DNA from: Pisaster brevispinus
Lineage: Eukaryota > Echinodermata > Asteroidea > Forcipulatida > Asteriidae
DNA length: 64,000 bases
Direction: 5' to 3'
Assembly (NCBI GenBank): GCA_023634235.1
Contig: JAMKCF010000009.1
Location: forward strand, 9,176,001-9,240,000
Position 1 is the stretch's first letter. Each line of letters starts with the position of its first letter. Both the position numbers and the translations under genes were made by a program. Below the pieces are notes generated by a model. It searched no databases and was not told the origin of the DNA. It worked only from the letters and a program-made list of their open reading frames with translations. Below are positions 1 through 64,000 of this stretch, piece by piece.

Positions 1-102
1 CTGGTTGGGGGTTGGTACAAGTACGCTGATGTGACTGAGTACCGCCATTACAGGACACACTACAGACACTCCAGTCACTCCATGCAGTCCAACCACCATC
101 AA
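1..102 (-). CDS. Exon 44 (partial): thrombospondin type-1 repeat
   Basis: Reads [16 protein letters not shown] and [12 protein letters not shown], a TSP1 start with the W-x2-W-x2-W motif that is C-mannosylated in known TSRs. Acceptor CCTAACAG|TT, phase 1 as expected from exon 43. The exon and gene continue beyond the left edge. Vertebrate SVEP1 has no TSP1 repeat here. Confidence 0.88.
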
Positions 103-3100
103 CTGTTAGGGTGAGGAAATAAAGAACATGAATCAGACTTGCTTAGTGGTTTCTTTCCCTAGATCAACCGATCCAACCTCGGACTGGCAGAATTGTGTGG
201 GTTTTCCCTTTTAGGGTTTTTCCTCCAACATCTGTATTTAATACTAGATTTGTTCTTTTGAACGTGTAATAACCAAATATTAAAACATCCAAAATGAAGG
301 CATTGTCCTTGGGCTTTGGCTTTTCAAAACAAATGTCTGCAGATACTTTAACAATGTTCCTAATAATTAAAGCGATGAAGAGAATTTTATGTAGTGCACT
401 ACATTACTGAAAGAAATGCATTTTACAAATGTAGTGAATGAACTTTTGGGTACGCTCATGGTCGCCAGAGGGCGCCATTGACATGCTATTGACAACTGAA
501 GGTCAAAGGGTAGAGATACGGGGATTGAGCGGGTAAAGGGGAGAGAGAGATCGTAAGCAAGAGAGAGAAAAGAGAGAAATAAACTGGTCTTGTAAGATGA
601 CAGAACCCGGACAAACTGTGTCCTAAGTGAGCTCCATATGTGTCACGTATACTTTAAAACCCCAGTATGTCCCACGGCATCAGAACACTAAACAAATACA
701 TTTTACGAATGAAAATCATAAAATACAAGTAACAAAATAAGAATAAGATTGATGAACTTTTGAATAGGTGGGGTTTAAAGTTTATATTGGTTCACTCATC
801 CGTCTGTGGGCGTGTGTGTGTGTGTGTGGGGGGGGGGGGAGTGTGTGGTTCTATAAAGTTATGAAAGGGAATTACATAACTTTGGAGAAGTAAAAGCAAA
901 ATGTCCCCGATCGTCATGGCTCTTGCTAAAGGTGAGAGATGTAATGTTTGATGTGATACGTGGCAGCAAATAGTGACGTTCTGTATTTTAGGAGTTCTGG
1001 AAATTTTGGCACTAGCAGAGCTGTCACTTCTGCAATGTGTATATACTCAACAAACCTACACAAAATCCAGGTTTTCAAAGTTACTTTGCTGATTTTGAAT
1101 AACTTAATTTAAGTATAATTCTAGATACCTTGTTAATCTTCATGTGAAATTTCCAGTTAATGCTGACAGTAAATTCGAGATACTAAACAACCAATATTTG
1201 TGCTTGATTACATTACCTTTTTCAAGCTCACACAGTTGTCCTGAAAATCCTGGTGGGCATTCACAAGAGAAAGTTCCTCTACCATCCACACAGCTGCCAC
1301 CATTCTCACAGGGTGTTGGTGTTCCACATTCATCAATGTTAATCTCACAGTGTAGTCCGGTGAAGCCAGTGGGACACAGGCAGGTGTAGTGACCCAAGTC
1401 ATCTATGCAGGTACTACCAAACTGGCATGGGCTGGAAGCACAGTCATTCACCACTGTAAGGGTTGGGTTACAAGAGATCAATACATCAGTGAAGTTTGGA
1501 AGAGTAAAGTCATTCCATTCTCTAGTTTGCTATAAAAAAACTAGACTGATTCACCAGGGTCTGGGGTGGCCGAGCTTTCCCTTAAGTGGTGGACAAAGAT
1601 GCCACGTCTGCCAAGGAGAGAAACATAAAAACAAAACAATTTTCCCTTAAGTATTTGTATGCAGATAACTTTTACAAATATTTGTATATATACTACTACA
1701 CTGTATATTTATAAAATTAGTAGGGGAGATGGCCTTAGCTTTCAATTCAAACCGGACCTTCGTCAGAGGCATAAACAAGAACAAACACAAAAATATTTAT
1801 TTATAGCAAAAAGAGGAGCAAAGGATTAAGGGAGAGTATCCAGAAAAAACTGGGAAAATTTAGCCAATGAAAGTTATAAATTTACAAACAATGGTGTGGC
1901 TAAGAACCAATCAGAGTTAAGTAGTGAGGACAAAGGATGGTCAGTGTGAAAGGGTGGATCACTGGACCATAAAGGTGGTGCTACTACATATCCAAGCATA
2001 TTTTTTTCCTTTTTTTTTCACTTTTCTTGGATTTTGTATTAAGTGTATATATAAGCATACACTTTTTGTAGTATTTTGTATTCTTGTCATTTATTTATTT
2101 TGATGTAGCTAGTGGCATCTGAGGTTAAGGCTTTCGAGTCACATTTATTTAGTTAACTTTTTGAATTCCAAGCATGTGCCATTGGCTTATTGTCCCTTTT
2201 GTATTGTTTTGTTCTTTTATGATATGCCAAATAAATAATAATAATGATAATAATAGACAACTTGGTCATGTTTTAATGGAGAACAATGAAAAATGGTTCA
2301 AAGTTTTTCAGGGATTCGGCGTCCTTTCATATCACTGTGACAATCATAGAACTAATGAAATTTTGGGACTCTTCAAATACTTTTTTTTGCTTACTTTAAC
2401 AGTATAACATCGGATTAATTCCTTGGTGGATTGATGTTGATATAAACTTGAGCTTTCAGATTAAAAGTAACCATTTTCATTATCAGTAAATTAATCCTGT
2501 ACTTTGTCTTTGAGAGGAAAATTGGTCGAGATAATGTAAAATGCAGCCTCCCAAAAACTGCCCAAAAAAACTTATAAAATTAACACAACCAAACAGAGGC
2601 TACAGATCAGAATAGTCAGGCCCCTTTAATGGGTCACAGCAGTATATCATTTCTTCACTCTGCACAGGGAATCACACAAAGATGGAAATCATGATATAGG
2701 TCACTTACGCTACCATAGAGCTGCTGTATTATGAGTAAATTTATCTGTTGGGTAATATTTGGGAACCACACTAGGCCAAAAACAACAGAAAACATCAGGG
2801 TAGTAGTGGTAGACTGTTCCAACTAACAACTTGTCTTCTGACCAAGGTGTTACTAGCAGATATCAGAAAGAGACTTCCAGAACATTGTACACACAAAACC
2901 AAATCTATTTACCGTCACACTGTGAAGGGGTCTGAACCTGGACTCTCCCAAGGGAGGCTGTCTGGAGGAAGTCGGATGCTGCGATGACATTACCAGGGTT
3001 TACAGAGCCACAGGTACTAGCAAGGTTGCTAATCACGGAGCCCTCTAATGCTGTATCCCACATGTTTACACCACTCAGTGCACCGTGTAGCTTACTTGAT

Positions 3101-6100
3101 GGAGAGGATGCTGTTACCAAAAATAAATAAATAAATAAATAAATATTTGTTCAAACAATCTACTTCTTCAGTGCTTAAGCAGCTCTATGAAATTGGGCCC
3201 AGGTTTGTTCAAACTCTCTGATTAATAACACAAAAATTGTATATTACCAAAATGGGCAGTTAGTAACTTTTCTGTGAAAGACTACAAATGAGTTTTGCAT
3301 CACAAATAATCAAACAGATCATAGGTAGTCATTTTGGAACTCACCAGAGCCAAGTGTGAATTGTCCTCCAGTATCGATGTGGCTACCAGGTCGTACATTA
3401 GCTTGGGCCCGGACTAAAACACCATCTATATAGATTTTTACATTGCCTCCACGTGCCGTCCAAGAGACAGCAAGATGATGCCAATGATCGTCCTTTACAC
3501 TGGCCGACGTGGTATACTGGTATCTAGGGTACAAAAAAACAATACTACAGCATTTATACATAGAATTAGAACCTTGATAAAACTTTGTGCATCAATGTCT
3601 GCAGTGAGGCCATTATTCACACATGCAGTCCTTTCGACTGTAATTGCATAGTTCAACCTCCTTATTGATCAATGTGGTAAATTTTGCCCTTCATGACAGT
3701 CACATAGCAAAAAGTTCCATGGATCTAGTGCATGTTCGAATGCTAGCCTCGGTCCGAATTCATGACAATGTTTATCATGGAAATCTGTGCTTTATGGTCC
3801 ATGGAACTATGAGCTATACAGGCCCTGGTCTCAGGAGTGTGGAAGACAGGTTTTGGGACCTAATTTGGTTGTAGAACTCTAAGGATGAAGCGTATGTATA
3901 CAAACTACGTACGCTGAATAATTATCCCATCAGTCTCTAATCTACAGAACATTTCAGGATAATCCATCTAGCTACATCTCAAAGCCAGTAGACCTTTTCA
4001 CACTACAGAAAATCTCTGTGTTGGACACAGGTCCGATCCATGTAATCTAGACTGACTTATTCACACAACAACATTTCAACACGGTGTTGACTTGTGTAGA
4101 GTGCTCAACTCATGTCAAAACTGTACTAAGGAATTGGTTTGAGAGCTCTCAATGTGTGTTGATAATTCAAACACCTGTCAAAGTGTGAAAACTCCTGGGC
4201 TTATTTTTGTTACGTGTTGAGTGTGTGTGGCATCATCTGCACACTGCACACTGCTTCGATCCCTGTAGGACCCCGGCAGTGTTAAAACGATCGCACAATA
4301 CACGGATCTAAAGGTACATGAGTAACCGTCAAGCTGGTTTTGCGCAGAGCTAGTGTGAAAGCAGTGTAGATTTTATTTACCAATACAGAGTTGACCCATG
4401 TAGATTTCAACATGATTCAGATGTCAATATCATTGATGTGGATTTAAGAGGAGAACTAAGGAGCACAAATCTTTCCATAAAATGTCCAGTAAGTTAATTT
4501 GTGATGGCCACGACAGCCTCTCAGATGTCCTGTGCCATCAATAACAAACATGAGAACATTTTGAGTGGGTGAGTCAGGGTGCTTGTTGGCACATGTCCCA
4601 GCATGTGCCACCTTGCCTTCTTAACACCTTGGATGAAGGACGTTCTCCACATTGAAGATACAAGAAATAGTTTGAGATCGCAGACAGCGGATGATGTCAA
4701 AGAATTTAAAAGAAAAGTTCACTAGAAACACAAGCTAGATGACCCTTACCCCTTGATAAAGATATTAAGGGCCTGAGGATCACTGATGGCAAACTCGGCT
4801 GCCTGAAGTGTTGGGTCACTACCAGGCATTATGTATGACAGTATTACTGCATCGGTTGATGATGAGGTGCTTCGAATCCACAGGGCTAGGGTGAAAGCTT
4901 GCAGGCTCTCCTCTAGGGCTTGCTCTATGGTGACAAACTGGCTGGGTACATTGCGCCGGAACATCAGATCAAAATTATATAGCACATCTGTTGACATAAA
5001 CATGATGTTCACATCTTGTTTTTGTTTTCTCTCATATTCAATTAACACCACATTGAGGCCGTACCTGAATTGACAGCTACGGCTATGGCTGTTGCTATGA
5101 GTGTTGCTATGGGCTTCCCATGCTTCAACACATGTTCATATGAGGATCAAAGCCACAGCCACTAATGTAGACACAGCCTAAGGCTCGAAAGGTAAAATAG
5201 TCGGACACTTTATGTCTTCCAAAAGACAATATTCATTATAAAATTTTAAAACAAAAACAGTGTATTGTTCTATAGAAATATCCCTGACTTCTGCACATTT
5301 GATTCCCAAATGCCAATAAATAGAGAATATAAATATTTGTTTTATTACAAATGAAATAATATTAGGTCTTACAATCATTGCAATATCTGCCGACAAATCC
5401 TCGTTTGCACTTGCACTGGTATTCATTCAAGCCATCAATGCACTGCGCCCTATATTGACAAAGATGTCCTCTACAATCATCAATGTCTTCCTCACACCGG
5501 TACCCACTGCAGATAAATCAAAGCAAAAAAACAAAAAGGGGCTGATGGAGGCTACTATTTTGGTTATTTCAGTACAGGTACGTCACCCTGGAGCCTTTAT
5601 TAAAATACAACTTTACCTCAAACAAAAAAGAAACCATCAGAGATAATATATGATTGGTTTTTCAATGAGTATTAATTGTTATCCCCAGCTTTCAATAAAA
5701 TCAATTAAATTTTTTTCATTTCACGTCAATGCACATATTCATATAGTTTGAGTAATACATTAAAACAATTATTAATGGTAAGTTATGATGATTAAAATGT
5801 ATCATTTACCAGAAAGGTTATTGAAAAGGCAGCAAAGATGTGGAAGAATTGTATTTTGTGTGCTTTTGGGGATCGTTTCAATGTTTGTCTGTCAACATAA
5901 TAGGGAAGTTTGTAGGTCTTCAAATTTTGGTTTGTGGTACAAGTTCCAAAAGGCCATGCCCAGTTTCAAGTGTATCACTTTTAAGTTTGTCACAACACTG
6001 TAACCAAAGCTTGAGATAAGACTACAGCATATGATGATGATGTTGACTCACGTGTAGCCAGGTGGACAAACACAGGAGTGAGCATTCAGCCCATTGATGC

Positions 6101-9100
6101 ATGTACTTCCATGAAGGCACGGGTCAGGCTTACAGTTGTCAATTTCAACCTCACACCTCACACCTGTGAAACCTTTATGAGGAAAGATACGAGTATTAAC
6201 AAACAAGACATTAGTAGGAACTCATCAATGAGACCCAATGGGTGGGGACTGAAAACCCAATCCACACATCAAGGCTGTAGCCTGGAAACAACACCCTTAT
6301 CACACAATAGGGCTGTAGCCTGCAAATAAAACCCTTATGCCATGACGATAGCTGATAAATAGACGAACAGAAACAATTGAGTAATAGTTAGTTTGAGGTC
6401 AAAACATCTTGGTTTACCTTGTGGGCACACACAGTGTTGAGAGCTGGGTGCAGATGGGACACATTGAGCATTGTTCTGACAGGGCTCAGCAGCACAGATA
6501 TCTAAAGATGTCTCACAGTGAGTTCCAGTAAACCCAGCACTGCACCGACATGTATAGCGATTGGCCTAATATCAATAGAAAATAATAACTGGTTTTGATT
6601 TGAGACTTTTAAACCAAAAATCAAAGCCTTATTGACATTTATTTCACACTGTTTGTTAGTCCAGATGTATTCCTGAAATCATCTCAATATCGTAAGCAAT
6701 TAAAGTGGAGTGTATTTTGCTCATGGGCAAAAGTGCTGTGATTGTTGGCCAGTCTGGGAATCCAACACATATTCAGGAACTTGTGAGAAGATAACACAGT
6801 CCAAGCTTGTCAAATCTGACGACAAGCTGGCTGCTAAAAAGGGAGAATTATTACTACATGGTGTAATTTTCTGATGACCTGACAATCATCATAGAGGTAT
6901 TAAAGATTTTGCAACAAGTTTTGCAATCAGTGCATGAACTCTTACCCGATCAATACAGCTGGCTCCATTTTGGCATTGGTGATTAACACAATCATTGACA
7001 TTGGTCTCACAAAAATACCCTTCAAAACCAGCCAGACATTGGCAGGTGAACCCAGCATCATTTGCATTGCAGGAGCCACCATGCCTGCAGGGGTTTGGCT
7101 GGCAGAACCCTGGGTTGATCTGGCAGTGGATGCCTCTCATCTTATTCATGCATTGGCAGGTGTAGGAGTTGATTCCATCGATGCAGAGGCCCTGATTGTG
7201 ACAGGGATTGCTGATGCATTCATTGATGTTGACTTCACAGTCATGGCCAGTAAATCCAGGCCGGCATTTACAGGTGTAGGATTGCAGGCCATCGATGCAG
7301 ATCCCAGAGTTTTTGCAAGGAGAGCTCAGACAGTCATCTATGCTAATCTCACATTGTTCACCGACCCATCCCTCTACACAGTCACAGGAGAACATATCAA
7401 CCATGTCATCGCATGAACCACCATTAGCACAGGGGTTGGATTGGCACTCGTTGATGTCAGTGCTACACGTACGACCGGTGTAGCCTGAATCACATCTGCA
7501 AAGGTACGATTCAATCCCGTCAATGCACTCACCATGAACACAAGCACTGGGGAAGCAATCGTTCTCGTTGTTCTCACAGTAGGTCCCACTGAAACCAGAA
7601 ACACACTCACACCAGTAACCATCGGTCTTGTCCACACAGATGCCTCCGTTCTGGCAAGGGGAGGATGCACATTCATCTAATTGAATATCGCAAAGGGTAC
7701 CAGTGAAGCCGTATTTGCATTCACAGATGAATGTATTATCTCCATCAACACAGATTGCATTATTGGCACATGGCTTTTTGGCACAGTCGTCAAAGTTGAT
7801 TTCACAATATTCACCTATAATGGTTAAAGAAAGACAGAGAAAATTTCTTGATGGTAAATGTATGGTATACTTGCTCGATACTGCAGAGTTTTCCATTAAG
7901 GTATAGCAAGTTAAATGTGCCCCATCAACACATAAACCTAACTCTGTCAATATCAAACTTTGTAGAGTGCCACAGCCCAAATATAAATTGGTTGCTGTAT
8001 TTCAAAGTTTCGTCCAACAATCCTGGCATTTGTAAAAAAGGGCAGTGCTTTGCATCCTTTGGAAATGTAGCTCTTTACCAGTCCTTTTATGTACTGTTTT
8101 CTTTAAACAAAATAAAATTGCAAAGTTCCTGTTTTGCTATGATATGTAAGGACTGTCATCAGAAACATCTGCTGATTTCCACTCACCAATAAATCCGTCC
8201 ATACAGAGGCAGAATTCGTCACTAGAGGGCGGCGTACATGAGCCACCATTAAGACAGGTAACCCCTTCAAGGCAAAGGTTCAATTCAATCTCACAGTCTC
8301 GGCCTGACAGACTAGCTGGGCATGTGCAGAAGTAGTCATCCCCTTCGTCTTCACATGGTGCATCATGGTGGCAAGGATTGGGGCTGCATAAATCACTCCT
8401 TCCTTCACAATTTGCTCCTGAAAAACATTATGAATCTACATGATAAAGTTTTGAAGTCTAGTATCACTGATGGAAGGGCAGGCCTGATACCTTGTACTTG
8501 TAGAGGCAAGACGGTTTATATCAGTAAATGCCACCTCTATATAAGGGAAATGTATACTGGAACACTTCAAGTAGTACCAAGGAAAACAAGAGGGTGTTCG
8601 AGGAAGTTGCCTCTGTTAGGTATCATGTAGGTCAGTCTTTTCTTGATAAAAGAGGTCTGAAGTCATAATCTTGTGTAATTTCTTTTTATCAAAGTTATAC
8701 TAAAAAATGGTGAGAATACCTAAGACTAAATTTCTCCATTATGCAAAGCCCCAAATCTGTCAAGCTTCAAGGTGTAATGGATTGCCTGATTTACACTCAC
8801 CCTCAAAACCATCTGCACAGATACACTGATAGCTATTGATGCCATCGATGCATGTACCACCATTAGAACAAGGCTCATTCAGACATTCATTCAGGTTTGT
8901 CTTGCAGTGAAGACCTGTGAACCCAGGCTGGCACTCACAACTGTAGCCGGCTCTTTCAGTGGCTACTTCAGAGCACACACCATCATTGTTACAGGGATTG
9001 GGATCGCATAGATTTAGATCCAAATCGCAGTGAACCCCTCCATGACCACGAGGGCAGGCACACTGATAGTGGTCATCTAAATCTTGACACGTGGCCCCAT

Positions 9101-12100
9101 TTGCACAGGGGTTGACAGCACATAGGTCCATATCTATCTCACAGTTGTTTCCCTCATAGCCTGTAATGCAGTAGCAGAGATAGGAGGCGTTTCCATCAAT
9201 GCAGGTGCCACTATGCTGACATGGGTTAGACACACACTCGTTGATGGAAGTCTCACAATTATCACCTGTGAATCCAGCAGCACAACTGCAGAGGTAGTCT
9301 CCCTGACCATCAGTGCATGAACCGCCGTTCAGACAAGGTTGGCTCAGGCATTCATTGATGTTTGTTGCACAGGTGGTACCAGTAAAACCCACATCACATG
9401 TACACGTGAACCTAACGGTCTGGTCATTGCAGGTGCCACCGTTCTCACAAGGTGCATCAATGCAATAGTCTATGTCAATAGAGCAATCAACACCTGTATG
9501 TATCCAAAACACACACAAAATTACATCAGAAAAACAAACAAAACACTGGTCATCTCATTTACTAGCAAAGTCACCCACAACAAAGAAATTAACCCCATCC
9601 AGCAAGCTCCCTTAAATGCCCCCCCCCTTCGGAATGCTCATCTAGAAGACAAAAGGGGTAAGTTAAAGACTGGTTGCATTTCGTAGCAAGGAGTCTACCC
9701 CAAATGTGACTGGCTCTGGCAAAATTCTCTACTTTGAACCAATTTTCAGTAGTGAGATACTGGTATAGTTTAATTCTCAAAAAGTTTCTTATTTATTTGA
9801 TACCAAATTTGTCATAAATGAGTTAAAAATTGACAAAGTTGTTATTGTTTTCAGATTATTTTTATATCGATAAAACAATCAGTAAAACTAATTCAGAGTA
9901 AGATGCTGTACCCAACTAGTGGCTGGCTTGACACAAAAGCCCAGCATACAACGGCTATTATCAAGCTTCCAGCATTGAGCCATGTTTCCTTATTACAGTA
10001 GAAAAAACAAACACCAATCCATATTGTTTCAAAAAGAAGTCTGACTATTTGTCCTCCTTGCCTCAGTTTGGTTACATTAATTTGGGTAAAGACTTAGTCT
10101 GGTTACCTACGAATCCTGCAGGGCATAAGCAACTGAAAGCATCAAGTTCATCTAGACAGGTCCCTCCATTGAGACAAGAATCTTGTTGGCAATCATCCAC
10201 GTTGGTCTCACAGTACTGGCCAGTTAAGCCCACTGGGCACTCACAACGGTACGTCCCTATCTGCTCTACACAGGTTCCACCATTGAGACAGGAAACGTCT
10301 GAGCAGAAAGTTTGCACTGTGGAAATAAATGTCGTTTGAACATTGAAAGTTTTGTCCTTCATAAAACATTCTGGTCAGCTAATCTGATGGACTATATTAT
10401 TGTTTAAGATGCCTGAGGAATTCTTACTATTCAACTTAAGAAGCACAAAGTATACAGTGTTTATCACACATGCTGGCCTTCAAAGTTTGAAGGAAAAACC
10501 TGTATCAGACTCTATTAAAAAAGTTATCTGCTTGTAAAACAAAACACGGAGAAAGCAATCATCAAGAAAATATATAGTACAGCATGGAATGAAGTCTAAC
10601 AGTAAACACGGTTTACTTACTTTGACACATGTCTGATGTTGTTGCACCAGTGCTTTGGGTTATTTCCCAATCAGGGCACGGGTTGCATGAGCTCTGGCCT
10701 TCCTCTGACTGGTAGCTATGATGAGGACATGGGGTACATGGCTGCACCCCAGTAGAGGAAAACGTTCCCACACTGCACACATCTGAAATAAGTTATTGCA
10801 GAAATCTAAAAGTAAACAACTCAATCCAGCAATGACATCAAATGGTGGATGAATCTACATATTACACAGCCATGTACAAGGGTACATGTGCAGTTCTGCA
10901 CAGAGTTGTACCATGTAAACTCGGTTAATACTTCCTGTCAATGCTTTGTGCAAAGTAAATTTTATTGCATCAAGATTGGAAGAACAGCTTGTACCGATTG
11001 TTGCGTCACCAAAATTCATTTCAAATTCGCATTGTAGGAAGTATGAACAGGGCTTTACACAACCTGTATAGTTCGTTCTGTTTTTTAAATGGTTGGTCCA
11101 TTTTAAATGTCATCAAGAGTAGGTTTATTGTTCAAATGATGTTTACATTTCGAAAGCTTTATATACTTAGAAAAACAGAAGATCATCAAGCATGAAAATT
11201 GATTTTCTTGAACACAGTGACTTACCTCTTTAACGACAGTTTTGAGGCAGTAAAAGGGGAAAAACCTTCTTGCAAAACAAAGCCCTCATAACGTCACTGC
11301 AGTTACATTTTACCGACTGTCCAGAACATATTAACAAGATCAAGATCACCTTATGATGATCAATGTATAGTCATGTACTATGTTTTTAAATTTGTCGTCT
11401 TCTCTTTTTTCTCTTTGGTCATTCCTTTTAAAAGTTCACTTTATTTGTTAATCTTTATTTGACTAAGATGAAAATGCAAATCAATAGTGATTGATTCATA
11501 CCTGTACAATCACCAATAGAAGAAGAACCCATTCTGGCTGTAGACTGACCGACTGGACATTGCTCATAGTGGTTAGATCCTACCACAGCCTGGTACGATC
11601 CTTTGTCACATTTCAAGCATGGCTGAAGTCCAGTGCTCGAGAAGTGACCAAATGGACAAATACCTGAATTATATTTTAAGAAAAAATAAAAGTCATAAAG
11701 AGAAGTGTTTTGGGCGTCCCACTCACTACTATGTTTCTATTGTTCTTGTCGCTGAAAACAATGGAAAAGGACCGGTGAATGGGACACCCCCTATCGTCTC
11801 AAAAGTCTCCCATTGACCCAGGATCAGATTACTTCCACTCCCATTCCCTTCCTCACAACGTCCTTTAATGATTCGATCCTATTTCATAGAGTGCAACAAG
11901 TGAATCAGCTTTGACCCTGACTACCAACCTCAGTGACTGTGTTTTCTTTCCACATATGGATCGACATGACACAAAAAAGCTCAAGCTAGCACACCCACCC
12001 AGACAGTCGTCAGCGCTCTTGGTTGTATTCCCGATGGTTGACGTTCCTGGGGGACATGTCTTGCAGGTTAACTGTGCCTCTTTGTCTTGATAGGATCCTA

Positions 12101-15100
12101 CTGGGCAACTCCTACATGCAATGGCTGCACTGTCAAAGTAAAACCCCAACCCACATTCCACTACAGTATGGGGAAAAAACATCAACCAATTGCAAATTGT
12201 TAATAAAACATCACAATATTGTATCTTAGTCAAAAGACCTACTATTAATACATGCACGTTTTCCTCTGATAATAGGTAAAAACTAACATTTTGAAATTCA
12301 GACAATATAGTAAATTTTTGAGGTAAAGGTGACTATGTTTCAGATTGGATAACAGTGCTGTGCAAACGAAACAGTTTCAAATTGACATTGCAGAATTAAG
12401 GGTCAAATTGTGTTGACAGGGGAATGAATACATGGACATACCACAATCTAAATCAGCTGTTGCCACAAATCCCAAGGGGCAGGATGGACTTGGTTCATCT
12501 TCAACTGAAACATCAGGATGGGGGTTTACATCCAGGCCCTGCACATCTGGGACAAGGTTCCCTTTATCACATTCCTCCAGTACATTGTCTGATAGTATGA
12601 AGAGAGTATCATACCCATTCCATTTCTCATCCTCAAACACATCACTTTCCACCATTGGATCAGTGGGCAGGTGATGTATCATATCAAATGATATAGTCAG
12701 CTCAAAGTCCAATGAGGCATCCCTCTGACGGCGTGTTTGACTTCTTTTGCGATTCTGGAGTATGGTTGAATGTTTACGACGATACCTCTTGGGATTATCT
12801 CTTGGATCTGATGGAAGTCTACCCTCTTTTCTCATATCACTGAGCCACTTCTGTGCCTGTTCATTAAGCTCTTTGTCAGAGTCCATCCCAATGTCACTGT
12901 CATTTTTACTTTGAAACGTCTGCTGGACACTATTTCGGAAACTGTTGGTCAAACCTCCCAATCTGCTGACATCACGGCGCCTTCTTGAAGTAGATCCACA
13001 TGTCACTCGGACATTGTCCACATTGCATTGGTCAGCATTGTCTGTGCAGATGTCGCTGATGAGGCCCGCCGAAAGGTTAAAAAGCTGGATGAATTGTTCT
13101 TTGATCTGCTCTTGCGTTTTCCGATTAGAGCAGTCTCCGCTGAAGTACTGTAGCACAGACGAAAGCTTTAATGAGGCTGCTCGTCTCTTTCCTGTTTTGT
13201 GTATTGGGAAAAGATGGTCAGTCAGAAAGTCTTGCAACAATGAATACACATCTGTTAAGGTAACTTGACAGAAAAAATAAGAAAACAAACTAATGAAATG
13301 ATGGTATTGCAAATTAAGAGTACAGGTGAAAAAATGTGAAACATTTCATCCTTTTAGTGTACATTAGCTGAGCGAAAGTGCATCCATGCCAACACAAGTA
13401 TTGGCAAGTGTTCAGTTGTACTATGTGCTGCCTAGACTCCCAGTCTACATTGCAACTTTGCACCATATCACCATTCACCAAGTAAAGTGCCGTGGAAGAG
13501 ACTAATATTTGACTGACATTCAACACTCACTGTTACAATCAGGAAACTCCTGCCGAGGTCCCCACGAGCCAGACAGGCCACAGATAAAGAAAGTCGTTCT
13601 TACATCCCTTGATATATCGTACTTATCATTGCAGAACATTGAACAATAGCGACCATACGCCCACTCATCACAAGCTTTAGCTCCGTTCTTCGGTGCATTA
13701 AGCTCTGGGCATGAATTGGCTAAAGAGTAAAAGAATTGAAAAAAAAGAAGAATCTGTGATTGAGTTTTACTCAAGAGGGCTCATTTTCATGATAAGTCCT
13801 CAACTTAGCTAAAGCCCAAAACACACATAATTGTCGACTCAGTTCTTGTCTTATTATTTAGACTTAGTGATATTTAGCAATGCCTTCATTAGTTTTGTAA
13901 ACTAAATATTACGGGAAAGCGCCATTAAAGAAAAAGACTAGAATAAAACATCCTTTTCATCTGACAACTAACACCTGTTATCTCCATGTAATTCCTTCTC
14001 CAAACAGTGGACTTAATTTGATCATGCACAAAAACCAGTAGGGCTTCTGACTGCCCCAGGCAGATTAACTGCTTATCCATTAAGTTTAATGACCCAAGTT
14101 ATTCAATGTAATCACACCAATCAGTTAAAAAGATGTATAGTTTCCGAGTTTTTGTGGGAAAACTCGAAAAATCTTTAATGGAGCTTTCCCATTATGACAA
14201 ATTGCTGATGGCTTCGGTTTGTCAAACCACCCAGATCCCTTGGTGTCAATCGGGAGATACACTTACCCACTGATCCATCACCAAACTGTTTGACTCATTG
14301 ATTTTTGTTAATGAGTCAGGTCACAAAAGAAACCAGTCAGAATAAAAAAAAGTGGCTTATAAATGGGTTTGGGCCAAAAGGGTGAAATCACTGGGTTCTA
14401 TAAAAGGTAATTTCTGCTTACAATAACAACAGAAAACAAGCATTAATAAAAACCATTCTCACGTGTGATTGTCACTGCAAACTGGCATATGCTGGTCTTT
14501 CCATTATCCAAATTGGTTGCAGTGCACTGAATATTAGCAGTACCCCATGGAAATGAAGCTCCGCTTGTGTGAGAGCATGATGTATTCAATTCATCTCCAG
14601 TCAGCTCTACAAATTTCGGCTACGAAAAAACCCCACAAAAACACCAAGTTTTTGAATTAAACTCGCATTCAACTATTATCATAGTGTTTTTATTCTTATT
14701 CTTAATCTTAATTTTCATTCCTAATATTATACTCCAATGGCTGTACATTGGTTTTAGTGCAACATTGTTCTGCCACAAAGCACTGTACTGCAAAACACTG
14801 TAAGTTTAGTAAATTTACTTCTGCGTTTTATTGTTTGTTTTCTTGTTTGTTTGTCGCTGTTGCTGTTGTTGTTGTTGTTGTTGTTTTTTTTTTGGGGGGG
14901 TAGCCGAATGTTTAGTAATGGTACAAAAACAATGTATTTTTAAACAAAACTGTCGTGTGAAGTTCAGCCATGCTTCATATACCACATTATTACAACAAAC
15001 AAATTTTATATGGACACCACATTTCCATGGATCCTAGCCGATACCATGGGGCTCTTTTGAAAGAAGTGTTGGCCCTGAAAATAGCTGGCCAAAGTATACA

Positions 15101-18100
15101 GCTGCTTAAGCACAAAAAAGAACCAAGCACAAGACAATTTTGCTTAATACCAGGATAAGGTTACCAGCAAAAATGCCATGGGACATGTACAATGTACCAT
15201 TTTTGAGTGGTATCCTACTTTATATTTGTAAGAAGAAAATTGTTAAGCACTTTTGTATGCTTAAGCAGCTCTATAAAATTAGACCGAGCCCGTGTTTATT
15301 CTCAATTTTTCAACAAGTGTGTTGTTCTAGCTGTCATCAGGAGTCTGACTAAAAAATTAATAACAAAACAAGGTTTTATTAGTGCATTATAAACGACAGA
15401 TTCCTTGATGAGCTTTACGGTTTAAAAGTGCCAAAACATTACTTCTAAAATGCAAAAATAGTAAATTATAGGAGCCAAAATGATGAACATAATGACAATT
15501 GTCCTAGTACAAGACACGACATGCCGACTTTAGGAGCATCATTAACCCCTACACCTTCATGAGTACTTTGAAAGGACTTTGAAAGGATTCAAAGTTAGCC
15601 GTCTTCGTCTTTTATTTCAATGGTGGACAAATATGGATACAATCAACTTAACTTGCAAACTCATTAAATCTTTACCTCTAGCCAGTTGACTGGAGTTTCT
15701 TTTTTATCGGTGGTGATATTTTGGTTGTCCGGACATGACACTATGACTGGTGACAGGTTGTCTGAATGGAGAGAAGTTATATATGAAACTCAAAAAGAAC
15801 AAAATCAGGGGCGCAACAGATCGGTGCAAAAACTTTGTATCTTAATTTTCTGTTAATTATGTTACGCACAGTTCACACAAGCAAGAGACACAATGCAAAC
15901 AAATTGTATCTCATGGCATTGGACTGTTTTTTACACCAGGGATAAATACAGTAATGGTGCGTTTATGAACAAGAGTTTGGTGTGAAATCTTTAATTGGTA
16001 ATACAATGTCTTTGAATTGACACAACTGAATATTATTTTCACAAGTTTTGGCAATGTGGCTGGGACCAAGACCAGCTTTAGTATTTCTCAATCTTGGACT
16101 CAATCTGAACAATCTATGGTCTGAGCTTCAGTCAGTCAGTGGCTTGAGGTTTAAAAAAAACTTTTACTGACCCTGGAACAAGGTTTCTGCACACTTTAGA
16201 ATATCAAATCAAAGACTTTCAAAGATCATTTTAATGCTACCTTAATACAATTTAAGACCGAAAATAACACATTTTATCGCTTTAACGATAACATGCTTTA
16301 TGCACAGAGAAACGAGATTGTCACGTCATGCCTCCACCAATACAATTCGGGTTTAACTATTGGTGGATAAAATGCTACCAACTTAGGTGCGTGTAAGCCA
16401 CACACTCGTGCAGGCAATGAATATAGCAAATTCTTACAAATCTAGGTAATAATAGTTTCGCGGGACAAAACCATAGCTGTATGGATTTGTGAAAAATATG
16501 ATACTGAATGTATAAAAATTCATATCACGCAAAACATAGATAACCTGTTAACATTACAGTGGGCCAATGAGAGTGGTGTTTTGGAATAAACAACCAATGA
16601 ATTCAGCTCTTGCGATGCTTGGGACGCTTAAGCAGGCGGGAAACGGGTTGATTTAATCACTCTTGTCATAGTCTTGCAAAGGTATAGACATACATGAAAT
16701 ATTGGGAAACAATTATTTTCAATTTCCCCACTCCCTCCCGCCCCATTGTAAAGCAACTGCTTGTTGCATTCACTGGTGTGCGTTTTTTAACGGGATTCAC
16801 ACAGCAAATACAAGAGTTTGGGTGAATTTTAATTAAATGGTTTACTTTTCAGCCAAACTTGTTAATTACTTGAAGTTTGAAGATTTCTTTGACTCAGGTT
16901 TTGCATTGAAAAAGAAGTTTTGATAGCGCTCTGATGTACCACAGGGGCTATTTCCGACCGTATGTGCCAAGGTGGAAACTCACAACTTACTTGATTGGTT
17001 AAACTCCTTGTATATGTATGATTACTATTTTACTGTTGTTAAATTTCATTGGGCCTTGTGTGCCCACATGGTTGGGGTCACTGTACCCACACGATTTAAG
17101 TCAGTTCTACTGACATGGTCGGGGTCAGGTGTGCCCTCACGACTTAAGTCAGTTCTACTGACATGGTTGGGGTCAGGTGTGCCCTCACGATTTAAGTCAG
17201 TTCTACTGACATGGTTTGGGGTCTGGTGTGCCCTCATTTAAGTCAGTTCTACTGACATGGTTGGGGTCTGGTGTGCCCTCATTTAAGTCAGTTCTACTGA
17301 CATGGTTGGGGTCTGGTGTGCCCTCATTTAAGTCAGTTCTACTGACATGGTTGGGGTCAGGTGTGCCCTCATTTAAGTCAGTTCTACTGACATGGTTGGG
17401 GTCAGGTGTGCCCTCACAATAGTCAGTTCTACTGACATGGTTTGGGTCAGGTGTACCCGTAATGTTTAGCGGGGTCAGGTGTGCCCCAAGTGCGGTTTTT
17501 TACGTGCGACAGGATTGCCAAACAGTTTTTCGGCATCCCGCACTAATTTTGTTGTTGGAAATAAAAACAGTTTTTCAAGGCTGTGACATTCAATCAAACA
17601 ATTTGTTTCTTTGTCTCATTCGATTCTGTGTATAAGTGAATAGAGCAGGGAAAACAGCTTTACCCATTTACACTTTGTGTTACTTTTTTACATGCAGAGC
17701 ATAATTCAGCTGGTAGGAAAATTCATTACATGCTTCATCCACTTTTTAAAGACCTAAAATAATTGAATTTAATGCTTCTTCTTCTGACCTTAAATTTTGA
17801 TAGTTCAATTAAAGACTTTTTAATACTTTTTTACAATACACAGAAACCCTGCTGGAAGCAAGACCCAGAAGATTGTTTCCTTTTCAGCATTTACACTGAT
17901 CTTTGACCTTATAATCTCTTTATCTGTTACAATCTCTTGATGTAATCTCTTGATGAAGCCAGGCCAGGTTTTAGGCATTGTTAGTTATACATTTTTTCCG
18001 GGGCAAGATAACTTGATAACAAATGTTTTTTCAAAGTTTCATTAAAAAATTAACTTTTAAGCTATCCTACCACAGATTCTCACAAAAATTGTACAATGGC

Positions 18101-21100
18101 CAATGGAATAAAAGGAAGGGCATTAGTACCTCTGGGAAAAATACTCTCCATGCAGCTACGTAGCTGCATGGAGAGTATTTTTCCCAGAGGCAACACAGCA
18201 AGTCGCATGGCCACCATGTAATTCTAAAGCTTTACTATAAGAGATATCAAAAACAAACGTACCATTGATATTAACACTGAAAGAACACACCACACTGTTC
18301 CCGGCTGCATCACTGAAAATGTAAGACACCTCAGTGTCCTGTGTGAAATTGTATGGTGAGTTGATGTCAGAGGGTGTCTTGACAACAGTGGGTTCATCAC
18401 CAGAGTTGTCAATCGCCATGGGAACATCAAAGACGAGGGTAACCCCAAGGGTCTTGCCAGACATTGATCCAACTAAGGAGCCAGGGCAGACTTTGAGTAC
18501 TGGTGGAATAGTATCTAAAATTCAGAGATTCAAAAAACATTTTATATAAATTGAGGATGACATTCTTGCATCTGAGGTTAAATGACGAGACAGATCTATT
18601 TAGAGAGAACTGGTTCATCTATTTTGCTAACCTTGACATGTCACAGAGAGCATGTACAGATTCTGATCCCATGTACCATCAGCGAGGCACGTCACCATTC
18701 TATGCTCAGGAGCGGCTGTCAGCTCAAATCCATTACGGCAGAAGAAGCTACAGGTAGTACCATAATAGGGTTGTCCTGGACCTTGGCAAAATGAGGGGTA
18801 AACACCTCCATTGATTGGGATGAGATCTGCTGGTAAGGGGTCACATCTGGCCACTGCCAACAAAAGAAAAGTTAACAGCCATTTAGAGATGTTATTTTTG
18901 CACCAGTCAACAATAGTCAACATACCCTTTTAGTTACACCCTATCAAGATGAAAATGTTTGTATAAATATTAAGTACTTTTGGGTTGAACAAAGAAAACT
19001 TAATGGGCAGGGCTTGAACCTGCCACCTGCAAATTAACATGGCGGTGCTCTACCAACTGAGCTATCTCTCCCTAATGTTGGCGGTCTCCCTATTTTGTCA
19101 ATATCTTTGTTCAAGGGTGCCATTCAGAAGCTGTTTAACCGGTAACTGCCGTGTCAGCCAGGGATAACACTATATTTTATGATACAATCTGGGACATGGC
19201 AGCAGAGGGGTCACCTTAGAGGATGCAACTTTTTTGTTTCACATATCAAGTTGTAAACCACAGGAGAAACCGACTTGGTAAATTTTGAATAATATTAGAG
19301 TGAACAAAATTTTTTTTACTAGAGCAGGATTTGAACCTGCCACCTGCAAATTAACATGGCGGTGCTCTACCAACTGAGCTATCTTTTCCTAATGTTGGCG
19401 GTCTCCCTATTTTGTCATTGTCTTTGCTCAAGGGTGCTATTCAGGAGCTGTTTAACCTGTAACTGCCGTGTAGCCTGGGATAACACTACATTTTATGATA
19501 CGGCAGCAGAGTGGTCACCTTAAGGGGATGCAACTTTTTTGTTTCACATATCAAGTTATAAACCACAAGGGAAACTGAGTGGGTAAATTTGGAATAATAT
19601 TGAAGTGAACGACAAATTTACTAGAGCAGGATTTGAACCTGTGACCTTTGGATAAACGTGCCGGCACTCTACCAACTGAGCTCAAGTAAATTTTTCAAAA
19701 TAGTGAGACTGGCAACATTAGGGCTTGATAGTTCAGTTGGTAAAGCGATGGCACATTAATCTGGAGGTATTAGGTTCAAATCTCTCTCAGGTCAATCCTT
19801 TTCTTTATTTAACCCCAAATAAGTCAAAATTTGGCCAGTGAGATTCCATTGTGGTTTAATACTTAACTATAATGTTTTGAAATTTGAAGCCGTGAGTTGA
19901 GAACAATATACACGCTTTGGGGTGGGAATCAAACATAGCATCAAGTCTAGACCAACAACCAAGAGGCTGTACCAATTCCTGTACCATCAAATTGCTAGTT
20001 TTACAAGCTGTCATTTATTTGACAGGCAAGCACACACATTCTGGTTTTGAGTTTAAGATGCTATGTATTACTAAGAACATCATTCCTTTGCCTCAAAAAT
20101 TACAGACAGAGGTTGTGGAAATTGGATCTTTGAAATTTACAACTAAATTTACTTTTATTCAGGGGAAGAAACTCGCAAAATTCTAGAACATGAATTTGTT
20201 TTTACACTAAAAAAAACCAAACCCAAATAGACTGGGCAAGTCTCGTGCGTATTCAAACTTCCAGGAACATTGTGGTCCCAACCATACGGAGTTTTACGTG
20301 AGCGAGATTTTGTTTCGTCAATTATTTTAGTTTTCATTGGTTGCTGAGGAATCAGCGCCCTCTTTAAACTGCTTCACGCATCAGTTTTACGCCTGCACGA
20401 CCATTGCACATCCCCGTATAAACCAGCATTTAGTTGTTGCATATTCGGGCACTGATTTACAAAAGGAGTTTCTTAAAAGTTTAAATCAACAAACATCCTT
20501 GTCCCAGAGTTTTAGTTTTGTTTCAATAAAATTTAACAAATTATCTTTGTATTTATTAAAAAAGGTAAAACTCCTTTTATAAAAATTGTAATTGTTTTTT
20601 TTTCCATATTTTTTTCATAGATATAATTTAAAACAAAAATTTGATTTCAGAAGAAAATATGTTCTTCGATATGACATGCTTTCTCGTTCAGATCTGCGCG
20701 AGACTTGCACAGTCTATTGAAGAACAAATATTTGGAATGAACAGCAACACTATCCTCCAGGGTAGCTTGATGCACTTACATTGACAAGATGGGCTTGGAC
20801 TGTCCCTGGTCCAAGACAAAAGACTAGTGGTGGCATTTCTGGAGCATTTTGCTGTTTGGGAACCCTGCAGGGTGTAGCCATTCAGACAGCCCACCTCGCA
20901 AGTAGTTCCAAGTTGATCGTCACATGTTCCAATAAAATGCCCGGAGAACGGTGGGTTGAGTGGTCTACATCTGGCAACTATTTTGTATTTTAAATACAAA
21001 TATTACTGAATAAATAAAGGTCACTTTGTCAGTGATTATTTGATGCAGTTGCTTGCAGATGTTTCTTTAGAAAGCAGAGGTGTTCATTTGTTGAGTAACT

Positions 21101-24100
21101 TATGTAACATTTTAAAAATGATTTTCAGTCATACATTTAGGCACATTACACTATTTAGCGTTGGGATTGCGTTAGATTAAGAAATGATTCCAGTGGATAA
21201 TTCAGCCCAATGTCCTGGAGCTGCTTACCATTCAGGTAAATTGGTGATTGAAGGAGCAGAGAATTCTGTGTTTAGCTGAGCTCTTTTCCTTTGTTAAAAA
21301 GGATCATTTAATTGTGTGCAAGCAAACTTCACATAATAAAGCACTATTGCTTTGGCTCTTTGCGGTAACCAGCCATGAAGTTGGGATACCATGGTCCAAT
21401 GTACATACCTCTCACACTGACTTCAAAGTTACAGGAAGCTTGATTCCCTGCTGTGTCTGTAGCAACACAGTTGATACTATTATCCCTAACTGGTAGCAGT
21501 GCTGGTTGAGCTGGATTACAGGTTATAGTTGGCAATTCACCAGAATTATCCGTAGCTTCTACTGTCCATGTAACAGTCACTTGTAGTGAGGTGTCCGTTG
21601 GATATGCCACAAAGTCAAGTGGACAAGTTGTGAAATGTGGGCTTTCATAATCTACACATTTAAAATAAACAAACCAAAAGCAAATAATTTGTGATAAACT
21701 TGGGAGAATCTAAATCAGTTAATCGGCAAGCAATGGAAATTCTGTAATCATATTTTCAATCAAACAATATTATCAGAATATCAATTTATCTGATGCAACA
21801 CTTTTCAGGGTGTCCAGGAGCAACCAAGTATAGCCAAGTTACATTTTAAATAATTATCCAGTAAACAAAATTATTTGCTAAAGGCCATGTTCAGACAGCG
21901 TACTTAAGTTAGACCCAAACCGGTTTAACTTTACGAGCAGCGGGAGGGGGGGGGGGAAGGGTTGTCAAAATAAAACTACCTTGCTGTCAGACAGCTCGAA
22001 GTTGAACCCAATACGGTTTATCTTCGGTTTTAAGAGGTTAAACAGCACCGTGACCCAACACAACAACATCCAGTTTATTCACAAAATCACGCGCACGGCC
22101 CTATTGAGGCACCCGTTGAGGCACATTTACTTAGCGACCTTTCACAGGTCAACTGTTGTGAGTTAAATAAACCAGATGTTGTCATTTTTATTCTGTCCAC
22201 ACACCGTGCTAAAAGATAAACCTGAAGTTGTTTAGCGTTAAACCACCCTCGGCGACCGATTTAAGTCATTCGGGTTCAACCCGATTCAGTTAAGTTTTAA
22301 GAGCATTCAGACACACAAAGTTAAACCTGAATGAGTTAAAACTGCCTTAAAATCGACTTTAGTAGTGTCTGAACGACCTCAAACTTGGCAAACAAAGTTC
22401 CATGTGTATATTTCTAGAGATTAGACATAATCTTACCAACGCAGCTGAATGCAGTGCTATCATGAGACCAATCTCCACTACCAAGGCATCGGATGAAGGT
22501 ATATGAAGGAGGGTCTACTCTGTACCCAGATTGATTACAGTGAAGGTAGCAGATGTCGTTGTAATTTGGAGAGATGAGGCAATCAGCTGGAGATATCTTC
22601 AAACCCTCAGTAGCAACTAAAGCTGGACAACTTCGCTCTATAATACAGTATTGTTAGTTGTTCAAGAGAATTAGTTGTAGGATAGAATGATGGGATGACA
22701 GATACATTCCAGGTGTCAGCTTAATTTGAGGTGGTCACAAAAGTCAATCCAAGACTTCGGAAATGTTGACGGTTTGGCTCCCAGGAAAACTTTGCAGATT
22801 CATCAACAAGTTCCAAAATGTTTGAAGTGTCGCTCACAAGAAATCTTTGCAAGTCCATCGAAAGTTGGAACTTTGATCCATTAAAAGGACTGAGGGTACG
22901 TCACAACAATTGAGCATTTTTGTTCAGTATTATTTATGAAACGCGATTAGAAGGAGTAATAAATAATAATAATAGTGGCCATTTATAATGCGCCATGTCT
23001 GTCTAAAAGACGAGCCTAGAGTGAGGGATACAAGGTAGTCTTAATAATAATATCGGAGTATTATGACCATGTAGATTCATAAATTCATTCATTTTGATTT
23101 GTTATTTATCACAAAGCTACACGGCTGCAGTTCAAAGGACTATTATTGACATTTTGACATTAAACAAAAACAATTTTAAGAATTGTAAATTTAAAATAAA
23201 AAACATTTTGTAGCAGCAAATCCCAAAATACAAAGTTTAGGTAAACAAAAAACATAATGAGATGGGACGCATAAATGGTTGCATTGTCAGTCACACCAAA
23301 GATTTTAACAGTAAAATAGTTACATTTGAATTTTACACATACATAACAAAATGGATTCACATATACTACACTCAAGAATGAAGATGGTATAAAAATGTTG
23401 AATTGCTATGACGGATTTCAAACACATTATGTAGAGGGTTTTAGTGGAACAACATAAGTTTAGTGTGAAAAGCTGTGGGGTTATTTAGGAATAGGGATAA
23501 TAACATACTAACCTTCACAGGTAAAGTCCACCACATCCCATGTACTATTCGCAAGGCAGGTAGACTGCTGGGTACCAACACCTCCATAGCCATAAGGACA
23601 GTACCAGTGGCAGGTGGTACCTAGCAGTTCAGTGGCTGGTGGGTAATGAAGGCAGCCAGAACGAAGCACTAGACCAGGGCGGTTAGCCAAGGCAGGACAC
23701 GAGATTGCTGTGAAAAGTAAAAGAAAGATAATACCCTTTTATTATGAGAGAATGCTGAAGTCTCATAGAGAAAAATTGCATAATGATGAGTTAGGCAAGG
23801 GTAAAAATCCTTCTTAAAAAAACGACCAAAGATGTCAACCCAACTGTTAATTATTGCAGTTATTATTGTAAGTAAGGTTTGCGGTGACACCATGGACAAA
23901 ATTGACAAAGATAGAAATATTAAAATGTTTATTCTCAATTGTCACCACAGCATAAAAACTGAATTGCAACAATATTACATCATTAAAAAAGGCAAAACGA
24001 TCAAAGTCAATGATGAAAGTCTGGTTGGTTTCTCCACTCATAGCAGTGTGCTCTCGTCATTTTCTGGAGATCAGAACACAATGTTCACAATGTCATTGTA

Positions 24101-27100
24101 AGGTAACAAGTGGCTCTTCTCAAAGCTATGTTTACTCAAACATTACTTACTTTTACTACCACCATGCATTGAAATAAAGTCATAAGGCCACGCCACATGG
24201 TGCAATTTACAGGCAACCAGTTCCCAAAGAAGAACAATCTTTCCCATATCAATTTACTCGTTATTTCCTTGGGGACAGTGAGTTACAGCTGGAAGACTGT
24301 CTCATGTGCTGCTAAAGTGTTCCTTATGCATACAGTGCAAGTGGTTGCCTGCAAGTCGCCTGAAAAATTGCCCTATGTGATTTGGCCTTTAGTGTTATTA
24401 GTAATGGGTATACACTTTCTTCACCAACACATTATAGAAAAATATGACTTTCACATCACTTGCCGCTATCAACAAAATGCAGGTTATAATTTTTTTTCAA
24501 CGAGGAAATCTTTAAATCTGATTAAATCACAGAAAAAACACAGGCCTTTTACTTACGTGAACATGTAGGGTTTTGCTCTGTCCACGCCACTAGAGAGGAT
24601 TCACCAGTCTTTTCACATTTCCTACTTTCATTGCCTATCAGTTGGTACCCCGCATTGCAGGTGAAGCTGCAGGTGGATCCATAGATGTTACTTGGGCACC
24701 GGACAAGGGAACCACTGGCTGGTGCTTGTAGAGGCAGGCAGCGTAGAACTAACAAAGTACATAAAGAGTTATCAGGGAATGCCCAAAATGCACAAACATT
24801 TCAGGTTTTCAGCAATGTAATAGACATCCTTGATATCAAAAGAATCCCTTCGACATTTGAAAAGTCATGAAGGTCTGAGCTTCACAGTAAAACAGGATTG
24901 GGGTTTTACATTATCAGTAAACCTTACAAAATTATGTCTTATAGTGCAGTGTATGAATCCCCATCTTACCTTATTTTTTCTACATTGGCCATTTTATTTT
25001 TGCAAACACATTTGGAAGGTTTGTTCAAAGCAAACAGAAACTAAACATAATTTCATTTGTGCACAAATGCCGAGCTGTTTCGCCAAAATTTCTTCAAATT
25101 ACTCAATTGAATATGAACGTTTTTTGTATTCAAAGCAGTAATGATGTATCAAGCCTGTTTAAAAAAGAATTTGGATTATACCACCTTTTATTAGCAATTT
25201 ATGACAAAAAATAAAAAAAAATCATTAAAAAATCATGTGATGACGTCATCATGGCGTCATTTCAGAATTTACAAGAACTTGCCATATCTAACAACCTACC
25301 AAGTTTCAGCCTGAACTCACTTATACTTCGGGAGATACGACTTAAAAAAAGGCACCTTTAATGCCGCGTCACGTGACCCCCGATGACGTCATTGATCTGA
25401 AACTTCACACATATGATGGCTGCCTGACGATCAACATGTGTGTAAATTTTGATGTGATTACACAAAACTTCACCACACACATCTTCAAAAAGTCCATTTT
25501 TAACAGTTTTCAACCTGCTGCTAGAGGGTGCTCGTAAGTATCGTGACATCATCGGTATTTTAAAAAAAATGCACACTCTTGCCAGACACTAACATCGTTG
25601 AAAGCATTTTCATAACATTTAGCACTTTTGAATTACGAGGCACTTCCGGTTTCGACCGGAAGTAGAGGTCATGTGAGGTCACGCACACTGAATAAAATGA
25701 AGACTTAATTAATTTTATCGCTATACAATCCCGCAAACAGAAACCTACGGTCTGTTGTGGCTGATTTGTTACGGATTTTCAAATATTTAAAATAGAAACC
25801 TGATGACGTCACGTGACAGATGATGACGTCATCATGACATCATTGTTTTAGGGGCATTATTGCACCAATGTCTTTCATCACTGAAAGTTTCATTGCAATT
25901 GCTCTTTAGGAACTATGCAAAAGTTTGCTTAAAACGAATTGTGCGTTATCTCAATGACTTCCTGTCTGAAAAATGCAAATAAAAAAAACAACAACTAGAC
26001 ATAATTGCATTTGTGCACAAATGCCGAGCTGTTTCGACATAACTTTTTCAAATTACTCAATTGAATATGAAAGTTTTTTTGTATTCAAAGCAGTTATGAC
26101 GTATCAAGCCTATTTAAAAAAGAATTTGGATTATACCACACTTTTTTAGCAATTTATGACAAAAAGGTGCAAAAAATGAAAAATCATAAAAAATCATGTG
26201 ATGACATCATCATGACGTCAATTCAGAATTTACAAGAACTTGCCAGTATCTAACAACCTACCAAATTTCAACATGATCGCACTAATACTTCGGGAGATAT
26301 ACGACTTCAAAAAAGGCACCTTTAATGCCGCGTCACTTGACTCCCGATGACGTCATTGATCTGAAACTTCACACATATGAGGGCTGCCTGACGGTCAACA
26401 TGTGTGCATATTTTGAAGTGATTACACAAAACTTCACCACACACATCTTCAAAAAGTCCATTTTGCACAGTTTTCAACCTGCCGCTAGAGGGCGCTCGTG
26501 TGTATCGTGACGTCATCGGTATTTTTTTTGAAAAGTAAAAAGAAAATTTGGCAAACATGTCTTTGTATGAAATATAGTTATACGAGTTATTTGTGATTTT
26601 AAATATTTGCATTTTTGAAACAGAAACCTTGATCCAGCCTAAATTGAAAACTGATGACGTCATGATGACGTTATTGCATACTTCTTATCCATACATTGAG
26701 ATTTATAAGTTTGTGGTAAGTGTTTAACTTTTTTGAACTTGCAACAGGTTTTTAGCAAAACTGACTATTTTTAAATAACTTGTCACGAGAGGGTGTTGTT
26801 GAAGATAATTACGTCAATACTCTATTAATTGGAAGGCCAAGCGTCAAACTTTATTTCATACAGAGAGAGCATGTCAAAATTACAGATCATATTGTTTGCA
26901 GACCTTAAAACGAGGCCCGGGAATATTTATTTTCCTTTGAACTTCCGGAAGTAAAGGTGTTATGGGGTCACCCTTTGTATGTGATTTGTATAACTCGGCC
27001 AAAACTTTTTTATGGTGCAAGTACCTTACATGTAGCATTTATGGTTCTCCGATTATGATTTTTAAAAATATTAAACGTTTATTTATTGTTATGACGTCAT

Positions 27101-30100
27101 CGATGACGTCATCGGACCGAAACAATTTGGGTACCATATACATACTACGATCTATATACAAAGTAAGTTTCTAGACAAAACCCTTCTTGGTTTATGAGAA
27201 ATGAACGTTTGAAATCTGAATTTTGAACTTCCGGTTTCAACCGGAAGTAAAGGTGTTACGGGGTCACCCTTTGAATGTGATTTGTATAACTCGGCCGGAG
27301 CTTTTTTATGGTGCAAGTACCTAACATGTAGCATTTATGGTTCTCCGATTATGATTTTTTAAAATATTAAACGTTTTTTTATTGTTATGACGTCATCAAT
27401 GACGTCATCGGACCGAAACATTTTGGGTGTCATATACATACTACGATCTACATAGTTAGTAAGTTTCAAGACAAAACCCTTCTTGGTTTATGAGATATGA
27501 ACGTTTGAAATCTGAATTTTGAACTTCCGGTTTCAACCGGAAGCAAAGGTCATATGGTGTCACATTGTGTATGTGACTTGCATAATTTGGCAAGAGCTTT
27601 TTTATTGTGCAAGTATCTTACATGTAGCATTTGTGATTCTCAAATTAGGATCTTTTTAAATATTAAACGTTGATTTATTGTTATGACGTCATCAATGACA
27701 TCATCAAACCAAAATTCACATATTTATATTTAAACACAAAGATCTAAATACTTAGTAAGTTTTAAGTCTCAAACATTTTTAGTTCATGAGTAATGACGAG
27801 TTTTCTTTTTGTAAGAAAATTTAACTTCCGGTTTTGACCGGAAGTAAAGGTCACATGGGGTCACACCTAATGAAAGATTTGTAGAACTGTTCAAGGGACT
27901 TAAGATGATATAATGATTAAAGGTGTAGCATCTTTTGTTTATAAGATATAACGTTTTCCTCCAAAAAAACCTTCAACGTCCGGTTTCGACCGGAAGTAAA
28001 GGTCACATGGGGTCACATTCTGTGTAAGAGTTGTAACAGGAATGTTGAACTTTCATATGAAGCAAAGTTCTTGTATTTATCATTTATGGTTCTCTAGATA
28101 TGACGATTTACAATATTTCTCGTTATTTTTCATTTTTGATGTTATGACGTCATCGATGACGTCATCATCCCGAAAATGTTCCTGTTTCGTCTATACACTA
28201 AGGTCTAAGTACAAGACAAGTTTCAAGTCTCTACGAGTTATACTTTTTCCGAAATCCTGCCGAGAAAGAAAGTGGGAAGAAGAAGACAAGGAAAAAAACA
28301 AAACAGTACAATAACAATAGGTTTTCGGCTGTTAGCCGAACATCTAAAAAATAAAAATAAAATAAAATAATAATAATAAACTAGAAATTGAATTTTTGTT
28401 TGCTACAAAAATACGGTGTTCGTGATCGATGTGATTAGATTAAGATTTAAAGATATTTTATTCTATCACCTCGATTTGTGGTTCAGGAGTAAGATTTTGT
28501 TCCAATATAAATCTTCAACTTCCGGTTTGAACCAAAAACTTAGGTCAAATGAGGTCATACTGTGTAGCACTAGGTAAGTCCTAGGAGCTTTCTGTAATGC
28601 CGTGTAGTTGATAAAAATCCAAAGTGTGGTTCGGGAGTTATGATTGTTTCAAGTTTTGAATTTGATCATCCGGTTTGAAACGAAAGTCAAGGTCAAATTG
28701 GGTCGCATTCTGTGTGTCAATTCTTAAGTTTATAAATATTTTGCCAATGATGTAAAGATTGCAAAAAAAACATAGTGTGCCTTAATAGAAGTTATGATTT
28801 TTTGAAACATAAATTTTTAACTTCCGGTTTGAACCGAGAGTCAGTGTTAAATGAGGACACACTGTCTATCGTTTGTTAAGTCTTAGGAGCTCTTTCTGAT
28901 GACGTTTACTTAATAAAAATACAATGAGTGGTTGAGGAGTTATTAATTTGTTCATTATTTAATTCATCTTCCGGTTTGAACCGGAAGTCAAGGTCGAAGG
29001 CATAACATTTTGTGTATCGTTTCTTCACTTGTTATCTACCTTCCAAATGATGCATAGATTGTAAAAATCCAATTTGTGGTTCAGAAGTTATGATTTTTTG
29101 AAACATTAAATTTCAACTTCCGGTTTGAACCGGAAGTTAAGGTCAAACGGGTCAGAGATTATATACCGCGTCAATACCGTTCAGACGACGTATGGATTGT
29201 AACAATCCATTGTGTGGTTAAGGAGTTATGAATTTTTCGAAAATTACACGGACTACCATTATTTGGATGTGCATTATACAATGAAATAGCGAGCGACGCC
29301 AAATGTATTCCTATAGGTGGCTTTACAGTTTCAATCAAAGATCGTATAGCGCCGTAGGCGGTAACGATCTTTGGTTTCAATACAGACATGTTAACTTAAA
29401 CTACGCGCGCAATGTACATGTGGCTGTATGGACGTGTAGCGAGACCTTGACTACACGTGCTCGTACACGTGCGTTGCTGGTACAGGTTTGACATACATTG
29501 TATTTACGTGTAGGCCTACCACTACCGTGCGTTGTCATACAAGGTCGTTCAACAGACACTTGCGCTTTGCCGCCCAGTTTTGACCAGATGCAAAGATTAA
29601 AATGCTTTAATCTCTGTGCAAAAGTTTCGGCAGAATAACTCATCTATAACCTGATGCAAAATTCATGTTAAAATATGACGTAGTTTTTGAGATATGAATT
29701 TTGTGAAATTTTCAACTTCCGGTTTGAACCGGAAGTCAAGGTCAAATGGGGTCATGTTGTGTGTAGCGTGTGTTGACCTTTTAACGACCAATCCGATGAT
29801 GTGTAGATTGTAAAAATCTGACATGTGGTTCATGAGTTATGATTTTTTACAAATATTAAACTTTGATTTAATGTAATTCAATACCCGATGACGTCATCAT
29901 GACATAATCAAGTTTGTGTTGTCTTGATACTGAGATTTAAGTGTCCAATGAGTTTCAATGTTCAGGTAACTTTTAATCTTGAGTTATGTCGAAGAAAAGC
30001 CCAAAACATGATTTTTTTAACGAAAAAAAATCGAAGGCAAACTTCAACCCAGGGTCATTTTCGGAAACAAAGGTCATACGATTTTGACGTTAACTTTTTA

Positions 30101-33100
30101 AATGTTGCCCCAGTCTCGATCTATCAGATGCCAAACTTTGAACATCGTAGCTTTCAACTTCAATGAAATACAACAACTACAATAGGGTCATTTAAAAAAA
30201 ATTGAAAACCTTGTAATTCGACAACTGATGATGTCATCATAACGTCATCAAGTGTGTGCCGTCCACATATAAAGGTTCAATTGTCTGATGAGTTTCAAGG
30301 TTTAAATCAATTTTAATTTTGAGTTATGACAAAAATTCGAAAAAACACAAAGGCAGACTTTGACCTTCCGTTAAGACCGGAAGTAAAGGTCATACGATTT
30401 TGGCGTTAACTTTTCAAATGTTGCTCCAGTCTTGATTTATAAGATGCCCAAATATGAGCATCCTAGCTTTCAAATTCACGAAGATACACCGAATAGAAAA
30501 TGGTCATTTTCAATTTTGAAAACCTTGTTATTCGACACCAGATGACGTCATAATGACGTCATGACAACTGTGACGTCCTCATATTAAGGTTCAATTGTCT
30601 GATGAGTTTCAAGATTCAATTCAGTTTCAATCTTGAGTTATGCTGTAGAGAAGAGTTCTCGGGAAGAAGATGGAGAAGAAAAAAAAACTAGACATTGAAT
30701 TTTTGTTTGCTACAAAAACACGGTGTTCGTGATCGATGATGTAGATAAATTATGATTGAACAATATTTCATTTTATCAACCTGATTTGTGCCCATTGTAA
30801 TGCCGTGTAGTTAATAAAAATGCAATGTGTGGTTCAGGAGTTATGATTATTTCAAATATTGAATTTGATCATCCGGTTTGAACCAGAAGTCAAAGTCAAA
30901 TTGGGTCCCATTCTGTGTGTCATTTTTTAAGTTGTTAAATACTTTGCCAATGATGTAAAGATTGCAAAAAAACCAAAGTGTGCCTGAGAAGTTATGATTT
31001 TTTGAAAAATTATTTTTTAACTTCCGGTTTGAACCGGAAGTCAGTGTTAATTGAGGTCACACTGTGTATCGTTTGTTAAGTCTGAAGAGCTCTTTCTGAT
31101 GACGTTTACTTGATATAAATACAATGAGTGGTTGAGGAGTTATTCCTTTTTTTAATTATTAAATTCATCTTCCGGTATGAACCGGAAGTCAAGGTCAAAT
31201 GGCATAACATTTTGTGTATCGTTTCATACCTTCCAAATGATGCATAAATTTTACAAATCCAATGTGTGGTTCAGAAGTTATGATTTTTTGAAACATGAAA
31301 TTCCAACTTCCGGCTTGAACCGGAAGTTAAGGTCAAATGGGTCATATTTTGTGTAGCGCGTGTTTGATTTATCAAGACCGTTCAGACGACGTTTGGATTG
31401 TGAAAATCCAACGTGTGGTTAAGGAGTTATGAATTTTTCAATTATTACACGGACTATCATTAGTTGAGCTCTGTAAATAATGACCATTCATGTGATATAG
31501 CGCCCTCATGTGACATGTACATGTACTGGCAAGGCTGCGTGGACTTTGAACCTTATAAACAAGGGAGCGGAACGGCCAGCTACTGTGTACAGTGTCGGCG
31601 AATGTTTGTGTTGGCCTACACTATCATGCGTTGTCACACGATGAAAGTCAACAGACACATGCGCTTTGACGCCCAGTTTTGACCAGATGCAAAGATTAAA
31701 ATGCTATAATCTCTGTGCAAAAGTTTCGGCAGAATAACTCATTTATAACCTGATGCTAAATTCATGTTAAAATATGCCGTAGTTTTTGAGATTTGAATTT
31801 TGAAATGTTCAACTTCCGGTTTGAACCGGAAGTCAAGGTAAAATGGGGTCATGTTGTGTGTAGCGTTTGTTGACCTTTTAACGACCAATCCGATGATGTG
31901 TAGATTGTAAAAATCCGACATGTGGTTCATGAGTTATGATTTTTTACAAATATTAAGCTTTGATTTAATGTAATTCAATACCCGGTGACGTCATCATGAC
32001 ATAATCAAGTTTGTGTCGTCTTGATACTAAGATTTAAGTGTCCAATGAGTTTCAATGTTCAGGTAACTTTTAATCTTGAGTTATGCCGTAAAAAAGCCCA
32101 AAACATGATTTTTTTAAGGAAAATCAACGAAGGCAAATTTCGACCCAGGGTAACGACCCGGAAGTTAAGGTCATACGATTTTGACGTTAACTTTTCAAAT
32201 GATGCCCCAGTCTTGGTCTATCATATGCCCAATTATGAACATCATACCTTTGAAATTTACGAAGATACAGCAAATAGAAAAAGGTCAGTTTTTTACTTTA
32301 AAAACCTTGTAATTCGACACCCGATGACGTCATCATAACGTCATCAAGTCTGTGCCGTCCTCATATCAAGGTTCAATTGTCTGATGAGTTTCAAGGTTAA
32401 AATCAATTTTAATTTTGAGTTATGACCAAAATTAAAAAAGACCCTAAAACGCAGACTTTGACCTTCCGTTAAGACCGGAAGTAAAGGTCGTACGATTTTG
32501 GCGTTAACTTTTCAAATGTTAGCCCAGTCTTGATTTATAAGATGCCCAATTATGAGCATCCTAGCTTTCAAATTCACGAAGATACAGCAAATAGAAAATA
32601 GTCATTTTTCAACTTTAAAAACCTTGTAATTCGACACCTGATGACGTCATCATGACGTCATGACAACTGTGCCGTCTTCATATTGAGGTTTAACTGTCTG
32701 ATGAGTTTCAAGGTTCAATTCAGTTTCAATGTTGAGTTATGCTGTAGAGAAGAGTTCTAGGGAAGAAGAAGATGGAGAAGAAAAAAAAAAAAAAAAAAAA
32801 ACAGAACAAAAACAATAGGTGTTCGTGCACATGTTGCACGAACACCTAAAAAAAAGTAGACATAGAATTTTTGTTTATTACAAAAATACGGTGTTCGGTG
32901 GAACGTTACATGATGACGTACCTCAAAAACTTTGTACATAAAAAGATGATTTTTTATACAATGTGTTGTTTTTATAGTTAAACTTGTACCACACTTTGTA
33001 ACAACTCCCGTTTCTTGACAAATGTTTATGTTTGTGTTACATTGGCATCAGGTTTTTTGGTTTTATTTTGCACCTCAAAGCCCTTTAAAAATTTCGCCCA

Positions 33101-36100
33101 TCTGGCACGGGATATTGTACATACAGATTTTGCAATGCCAGTTGTATTATACTATTTCAATTAATTATTTGTATTTTCCTGTTTAACCGGAAGTCAAGGT
33201 TAAATGGTTAAGTTGAATGTTGTGTATGTCGTTTCTTAAGTTTCTTTAGTTATTACTATCAATAAATACAAATTCAAATGTGTTGTTGAGAAATTATTTT
33301 TCTTATGTACCGCGTGTTTAATTTATCAATACCGTTCAGACGACGTATGGATTGTAACAATCCATTGTGTGGTTAAGGAGTTATGAATTTTTCAAACATT
33401 ACACGGACTACCATTATTTGGATGTGCAATATACAATAAAATAGCGAGCGACGCCAAAAGTATTTCTATAGATGGCTTTACAGTTTCAATCAAAGATCGT
33501 ATAGCGCCGTAGGCGGTAACTATCTTTGGTTTAAATAAAGACATGTTAACTTAAACTACGCGCGCAATGTACATGTGGCTGTATGGACGTGTAGCGAGAC
33601 CTTGACTTCACGTGCTCGTACACGTGCGTGGCTGGTACAGGTTTGACATACATTTTATTTACGTGTAGGCCTACACTACCGTGCGTTGTCTTACAAGGTC
33701 GTTCAACAGACACTTGCGCTTTGCCGCCCAGTTTTGACCAGATGCAAAGATTAAAATGCTATAATCTCTGTGCAAAAGTTTCGGCAGAATAACTCATCTA
33801 TAACCTGATGCAAAATTCATGTTAAAATATGACGTAGTTTTTGAGATATGAATTTTGTGAAATTTTCAACTTCCGGTTTGAACTGGAAGTCAAGGTCAAA
33901 TGGGGTCATGTTGTGTGTAGCATTTGTTGACCTTTTAACGACCAATCCGATGATGTGTAGATTGTAAAAATCCGACACGTGGTTCATGAGTTATGATTTT
34001 TTACAAATATTAAACATTGATTTAATGTAATTCAATACCCGATGACGTCATCATGACATCATCATGTTTGTGGCGTCTTGATGATATTGTTCACATCTCT
34101 TATGAGTTTAAATGTTCAAATCAATCTCAATCTTGAGTTATGCTGTAGAAAAGCCAAAAACATGACTTTTTGAAGGAAAATCAACGAAGGCAAACTTCGA
34201 CCCAGGGTAACGACCCGGAAGTTAAGGTCATACGATTTTGACGTTAACTTTTCAAATGTTGTCCAAGTCTTTATCTATTTGATGCCTAAGTATGAACATC
34301 ATAGCTTTTATATTCGTCGAGATACAGCAACAAGCAAATGGTCATTTTTCAACATTAAAAACCTTGTCATGACGTCATCAATGTCGTCATCATTCCAAAA
34401 AAGTGGCGGTTTCATCTACTCACTATTGCCTATGTACACAGTAAGTCTTAAGTTTGTACAAGCTTTACTTTTGTTTAAAATTGCTGGAGAAGGTTCAGAG
34501 GGAAAGAAGAACGCGAGGAAAAAAACTAGACATAGAATTTTTGTTTATTACAAAAATACGGTGTTCGGTGGAACGTTGCATGATGACGTAGTTCAAAAAC
34601 ATTGAACATAAAAAGATGAATTTTTATACAATGTGTTGTTTTTTATAGTTAAACTTGTACCACACTTTGTAACAACTCCCGTTTCTTGACAAATGTTTAT
34701 GTTTGTGTTACATTGGCATCAGGTTTTTGGGGTTTATTTTGCACCTCAAAGCCCTTTAAAAATTTCGCCCATCTGGCACGGGATATTGTACATACAGATT
34801 GTGCAATGCCAGTTGTATTATATTATTTCAATTAATTATTTGTATTTTCCTGTTTAACCGGAAGTCAAGATTAAATGGTTAAGTTGAATGTTGTGTATGT
34901 CGTTTCTTAAGTTTCTTAAGTTATTACTATCAATAAATATTAATTCAAATGTGTTGTTGAGAAATTATTTTTCTTGTGTACCGCGTGTTTAATTTTTCAA
35001 TACCGTTCAGACGACGTATGGATTGTAACAATCCATTGTGTGGTTAAGGAGTTATGAATTTTTCAAATATTACACGGACTACCATTATTTGGATGTGCAA
35101 TATACCATGAAATAGCGAGCGACGCCAAATGTATTCCTATAGGTGGCTTTACAGTTTCAATCAAAGATCGTATAGCGACGGCGCTAACAATCTTTGGTTT
35201 CAATACAGACATGTTAACTTAAAAACCACGCACACAATGTACATGTGGCTGTATGGACGTGTAGTAGCGAGACCTTGACTACACGTGCTCGTACACGTGC
35301 GTGGCTGGTAGACACTTGTGCTTTGATGTCAAGTTTGAACCAAATGCAAAGATTAAAATGTTATTATTTCTGTGCAAAATTTACGGCAGGATAACTCATC
35401 TATATCCTGATGCAAAATTCAGGTTAAAAGGTTGAATAGTTTTTGAGATATGAATTTTTCAAACTTTCAAATTCGAATTTTAACCGGAAGTCAAGGTCAA
35501 ATGGGGTCATGTTGTGTGTAGCATTTGTTGACCTTTTAACGACCAATCCGATGATGTGTAAATTGTAAAAATCCAACATGTGGTTCATGAGTTATGATTT
35601 TTTACAAATAATAAACTTTGATTTAATGTAATTCAATACCCGATGACGTCATCATGACATCATTAAGCTTGTGTCGTCTTGATACTAAGGTTCAACTGTC
35701 TGGTGAGTTTCAACTATCAGTTACTTGTAGCTTTTGTTAATCTTTATGCAAGATCATAGCATGAAGGTTTGTCATATGAAACTTCAACTTCCGGTTTTCA
35801 CAGGAACTAAAGGTCAACTGGGGTCACACTCTGTAGAAGATATCTAGAATTGCCCAAAAGCTTTGAAATGGTGTAAGGCCATGAGAATGAAAATGATAGA
35901 TTTGCGTCCACCGCCCGCTGGCTCTGAAAGCTACCGCCGAAAAATTTCATTATTTTCAAAAAAATTCATTTTTTTCACAAAAAGGACTCTGCATCACAAA
36001 TTTTCAAGTTTCAAATCATCAAACAACGGTAAAAGGTTATATTTACGCATTTTATTAGTAGTATACAAGCAGGGTTCTCCACAGGGTGGACAATGTACAA

Positions 36101-39100
36101 TAATAACATCTCTCATGATAGCGCGGGGTCGACTTAATTATTGAGTCTTTGAGACAAGGTTCCGTTCATCGACTAAAAATGTAGTCAGGATGCCCTGCGA
36201 CACAGAGAAAAATGCACGCGAAATGCCGTTACGAAATAGCCGACCTCTGGGTACCCGTCGCTGCACACTATTAACGGTGGATTGTGCATGTGTACATGTA
36301 CGTCGGGATTCTGTTGCCCGGGCGCTCAACGATTTTGTCCTGTCGCTACATTTTTTTAACGGGCGCATTTGGTATTTTGAGAATTTTGAACGGACGTTTT
36401 TTTTTTAGTACGCATGGTATGTGAGACAGATGTAGGGAAATCTCAGGAGTTTGTGTACCCAATATAGCAAGATCACTAGCATTAATAACTACATACACAC
36501 TTGTTATTATTATTGCAATTACATCGTTGAAGAAGCTTACTACGAGAAAATAAGGAGTAATGAAAAATGAAAAAAAGCCTCATGTCATTTCAAAAATGCC
36601 CGGACGCAAATCTATAACTTTCATTCACATGGCCTAATGATTATTAATGTACCACGTTTCATTAATAAGATACACATTTTTGTATGTGCAAACTTATACT
36701 TCCGGTTTGGACCGGAAGTGAAGGTGAAATGGGGTCACACATTGTAAACATTTGTAGAATCGTCTAAGGGTTTTAAAATCACGTAATTATATTAACAAAA
36801 ACATTTAAGTAAATGAGATACGATTTTTTATTTACAAAATTTCAACTTCCGGTTTCGACCGGAAGTAAAGGTCAAATGGGGTCACACTGTGTGTAAGAAG
36901 TGTTTAATACCTCAAGAGCTTTTATATGGCACAATTATCATGTATGTAGCATATATGGTTTTTGAGATATGATTATTTTAACATAAAACTTCAATTTAAC
37001 GTAATGACGTCATCGATGACGTCATCATTCCAAAAATTGTTTTTTGTCATGTACACACTGTGTTCTAGGTAATTGGAAAGTTTCAAGTCGGTACAAGCTT
37101 TAGTTTTGGAGATAGCAAAATAATTTTTTTTTCGACCTCGTCTACGATTTTCGTTGTGACGTAGCTATGACGTCACGTAATGAATTTCTAGAATGCTCGT
37201 GAGCTAAACAAAATATTATTCATTGAAAGTTTTTTCATATTTTGCTTCACTTAGGCTCCAGAGCCCCAAATAACATAATTTGTACCTTTAACTTCCGATT
37301 TCAACCGGAAGTCAAGGTCAAATGGGGTCATGTTGTGTGTAGCATTTGTTGACCTTTTAACGACCAATTCGATGTTGTGTAGATTGTAAAAATCCAACAT
37401 GTGGTTCATGAGTTATGATTTTTTACAAATATTAAACTTTGATTTAATGTAATTCAATACCCGATGACGTCATCATGACATCATCATGTTTGTGGCGTTT
37501 TGATGATAATGTTCAATTGCCTTATGAGTTTCAATGTTCAAATCAATTTCAATTTTGAGTTATGACAAAAATTTGAATTTTTTTACGAAAAAACACAAAG
37601 GCAGACTTTGACCTTCCGTTAAGACCGGAAGTGAAGGTCATACGATTTTGGCGTTAACTTTTCAAATGTTGCCCCAATCTTGATCTATCATATGCCCAAT
37701 TATGAGTTTCATAGCTTTCAAATTCACGAAGATACAGCACAAAGCAAATGGTCTGTTTTCAACATTAAAAACCTTGTCATGACGTCATCAATGTCGTCAT
37801 CATTCCAAAAAAGTGGCGGTTTCATCTACTCACTATTGCCTATGTACACAGTAAGTTTTAAGTTTGTACGAGCTTTACTTTTGTTTAAAATTGCTGGAGA
37901 AGGTTCGGAGGGAAAGAAGAACACGAGGAAACTAGACCTAGAATTTTTGTTTATTACAAAAATACGGTGTTCGGTGGTACGTTACATGATGACGTAGTTC
38001 AAAAAACATTGAACATAAAAAGATGAATTTTTATACAATGTGTTGTTTTTTATAGTTAAACTTGTACCACACTTTGTAACAACTCCCGTTTCTTGAGAAA
38101 TGTTTATGTTTGTGTTACATTGGCATCAGGTTTTTTGGTTTTATTTTGCACCTCAAAGCCCTTTAAAAATTTCGCCCATCTGGCACGGGATATTGTACAT
38201 ACAGATTTTGCAATGCCAGTTGTATTATATTAATTTAATTAATTATTTGTATATTCCTGTTTAACCGGAAGTCAAGGTTAAATGGTTAAGTTGAATATTA
38301 TGTATGTCGTTTCTTAAGTTTCTTAAGTTATTAATATCAATAAATACAAATTCAAATGTGTTGTTGAGAAATTATTTTTCTTGTGTACCGCGTGTTTAAT
38401 TTATCAATACCGTTCAGACGACGTATGGATTGTAACAATCCATTGTGTGGTTAAGGAGTTATGAATTTTTCAAATATTACACGGACTACCATTATTTGGA
38501 TGTGCAATATACAATGAATACAATGAAATAGCGAGCGACGCCAAAAGTATTCCTATAGGTGGCTTTACAGTTTCAATCAAAGATCGTATAGCGCCGTAGG
38601 CGGTAACGATCTTTGGTTTCAATACAGACATGTTAACTTAAACTACGCGCGCAATGTACATGTGGCTGTATGGACGTGTAGCGAGACCTTGACTACACGT
38701 GCTCGTACACGTGCGTGGCTGGTACAGGTTTGACACATTGTATTTACGTGTAGGCCTACACTACCGTGCGTTGTCGTACAAGGTCGTTCAATAGACACTT
38801 GCGCTTTGACGCCCAGTTTTGACCAGATGCAAAGATTAAAATGCTATAATCTCTGTGCAAAAGTTTCGGCAGAATAACTCATCTATAACCTGATGCAAAA
38901 TTCATGTTAAAATATGACGTAGTTTTTGAGATATGAATTTTGTGAAATTTTCAACTTCCGGTTTGAACCGGAAGTCAAGGTCAAAGGGGGTCATGTTGTG
39001 TGTAGCGTGTGTTAACCTTTTAACGACTAATCCGATGATGTGTAGATTGTAAAAATCCGACATGTGGTTCATGAGTTATGATTTTGTACAAATATTAAAC

Positions 39101-39590
39101 ATTGATTTAATGTAATTCAATACCCGATGACGTCATCATGACATCATCATGTTTGTGGCCTCTTGATGATAATGTCCAATTGCCTTATGAGTTTCAATGT
39201 TCAAATCAATTTCAATTTTGAGTTATGACAAAAATTTGATTTTTTTGACGAAAAAACACAAAGGCAGACTTTGACCTTCCGTTAAGACCGGAAGTGAAGG
39301 TCATGCGATTTTTGCGTTAACTTTTCAAATGTTGCCCCAATCTTGATGTATCAGATGCCCAACTATGAGTTGCATAGCTGTCAAATTCACGAAGATACAG
39401 CAATTAGAAAATTGTCATTTTTAACTTTAAAAACCTTGTCATGACGTCATCAATGTCGTCATCATTCCAACAAAATGGCGGTTTCATCTACTCACTATTG
39501 CCTATGTACACAGTAAGTTTTAAGTTTGTACAAGCTTTACTTTTGTTTAAAATTGCTGGAGAAGGTTCGGAGGGAAAGAAGAACACGAGG

Positions 39591-39623
<33 letters not shown>

Positions 39624-42600
39624 ATAACAATAACAATAGTTGTTCGGCTGTTAGCCGAACACCTAAAAAAAAAACATAACAGTAACAATAGTTGTTCGGC
39701 TGTTGGCCGAACACCTAAAAAAAAAAAAAAAACAGAACAAAAAGCACATATTGCACGAACACCTGAATAAAAAAACTTCAACAAAAACAAGAGCTGTTTC
39801 GCAGCGCTGCGCTACAAAACATAAGGGTAAGGGGGGATCTAGAGAAATATGAGCCATGGCTGTCTGCTGAGATTATACTGTATTCTTACCATGCACAGTG
39901 ATGTAGACATCACAGCGTCTGCTATTTGAAGCTTGGTCTGTGGCAATGTAAGTCAAACGTGTTGTTCCTTCAGTAAATGATGACCCAGAGCCCTGGGAAA
40001 TATCCAAGCTGGAGACAGAACAAATCAACCTGATCTCAGTCAAACAATATCAAAGGTCAATAAACCGTAAAGCGAAATAATTTTGTAGTGAACATTGTTA
40101 ACATAGACATAACAAACGTTTTAACCTTGGCAAAAGTGGAATTTTTATGGCACTGGAAACAGTTACCATGTGAACTAGAATGGGTGATGCAAGAATGAAG
40201 CAGACTTACTAACAAATCAAGTGTTCTGGAAAGGGTGCACAAGCTTCGAATTAAGTCAACAATGGAAAATTATCTGGTATATGTGATGCTGCTTAGCGTC
40301 TCAAAGTCCCCAATCCAAACAATTTAATACAATATACCGTTTACTCAAATGTATTTGAACATGCGGTAGTTTTGACACAAAAATTGACAACATGGTAAGA
40401 GGAGATGGTCAGTTGGTTGGGAGGAGATGCTGAATGTGAAGTCTGGCAAAGTGACCGGAATAACTTTCATTTTGTTGTAACACACACCTGACAACATTTA
40501 CAACCCCAGAGTTATCGGTTGCTACCGGTGCTTGAAAGATGACAACAGCTTGCCGCATTCCTGGTGGAGCAGTCTTCTCAAGATACATTGGGCAGCTCTC
40601 ATTAAACACTGGGGATTGGTGATCTGTTACATTCAAGTTAGGGATAATATTAACAACCTCAAAAGTGATAGTTCCTTTTAAACATTCTATTCCCATTAAA
40701 TATTATAACACCCCTTACAAATATTCTGACTGGTTTAGAGCACCCCACTTGATATGTCTTAATTTTACTAAAAGGCTGCGCGAACACGACGCGCTATACA
40801 CGCAGCAAACAAGGTAGTATAACCATAGCAACTGATGTATTATCCTATGGCAACCGATGTACTATCCCATGCCAACCAATGTACTATACCCATAGCAACA
40901 GCAACTTACCGTAATCTTCAGCATATTAGCCGCCCGGTGTATAAGCCGCAATGCCCAGAAATTGTCAAAATAACATTTAGTTGTCAGTGTATAAGGCGCC
41001 TGGCGTATAAGCCGCAGCAGCGACCGCATACACAGAGGGGCCGTGCGTGTTTGCCGTCCTTTGTGGTGATGTACAGTGACTGGCGGGCGGCACATCAGTC
41101 ATTGTATATCGCCACAAAGTATGAGTTGCGTTGCATTGAAGTAAAAATGTATTTGATGTAACACCATCGATCGTTATTGAAATCCTCAATTAGAATGGTC
41201 TGCAGTCAAGTGGGCCTATTTTCTTTTTTTAAGTGATTGGCCGGCACATCACTTTACGTGTGGAAACAAGCGGCCCACTTTCTAGACCACCCGACGGGTT
41301 TTGGGAGGGCGGGCCGCCCTCCTTAAATTTCAGGCTGCCCTGCCAAAGAATTGGCTGCCCTGGCAAAATAATTAACCGCCCTGTCAGAAATTGATGAACA
41401 CAACTTTTATCCCAGCGCGGAACGCTGATACAAGTTTCCTTCCACACAGACATTCTTCCACCAGGCCTCACTCAAATGAGTAGCCGTGTTGGGAAGCTTG
41501 CGGACCGCCAAATCGCTGCATTGCGATCACCTTAAACCGATCGGCCGGCTGTGACACACAGCCAGTTGACAGCCGCGGTATACAGTACATGTGTAGCATG
41601 CATCAATTGAGCCTAAATCAGCACCTGATTGGTCCGCTTCCACGAAAGGTTATGTATTATTCATGATACTCCATGCCTGCTGTGTGTTGATCAGAGACGA
41701 CACGACCGGAACCGCATGGCTGGTCGTGCGGTCCAACAACTAGTCTGGCAACAAGGATACTGCTTCATACGCGTTTCGTTGGTCTGAGCGTTATTGTATG
41801 TGAAAGGTGATTGGACAGCGTATTTGCTAACAATAAGCAATGACCAAAAAAGAGGTGCCCGCTCTAAAGAAAACATGCAGATTATAACGTTCTTGAATTC
41901 TCTCAAAAGCTAAGCTAAGAAATGCAGGTTTTTTAAAAGAAGCTCCCAACTGTTTCACAAAGTGTAAAGATTATTATCACTTTTCAAGAACCAGATGGAT
42001 ATATAAGCCATGAAATAATGTGTAAGTTGTTTCTGCGGGGGGTTTCTGAAGGTTAAATAACACATTTTTCATTGACGATTTAATTTCTTTAGACTGCAGT
42101 TTTTCACGTCACATCGTGATCAAACAACTGGTTACCTGCTTCTTTACGGCAAAAGAATGGTACAAGCGGTCACCAGCAAAAGTCATAATCGAAACGAGCA
42201 TGATATGGGCCCCAAGTTTCACGACCCTCCCTCGGCTCGAAAGATGTGCTGGGGTTCTAAACATTTCTTCAACACCGTCACACCACACATGCCATGTTTT
42301 GCAGGTTTTTTTGTTGTTTCGCTTAAGAACAAGAGTATTTTTTCATCTAGAATATTTCACAAACAATCTTTCTTAAAAAAGTGTACGTTGGTTTTTTTTC
42401 TTCAATATTAAAACGTCGGCGTATAAGCTGCCCGGCATATTAGTCGCCCGGCGTATAAGCCGCAGAAGTTTTTCTCTGGGCCAAAATCAATGTATAAGTT
42501 GCGGCTTATATGCTGAAGATTACGGGTGGTACCTTGATGTCTAGGCACAGTATATGTATGGTTAGGTGATCCCCGGAGCATTCTATTTTGCCAAGGTTTG

Positions 42601-45600
42601 CGCACCGAGGATCACTTCGGGCGCCTTAGTTTTAATCATAGCACTCAAAGCAGTCAATGTTTGTATACTGTCACATCCTAGTTTACCTGTGCATGAGACA
42701 AGCCGTGAATCGCTCCAAACACCCTGAGCAGTACACGTCTTACTGTATGGACCGTTCAAAGAGTAGCCCTCATCACATGTGAATGTACATCTTGTGTTGT
42801 ATGGAAGTTCAGGCTCTGTGGAGCAACTATTCGGTTGAACTGTGCCTTGGTCAAGGCTCAAGAGCCCGGTGCACACCACAGCTGTGAATGAAAGAAACAG
42901 CTTTGTTTTGTTGATTTCCCAACTGTTCAAATTTGCAGGCCACTTTTTGTACTTTTCGTTGCATACCTCACTGATTCTACACAATCTGCTGAACACTATG
43001 TGTGTAGTTGTCTACACATCTGCTTTGAGTCAATTTGTACACAATGCTATTTCAACTGTATGGACAATTTTTAGCCTCTTCCCATTGATTGTTACAGTTA
43101 ATTTTGCCACACAGACAAAGACAACAGTTGAGCTCACTATTTGTCATATTCTATTTCTATGTTCTACAGCAATATCCCATGCCTGCAAAGAATTGCCATT
43201 AAAGAAATTGAATAGTGTATTGCTATGTATAATGGTTGCTTGTGGTTCTTCACCGACAATTTGTGTCTACCAAAAATTGATAAAGTAAGAATATGCAACA
43301 GGCCCTGGTTTACAGGAGAGGTTAGCCTAGATAAAAGCGGAATTCAAGTTTTGGTGTTTTCAGAGTGAAGGTTTGGGTCCATGGCAGTTTTGTTTTTGAT
43401 TAATACACTTAACCATTATTGCTTTGTCTTTCAAGCCGGGCATTGTAGGTCTGTAATGTTGTGTAATGCACCTCAAAGAACAAAATGGCTGCCATAAATG
43501 TTCTCACCTTCACAGAGTAGGTCAGTACCAGTCCACGATCCATCAGCCAGACACCTTCTTCTTCGCCAGCTCAAATGTGTCTGGTTGCTTCGAAAACCAG
43601 GATTACATACAAATGTACATGTAGACTGGTAATCCACCTCCTCCCTGATACATCCTGACACATAGCCATTTGGAATAACTGGTACTCTGCATGTGTTTGC
43701 TGGTGATGAAATAATGTCATGAGTTCAGGTTAGGACAAGACATTTGGATTGGGATGGTATATCTTTTACATCACTAAGGGAATCTCTGTTTATACCTGCA
43801 GGAGGATGATATCCATCCTTCCTTGAAATTAATACTTACAAAGTTTTCTGATAATCAAAATACATCTCCGTGTATAGTGATAGTTTTTTGGAGGAAGCAC
43901 AGCAGTGTCTTTTATAGATTAGATGACATAAACCCGTTGTAACTTCTACAATATAACATGTTGCTACTATGGTTAAAGGGTACTTGTGACTTCCGTTTAA
44001 CCATTCAGAACTGTGGTGCAAGGTAACCACCATTGTTGGTGCCGGCTAACTATTTTCTTTGCGTATTTGAGCCGACCTGTATAAGGGGCATGTGTCGAGA
44101 AATTTTCCAAGACTAAAAAAGAACACTCTGCCCAGTCTTGATAATATATTACAGATGTAGGGGATTAAGATAAGACACACATTGCAATCAACAACACTGC
44201 TAACATTTTAAATCAAAACAAGGTTACACTTTTGTTTACTGTCTGTCTCATCTAAAATAAATGAAATTTGGAAACAGATTTCAATGACTTTTGTGTTTAT
44301 CAATTGTTAATCACTTCAGCATCCAATTTTTTCCTCCAACCCTAGTTGCTACCCATTTGTCATGTTCTTTGTATCAGGAACAATAATCTACAAGGGTTTG
44401 TGGTAACATTGTTCATGAATCTCTCCATGAGTTGTGGTGATTTTGAAAAGAATCCTATTATTGTTATAAAAATGGTTTTGTTTGTTAACGAAATGTATAT
44501 GATTTTTGTGTGTAAACGCTCAAGTTAACTGAAACCCCTACTTACGTATGCAATCTACAGACGGGCCATCCCAGAAGCCAATGGTTGCAGATGATACAAT
44601 CTTACTACAAACACTGGATACTACTTGGTTCTGACTGACTGAGGACACTGTGTAGCCTTCTTTACAACTAATGTTACACACTGAGCCATACACTACAGAC
44701 CTGTCACAATCACCCTGGCCTGAAGCAAGGCTAGTCACACTGTGCTGGGGTGCAGGCAACGGCGGACATCTTGTGACTAATCGTTTGAAGAAGAAAAGGA
44801 AGGTACAGTGAGGGTGAGGAGAACCAGCGTTCTTTTCTTCAACATGTTGCTGATGTAGAATTTAAGGCTTATGTTAAATCATAAAATCATATACACAGTG
44901 TAATGGTCTATTGTTCAATCCCAGCAGTGCTACATGTAACACCACGCATTTTCAATTGTAGATTACTACTTTGTTTTAGAAATCGCAAATAAAAAAGTAA
45001 TGAAACAAAAACTGCATGCAGGGCATAAAGTCACATTATAGTCACATGGTGTGTTGCACCCAACAAAAATGCTTTCTAAATAGAGTCAACTTATCAGCCC
45101 TGCCACTAAACTGTCTGAAAAGTGGGCCCATTTTACCTGGCTCAGGGCACTGCTAGGGTTTATGAAGCATGGTCCAACAATTTGTTTGTCTGGAATATTT
45201 TACCATTAACATTGTGTTATGCTCCCAGCTTTACTCTTTTGAATACCATGTCAACATTTAAATTTTTTTTAAAGGTGGGAACCTCAAAAGTCAGCAATTT
45301 ATGAAATGATTTAAATCGTGCATCAGGGATAAACTACAATGTTTTGGTTTTGACCATCACTGATGTATGGTAGTACCATATACTTGATGCTTTCTGAGCC
45401 ATGCCTTACCTCAGGTGGGACAGAACCCAAATCTTCCGCATTCTAGAACAAGTTGCTAGGACATGAGTAACTGACTGCAGCCTTTATACTCTGTGTTGAG
45501 GGTTTCCAGAGCGTTTTAATAAACTAAGGGCATATTGTACAACTCTGAAGAACCAAACTTTATTATAGATTTTTGATTTCCTTCCACAGAGAATGCTATT

Positions 45601-48600
45601 GTTTCCTCACCTCTCACATCAAGATAAATGTCACATGTTGCTGAATTGCCACTGCTGTCTGCGGCACGATAGATCAGGCGATAAGTCTCTTCTGTAAATA
45701 CTGTGGTCTTATTGGCTGGTACAGATACCCCATTTATACTCACAAGCACTGCCACAGTGTCACCACTGGCTTCTAACACCTGTGTATTTAGACACATAAC
45801 AATTCAAACTAAACAAGCAGACTGAGTACATGAAAACTACCAGCACAATTCATCATTTGCAGGACTTCTAAGAGAAGCTTACATTACAATAAACTGCAAG
45901 TAAGCTTCAGGTAGTAAACATGAGTGTACATTTCAATTTTTTCTCTCTGCGTTTTCCCCTAAAATATGAAAGCCAAAATAAAGCTTGTAATCATACCTGT
46001 ATGGGCTCCCAGTCATAGTGAACCACAGCAAAGTTGGTTCCCCGTTCAGCAAATACAGTGATGTCAGGTGGGCATATCAAAGTTGGTGGAGTTATATCTG
46101 TCAATCAAAAGTAAACCTAGTTTTCTTTTTGCTATATACACAATTATTTACAATACAACTCAAGGGATTCATTCACAGTTGAAATGAAGGAAAAAAACCC
46201 ATTAAAACACAACAACAAATGCACGTACACACAACACAAGTTGGTTTATCTTTCTTTCTCTATTTCCAAAGCATTGATCCTGAAGATAGTAACACAGGTC
46301 TACAAAGAAAGAGCCAAATGAAGATCAGATCAAACCATTTCTAAGGAACAGATTGAAACACCTTCTTACCGTTACACTGTATGGGTATTCCATCCCATTG
46401 ACCAGACAACAGACAGGTACGACTCCCTGAGCCACTGCCCATGTATCCCAGATCACATGGTGTAACACACACAGTGCCATAACTCACTGGTTGGTCAATC
46501 TCTGTAACCTCTATCCCATGAAGTGTGCAGGTGATGGCCATATATCCTGCTGTGATGTCTGGAGCAGGTAATGGTTCACACTTTACCTCTAGAGTTGGGG
46601 AGGAGGTTAAGATCACAAACATTATTATGACAGAGGTAACACACGTTTTAATTTTTAATTGATTTTCAAACGCTTTTAACATGAAAAACTTACAGACTGT
46701 TCTGGAAGGGTTGTAAATAATGTGCAGTCATTTACATAGTATTGTTATTATAAACCAACCTTCACATGTGATTGTGTTGCCATTCCATTCACCCACGCCA
46801 TTTCCATCATCAGTGCATGTTACATAGGTGGGTTGTGTTGGCATGAAGCCAACATTACAGATCAGTGTACAGATAGTGCCATAGGTCTCCTCTGAGTGGG
46901 GGCAGCCATTTTTGATGCCATTTTCTGGTGGAGGCAACGCACTGTTGTCACAAGTTACAGCTGCAATAAAAAGTGTTTACAAATGGTTTGATGTTTTTTA
47001 TCAGTGAACCAGAGAGAAGCATTCAAAACAAATGATTCACTTTCACATCAACTAAAGAAAAAGGGTATGCTGGTTTATTTGTCAAGCCCACCGCTCTCCG
47101 CACCATCACCCATGCTTCAAATCTTCTGTCCACAACACATTGGCCCACTGTGCTTTGAGCACCTGTGACCAGGACGGCTTCAAACAGAGACTTCACCGCA
47201 TCAAGACATTGCTGGAAATCAACGAATAGGAACAAAGGCCTTAGTCCCAAGTCTTAAACTTCACTGCATGTAACAAGCAAGACCCTCTACCAATCATAAT
47301 ACCCAAAGACCTTAGACCTCAATTTCAAACTTCACTGCATACTACAACCATGGCCCTTTTTGAAACGACCGGCTTCGGCTTCGGATTCAGTCCCCGGCGC
47401 CAAACTGAAGCTCAATACGAAATGCCCGGCATCGGCTTCGGCTTCAAGCAAAGGTTTTGTTTTTGGTCAAAATACGAAGCCAGACCGAGAGGTGGCTTTG
47501 CTGGCTTGATGACGTCACACTCATGATGGTAGAACTTTTTTCGTGCGGCAGCCATTTAAAATCCTTGGTTTCAGTTACAAAGCTTGACAAATTTTGCTCT
47601 TTAGAGGACATTATTCTATCAACAATGCCCACATATATCACCAACTGAGAAGGCGAACAGTTTGCCTCAATGATATTTTGGCCAGTTTTGACATAAAATG
47701 TGATTTTTCATGATAATTTACTTAGTTTAAAATGACGGTTATGTGGCTGATAAACTTAGTGCTGCATCTATTTTGTGAAAACTGTGTTTGGGTTTCATTT
47801 CCCACATTTACTGATGAAAATAAGCTACATTACATGGCATTATTTGACAGGATAATCATTGTCAAGTAGGGCTTGTCTGCTTCAATTGTTTGGGGGACTT
47901 TTTCATTGGTACTCGCCAAATTACTTGTCTGCTGATTTTGTAAAAAAAAAAGTTTAATCCCACCGGGCTGATATATTTGCTGAATGTAGTGTTTTTTACA
48001 TTGCACACTGTTGTTTTGAATAATTTTTCGCTTTATTTTGTTTCTATAAATATTTTAAAATTCACTTGACCTATTTATATTGCATATTTGTTGATAATTG
48101 ATAGCAATATGAATTAAGTAATTAAATTAGATTTTTTTGAAGGACAGATATACATTTGGCTTAAAAAAAAAGTTATGTGACTCTGAATTGTTTCATAAAT
48201 TTAAACACGGGCAGGAATGAATGATACACTACCACCACTGATAGTGCTGCATCAAGCAGGGGACTATCTGAGTTGGTGTTGGGGACTTTGCTAGAAGAAG
48301 ACCTTTTGGGGATTCAGATTCAGATTCAGACTTTGCTGGGGGCAAGGACTGGCATTCGTCAACACTCAACATTATAATGTACTAACTTTCATTGTTTAAT
48401 GTTTTCATTTTTTCTTTACGATGCACAGTTGGAAGAATGACTTTGGTGTGAGAACCACCTCAACACAAGGCTGAAGTTCAAGTCCCAGGGGGCAAAAGGG
48501 TGCTTGAACACTGCATAAATCTATCAGATATGGATCATAGTAAAAATCTGCAAATTTATCAAAACATTGTTACAAATATATACCTTCAGACTGACCACCC

Positions 48601-51600
48601 ATGTAAAGAATTGTGTACATTTGAATTTATAAGAATTTTTGTCACAACTTTTAATACACTGACACCTTCTGACATTAAGATGTTTCCGCTATTCAGTTGT
48701 GATCTGGAGGGCTGCATTGATTATTTGATCATACTCATAACACTGTAACATTTTCTCATTTCAGTTACAAGGCATACAGTAATCTGGAGGCAAGCGTAAT
48801 TTCTGAGAAAAACATACTGATGTGCTAACCAGTTTCGTCAAAGCAAAAACTTTTGTCAGCTCTTTTCAAAATTGTATAAGAAGTATCACCTGTGATTCAA
48901 CAGAAGAAGTATCACCTGTGTTGATAATGATATAGAGTTCAACTCTAACTGTAAAAGTAGCAGAGAGCAATTGATGACCCTTATTTGCTCATTTGTTAGC
49001 CACTAAACAACAGCTAAAACACAGGCTAGAAAAAGCTTGAACATTCGCCACTAGCCTACTGTTGACAGAAGTAATCGTTTTTCCTGACTTAAAGTTAGAG
49101 ATTATCAATATTGAGTGAATCAAAGTTTTTAATACATCAACATTTTCTGCTGCTTTATGGGACAAGATCATTATTAACTTCTTCAATTTTGAGGAAAACA
49201 AATCTATTTATAAGCACCGTCTTTGTATTCTTTGCTATTTTAATTTGAAAAACAAGGTTATTAGCTAATTGTTACTACTTTTGTTCTAAAATAATTCAAT
49301 TTGTGATAAAATAAAGTTTTCATTGTAGCACAGTAATTTGTTATTTCCAGTTTTTACTTGATAGTCAGAGTATGTTGCTTTCATTCTAAAAGAACAGTCA
49401 TCTGTGTACTCCAGTCTTCAGAAAACAGAACTAACCTTTACAAATTTCACCGACTGCTTCAGGTTTATAAAGGTAGGTTTTGTTTGTTTGTTTGTTTGTT
49501 TGGTTTTTTTTTTTGGGGGGGGTGGTATTCTTGACAGTTCCAATGCAAGGCATTTTGTTTACGGATATTACAGTCAAATTAATAATAATAATAATAATAA
49601 TACTAATAATAACAAGTTGGTCAGTTTTGTTGACGAAAACAATCATGATTTGTTAGGTTTCAATAAAATAAGTGCTTATTCATCAAGTGTAGCTAAAATA
49701 AAAAAATTAAAAAACTGAACAGATCATGTGGGCTGTAATTATAGTTATTGCAAATTATCATGTATTTTAATTAAATAGTCAGAAAGGGAACATGCGTATG
49801 CTACAATAATAATGGTTGGACGATGTTTATCTAATTTTGTGGTGGTATTTAATTAATTGGGTTTTTAAAACTATCTTTATAATGCTTCACACAAAAATCA
49901 AGCAGACGATACATGTTTGTTTTCGCGCATTATGTTTTTCCCATGATCCATGCGGGGACACATGAAGCCAGGGAAGCCGAAGTGTTCGAAACAAACACGT
50001 CGCCATTTTGTTTATTGTGAAGCCGAAGCCGCGCAGAGCCGAAGCCCCCCAAAACGAAGCCAAGGCCTGAAGCCGAAGCCGGTTGTTTCGAGAAAGGCCC
50101 AAGATGACCGTCTGGCTAACATCATACCCAAAGACATTTGACCTCAGTTTTAAACTTCCCTGTGTGTAACAACCAATATGACCCTCTGGCCAAACACCAT
50201 ACCCTAAGGCTATATGCCTCAGTTATAACTTTACTGCTTACCTTCACAATAGGGAAACAGTAAATCCCACTCGCCATCCAGTCCACAGGTGACCTCTGTT
50301 GACCCTACCAATACATGACCCTGCTCGCAAGCATAATGACAGGTAGAACCAGCAGGGACCTGATTGGTGGCTGGACATTCGTCTCGGTTGGTGATCAGAC
50401 CATAGTTGGAAATGAAGGCACGAGGGCAAGTTTGTACTGAGTTTGAAATAAAATTGCTTATTTAAAAAAATGTAATTTGGAAAGCAGTTAGAACAAATGC
50501 AAACTAAATTATATTTTGGCAATTCCTTCTAGGTAAGATATTTCTTTGGTAAGCAATTATTTCTGTTGGACAAAGAAATATTAATATTTGTTTGTGGAAG
50601 TCTTTTTTTGTAAAACCCAAACAGTTATATAGGTCATTAATTTATAGCCATGAACTATGCTCATCAAAGGCTTGATGAATTTTCTTCCCATCGACAAACT
50701 GATAAACTTTGTTTTTAAATTTCATGTTAATAGTGAGCTAATCTGTATCCAGATCTATGGACTTCTTGTTGATAACGCTTGTTTCTTATTGATTAACAGA
50801 TAGGATTGTGTGCCCACCAAAGAAGTGTAAGGCTCTTTTGCACTTCTACTGTACACCGACTTGGAAATGTTTGAAAAACTTGAAATAATTTTCATGTACA
50901 GGTTGTTTCTTGAAGCTGGACAATATGTCTGTTAGTTTGCTAGCATGAAATATTTGATTTTACCTTCACATCGAACATCATCACCATTCCAGTATCCTTG
51001 AGATGCTCCAGACAATGCAAGACACCGAAAAAATCCACTTCCTGTGAGTTCATATCCATCCAGACATTCAATCTCGCACAATGACCCATATGCAGTAGGG
51101 CACTGTGATGAGTGACCAGAAAATCTACCATTCTCCGGTGGGGTGAGCGCTGGGCAGTGAATGACTGAAAAGGTAAATGGAATTTTTACATTTTCAAAAC
51201 TGTTGTTTACTAATGAACATAAAAACAAAACAAAACAATTGTATTTTTCTAACTTTTTTGGGGACCCAAGATAACTGATAAGGTACTTTAGATTTGGACA
51301 TAGCATCAAGGATGACAAGCATATAATAAAAAGTAACCAGAAAGGAAGATGTTTGGTCCTAGAAAATAAACTCATCCCCTACTTGTAGTTATCAAAGACA
51401 TGCAATAACAATTTTAACACGTACGTTGATGTTAAATATCAAAATGAGCACTGAATGTACTTCAAACTGGAGTCAGTCAGTGAGTCAAGGCCAAGCAGCT
51501 GAAGCACTAGACTTAAGATTCGGTGACTGTGGGTGTGTGGGTGGGGGCAGCTTGAAGCTTGATTTTTTGTTTTGTAATTATCAGCTATTGGTTCAAGACC

Positions 51601-54600
51601 CTCCCGTTATTAATATCTTCCACTGATCCATGGCCACAAGAGGGCACACTCTCACTATAGACCACTAGCATAGGAGACTGCTCAACCTCGTCCCCAGTGG
51701 TGTCAATCTCACCGCGCCATTTTGTTTTATTCCCAGAATGCCTCGCTCGATCGTAACCCCTGGAAGCGTGACTTTGAAATATCCAAATATACTGGATATT
51801 TTAATTAGTCCTGTGGTTGATTCATTCTGTGTTAGAGACTTCGCAGAACGCACTGTCAAAGGACGTATCAAGTCATAGCAACTGGCCCCGTCTCATTTTT
51901 TGGTGATACATCTTACTGTATGCAGTTTAGGGTGACCATGTAAAAACATGATTCATTTGAAATGTATTGCGTCAAAACTCGTGCATTTTTACACGTGCGT
52001 AGTAAGTGCCCGACTAGCACCCTACAAGTGCTCGAATGCTTTTAACAAGCGTGCATGCAAAGCAGTACATTTTGGTCAGCCAATCAGCGTTGGTTTTCAG
52101 TGTTTCCCTACCAGGGGTTAGCGACGAGAGGTATCGATATGGCGCGCTGCCCATGGTAGCGAGGCTGGAGACTACTGTGATAGCAGTTCTTAGGGTGATA
52201 ATGGTTTGTGGTTGATAGCGCCCTCTGTTGGTGACTTAATCAGCAAGGAAAATTAACAGCAGGAGTAGAGCTTTCTAGATAATAAACAACATGAGCGTCC
52301 TGAACGAAGACTACTGTGATGATTGAGATGAACATTCGTTAATAAAGAATGGAGGTTTCACAAATGTGTTGCAATAGCAATGGTAATAATGTTAAAGACG
52401 ACTCCTAGACTTACTGCAAAACCTTAATGTCCTATGATGGAGAGACAGCTCATATACCAAGAATAATGAAAGTTTCAGCTGCTACCAGGTAACAATAAGT
52501 ATGGCCAAGACACACAAGCCATACAGGCCATTTACCTTCACAAGTTGGTTGTGGTGCACTCCAAACACCATTAGCAGTCTGCCCCTGTTGTAAGCATTCA
52601 TTAGTTTCATTTCCATTCAACACAAAGCCTGATGTGCATCCAAACTGACAAACAGAGCCGTAGTTGAACTGTGATGTGCAGATCATCCGCTGGCCAGGGA
52701 GGAAGGAACGGGCTGGACACTGAATAACTAGCAAAGGAAAAATGTGTATCATTCACATCTAATTGCACAAACAATGTACACAAGGCTTTTCCAGGCCTAG
52801 TGTAGACCCCATAGAGACTATCCCATCTTAGTTATATCCCCCATTTATAGCAACAGTAATGGATATTATACAAATATTGGATGTATTGGAGTACATCATA
52901 GCAGAATATAATCCCAAGATGAAATCTTGACTGTTCCATTTCACTCTGCTTCGTGAAATAGAACAGTCCAAATTTATATTTGTTTTATAAAACTCAAACA
53001 TAGTTCCTTGCCATTTGAACCATTTGTTTAAAAATTACGCTTAGAGTCCAAAAATTGTATGTAGTGAACACTCTCCGCAACCTGTATTTCGAGCACCTTT
53101 TTTGACCAGTTTTTATCACTCATGTGTTGTCTGAGCAGACTAGATGCGCTGTTAGTCCATCCAGTGGCACTCTATCAGATATCTTGGCTGAGCACAACCA
53201 ATGTACCATGGCTATGCATGGCGCTGTCAAGAGATATTCTAACCAGTTACTGGCCATGTTCCACAAACCATGTTTTACTGGCATAAAGGACACTTTGGAG
53301 TTGAAAACATTTGGATGATTATTATTTTTATTATTATTATTAAACGTGTTCTGGGTTCTTATACGTGCACTACCAATCCTAGTACACAGGAACTACGGCT
53401 TAATATCCCATCCGAAGGACAAAGCAATTTTGGTAAAGTACCTTGCTCAAGGACACAAGTGGACTTGCAACCACACTCCGCTCACTGCTCAGAAACACCA
53501 GAGCTTGAGTCTGGTGTTCTATAACCACTCGCCCACGACATGCCACAATAGTAAAACAACAAGAGGACCTAATTATATCCCATGGTTCGATTTCCCTGAC
53601 ACCGTCAAACTGTGAACTAACCTTGCACAACAACACTGAATGAACACCTAGCAGTATTCCCACTCGAATCACTGACTTCATATTTGATGACATGTGAACC
53701 TCTGCTAAAGTCAGCTCCAGGAGGAAGTCCTTCTAATTGTACCTGCTTCGTAGTAAGTGCCTCATTTGAGTTGTCTGTCACAGTGGGAAGATCCCAAGTG
53801 ACTGTTGCAGTGGTTTGACCAGACTCTGCATAAGCCGAGATAGTACCAGGACAGTTTATGACTGGACGCTGTGTGTCTGTAAAGAAAAATTTTACTCATA
53901 CATTTAGGGCTAGGGATCCGTTGTAAAGCTGAAACATTATGCACTGTGTCATTGATGGCCTTTTTGTAGCAGTGCACAGATTAGCAAGTCATCAAAATGT
54001 AGGGTTGAGTCTCAATCAAAGCATGTGTGTTTTTGAGTAGGACATTTATACCTGCCTCTCTTCATCTTTGAGTAGGCTTATTCTGCATCATAGACTGTGA
54101 TAATAACAATGCAAAACACTTCTAAATTGAAAAGTGCAAATTATCATTCCAAAAATTATTTGTAAGATTATTTGTGAGATTTTTCACCGATGCACACTGG
54201 ATTGGCTGTCCCAGTCCACTCCCTAGATGCTCTACATGTTCTTATGCCAGATGGACTGTTCAGTAGGCTGTAACCAGGTTGACAGGTAAAGAAACAAATG
54301 CTGTTATAATTGCGGCCATCTGTGCAGGTAGTCGATGAATCTGGCAGGTTGGGGTAAGGGTCTGGGCACTGGATTGCTGTTAAGAACAAAACAAGAAGAA
54401 CAATTACATAACCCATCATGAAGAATATAAACAGACTGTGAAAGTCTTGCGTGCATTTGGACATTTTGGGGACCACTTTGGTCCCATATACTTTGCTTTC
54501 ACATGTGAAGGAAACAATAAAAAGTCTAAAAAGTCTGAATGTTTTTCTCTCCTATGAACAACGTAAAGTAAGTGAGTAATTGGACTTGCAGAAAGACGTA

Positions 54601-57600
54601 ACAGCAGGAGACATCACATGAGAGGCAAACATTAGTGTTTGGAAAAACACAACCATTTTAACCAGTTTAAGTCCGTATCTGAGCTTCAGCTACAGCTACG
54701 GCTGTTGCTAAGGGTGTTGTAAAGGATGTCCTATACTTCAACGCATGGTGCTGGGGTGACCCAGCCATAGCCTTAGCCATAAATGTAGTAAATAGCCGTA
54801 AATGTAGCCACCAATTCAGCCATGGCCTTACTTACGTGTACATGATGGTTTGGTCCCTGACCACATCCTTTTACTTTGACATTTGCGCGTGTTTTGTCCT
54901 CCAGTAATGGAATATCCATTGGTACATTGAATTGTACACGTCGATCCATACAAGTTTTGATGGGAACAGGAGACATACCCCATGGAGACTATTGGATGGA
55001 TCCCACATCTTATTTCTTCAAAAAGAAACAAAAAATAACAGAATTTGAGAGTGAAAGTTAGAATCTATTAGAAAGAATCTACATAAGTAGGAAATATCAA
55101 CTGAATGAAATTTGTGATGGTCTCTACATGAAATATCAGATTTGTGTTGACAACCCCTTCTGTCAACCAAGCATAGCCTATATTAATCGATGCTGTCATC
55201 TCACCCCCTAGCAAAGTCGCCTACAACAACGTCTCCCCAAGCAAAGTCTGCCCAAGGCGAAGTTGAAGTGCCATTACTCCCATTAGATTGTGTTCTGATA
55301 TGTCATAGTCATACACTTAGTCAGGCTAAACTTTAATGCTGGAATCTCTACTGACTAAGCGCAACAGGCAACAGTGTATCAACCAAACCATCAGTGCTAC
55401 GTTCAATAGACAACATACAAAAATCATGAATTTACGAGTTGAATTGGGTAACAATTTGGGGGTACGAACATTTTCTTGGGCATTACAAGTTGGGTCCGAC
55501 TACACAAGTAAGAGTTGACGAGTATTTTCTACCCCGTTGTTACAAATCATTGACTTGGAGCACAACAAATGATCGTGAGTACAATTAAATGCCTGATGTT
55601 GCATCTTTGACGATTTGAGTCTTGAGAATCCAGTCAGCGATTTGAAAGATATTATTATTAATGTGTGGTCTTTTTGTTTTTGTCATTTTGAGGGCATTTT
55701 TGTGGCTGGGTGTTTGGAAAATCATAGCAAAATGACGATTGTATTGTTGAGTAAGAACTTGTCAGGAGCGCTAGTACTTTTACTAGTAGTAGTATTTGTA
55801 CGACCGAAGATTTCCACAATTTTTTTTGAAGGAGTACAGCGCCCCAGCCCAGTTACTAATACTAGTACTGTAGTACAGTCATTTGACCAGTTCGGGATCA
55901 CTTTTTGAATTCACATTGTTTTTGGTTGCAATCTCTTTGATTCTATTCTGAATCAGTAGCTTGCCCTCTATTGCAAACCAATACTCCCATTCATAAAACT
56001 GTCTCTCAAGGACACAAACTTCACAAGTGTGTTGGCATGGACATGGACTTCCTTTCTCCAGAGAATTTCAACAGCAGCGCAAAAATCCAGCAACAAAAAC
56101 ACAAAACAACAGCAAAGGCAAATGAAAAGGTGAAGCACGCCTAAAAGCAACATTGACCCAAATATCTATTCTTACAGTCGCAATTTCCTCCTCCAAGTTT
56201 CATTTTCTCTCAAAAAAACAATATTCCTACAAGAATTTGTTGAAGAAATGTATCTTAAAAGCAACAAATAAACTTTCGACTGCAGCAGTAAGATTTTACC
56301 TCACTGAGTGCGGCACCATTTGACACAATAAGAGATGCTGAGTAGTGAGTGATCCCGAACTGGTCAAGGGTACGATGCCCCCCAAAAGACGATTTCTGTA
56401 ATTTGTCTCCTCAAAAAAACAAGACGACTGCTCAGTATTTACCTCTGAAATATTGTTTACACATTCTAAGCATTTAACATAAATGTTATTCGCCCTGGCG
56501 TTCAAATTTTTAAGGTGAGAAGTTTAACAGCGTTTTTCAACCAACATTTTTTTTTTTAAATAATGAACAAAATCGCAGACAAACTTTTAAAAAATTGCCA
56601 TAATTTATTTGTTGATGAAGTTTGGAACCTTATTTTGGGTTTGTTGGTTAATTGCATATTATTCTTCACATGTATCAACAGAAATTGGTAATGTGAGAAG
56701 TAACTTAATTATGGGGTTGTTGCAAAGTTGAAGTGATCCCGAACTGGTCAATGATCCCGAACTGGTCAAATGACTGTAGTAGTACCGTACTACCATAATC
56801 ATAATGCCACCATGATTTCAAATTTACCACCTTGTTGGGCTGTTAGGGTTCTCTTTGAACATCGGTTTTATCATAATCGCCATTACATGATAAGAACTAT
56901 GTAAATAAAAGAGAGCCACAATACTTAACAATAACAGCCCAACAAGGTCACAGGTGAGCTGTATTAACAAATGAATAAGTTAAGAATAAATAAGATTACC
57001 AGATTACCTTCCACTGTGATTTTGAACGAACACAAATGTCCGTTTTTGTTCCCTAGTCCATCGGAAGCACTATATTTGATGGTGTATGGAGAATTCTGGG
57101 CACTAAACCTATTGCCAGAGTTGGGATTATGGTCCTCCCTTCCAATACTGAATAGAAGCGAAAGGAAAGTAAACACCACATTAAAATATAAAGCACACAG
57201 TCACAGAGCAGACGACCCTCCTTCTCTGTCGTCAAGTTTGGTCAAAATGTCCTGTGCGCCCTCAAGTTTCACTTCCTTGCCAACTAGCACGTTTAGGAGA
57301 TCAATGAGCCTGAACATCTGACGTCACACTTCCAGACTCGTGAATAGACCTTTCCATTGTTGATAAACAAACAGCGCTGATTGGTTGGCATGGACCGCCG
57401 AATGTTAGTAAAACATTCAATAGTGATAACAGATGTTTTACCCAAATCCAACATTTTTGGTAAACTTCTAATTAACTAAAATACCTCCCATGATCGGTTG
57501 CTTTGTTTCCATTAAATTCAACACTAATTTTGAATATTTGTGTATTGTTACAAACTGTAGTTATCTGTTTTTGTTTTGCATTTATGGGTTCCATAGTTTT

Positions 57601-60600
57601 CCAACCTGGGTTGGCAAAAAAAACTTGGGCTGTGACGTTGCAAAAGAAAGGTCTATAACGCCAGATACCAGCCTGAACGGATGTTGGCAGATGTACCTTT
57701 GACCTCGCATTCATTTCACACGGAGATTGTAAAATCACACGTACATGACTTTTTGTGTACTCATAAAGACAAAACACGCATGATGTACACAACATTATGC
57801 ACACGTTGCATCAGCCTCGCTACCATAGGCAGCGCGCCGTATCGATATCGATGGCCTCTCGTCACTAATGTTCGAGCAAGGCATCCTGCTGGGAAAAAAT
57901 GGCGCGGCGAGATCGATCACCCTGGGAACGAGGTTGACGTTGCTTGCAAACGATTGAAGTGCAAGCTGACCGTAGAGTTATATATAGGAACAACTCTATG
58001 AAGCTGACAAACTACATTACCTCGACCAATCATAACACATATATCGAATCTTACGTCACAGCACGTTTATCCAATGAAATAATTGTACCCAATCCAATAA
58101 TTGGGCCAGTCAGACCAGTGCCTGTATTTATCCTGGCGAATAAGACAGGGGACCAGTCTACACTTTTAGTAGCAGTCAGGAATACAGATCAGTGAGCAGA
58201 TGGTCCGTTAGACTCAACCTCGGTCCCAGGGATGATCGATCTCGCTGCGTTATTTTTTCCCAACATGCCTTGCTTGCTCATAACCCCTGGATATATATTT
58301 CTGTTCGGAAAGTTACCGATTTATCGACTTGCGTTCGAGTTAAACACAGACCACGCTTGCTTGATTTAAATGTCAAAATTAATTTAAGTTAGCACTCGAA
58401 CTTATGCTTACCTGACCGGTTGACTTTCGTCTCTAGCCGTCGGGTCAGTCCATTTTACCACAGTGCTGAGCGAGCGAGGGTCCGCGTAGACGTGAAATCC
58501 ACTGGGGCAGGGTCTGTCCAAGACAGGCGGGCTCTTGTCGACATGACGAGTAGTTGGCGTCGGCCCATCTAAAATATTGGATTGAATAATAATGTTTCAT
58601 TAGATTTCATCAGGGCATGCACTATGTGTAATAGTCAATGAAATAATAAAACTGTTTTCAAGCAGCATTTCAGGTAACTCAACATCTGTCCACTGCAAAA
58701 CAGAACAAAACAAGACAAGGTTTTCTTGATATTATGAGATGAAAGCAATGGAAATCAAGTAATAAACCAAACTGCACATAAATCAAAATCATTTAGCCCG
58801 TGCAATGTTTCTTGTCAATTTTTATGGCAGGGAAGGTCTAGGCCTATCAATATTAGTTTAAACTTACCTCAATGCAAACCAATATAAACCACAATGACTC
58901 AAAGTGTCATCACTGGCTTCAATTAAAAAACCCTCACATTTTTTAAGTCATTATTTTTCAGACCTGAATATTAAACATCAGGTTTTGATGACGAATTATC
59001 CTCTAATTTGCAAAAAGGATCTGTAAAACATTTTTATTCAAACCCCTCAAAGAGCTTCTCTAAAGTTTGCAGGGCAATGCTATCGAGGTGTGCAAGCCGC
59101 ATCTCAAAACTGGAAGCCCGCGCCACCCTGCCCTGCAGGCGTTGTTGCTGCTACGTTAGAAAGCAATGCATGAGGTTAATGGCTCGAGTACTCTAAACGT
59201 GTTTATTCTGTGTCACTCATTGTCGGCTGTTTGTGCCGTTTGTATTAGAGAATTGCAATAGAGTCTTCCTGTCTCTTTTTTTTTATTTTGTCATGCACAG
59301 TGACGTAACTGTTCCAGTTATAGCATACTAGACTTCGTCAGCGTTTTCACGAAGTAGCACGCACTGCTATACCAGCAAAAAAAATAACAATCAGAGAAAA
59401 CGGCCTCTGAAGTTGAACATTTTTTAGAAACCCACTTTCCTTCAAAACTTCAAAGTATTTCCATTTAAATTTTTCAATGTAGATACTTGATGACTTGAAC
59501 TTAAAAAATCCTCTTATTTTGACTCATTTGCATAATTAATTAAGAAACTAGACACGAGAGAAGTTCCGTGGTACTTCGTGAAACCCAAAAAGTGCGAAAT
59601 ATGTCTTTTTGCGTTTTCACGAAGTAGCACGCGCCTATACTACAACACAGCATTTTGTGTTACTTCATGAAACTAGGTCAGCGCGCGCGCTCACACAAGT
59701 TGCGTGCTACTTCGTGAAAACGTTTTTACCTCACTTTGCGTGCCGTGCATTACAATGGTAAACAGAAGTTGGGTGCTACTTCGTAAAAACAAAAAAATCC
59801 ACAATATTGTGCAAAAGTTGAAAACACTCATTAGCTTAATTTAAAAAGTAAAGCTGTCTGAGCTTTGAAACTTCATGGAAGTGTAGGTCTTCATGCATTA
59901 TCAACAGAAATGTAAAAAAATTAAAATGTAAAAAAAAAATCCTTAGGCCCTAAGCACGTAGCGTGCTACTTCGTGAAAACGCTGACGACTTGTTTGTCCT
60001 CCCGGTCTGACTCTGAAGGCTTGGGATCAAAATGGGAGACAAACAATGTAGTACAACTCTAGCCCTGACCCCTAAAAAATTGATGGAAAGTCCCCATGAT
60101 TTCTGGGATTGGGCAATACCTCAACGTACTTGTGTGTACTGTCTGGTGCTGGTTGACAGGGTCTTTGTACTGCTGGTGTTGTTTCTTTGGGGGTTTTTCC
60201 TTCTTTTTTTAGAATGATGATGTAATGATGTCTGATCCGAATTTAACACTTAGGGGTCCAATTCTGTAGTGGATGCCTAACCACTAGATGAATGTCATTG
60301 TGTGTGCGGGAGACTAGAAAGTTTATATGTAGCTTGAGGGACTCCGTAAGTACGGTAGTTTAACGAGTCCCGAGGTTACCCATTGCAAGTTATTCGTCGA
60401 AACAGGGCCCAGTTTCATAAAGCCTGAAAGCACAAAAACTTGCTTAGCACAGACAATGTTGCTTAGCAGAAACAAGTTACTGAATCGGGTCCGGTCTGTG
60501 TGTGTGAGCGTGTCTATCCATTCAAACCGAGTACTTTAACAAAAGGGATCCGGGTGTTTGACAGAGCGAGGACGTCCTCGCTTCGTTTTCGTGTACAAAC

Positions 60601-61565
60601 CCAATGGGGACGTCGCTAAAAAAAACTATGTCCAAACAATGGGAGAACAAAGAGAAGTCCTCGGTAAGCGGGATTTACAAACATGTGTGTGTGTGTGTGG
60701 GGGGGGGGGGTGCATGATTGTATGTGTAGGACTATTATTGGATTTACAAAAAGTTTAAGTTGGACCTGACACGTTAAGCACGTAAAGAAAACGGTTTTCT
60801 TTATGTGTGCAAAGCTGAGCATGTGAAATAGAATTCGAGTATTAAAAGCTGCACGTGGGCCTCTTTTTGAAAGCTTAGTTATGTCGTCTTCAGATTACTA
60901 TTGTTGTGAGGTCGGTGCACATCTCACAAAATCATCTTCTAGCGATGACGAAACCAAAAGGGGCTGAAAATGCAAGGGGTATACAAATTCAACCCGTTTT
61001 GTGACAATGTTATGGGGTGTTAAATATTCCGCCAAAAGCAATGACTACGAAGATGGTTAATGCATTAGTTGCAGCGGCGAAATTAAGGTAAATATTTAGG
61101 AAGGCACATGGGGTGCACCGGGTTTTTTAGGGGGACGTCTGGCCAAACAAAAACAGTACAGATTGCGTTTGTATTTTTCATAAACATGATCTTAATCTAC
61201 GCAATGTGGTCGTTTGCAGCTCTCTACGGGTCTACTATTTCTTATAAGATAATCTAAAGTAAATACAATGTGTAGGCTCAGTTGGAGATCACAGTTATGT
61301 GAACGGGTAACCCCGATAAGATATAAGTGATAAATAAATAATCACAAACACTAAAATCTTTCAACATTTTAAGAGAACCAACTTTTAATAACTGCGCATA
61401 ATTCCGTTGCTTGCAGTTTTGCAATTAAGTGATCTCGATTATAACTTGAAGACCATTATTTTAAGCAGTGTTGGTCCGCTCTTTAAAGTTCAAGTAATAC
61501 TCACCGCACAGAATAATACACCCTATTGCTCCAATTGCAGCTGCAGCTCCTAGAACTGCTCCCAT
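1..61565 (-). CDS. SVEP1/polydom-like secreted multidomain gene (44 exons seen, 3' part outside window)
   Basis: The span runs from the start codon at 61565 to the left edge, where the gene is still open. Joining the 44 exons listed below gives about 9.72 kb and about 3,240 residues. Approximate residue map: signal 1-20, HYR1 21-119, sushi/HYR region 120-1687, basic linker 1688-1961, GCC2/GCC3 modules 1962-2123, EGF 1-21 2124-2922, pentraxin 2923-3127, EGF 22-23 3128-3206, TSP1 from 3207. Sushi, HYR, GCC2/GCC3, EGF and pentraxin together are the known composition of SVEP1 (polydom), a large secreted matrix protein involved in cell adhesion. Unlike vertebrate SVEP1, I find no VWA domain after the signal peptide, and a TSP1 repeat follows the pentraxin part. 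Most exons are symmetrical phase 1-1, typical of shuffled extracellular modules, so two adjacent genes could be joined in frame by mistake. RNA evidence would settle that. Confidence 0.85.
103..1216. other. Intron 43
   Basis: No gene seen. Contains a GA-rich stretch at about 540-578 and (GT)n followed by a G run at about 809-840. Confidence 0.8.
1217..1453 (-). CDS. Exon 43: EGF 22 and EGF 23
   Basis: Contains [16 protein letters not shown] and [16 protein letters not shown], the second with a NIDEC calcium motif. Acceptor CCTTACAG|TG, donor AAAG|GTAATG, phase 1-1. Confidence 0.93.
1454..2912. other. Intron 42
   Basis: AT-rich, no exon seen. Holds the dispersed-repeat fragment at 1722-1990 and small AT/AAT-rich runs near 2228. 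Confidence 0.75.
1722..1990 (-). repeat. Dispersed-repeat fragment with a CTGACGAAGG motif
   Basis: On the minus strand CTCTGACGAAGGTCCGGTTT...GAAAGCTAAGGCC resembles the CTGA-GAAGG...GAAAGC word common in Penelope-like and related invertebrate repeats. This is weak similarity from memory of the motif only. Confidence 0.3.
2913..3110 (-). CDS. Exon 42: pentraxin-like domain, part 3
   Basis: Contains [12 protein letters not shown], the pentraxin G-x-hydrophobic-x3-W-D motif, and a closing cysteine pair (STC, SQC). Acceptor GGTAACAG|CA, donor GACG|GTAAAT, phase 1-1. Confidence 0.92.
3118..3215. repeat. (AAAT)n run and GCTTAAGCAGCTCTATGAAA fragment in intron 41
   Basis: An AAATAAAT run at 3118-3145 is followed by GTGCTTAAGCAGCTCTATG and GGGCCCAGG. 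A similar word occurs near 15240-15290, and related GCTTAGCA words near 60420 and 63905, suggesting one dispersed family. Confidence 0.5.
3345..3523 (-). CDS. Exon 41: pentraxin-like domain, part 2
   Basis: Contains [16 protein letters not shown] and [10 protein letters not shown], the HxCxxW-like core of pentraxins without the cysteine, as in SVEP1-type domains. Acceptor TACCCTAG|AT in phase 2, donor TCTG|GTGAGT. Confidence 0.93.
3524..4749. other. Intron 40
   Basis: No exon seen. Contains the possible MITE at 3988-4372. The rest shows no recognisable feature. Confidence 0.7.
3988..4372. mobile_element. Possible MITE with TTTCACACTA ends
   Basis: Left CCTTTTCACACTACAG and right GCTAGTGTGAAAGCAG are short imperfect inverted repeats about 385 bp apart. 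Nothing coding lies between. The boundaries are uncertain. Confidence 0.35.
4750..4987 (-). CDS. Exon 40: pentraxin-like domain, part 1
   Basis: Reads [16 protein letters not shown], then [13 protein letters not shown], a laminin-G/pentraxin jelly-roll start. Acceptor TCAACAG|AT keeps the frame and places the exon right after EGF 21. An AAG|AT acceptor 27 nt upstream (right end 5014) is also in frame but has no pyrimidine tract. Donor AAGGG|GTAAGG in phase 2. Confidence 0.82.
4988..5372. other. Intron 39
   Basis: No exon seen, apart from a possible 27-nt upstream extension of exon 40. At 5075-5175 a CAGCTACGGCTATGGCTGTTGC-like stretch recurs near 54690 in intron 4, so it is a dispersed repeat. 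Confidence 0.65.
5373..5506 (-). CDS. Exon 39: end of EGF 20 and EGF 21
   Basis: Contains [16 protein letters not shown] and KRGFVGRYC. Last EGF before the pentraxin-like domain. Acceptor CTGCAG|TG in phase 2, donor GATT|GTAAGA in phase 1. Confidence 0.9.
5507..6051. other. Intron 38
   Basis: AT-rich with no exon or repeat that I can name. Confidence 0.75.
6052..6163 (-). CDS. Exon 38: end of EGF 19 and first part of EGF 20
   Basis: Contains [21 protein letters not shown]. Acceptor TTCACAG|GT, donor TACAC|GTGAGT in phase 2. Confidence 0.9.
6418..6565 (-). CDS. Exon 37: second half of EGF 18 and first part of EGF 19
   Basis: Reads [14 protein letters not shown], then [12 protein letters not shown]. 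Acceptor ATATTAG|GC in phase 0, donor CAAG|GTAAAC in phase 1. The internal EGF intron lies just before the Cys4 region. Confidence 0.9.
6566..6945. other. Intron 36
   Basis: Separates the two parts of EGF 18. Nothing recognisable within it. Confidence 0.75.
6946..7814 (-). CDS. Exon 36: end of EGF 10 through first part of EGF 18
   Basis: Largest exon, 869 nt, with eight EGF starts such as [28 protein letters not shown] and [14 protein letters not shown]. Most are calcium-binding type. The sixth lacks the usual P-G-F before its last cysteine (NKMRGIHC). Acceptor TTATAG|GT, donor CGG|GTAAGA in phase 0, unusual for this gene. Confidence 0.95.
7815..8186. other. Intron 35
   Basis: Nothing seen besides ordinary intron sequence. 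Confidence 0.75.
8187..8417 (-). CDS. Exon 35: end of EGF 8, EGF 9, most of EGF 10
   Basis: Contains [16 protein letters not shown] and [16 protein letters not shown]. Neither repeat has the DxNEC calcium motif of its neighbours. Acceptor TTTTCAG|GA, donor ATTG|GTGAGT, phase 1-1. Confidence 0.92.
8418..8800. other. Intron 34
   Basis: Nothing recognisable. No additional EGF module was found in it. Confidence 0.75.
8801..9493 (-). CDS. Exon 34: end of EGF 2 through EGF 8
   Basis: One 231-residue exon of tandem EGF repeats. Several carry the calcium-binding pattern (NINEC..., SINEC..., then C-x-D/N-x4-Y/F-x-C). One EGF ([13 protein letters not shown]) has an insert between Cys3 and Cys4. Acceptor TACAG|GT, donor GAGG|GTGAGT. 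No introns between six repeats, unlike the sushi region. Confidence 0.94.
9494..10106. other. Intron 33
   Basis: No exon seen. A short C run lies at about 9619-9627. Confidence 0.75.
10107..10316 (-). CDS. Exon 33: EGF 1 and most of EGF 2
   Basis: Contains [16 protein letters not shown] and [16 protein letters not shown]. The exon ends inside EGF 2, before its sixth cysteine, which the next exon supplies. Acceptor TCCACAG|TG, donor GTAG|GTAACC, phase 1-1. Confidence 0.92.
10317..10620. other. Intron 32
   Basis: AT-rich. Nothing seen beyond its splice sites. Confidence 0.75.
10621..10782 (-). CDS. Exon 32: GCC2/GCC3 cysteine module 3
   Basis: Contains [18 protein letters not shown] and CNPCPDW. 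Third 162-nt copy. Acceptor ATTTCAG|AT, donor CAAA|GTAAGT. The equal lengths point to tandem exon duplication. Confidence 0.88.
10783..11501. other. Intron 31
   Basis: No further GCC2/GCC3 copy and no repeat that I can name. Confidence 0.75.
11502..11663 (-). CDS. Exon 31: GCC2/GCC3 cysteine module 2
   Basis: Contains [21 protein letters not shown] followed by PVGQST. It is a sister of exon 30 with the same length and phase. Acceptor ATTCAG|GT, donor ACAG|GTATGA. Confidence 0.88.
11664..11998. other. Intron 30
   Basis: Nothing recognisable between modules 1 and 2 of the GCC2/GCC3 block. Confidence 0.7.
11999..12160 (-). CDS. Exon 30: GCC2/GCC3 cysteine module 1
   Basis: Contains [18 protein letters not shown] and [10 protein letters not shown], the GCC2/GCC3 ephrin-receptor-like signature. 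Acceptor ACTGTAG|TG, donor CTGG|GTGGGT chosen to keep phase 1. Exactly 162 nt, as are the next two exons. Confidence 0.9.
12442..13263 (-). CDS. Exon 29: long basic linker with furin-like sites
   Basis: One of the two largest exons, 274 residues with few cysteines. It starts with a hydrophobic/acidic helical-looking part ([16 protein letters not shown]), then a short cysteine cluster (GDCSN, DICTDN, DQCNVD, VTCGS). Next come three dibasic clusters (SRRRRD, KRYRRK, TRRQRD) that match the furin pattern R-x-K/R-R, an acidic stretch, and [13 protein letters not shown], which opens the first GCC2/GCC3 module. Vertebrate SVEP1 has a comparable inter-domain region at this place. The function is unknown. 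A second in-frame acceptor 12 nt downstream (right end 13251) is possible. Confidence 0.85.
13531..13719 (-). CDS. Exon 28: sushi 16, last of the sushi/HYR region
   Basis: Contains APKNGAKAC and [16 protein letters not shown], six cysteines. Acceptor CTTTAG|CC, donor AACA|GTGAGT, phase 1-1. Confidence 0.9.
13720..14462. other. Intron 27
   Basis: No exon or named repeat seen. Confidence 0.75.
14463..14619 (-). CDS. Exon 27: HYR domain 7, second half (divergent)
   Basis: Contains [19 protein letters not shown]. The usual D-x2-G-N turn is replaced by N-L-D-N-G-K, and there is an additional upstream cysteine. Acceptor TCGTAG|CC in phase 0, donor ACAC|GTGAGA. Confidence 0.82.
14620..15675. other. 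Intron 26 (inside HYR7)
   Basis: Contains a (GTT)n run followed by T and G runs at about 14856-14900, and GCTTAAGCACAAAA/GCTTAAGCAGCTCTA words at 15100-15290 of the same dispersed family as near 3172. No exon. Confidence 0.65.
15676..15761 (-). CDS. Exon 26: HYR domain 7, first half
   Basis: Contains [15 protein letters not shown]. Acceptor CATTCAG|AC, donor AGAG|GTAAAG, leaving in phase 0 as in HYR3. The next exon supplies the other half. Confidence 0.82.
17055..17470 (+). repeat. Minisatellite, 48-bp units changing to 45-bp units
   Basis: TCAGTTCTACTGACATGG starts at 17101, 17149, 17197, 17243, 17288, 17333, 17378 and 17423: spacings 48, 48, 46, then 45 four times. Each unit holds GTCAGTTCTACTGAC, a 5-bp stem with a 5-nt loop. 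The open frame across it is a by-product of the 45-bp period. Confidence 0.92.
18129..18190. repeat. 62-bp perfect palindrome
   Basis: Starts CCTCTGGGAAAAATACTCTC and mirrors exactly around TAC|GTA at 18159/18160 with no spacer and no mismatch in 31 bp. It lies in intron 25, about 70 bp past the donor of exon 25. Confidence 0.97.
18263..18514 (-). CDS. Exon 25: HYR domain 6 (single exon)
   Basis: Contains [10 protein letters not shown] and [19 protein letters not shown]. Acceptor ATTTTAG|AT, donor AATG|GTACGT. A 62-bp perfect palindrome sits about 70 bp into the following intron. Confidence 0.92.
18632..18853 (-). CDS. Exon 24: sushi 15
   Basis: Contains [15 protein letters not shown] and GTWDQN before the last cysteine. 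At 74 residues it has a long first loop. Acceptor TTGGCAG|TG, donor CAAG|GTTAGC, phase 1-1. Confidence 0.9.
19005..19685 (-). repeat. Three tandem tRNA-like SINE units (about 300-320 bp period)
   Basis: Minus-strand tRNA-like heads at 19005-19072, 19323-19389 and 19625-19683, each with TAGCTCAGTTGGTAGAGC or similar (A box) and GGTTCAA (B box). The first two units also share their bodies. The cloverleaf is decayed (no paired anticodon stem), so these are SINE heads rather than working tRNA genes. Confidence 0.75.
19721..19794 (+). repeat. Inverted tRNA-like SINE head
   Basis: Plus-strand ATAGTTCAGTTGGTAAAGCG followed by GGTATTAGGTTCAAATCT, again A- and B-box-like. Opposite orientation to the three copies just left of it. 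Confidence 0.65.
20780..20977 (-). CDS. Exon 23: sushi 14
   Basis: Contains [17 protein letters not shown] and a W-T-R-D motif before the final cysteine. One N-x-T sequon. Acceptor AAAATAG|TT, donor CAAT|GTAAGT, phase 1-1. Confidence 0.9.
20978..21408. other. Intron 22
   Basis: Nothing recognisable. Confidence 0.7.
21409..21651 (-). CDS. Exon 22: HYR domain 5 (single exon)
   Basis: Contains [15 protein letters not shown] and [19 protein letters not shown]. Acceptor TGTGTAG|AT, donor AGAG|GTATGT, phase 1-1. Confidence 0.92.
21881..22380. mobile_element. 500-bp MITE with GTTCAGACA ends
   Basis: Left AAGGCCATGTTCAGACAGCG and right ...GTGTCTGAACGACCTC are imperfect inverted ends. The interior has repeated GGTTTAAC/GTTAAACC words and a G run at about 21945. 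No coding frame, and the target duplication is not resolved. Confidence 0.6.
22437..22637 (-). CDS. Exon 21: sushi 13
   Basis: Contains [15 protein letters not shown] and GDWSHD before the last cysteine. One extra residue in the Cys-Gly-Tyr stretch compared with its neighbours. Acceptor ATTATAG|AG, donor TTG|GTAAGA, phase 1-1. Confidence 0.88.
22638..23512. other. Intron 20
   Basis: An AATAATAATAATAGTGGCC... stretch at about 22960-23050 looks like a SINE or microsatellite tail. No exon. Confidence 0.6.
23513..23707 (-). CDS. Exon 20: sushi 12
   Basis: Contains [15 protein letters not shown] and STWD before the last cysteine. Acceptor TTCACAG|CA, donor GAAG|GTTAGT, phase 1-1. Confidence 0.9.
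23708..24556. other. Intron 19
   Basis: No exon or named repeat seen. Confidence 0.75.
24557..24748 (-). CDS. Exon 19: sushi 11
   Basis: Contains [17 protein letters not shown] and a W-T-E-Q motif before the final cysteine. Acceptor TTGTTAG|TT, donor TCAC|GTAAGT. First exon after the 15.1 kb repeat-filled intron. The phase 1 frame is preserved across it. Confidence 0.9.
25041..26700 (+). repeat. Two direct copies of a 954-bp unit (A-type block)
   Basis: Both copies start with CTAAACATAA/CTAGACATAA followed by the palindrome GCATTTGTGCACAAATGC (first copy TCATTTGTGCACAAATGC) and GAGCTGTTTCG, at 25041 and 25995. They share long stretches, including a Tyr/His-coding-like segment near 25400 and 26360. 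The second copy is cut off near 26.7 kb where other subunits begin. Confidence 0.8.
26935..28310 (+). repeat. Tandem approximately 295-bp subunits with ETS palindromes and double CRE
   Basis: ETS palindromes at 26941, 27227, 27523, 27824 and 27976 are mostly spaced by about 295 bp. Each is followed by AAAGGTnnnnnGGGGTCAC and, about 150 bp on, by a pair of TGACGTCA sites. At 27091-27112 and 28144-28165 the pair makes a 22-bp perfect palindrome. Confidence 0.85.
28319..28345 (+). mobile_element. End hairpin of a repeat block (GTTAGCCGAAC type)
   Basis: Follows an A-rich tract. It reads TTCGGCTGTTAGCCGAA with flanking imperfect pairs, then CTAAAAAA. Same end structure as at 32816, 39637 and 39689. 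Confidence 0.6.
28379..30687 (+). mobile_element. Hairpin-started repeat block B1
   Basis: Starts CTAGAAATTG with an ATTTTTGT...ACAAAAAT stem-loop and CGGTGTTCG. Contains ETS palindromes near 28518, 28670, 28819, 28968, 29116 and 29715, spaced roughly 150 bp before a jump, and the 29163-29640 segment. No coding capacity is seen. Confidence 0.6.
30688..32848 (+). mobile_element. Hairpin-started repeat block B2 with end hairpin
   Basis: Begins with the same CTAGACATTG stem-loop as B1 and ends with an A-rich tract and a 33-nt hairpin at 32816-32848 (13-bp perfect stem, loop CATGT). A complete start-to-end unit of about 2.16 kb with no open frame of significance. Confidence 0.65.
32857..34526 (+). 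mobile_element. Hairpin-started repeat block B3
   Basis: Starts with the GTAGACATAG stem-loop. Its first 440 bp or so are nearly identical to 34527-34975 and 37933-38385, so these blocks duplicated recently. Ends at an A-rich junction that runs directly into the next block. Confidence 0.65.
34527..37932 (+). mobile_element. Hairpin-started repeat block B4, interrupted by a MITE
   Basis: Same start as B3. At 3.4 kb it is longer, because a 758-bp TIR element sits at 35877-36634 and additional ETS/CRE subunits follow at 36.7-37.3 kb. Confidence 0.6.
35877..36634. mobile_element. PIF/Harbinger-like MITE inside the array
   Basis: Terminal inverted repeats of 33 bp with about three mismatches: left starts GGCCATGAGAATGAAAATG, right ends CTTTCATTCACATGGCC. 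Flanked by TAA on both sides (35874-35876 and 36635-36637), a 3-bp target duplication as made by PIF/Harbinger transposases. No transposase frame. Confidence 0.8.
37933..39716 (+). mobile_element. Hairpin-started repeat block B5 with doubled end hairpin
   Basis: Starts CTAGACCTAG plus the stem-loop. Ends with a run of about 31 A (39591-39622) and two near-identical hairpins at 39637-39665 and 39689-39716, each TAGTTGTTCGGCTGTT(A/G)GCCGAACACCTA-like. A third end fragment (GCACGAACACCTGAA) lies at 39755-39770, then a CTGTTTCGCAGCGCTGCG tail. Confidence 0.65.
39890..40008 (-). CDS. Exon 18: HYR domain 4, second half
   Basis: Contains [19 protein letters not shown]. Acceptor TCTCCAG|CT in phase 2, donor CATG|GTAAGA in phase 1. 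Its donor lies about 60 bp from the right end of the large repeat array that fills the next intron. Confidence 0.9.
40009..40487. other. Intron 17 (inside HYR4)
   Basis: Ordinary intron sequence, nothing recognisable. Confidence 0.75.
40488..40623 (-). CDS. Exon 17: HYR domain 4, first half
   Basis: Contains [13 protein letters not shown] and APVATDNSG, with an N-x-S sequon. Acceptor GTAACAG|AT, donor GTCAG|GTGTGT in phase 2, as in HYR1. Confidence 0.88.
40815..40905. repeat. Short tandem repeat beside the 1.6-kb element
   Basis: Three to four diverged copies of about 24 bp with CATRGCAAC...GATGTACTATCC between 40821 and 40905. Confidence 0.5.
40909..42525. mobile_element. 1.6-kb TIR element with ATAAGCCGC motifs
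   Basis: Left end CCGTAATCTTCAGCATATTA and right end ...TATGCTGAAGATTACGG are inverted. Inside both ends GCGTATAAGCCGC-like words recur (about 40940, 41000, 42420, 42460). The middle holds GC-richer filler without a transposase. Target duplication is not clear. Confidence 0.65.
42687..42881 (-). CDS. Exon 16: sushi 10
   Basis: Contains [17 protein letters not shown] and GVWSD before the last cysteine. Acceptor TTCACAG|CT, donor ACAG|GTAAAC, phase 1-1. Confidence 0.92.
42882..43507. other. Intron 15
   Basis: No exon or repeat seen. Confidence 0.75.
43508..43699 (-). CDS. Exon 15: sushi 9
   Basis: Contains IPNGYVSGC and [15 protein letters not shown], with GSWTG before the last cysteine. Acceptor TCACCAG|CA, donor GAAG|GTGAGA, phase 1-1. 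Confidence 0.92.
43700..44545. other. Intron 14
   Basis: No exon or named repeat seen. Confidence 0.75.
44546..44770 (-). CDS. Exon 14: sushi 8 with disrupted first cysteine
   Basis: Contains [15 protein letters not shown] and a W-D-G motif. The natural acceptor is TTAG at 44779-44778, which opens a normal T-R-C-P-P start, but the frame then meets a stop within 20 codons. One extra base around 44760-44764 separates that start from the rest of the domain. The coordinates given use the next AG (44772-44771), which keeps the frame but drops Cys1. Donor ATAC|GTAAGT. Confidence 0.7.
44778..45610. other. Intron 13
   Basis: AT-rich, nothing recognisable. Confidence 0.75.
45611..45779 (-). CDS. Exon 13: HYR domain 3, second half
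   Basis: Contains [19 protein letters not shown], the diagnostic HYR end. Acceptor ATACACAG|GT in phase 0, donor AGAG|GTGAGG in phase 1. Confidence 0.9.
45997..46097 (-). CDS. Exon 12: HYR domain 3, first half
   Basis: Contains [19 protein letters not shown]. Acceptor TTGACAG|AT, donor ACAG|GTATGA. Leaves in phase 0, so this internal HYR intron is in a different phase from the one in HYR1 (phase 2). Confidence 0.88.
46370..46588 (-). CDS. Exon 11: sushi 7
   Basis: Contains [17 protein letters not shown] and GQWDG before the last cysteine. At 73 residues it is longer than most sushi exons here, because of an extended loop between Cys2 and Cys3. Acceptor CTCTAG|AG, donor ACG|GTAAGA. Confidence 0.9.
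46760..46960 (-). CDS. Exon 10: sushi 6
   Basis: Contains PPPENG and [13 protein letters not shown], with EWNG before the last cysteine. Acceptor TTGCAG|CT, donor GAAG|GTTGGT, phase 1-1. Confidence 0.92.
47200..50240. repeat. Approximately 80-bp tandem repeat split by the TIR element
   Basis: Units such as CCCAAAGACCTTAGACCTCA...TTCACTGCAT...ACAACCA...GACCCTCT occur at 47230-47350 and again at 50102-50235, on both sides of the insert. About five diverged units in all. The right part ends about 10 bp from exon 9. Confidence 0.6.
47351..50101. mobile_element. 2.75-kb TIR element inserted in a tandem repeat
   Basis: Left end TGGCCCTTTTTGAAACGACC followed by GGCTTCGGCTTCGG. The right end is its inverse (GCCGAAGCCGGTTGTTTCGAG...GGCCCA). 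Flanking sequences on both sides are units of one tandem repeat and join cleanly when the insert is removed. It contains AT-rich filler, a (GTTT)n run at about 49480-49503 and (AAT)n at about 49578-49610. No transposase. Confidence 0.7.
50242..50436 (-). CDS. Exon 9: sushi 5
   Basis: Contains [17 protein letters not shown], an EW motif and a terminal Cys-Glu-Gly. Acceptor ACTCAG|TA, donor GAAG|GTAAGC, phase 1-1. Confidence 0.9.
50437..50963. other. Intron 8
   Basis: AT-rich, nothing recognisable. Confidence 0.75.
50964..51164 (-). CDS. Exon 8: sushi 4
   Basis: Contains [19 protein letters not shown] with PENG near the start and a W-N-G-D motif before the last cysteine. Acceptor TTTTCAG|TC, donor GAAG|GTAAAA, phase 1-1. 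Confidence 0.92.
51165..52535. other. Intron 7
   Basis: Contains Mutator-like MITE copy A. A G-run (GTGTGTGGGTGGGGG) lies near 51532. No exon. Confidence 0.7.
51683..52167. mobile_element. Mutator-like MITE, copy A (485 bp)
   Basis: Ends CAACCTCGTCCCCA... and ...TGGTAGCGAGGCTG are inverted. Flanks GAGACTGCT (51674-51682) and GAGACTACT (52168-52176) look like a 9-bp target duplication with one mismatch. The same ends occur at 57812-57936. Confidence 0.65.
52536..52727 (-). CDS. Exon 7: sushi 3
   Basis: Contains [17 protein letters not shown] and six cysteines in total, with W-S before the last pair. One N-x-T sequon (NET). Acceptor TTGCTAG|TT, donor GAAG|GTAAAT, phase 1-1. Confidence 0.92.
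52728..53621. other. Intron 6
   Basis: Contains the tRNA-Leu/Ser-like SINE in its right part. No exon elsewhere. Confidence 0.7.
53325..53545 (-). mobile_element. tRNA-Leu/Ser-like SINE
   Basis: On the minus strand the 5' part reads GGGCGAGTGGTTATAGAACACC...ACTCAAGCTCTGGTGT, resembling a class II tRNA with its A box and anticodon arm. A decayed B box (GGTTGCAAGTCC) follows. The 3' end is an (AAT)n tail at about 53325-53340. Confidence 0.7.
53622..53876 (-). CDS. Exon 6: HYR domain 2 (whole domain in one exon)
   Basis: Begins [15 protein letters not shown] and ends with [15 protein letters not shown], the full HYR pattern in 85 residues. Acceptor TTTACAG|AC, donor CAAG|GTTAGT. Unlike HYR 1, 3, 4 and 7 it has no internal intron. 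Confidence 0.92.
53877..54187. other. Intron 5
   Basis: Nothing recognisable. Confidence 0.7.
54188..54376 (-). CDS. Exon 5: sushi 2
   Basis: Six-cysteine sushi with [16 protein letters not shown] and a W-T-G motif before the final cysteine. Acceptor TTAACAG|CA, donor TCG|GTGAAA. Symmetrical phase 1-1. Confidence 0.9.
54377..54835. other. Intron 4
   Basis: Holds a CAGCTACAGCTACGGCTGTTGC stretch with TTCAACGCATGG at 54690-54750, the same dispersed repeat as at 5075-5175. No exon. Confidence 0.6.
54836..55015 (-). CDS. Exon 4: sushi 1
   Basis: Complete complement-control (sushi) module with six cysteines, including [16 protein letters not shown] and a conserved W before the last cysteine. 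The acceptor at TTTTTGAAG|AA keeps the frame. A closer AG at 55010-55009 would shift it. Donor CAC|GTAAGT. Confidence 0.88.
55016..57007. other. Intron 3
   Basis: Contains the Tc1/mariner-like element. Short self-complementary ACTAGTACT/AGTACTAGTAGT words lie at its left border near 55770-55870. No exon. Confidence 0.7.
55876..56776. mobile_element. Tc1/mariner-like non-autonomous element
   Basis: Left end CAGTCATTTGACCAGTTCGG, right end ...GGTCAAATGACTG, an inverted pair. Flanked by TA at 55874-55875 and 56777-56778. The GATCCCGAACTGGTCA part is repeated just inside the right end and again near 56350. Ends beginning CAGT with TA duplications are typical of Tc1/mariner/pogo. No coding capacity. 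Confidence 0.8.
57008..57147 (-). CDS. Exon 3: HYR domain 1, second half
   Basis: Contains [19 protein letters not shown], matching the HYR end motif (hydrophobic-x-Y-x-A-x-D-x2-G-N...C-x-F-x-I-x-V). Acceptor TTCAG|TAT, donor AAG|GTAATC. Phase 2 in, phase 1 out. Confidence 0.88.
57812..57936. mobile_element. Mutator-like MITE, copy B (125 bp)
   Basis: Ends CAGCCTCGCTACCA and TGGGAACGAGGTTG, with flanks ACGTTGCAT and ACGTTGCTT, a 9-bp duplication with one mismatch. Internally it matches both ends of copy A, so B is a short internal-deletion form. Confidence 0.7.
58215..58300. mobile_element. Mutator-like MITE fragment, copy C
   Basis: Starts CAACCTCGGTCCCAGGGATG and matches one end of copies A and B through CCCAACATGCCTTGC and TAACCCCTGG. 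I find no matching second end, so it is probably truncated. Confidence 0.5.
58412..58568 (-). CDS. Exon 2: HYR domain 1, first half
   Basis: Contains [11 protein letters not shown], the Pro-Pro...Cys-Pro opening of a hyalin repeat. Acceptor TTTTAG|AT, donor CAG|GTAAGC, phase 1 in and phase 2 out. The domain follows the signal peptide directly, where vertebrate SVEP1 would have a VWA domain. Confidence 0.85.
58569..61504. other. Intron 1
   Basis: 2.9 kb with the 652-bp TIR element, a GCTTAGCA-type dispersed fragment at 60405-60505 and a (GT)n-G run at about 60684-60710. No VWA-coding exon found. Confidence 0.7.
59336..59987. mobile_element. 652-bp TIR element with 4-bp target duplication
   Basis: Perfect 27-bp inverted ends (59336-59362 and 59961-59987) starting CGTCAGCGTTTTCACGAAG. 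Flanked by ACTT on both sides. Further copies of TTTTCACGAAGTAGCACGC occur inside in both orientations (about 59612, 59700, 59773). No open frame. The superfamily is not decided. Confidence 0.8.
61505..61565 (-). CDS. Exon 1: start codon and signal peptide
   Basis: The reading begins [20 protein letters not shown], a short hydrophobic alanine/isoleucine-rich stretch typical of a secretory signal. It ends in phase 1 at a good donor (G|GTGAGT). It lies downstream of the TATA box and its phase matches exon 2. The peptide is short and low in complexity, so the start is likely but not certain. Confidence 0.65.
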
Positions 61566-61663
61566 TATTGTGTTGAAAGTTTACTCGAGCGGTTCAATCT
61601 TGAGTGTAGTCGTTCAACTTCGTTTGGTCACGGAGTGGTTCATCAAGCTAGACCCATCCGTGG

Positions 61664-61670
61664 TTTTATA
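61664..61670 (-). promoter_or_regulatory. TATA box of the SVEP1-like gene
   Basis: The minus strand reads TATAAAA here, about 100 bp upstream of the start codon at 61565. An initiator-like CCACTCC lies at 61638-61632, about 34 bp downstream, which would give a 5' UTR of about 70 nt. A run of about 18 G lies just upstream (about 61697-61713). The position fits a TATA-driven core promoter. The start site itself is inferred. Confidence 0.6.
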
Positions 61671-61671
61671 T

Positions 61672-64000
61672 GGCGCACTTGTGTGTGCTTGCGGAGGGGG
61701 GGGGGGGGGGGGGTGCAGAGTGACAGAGTGGCAGAATACAACCGGATAGAGCTTTGGTTAAAGGCAACATCGGGACGCCGTTAACCAATAATGGAACAGC
61801 GGCGAAAATGGGTTATAAATGCAATAATTTATGCGCAGCCAGGATTGGGAAAAATCCATTAAAAAAGAGAGTGGTTTATTCCTTTAAAAAAAATAATAAC
61901 AAGTTTAGACTTATTTTCTTCGTATTTTTTGGACCCCCTCTTCGATGATCTTCAACATTATAGACACATTTTTTATTATTATGAAAGGAGAAGTGAAATA
62001 AACGGTCAGTATACCGTAGAAAAGCCAATAATGTAACAGTTTGAGAACAGTATTATTATTTGTGACGGTATTTTCTTTAATGTACAAGTCATAACTATGA
62101 CAACTGATAATTGTGAGTTAGCTTGACGTGTTATCTGATTATAATATGATTCAGCAAATATTGCAATTATAACTTGGGCCCAATAAGTCTTATTTGTGAG
62201 ATAAACAAGTCAAACTATGACTCATATTCAGTTACAATTATGAGGTGTAAGTCATAACTAATTACTTGGATTTTCTTTCTCTCTCGATGTCACTTTAAAG
62301 CTTCCTTAGTTAATGTGTTTTTATTGCCTGATGTTGAATTTTAAGCGAGATAAAAACCATTCAGTGCCGAATGCCAGTCAGTGGCTGACACAAACCAAGT
62401 CACCGCCGGATGTGAAACAATATCCATCATGAATGAGTGCCATGGGGGAAATGAGGGCAGTCCCTCAGTCTTTCGTCCAAATTTACAAAATTTATTTGGG
62501 GTACGTTCTTGTTCGTGTTGCAGCGTTCACACTTGACATTGGTCACTAGCAAAAGCCACCGGTATATTATTTAGTATAGAAGAATTTGCTTGGGCGGTTT
62601 ATCATATAGTCGCTTGTATTTATGAAAATTGATTCGATGATTCGATCACTTGTTTTTTAATTTTTGTTTTCTACTGTGGCGGGACTGTCCCAATCCGAGA
62701 TTACAAGAATCCCTTTCGGACCCGCTATCCAGCGGCCGGGAATGAAGGTCCGTTTGGATGGAGATACACCGCCCTATACGCGTAGCCACATTCACCGACG
62801 CCTCCTAACCTCTGGGACGACAAGGACATACAATAAATCACACAAGAGATTGATCTTAGTTGTCAATTTGTGATGAACTCTTATCCTTTATTGGACCCTG
62901 ATTAAGTATTGGTAGCCTCCTCCTTGATTGATTAAGTTCCTGGTAATCAGTTGCCTACAGGTAGCCTCGCTCTATGCGCTACATGTACTGCAAGGCATTG
63001 CTTGGCGGCGCGGTAATGCTTGGCTTGGGGTTAGCCTCCTCAGGGTATCCGTAATGCCGTACGCCTCTGGCGTCCTTGCGCGTATCCCTCCTCCTCGAAT
63101 CCCGCCCTCTATCGTCCTGAGTACTCCCTGAGTCTCCCTGGTAGAGGCGGCAGGTATGCAAGAGCGCACCATCCCCGAAACCCGGCTCCGTTCCACTACA
63201 ACGGCCAATAGCTGTTCGTCGCTACGCCTCCCCAGACCCTGCGACCCGACCAGAGATCAGTGGACCCGACCCCAGCCCGACTGCACCGTTCCGTTCTGTA
63301 CTAACTGACACTGTAGCAACACTCTACATGAACTGCTTGAGCTGCCGCGCCTTCGGCTGTTATAATATCCTATATTATAGGATACCTGCAGCTGCTCGCG
63401 CGCCCTTTATGTTGAGTCATTTGCGCCACACTACTTGCGGTTGATAGCGTTGGCAGCTAAGAGCAACAATAATCACGACTGTTTTTGTTGTTGTCAAAAC
63501 CAACTAAGCAGCCAAATAAACCCATAGGCCTAACCGTACAGTATATTACCAAGAATTGTATTGTTTTCCATTGAGCTAAACATTTGCTATAAGGAGGCAT
63601 CAAAGGGGCATTGCGAAAGTCAGACAATTTTAGCTATTATAAGTATAATTTACATCTCATAATTATGACTTAGTACAAGTCATTAATATTTCATAACAAC
63701 GATTGAGTATAGTCATAATTATGACCTACAGAGTCCATTAGTAGGACCTACGACTCATTGGTACAACAAATCAAAATTATGACACAATGCTAAATCCGAG
63801 ATACAAGTCATTTTCGACAAAACATGAATCACTGTAATAATGAGCGTTGGTCTATATGGTACCCTTTTCCTCCCATTCGTAAATAACCAGTGCCTATTTT
63901 CATAGCACTGCTTAACGGTAAGCACATTTTCGTGCTTACTCAAATGTAGCAAAAAAGAATTGCTTAGGCGTAAGCATTTTCCACACGTTAGCAAGACAAT
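61672..64000. other. Upstream intergenic region
   Basis: No recognisable gene. A G run at about 61697-61713 sits beside the promoter. The stretch from 62990 to 63370 is GC-richer than the rest and has small frames on both strands without known motifs. A 19-nt AT palindrome (TATCCTATATTATAGGATA) lies at about 63367-63385, and GTCATAATTATGAC with related words at 62080-62250 and 63640-63790. A GCTTAAC/GCTTAGG fragment lies near 63910-63975. Confidence 0.6.

Follow-up and report, generated by a model that had tools for sequence, protein, structure and literature searches.

Non-autonomous Helentrons (HINEs) have been described in the Pacific oyster, Drosophila and a mite, and they are compared here with the present locus as far as the available parts of the reports allow. 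The oyster family Cg_HINE has a 5' subTIR with an inverted repeat, a 3' subTIR together with a palindrome, central tandem repeats of 140-180 bp in fixed orientation, oligo-T insertion and no TSD (PMC7492417). The DINE-1/HINE elements of Drosophila and the mite carry a palindromic subTIR near the 5' end, a 3' subTIR and, about 8-35 bp before the end, a 3' palindrome, and use a T-rich target; the sea urchin Tsp is cited as DINE-1-like in the same report (PMC4067079). All these traits are shared by an array of elements that we found in a 64,000-nt window (the whole stretch of DNA analysed) of the genome of the sea star Pisaster brevispinus. It differs from Cg_HINE, for which the available text mentions no transcription-factor cassette, in its nested copies and in a core conserved across families, and from DINE-1/HINE in its long module arrays and conserved motif block.

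Helitron-class elements that spread the site of a host factor genome-wide are known from C. elegans, where Helitrons carry heat shock elements and their transposase genes respond to the factor; HSF-1 binding was shown there, whereas the sites described here are predicted and combine several types (PMC6927752, available sections). Paired motifs in non-autonomous DNA elements are likewise present in CERP2/CELE2 and the HIM-17 promoters of Caenorhabditis, and some of these elements were co-opted as promoters. They are, however, MITEs rather than Helentrons, and their co-option was established, there and not here, by conservation and reporters (PMC9757741, available sections). The new part of the present case is the upkeep of a multi-site cassette at the level of transposon lineages. 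A literature search, with most subscription papers and the Repbase reports outside it, found no title that deals with this HINE family or with the retention of motifs in HINEs.

Structure and Setting of the Array

On our reading, the array occupies a single intron of a minus-strand EGF/HYR/sushi gene, in agreement with its earlier designation as intronic. Two minus-strand exons with GT/AG sites flank it, one of the HYR type (about 39890-40008) and one of the sushi type (about 24555-24748); their types were read from the sequence, while the Pfam matches to EGF, sushi and HYR come from further exons of this gene.

The array consists of HINE-type elements nested within one another, all read from the minus strand (Table 1). 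The 5' subTIR (End B) is palindromic and located a few nt from the terminus, with the minus-strand reading T(n)AGGTGTTCGGC..GCCGAACACCT in the alpha family and T(n)AGCTGTTTCGC..GCGAAACAGCT in the beta family. The 3' subTIR is complementary to the 5' one (CGAACACCTT at nt 33-42 from the terminus in alpha, CGAAACAGCTC likewise in beta); in HINEs it usually lies about 38-60 bp from the 3' terminus, and here it is slightly nearer than in the mite. Between the 3' palindrome, GTTTTTGT..ACAAAAAC, and the terminus lie 11 nt that end in CTAG, which places the palindrome within the 8-35 bp from the 3' terminus characteristic of HINEs. An A-rich tract precedes most of the 3' termini (End A) identified in the window and the fetched loci, as expected for a T-rich target. 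Comparison of the element at locus L017 with a paralogous empty site at window positions 1717-1935 (86% over 225 bp, 1-2 nt ambiguous), the one clean empty site among five probes, revealed no TSD. Stop-to-stop frames in the array reach at most 143 aa. Besides the window, HINE ends are present in 17 of the 20 fetched loci (both end types in 9 of 20, none in L011, L014 and L021). A canonical Helitron (5' TC, 3' CTRR, inserted between A and T) was rejected: the 3' CTAG fits CTRR, but the opposite end is T(n)AG.. and not TC.

Table 1. Features of the array, in window coordinates (limits of E2-E7 rest partly on self-comparison of the window, 120 of 154 self-matches).
Feature	Position	Strand	Description
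Whole nested HINE stack, outermost beta-family element	25041..39811	-	beta End A at 25041 (AGCTGTTTCG subTIR type); 5' subTIR at 39786-39811, far arm degraded
E1, beta-family HINE body	25041..25994	-	one ETS palindrome (25642), four exact CREs, GTCACGTGAC twice, CTAGAGGG word at 25521
E2	25995..28347	-	beta-type 3' end and body to ~26525; ~296-bp modules with paired CREs; End B at 28313
E3, alpha-family HINE	28381..30687	-	~148-bp ETS/NR modules and CRE-pair blocks
E4, alpha-family	30688..32849	-	End B (palindromic 5' subTIR) at ~32811-32849
E5, alpha-family	32856..34525	-	
E6, alpha-family	34526..37931	-	interrupted by a TIR element at 35877-36634
E7, alpha-family	37932..39592	-	the innermost element in the last nest
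Stacked End B copies (5' subTIR palindromes)	39632..39766	-	at 39632 and 39684, partial near 39750
Example 3' terminus (End A)	28381..28422	-	plus-strand reading A|CTAGA..stem-loop..GGTGTTCG
Further 3' termini (End A)	25041, 25995, 30688, 32856, 34526, 37932	-	
Example ETS/NR module	29689..29842	+	GAGATATGA - ACTTCCGGTTTGAACCGGAAGT - C - AAGGTCA - AATG - GGGTCA - spacer - GAGTTATGA
Example CRE pair TGACGTCATCGATGACGTCA	28145..28164	none	spaced by 12 bp, at the centre of a 22-bp palindrome; the array has 20 pairs at 11 or 12 bp

E3 and E4 are 90% identical over 1187 columns, and E5 and E7 92.5% over 1684 columns; E1 is homologous to L009, L010, L018 and L027. Alpha elements are bracketed by beta-family ends at 25041 and 39786, the latter being the sole beta End B found in the window. 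In an automated scan of the window and fetched loci (L010 left out), which misses some ends such as those at 25041 and 39786 of the window, the order of ends was AA 16 times, BB 22, AB 13 and BA 6. Equal nested numbers of A and B ends were found at L018 (4,4), L020 (2,2) and L012 (2,2), and at several loci the two numbers differ, which counts against nesting. Plain tandem duplication would give ABAB ends and was rejected, the observed order being mostly nested. Each copy would have landed in the A/T-rich tract that adjoins an older copy's 5' subTIR, with every insertion in one intron and in the sense of the gene.

Motif Content and Order

The motif words given in the preliminary description are real. 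Of the 34 TGACGTCA sites in the window, 32 are in the array (about 25041-39811) and two outside; the expected number is 0.79, and none of 100 dinucleotide shuffles reached 34. The ETS palindrome ACTTCCGGTTTNNACCGGAAGT occurs window-wide in 10 exact copies and 19 with at most 2 mismatches, all 19 in the array. Words ACTTCCGG and CCGGAAGT number 17 and 26 in the array, respectively, and are absent from the rest of the window, while GAGTTATGA is present 17 times on the plus strand and never on the minus strand. AAGGTCA-N4-GGGTCA has nine exact occurrences. The three 22-bp perfect CRE palindromes reported at 27091, 28144 and 37004 are all exact, and neighbouring CREs are spaced start-to-start by 11 bp in 12 pairs and by 12 bp in 8 (at most 1 mismatch per site).

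The CpG observed/expected ratio is 1.09 in the array versus 0.50 across other DNA of the window. It is higher within elements than outside at 19 of 19 loci, a set that excludes L010, a near-copy of L009.

The order of the motifs, described earlier as fixed, is far above the shifted control but looser than claimed, being complete in just 16 of 31 modules. GAG[TA]TATGA lies upstream of 21 of the 31 ETS/NR sites (mean of 5.5 in the control, with none of 1000 shifts as high as 21), and a CRE lies within 260 bp downstream of 20 (control 16.7; 134 of 1000 shifts reach 20). Both are found at 16 sites (control 3.7; 0 of 1000).

Divergence of Motifs and Spacers

Divergence was compared in 104 modules found by a spacer-only profile (144 profile matches, of which those spanning the block were counted and L010 omitted), this profile having been seeded from motif-found units and the loci chosen for holding an exact palindrome. 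The spacer-found set supersedes an earlier alignment of motif-chosen units; in that alignment, 8 of the 10 5-mismatch anchors (among 42) were excluded as non-homologous and two were kept. In deep comparisons of the 104 modules the motif/spacer ratio of the core, CCGGAAGT-N-AAGGTCA, is 0.37 (locus bootstrap 0.28-0.53), and none of 144 sliding 15-column windows falls below it. In recent (shallow) copies the ratio is 1.15, with a wide locus bootstrap (0.50-1.87), and the deep ratio is below the shallow one in 292 of 300 locus bootstraps. The first CRE has a ratio of 1.26 in shallow comparisons and 0.43-0.47 beyond 30% spacer divergence (71 of 78 CRE-profile matches counted, L010 omitted); the second CRE is kept no better than the spacer.

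Since the core is kept at depth and no upkeep is detectable in recent copies, constraint appears to have acted on the transposon lineages and, on this array, not detectably. The preliminary observation that motifs stay readable while spacers diverge therefore holds at deep divergence, where the two are unequal, and not at shallow, where they are about equal. Selection on the sites at this locus, offered as one explanation, is not borne out, recent copies losing the core about as fast as the spacer. Several results count against the proposal of lineage-level constraint: in the middle class 16 of 144 windows have a lower ratio than the core, the core ratio is 0.75 in 24 within-locus shallow pairs, and the ratio of the first CRE is already 0.40 in the 10-20% bin. 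In the window, motif change between E3 and E4 is 0.074 versus 0.131 elsewhere (p=0.001), and four pooled pairs give 46/678 for motifs versus 353/3772 (p=0.034), also against it. Motif constraint is not significant in E5/E7 (p=0.74), E1/E2 (p=0.77) and two E2 modules (p=0.14).

The core reads as an ETS word followed by TNAAGGTCA, both predicted sites. The preliminary DR4 reading of AAGGTCA-N4-GGGTCA did not hold up: the ratio of the second half-site is 0.98 in the middle and 0.87 in the deep class, which indicates no special upkeep, and because this half is hardly kept the sequence is better described as one extended half-site, TNAAGGTCA. Apart from ERR, the transcription-factor names are presumed by us for the array motifs from motif resemblance. 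The N of TNAAGGTCA is free (0.52 versus about 0.90 for the flanking words). According to the available text of PMC10178695, the ERR element is TNAAGGTCA, likewise with a free N.

Genomic Distribution

The suggestion that a repeat family spreads ready-made motif modules proved right, the HINE stack having thousands of relatives. The 550-Mb genome contains 3,529 exact palindromes (0 in the reversed control) and 506 copies of the terminus of one subfamily at up to 3 mismatches (control 0). The motif block recurs in three families with differing termini; the third, delta, is represented by two modules carrying the same block in one locus (L044). No copies were found in viral contigs (two patterns) or in prokaryotic genome contigs. 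The genome has 150 Helitron_like_N matches, scored from 171 candidates, eight of them with open frames longer than 3,100 aa. Proximity did not reveal an autonomous partner: of the 23 exact termini on contig C1, one is within 15 kb of any of that contig's 132 Helitron_like_N matches, versus 2.5 expected at random, and exact CCGGAAGTNAAGGTCA is absent from 15 Helentron loci (the domain with flanks of about 1.5 kb).

Possible Maintenance of the Motif Cassette

The proposal as a whole, a nested HINE stack whose motif cassette was kept by aiding transposition, is probable. Internal modules of about 150 bp carry the cassette of predicted sites, in which an ETS-type CCGGAAGT is joined to an extended nuclear-receptor half-site TNAAGGTCA and accompanied by CRE pairs; copies holding it would transpose better. 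The most likely route would be recruitment of host factors that keeps the element in open, unmethylated germline chromatin, accessible to rolling-circle proteins. Host proteins suited to these sites may bind the modules, their binding may aid transposition, and some effect on the host gene may follow. If the cassette is kept for the benefit of the element, this would be a clear case of selection on transposon regulatory content, measured as between-lineage constraint with none detectable between recent copies. In that case the genome would also offer a large natural library, made up of nearly identical modules that differ in which sites are intact, for reading accessibility, methylation and the influence on genes nearby.

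More tentatively, it is possible that Helentron lineages actively maintain a selfish cis-regulatory cassette, in which an ERR/NR5A-type TNAAGGTCA is fused to an ETS half-site and joined by CRE pairs, and that this cassette renders every copy germline-accessible. Thousands of copies would then have seeded the genome with clusters of hypomethylated candidate sites and, by inserting preferentially into each other, would build enhancer-like arrays in introns.

An ordinary HINE with central tandem repeats, in which the words are simply the module consensus and their upkeep stems from alignment, seeding or recent common descent without any function, is a somewhat unlikely explanation. The oyster has many HINEs with central repeats of 140-180 bp, in whose monomers two short segments are likewise fairly well conserved between clusters (PMC7492417, available sections); the absence of visible constraint in recent copies agrees with such an origin. 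Against it, the core is best kept in deep comparisons although the units were found and aligned by spacer alone, and the same block is shared by three families whose termini differ.

A cis-acting transposition signal would likewise be expected to be constrained in lineages but not in copies that have landed. The block may then be a site for the transposition machinery (Helentron Rep, endonuclease, RPA), or an origin or strand-switch site, rather than a target of host transcription factors. The asymmetry of the palindrome, whose right arm is better kept in 46 units and the left in 20 (equal in 38), is consistent with this reading. It is nevertheless unlikely: the modules are located mid-element, whereas the signature structures named for Helentrons and HINEs in the available text are terminal (PMC4067079), and several distinct words of the block (CRE, ETS, TNAAGGTCA) match sites of host type.

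That this particular array is an enhancer of the EGF/HYR/sushi gene under host selection is very improbable. Its motif density, its CpG excess over the rest of the window and the lower motif change between E3 and E4 would fit an enhancer, but the CpG excess is typical of elements at the other loci as well, the remaining in-window comparisons (E5/E7, E1/E2 and the E2 modules) lack significant constraint, and thousands of like copies exist in the genome. Dense intronic motif arrays can arise without host selection, which calls for caution in enhancer calling by motif clustering.

Least probable of all is that a hairpin or cruciform, formed in DNA or RNA, accounts for the upkeep of the palindrome: many copies have perfect arms, but the left arm decays faster and there is no covariation (among 933 arm-pair cells, one arm is changed in 209 and both in 32, with 10 complementary double changes versus about 6 expected by chance). 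The modules were likewise judged to hold no known RNA, hammerhead included, since no Rfam family reached the gathering threshold and three matches lay below it. We take CCGG-N6-CCGG, of the CP2/Grainyhead type, to be an alternative reading of the palindrome.

Terminal Structure and Classification of the Elements

The array consists of seven successive pieces, E1–E7. On the plus strand, the pieces start at the junction A(n)|CTAGACAT; next come a stem-loop and [AG][GC]TGTT.CG. They close with AACAA.AG[GC]TGTT.CG, a hairpin and either CGAACACCT or CGAAACAGCT, after which an A-rich run is found. Viewed on the minus strand, this corresponds to a palindromic 5′ subTIR adjoining oligo-T, a 3′ subTIR at nt 33–42 counted from the terminus, and a stem-loop after which 11 nt follow, with CTAG last. 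Judged by these termini, the pieces, taken on the minus strand, are HINEs (non-autonomous Helentrons) as defined in the consulted parts of Thomas et al. (2014; PMC4067079). The same definition was used for the oyster Cg_HINEs and, as given in the consulted parts of that report (PMC7492417), fits the ends of the window elements. HINEs with central repeats are already known.

Twenty additional loci of this genome were inspected, one of which (L010) is a near-copy of another (L009). Ends of this plan are present in 17 of them as well as in the window, and absent from the other three (L011, L014, and L021). One clean empty site was obtained out of five probes: the L017 element has a paralogous empty site at window 1717–1935 (86% over 225 bp, no target duplication). 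This segment, acting as the empty site for the L017 insertion, is a copy of another repeat. The termini define at least three families: alpha includes E3–E7, beta includes E1 and the first part of E2, and delta was encountered by chance in locus L044 (see table). The delta HINE is located about 4 kb past the point at which the long frame of L042, a putative autonomous Helentron, ends.

Nesting of Ends

The ends were ordered along the plus strand, with End A being the 3′ terminus of an element and End B its palindromic 5′ subTIR end. Across the window and 19 loci, an automated scan, in which some ends were missed, gave 57 pairs of adjacent ends: 16 AA, 22 BB, 13 AB, and 6 BA. Head-to-tail duplication would produce alternating ends, which is not the order observed: L018 reads AAAABBBB, and both L020 and L012 read AABB. 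The two ends are unequal in number in L009 (three A, five B), L013 (two A, three B), and L016 (three A, six B); L027 has four B with one A by the automated scan or two A by other inspection. We read the outer and inner ends of L013, judged against L016, L017, and L023, as pairing by type.

In the window, the outermost ends form a beta pair (25041 and 39786) enclosing the alpha elements, and no beta partner survives for a second beta End A (25995). Seven End A and six End B are present, two of the latter degraded, indicating the loss of one end or more. The simplest account of array growth, as judged from the order of ends, is serial insertion, in which new copies would enter the A/T tract beside the 5′ subTIR of older copies.

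Loci L009 (C1:667000-676999) and L010 (C1:739500-749499), about 72 kb apart, share the same beta-HINE stack and end spacing, which reflects either segmental duplication or a stretch duplicated in the assembly.

Motif Content and Conservation

The array had been described as intronic, and in our reading it is indeed located between a HYR-type exon and a sushi-type exon of one minus-strand gene, other exons of which carry EGF, sushi and HYR domains. Its motif words far exceed chance, as previously noted: TGACGTCA occurs 34 times in the window (0.79 expected), 32 of them inside the array, and all 19 ETS palindromes (≤2 mismatches) are confined to it. The repeats share one orientation, with 17 copies of GAGTTATGA on the plus strand and none on the minus strand, and the array self-matches are all direct among the 120 of 154 window self-matches listed. 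The proposed fixed order of motifs holds in part. It is whole in 16 of 31 modules and the upstream GAGTTATGA is well placed, but the placement of the downstream CRE is no better than in a shifted control. The beta family carries extra words. One, GTCACGTGAC, is located at 25368 and at 25808; another, CTAGAGGG at 25521 (CCGCTAGAGGGCGC at 26482), resembles a CTCF site. Beyond the array, CTAGAGGG is found once, at 8222.

The core of the module comprises CCGGAAGT, presumably an ETS-type word, a single N and AAGGTCA. The palindrome, as CCGG-N6-CCGG, also fits the CP2/Grainyhead pattern. A hairpin role of the palindrome is unlikely, since compensatory changes in its arm pairs are not in excess (10 versus about 6 by chance). 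Where exact AAGGTCA has T before it, N is C in 31 cases, T in 9, A in 9, and G in 4. The N is likewise free in TNAAGGTCA, the published ERR response element according to the consulted part of its report (PMC10178695).

In four pooled in-window pairs, 46 of 678 motif positions changed versus 353 of 3,772 spacer positions (p = 0.034), a signal driven by E3/E4 (p = 0.001); differences in E5/E7, E1/E2, and two E2 modules were not significant (p = 0.74, 0.77, and 0.14). Because selection by motif was to be avoided, the motif block was blanked in the module profile and modules were located through the spacer alone, yielding 144 matches, 104 of which span the block. Across these 104 modules the majority fraction is 0.90 in the right ETS arm and AAGGTCA, 0.52 at the N between them, and 0.70 in the spacer.

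Among pairs that are non-independent and come from loci picked for carrying an exact palindrome, the motif/spacer divergence ratio of the 15-column core is 1.15 (locus bootstrap 0.50–1.87) in shallow pairs (<10% spacer divergence, 149 pairs), 0.60 (0.47–0.81) in middle pairs (20–40%, 1,606 pairs), and 0.37 (0.28–0.53) in deep pairs (40% and more, 3,271 pairs). The deep ratio is below the shallow one in 292 of 300 locus bootstraps, and sliding windows fall below the core ratio in 0, 16, and 93 of 144 cases for deep, middle and shallow pairs, respectively. Omission of CpG columns leaves the trend unchanged (1.09 down to 0.29). The first CRE shows a similar pattern, with a ratio of 1.26 in shallow pairs and 0.40, 0.74, 0.47, 0.44, and 0.43 beyond (71 of 78 matches); the second CRE is retained no better than spacer (0.65 versus 0.72). 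The DR4-like unit of the preliminary description is not supported, its second half-site having ratios of 0.70, 0.98, and 0.87, without special upkeep. The suggestion that motifs stay readable while spacers diverge thus applies to the core in deep pairs; in shallow pairs the two diverge about equally. Retention of the core in deep and not in shallow pairs points to constraint acting on transposon lineages. After landing, individual copies seem to decay without constraint, within the wide shallow interval.

Maintenance of the Cassette and Transposition

We are committed to a transposon-level reading of cassette upkeep, in which cassette-bearing copies would have more descendants, most likely through host factors that would keep them open. 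The nearest rival is that the transposition proteins themselves would bind the cassette. In Caenorhabditis, Helitrons are known to carry host-factor sites (PMC6927752), and paired-motif non-autonomous DNA elements turned into promoters are known in the same genus (PMC9757741). The literature covered, with most subscription papers and repeat databases outside it, contained no account of several HINE families keeping up a combined cassette at lineage level or of the self-nesting order of HINE ends.

Exact copies of the palindrome number 3,529 genome-wide (1864 plus, 1665 minus), and one alpha-like 3′ terminus (≤3 mismatches) has 506 copies (247 plus, 259 minus); reversed controls gave 0 in both cases. 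These near-exact termini, 100 of 100 being exact among the matches listed, suggest recent activity. A driving machinery exists, as evidenced by Helitron_like_N matches numbering at least 150 (150 scored from 171 candidates; 0 of 14 control genomes had any), eight of them having open frames longer than 3,100 aa. No link between the termini and this machinery emerged: of the 23 exact termini on contig C1, one is within 15 kb of the 132 such matches there (2.5 expected at random), and the 34 on five other contigs come no closer than 26 kb. Exact CCGGAAGTNAAGGTCA is absent from about 1.5 kb either side of the domain in 15 Helentron loci.

The region of about 7–25 Mb on C1 holds 132 of the 150 scored matches, which may reflect candidate picking or a Helentron-rich chromosome. 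Positions 1–270 of L042 contain ~54-bp tandem repeats that seem to lie inside the long Helentron frame, upstream of its Helitron_like_N domain.

CpG Content and Other Repeats

The CpG observed/expected ratio is 1.09 in the array (1.00 without CRE and ETS words) versus 0.50 in the remaining window. In 19 of 19 loci it is higher inside elements than in the flanking DNA (pooled 1.03 versus 0.70). Four aligned pairs show a weak excess of CpG to TG/CA changes (42 of 192 sites; GpC control, 20 of 142). On these ratios, the elements may be young, or their germline methylation may be low; either would fit. At window 56001–64000 the ratio climbs from ~0.3–0.5 to 0.7–0.9 toward the window end, with array homology absent there among the 120 of 154 self-matches listed.

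Coordinates of the delta HINE and of other repeats
Feature	Location	Structure	Context
Delta HINE	L044 4168-4501 (C10:6503967 on)	subTIR AAGCTGTTCCG	same ETS/NR block as alpha/beta
TIR element	window 35877-36634	34-bp terminal inverted repeats, 91%; TAA at both flanks	in E6
45-bp minisatellite	window 17066-17458	8.5 copies, 92% matches	between exons of host gene

The TAA flanks of the element in E6 resemble those of PIF/Harbinger-type elements. Another repeat, at window 19007–19864, occurs in direct and inverted copies, and a related repeat (74–78% over 62–69 bp) flanks the HINE insertion of L012.
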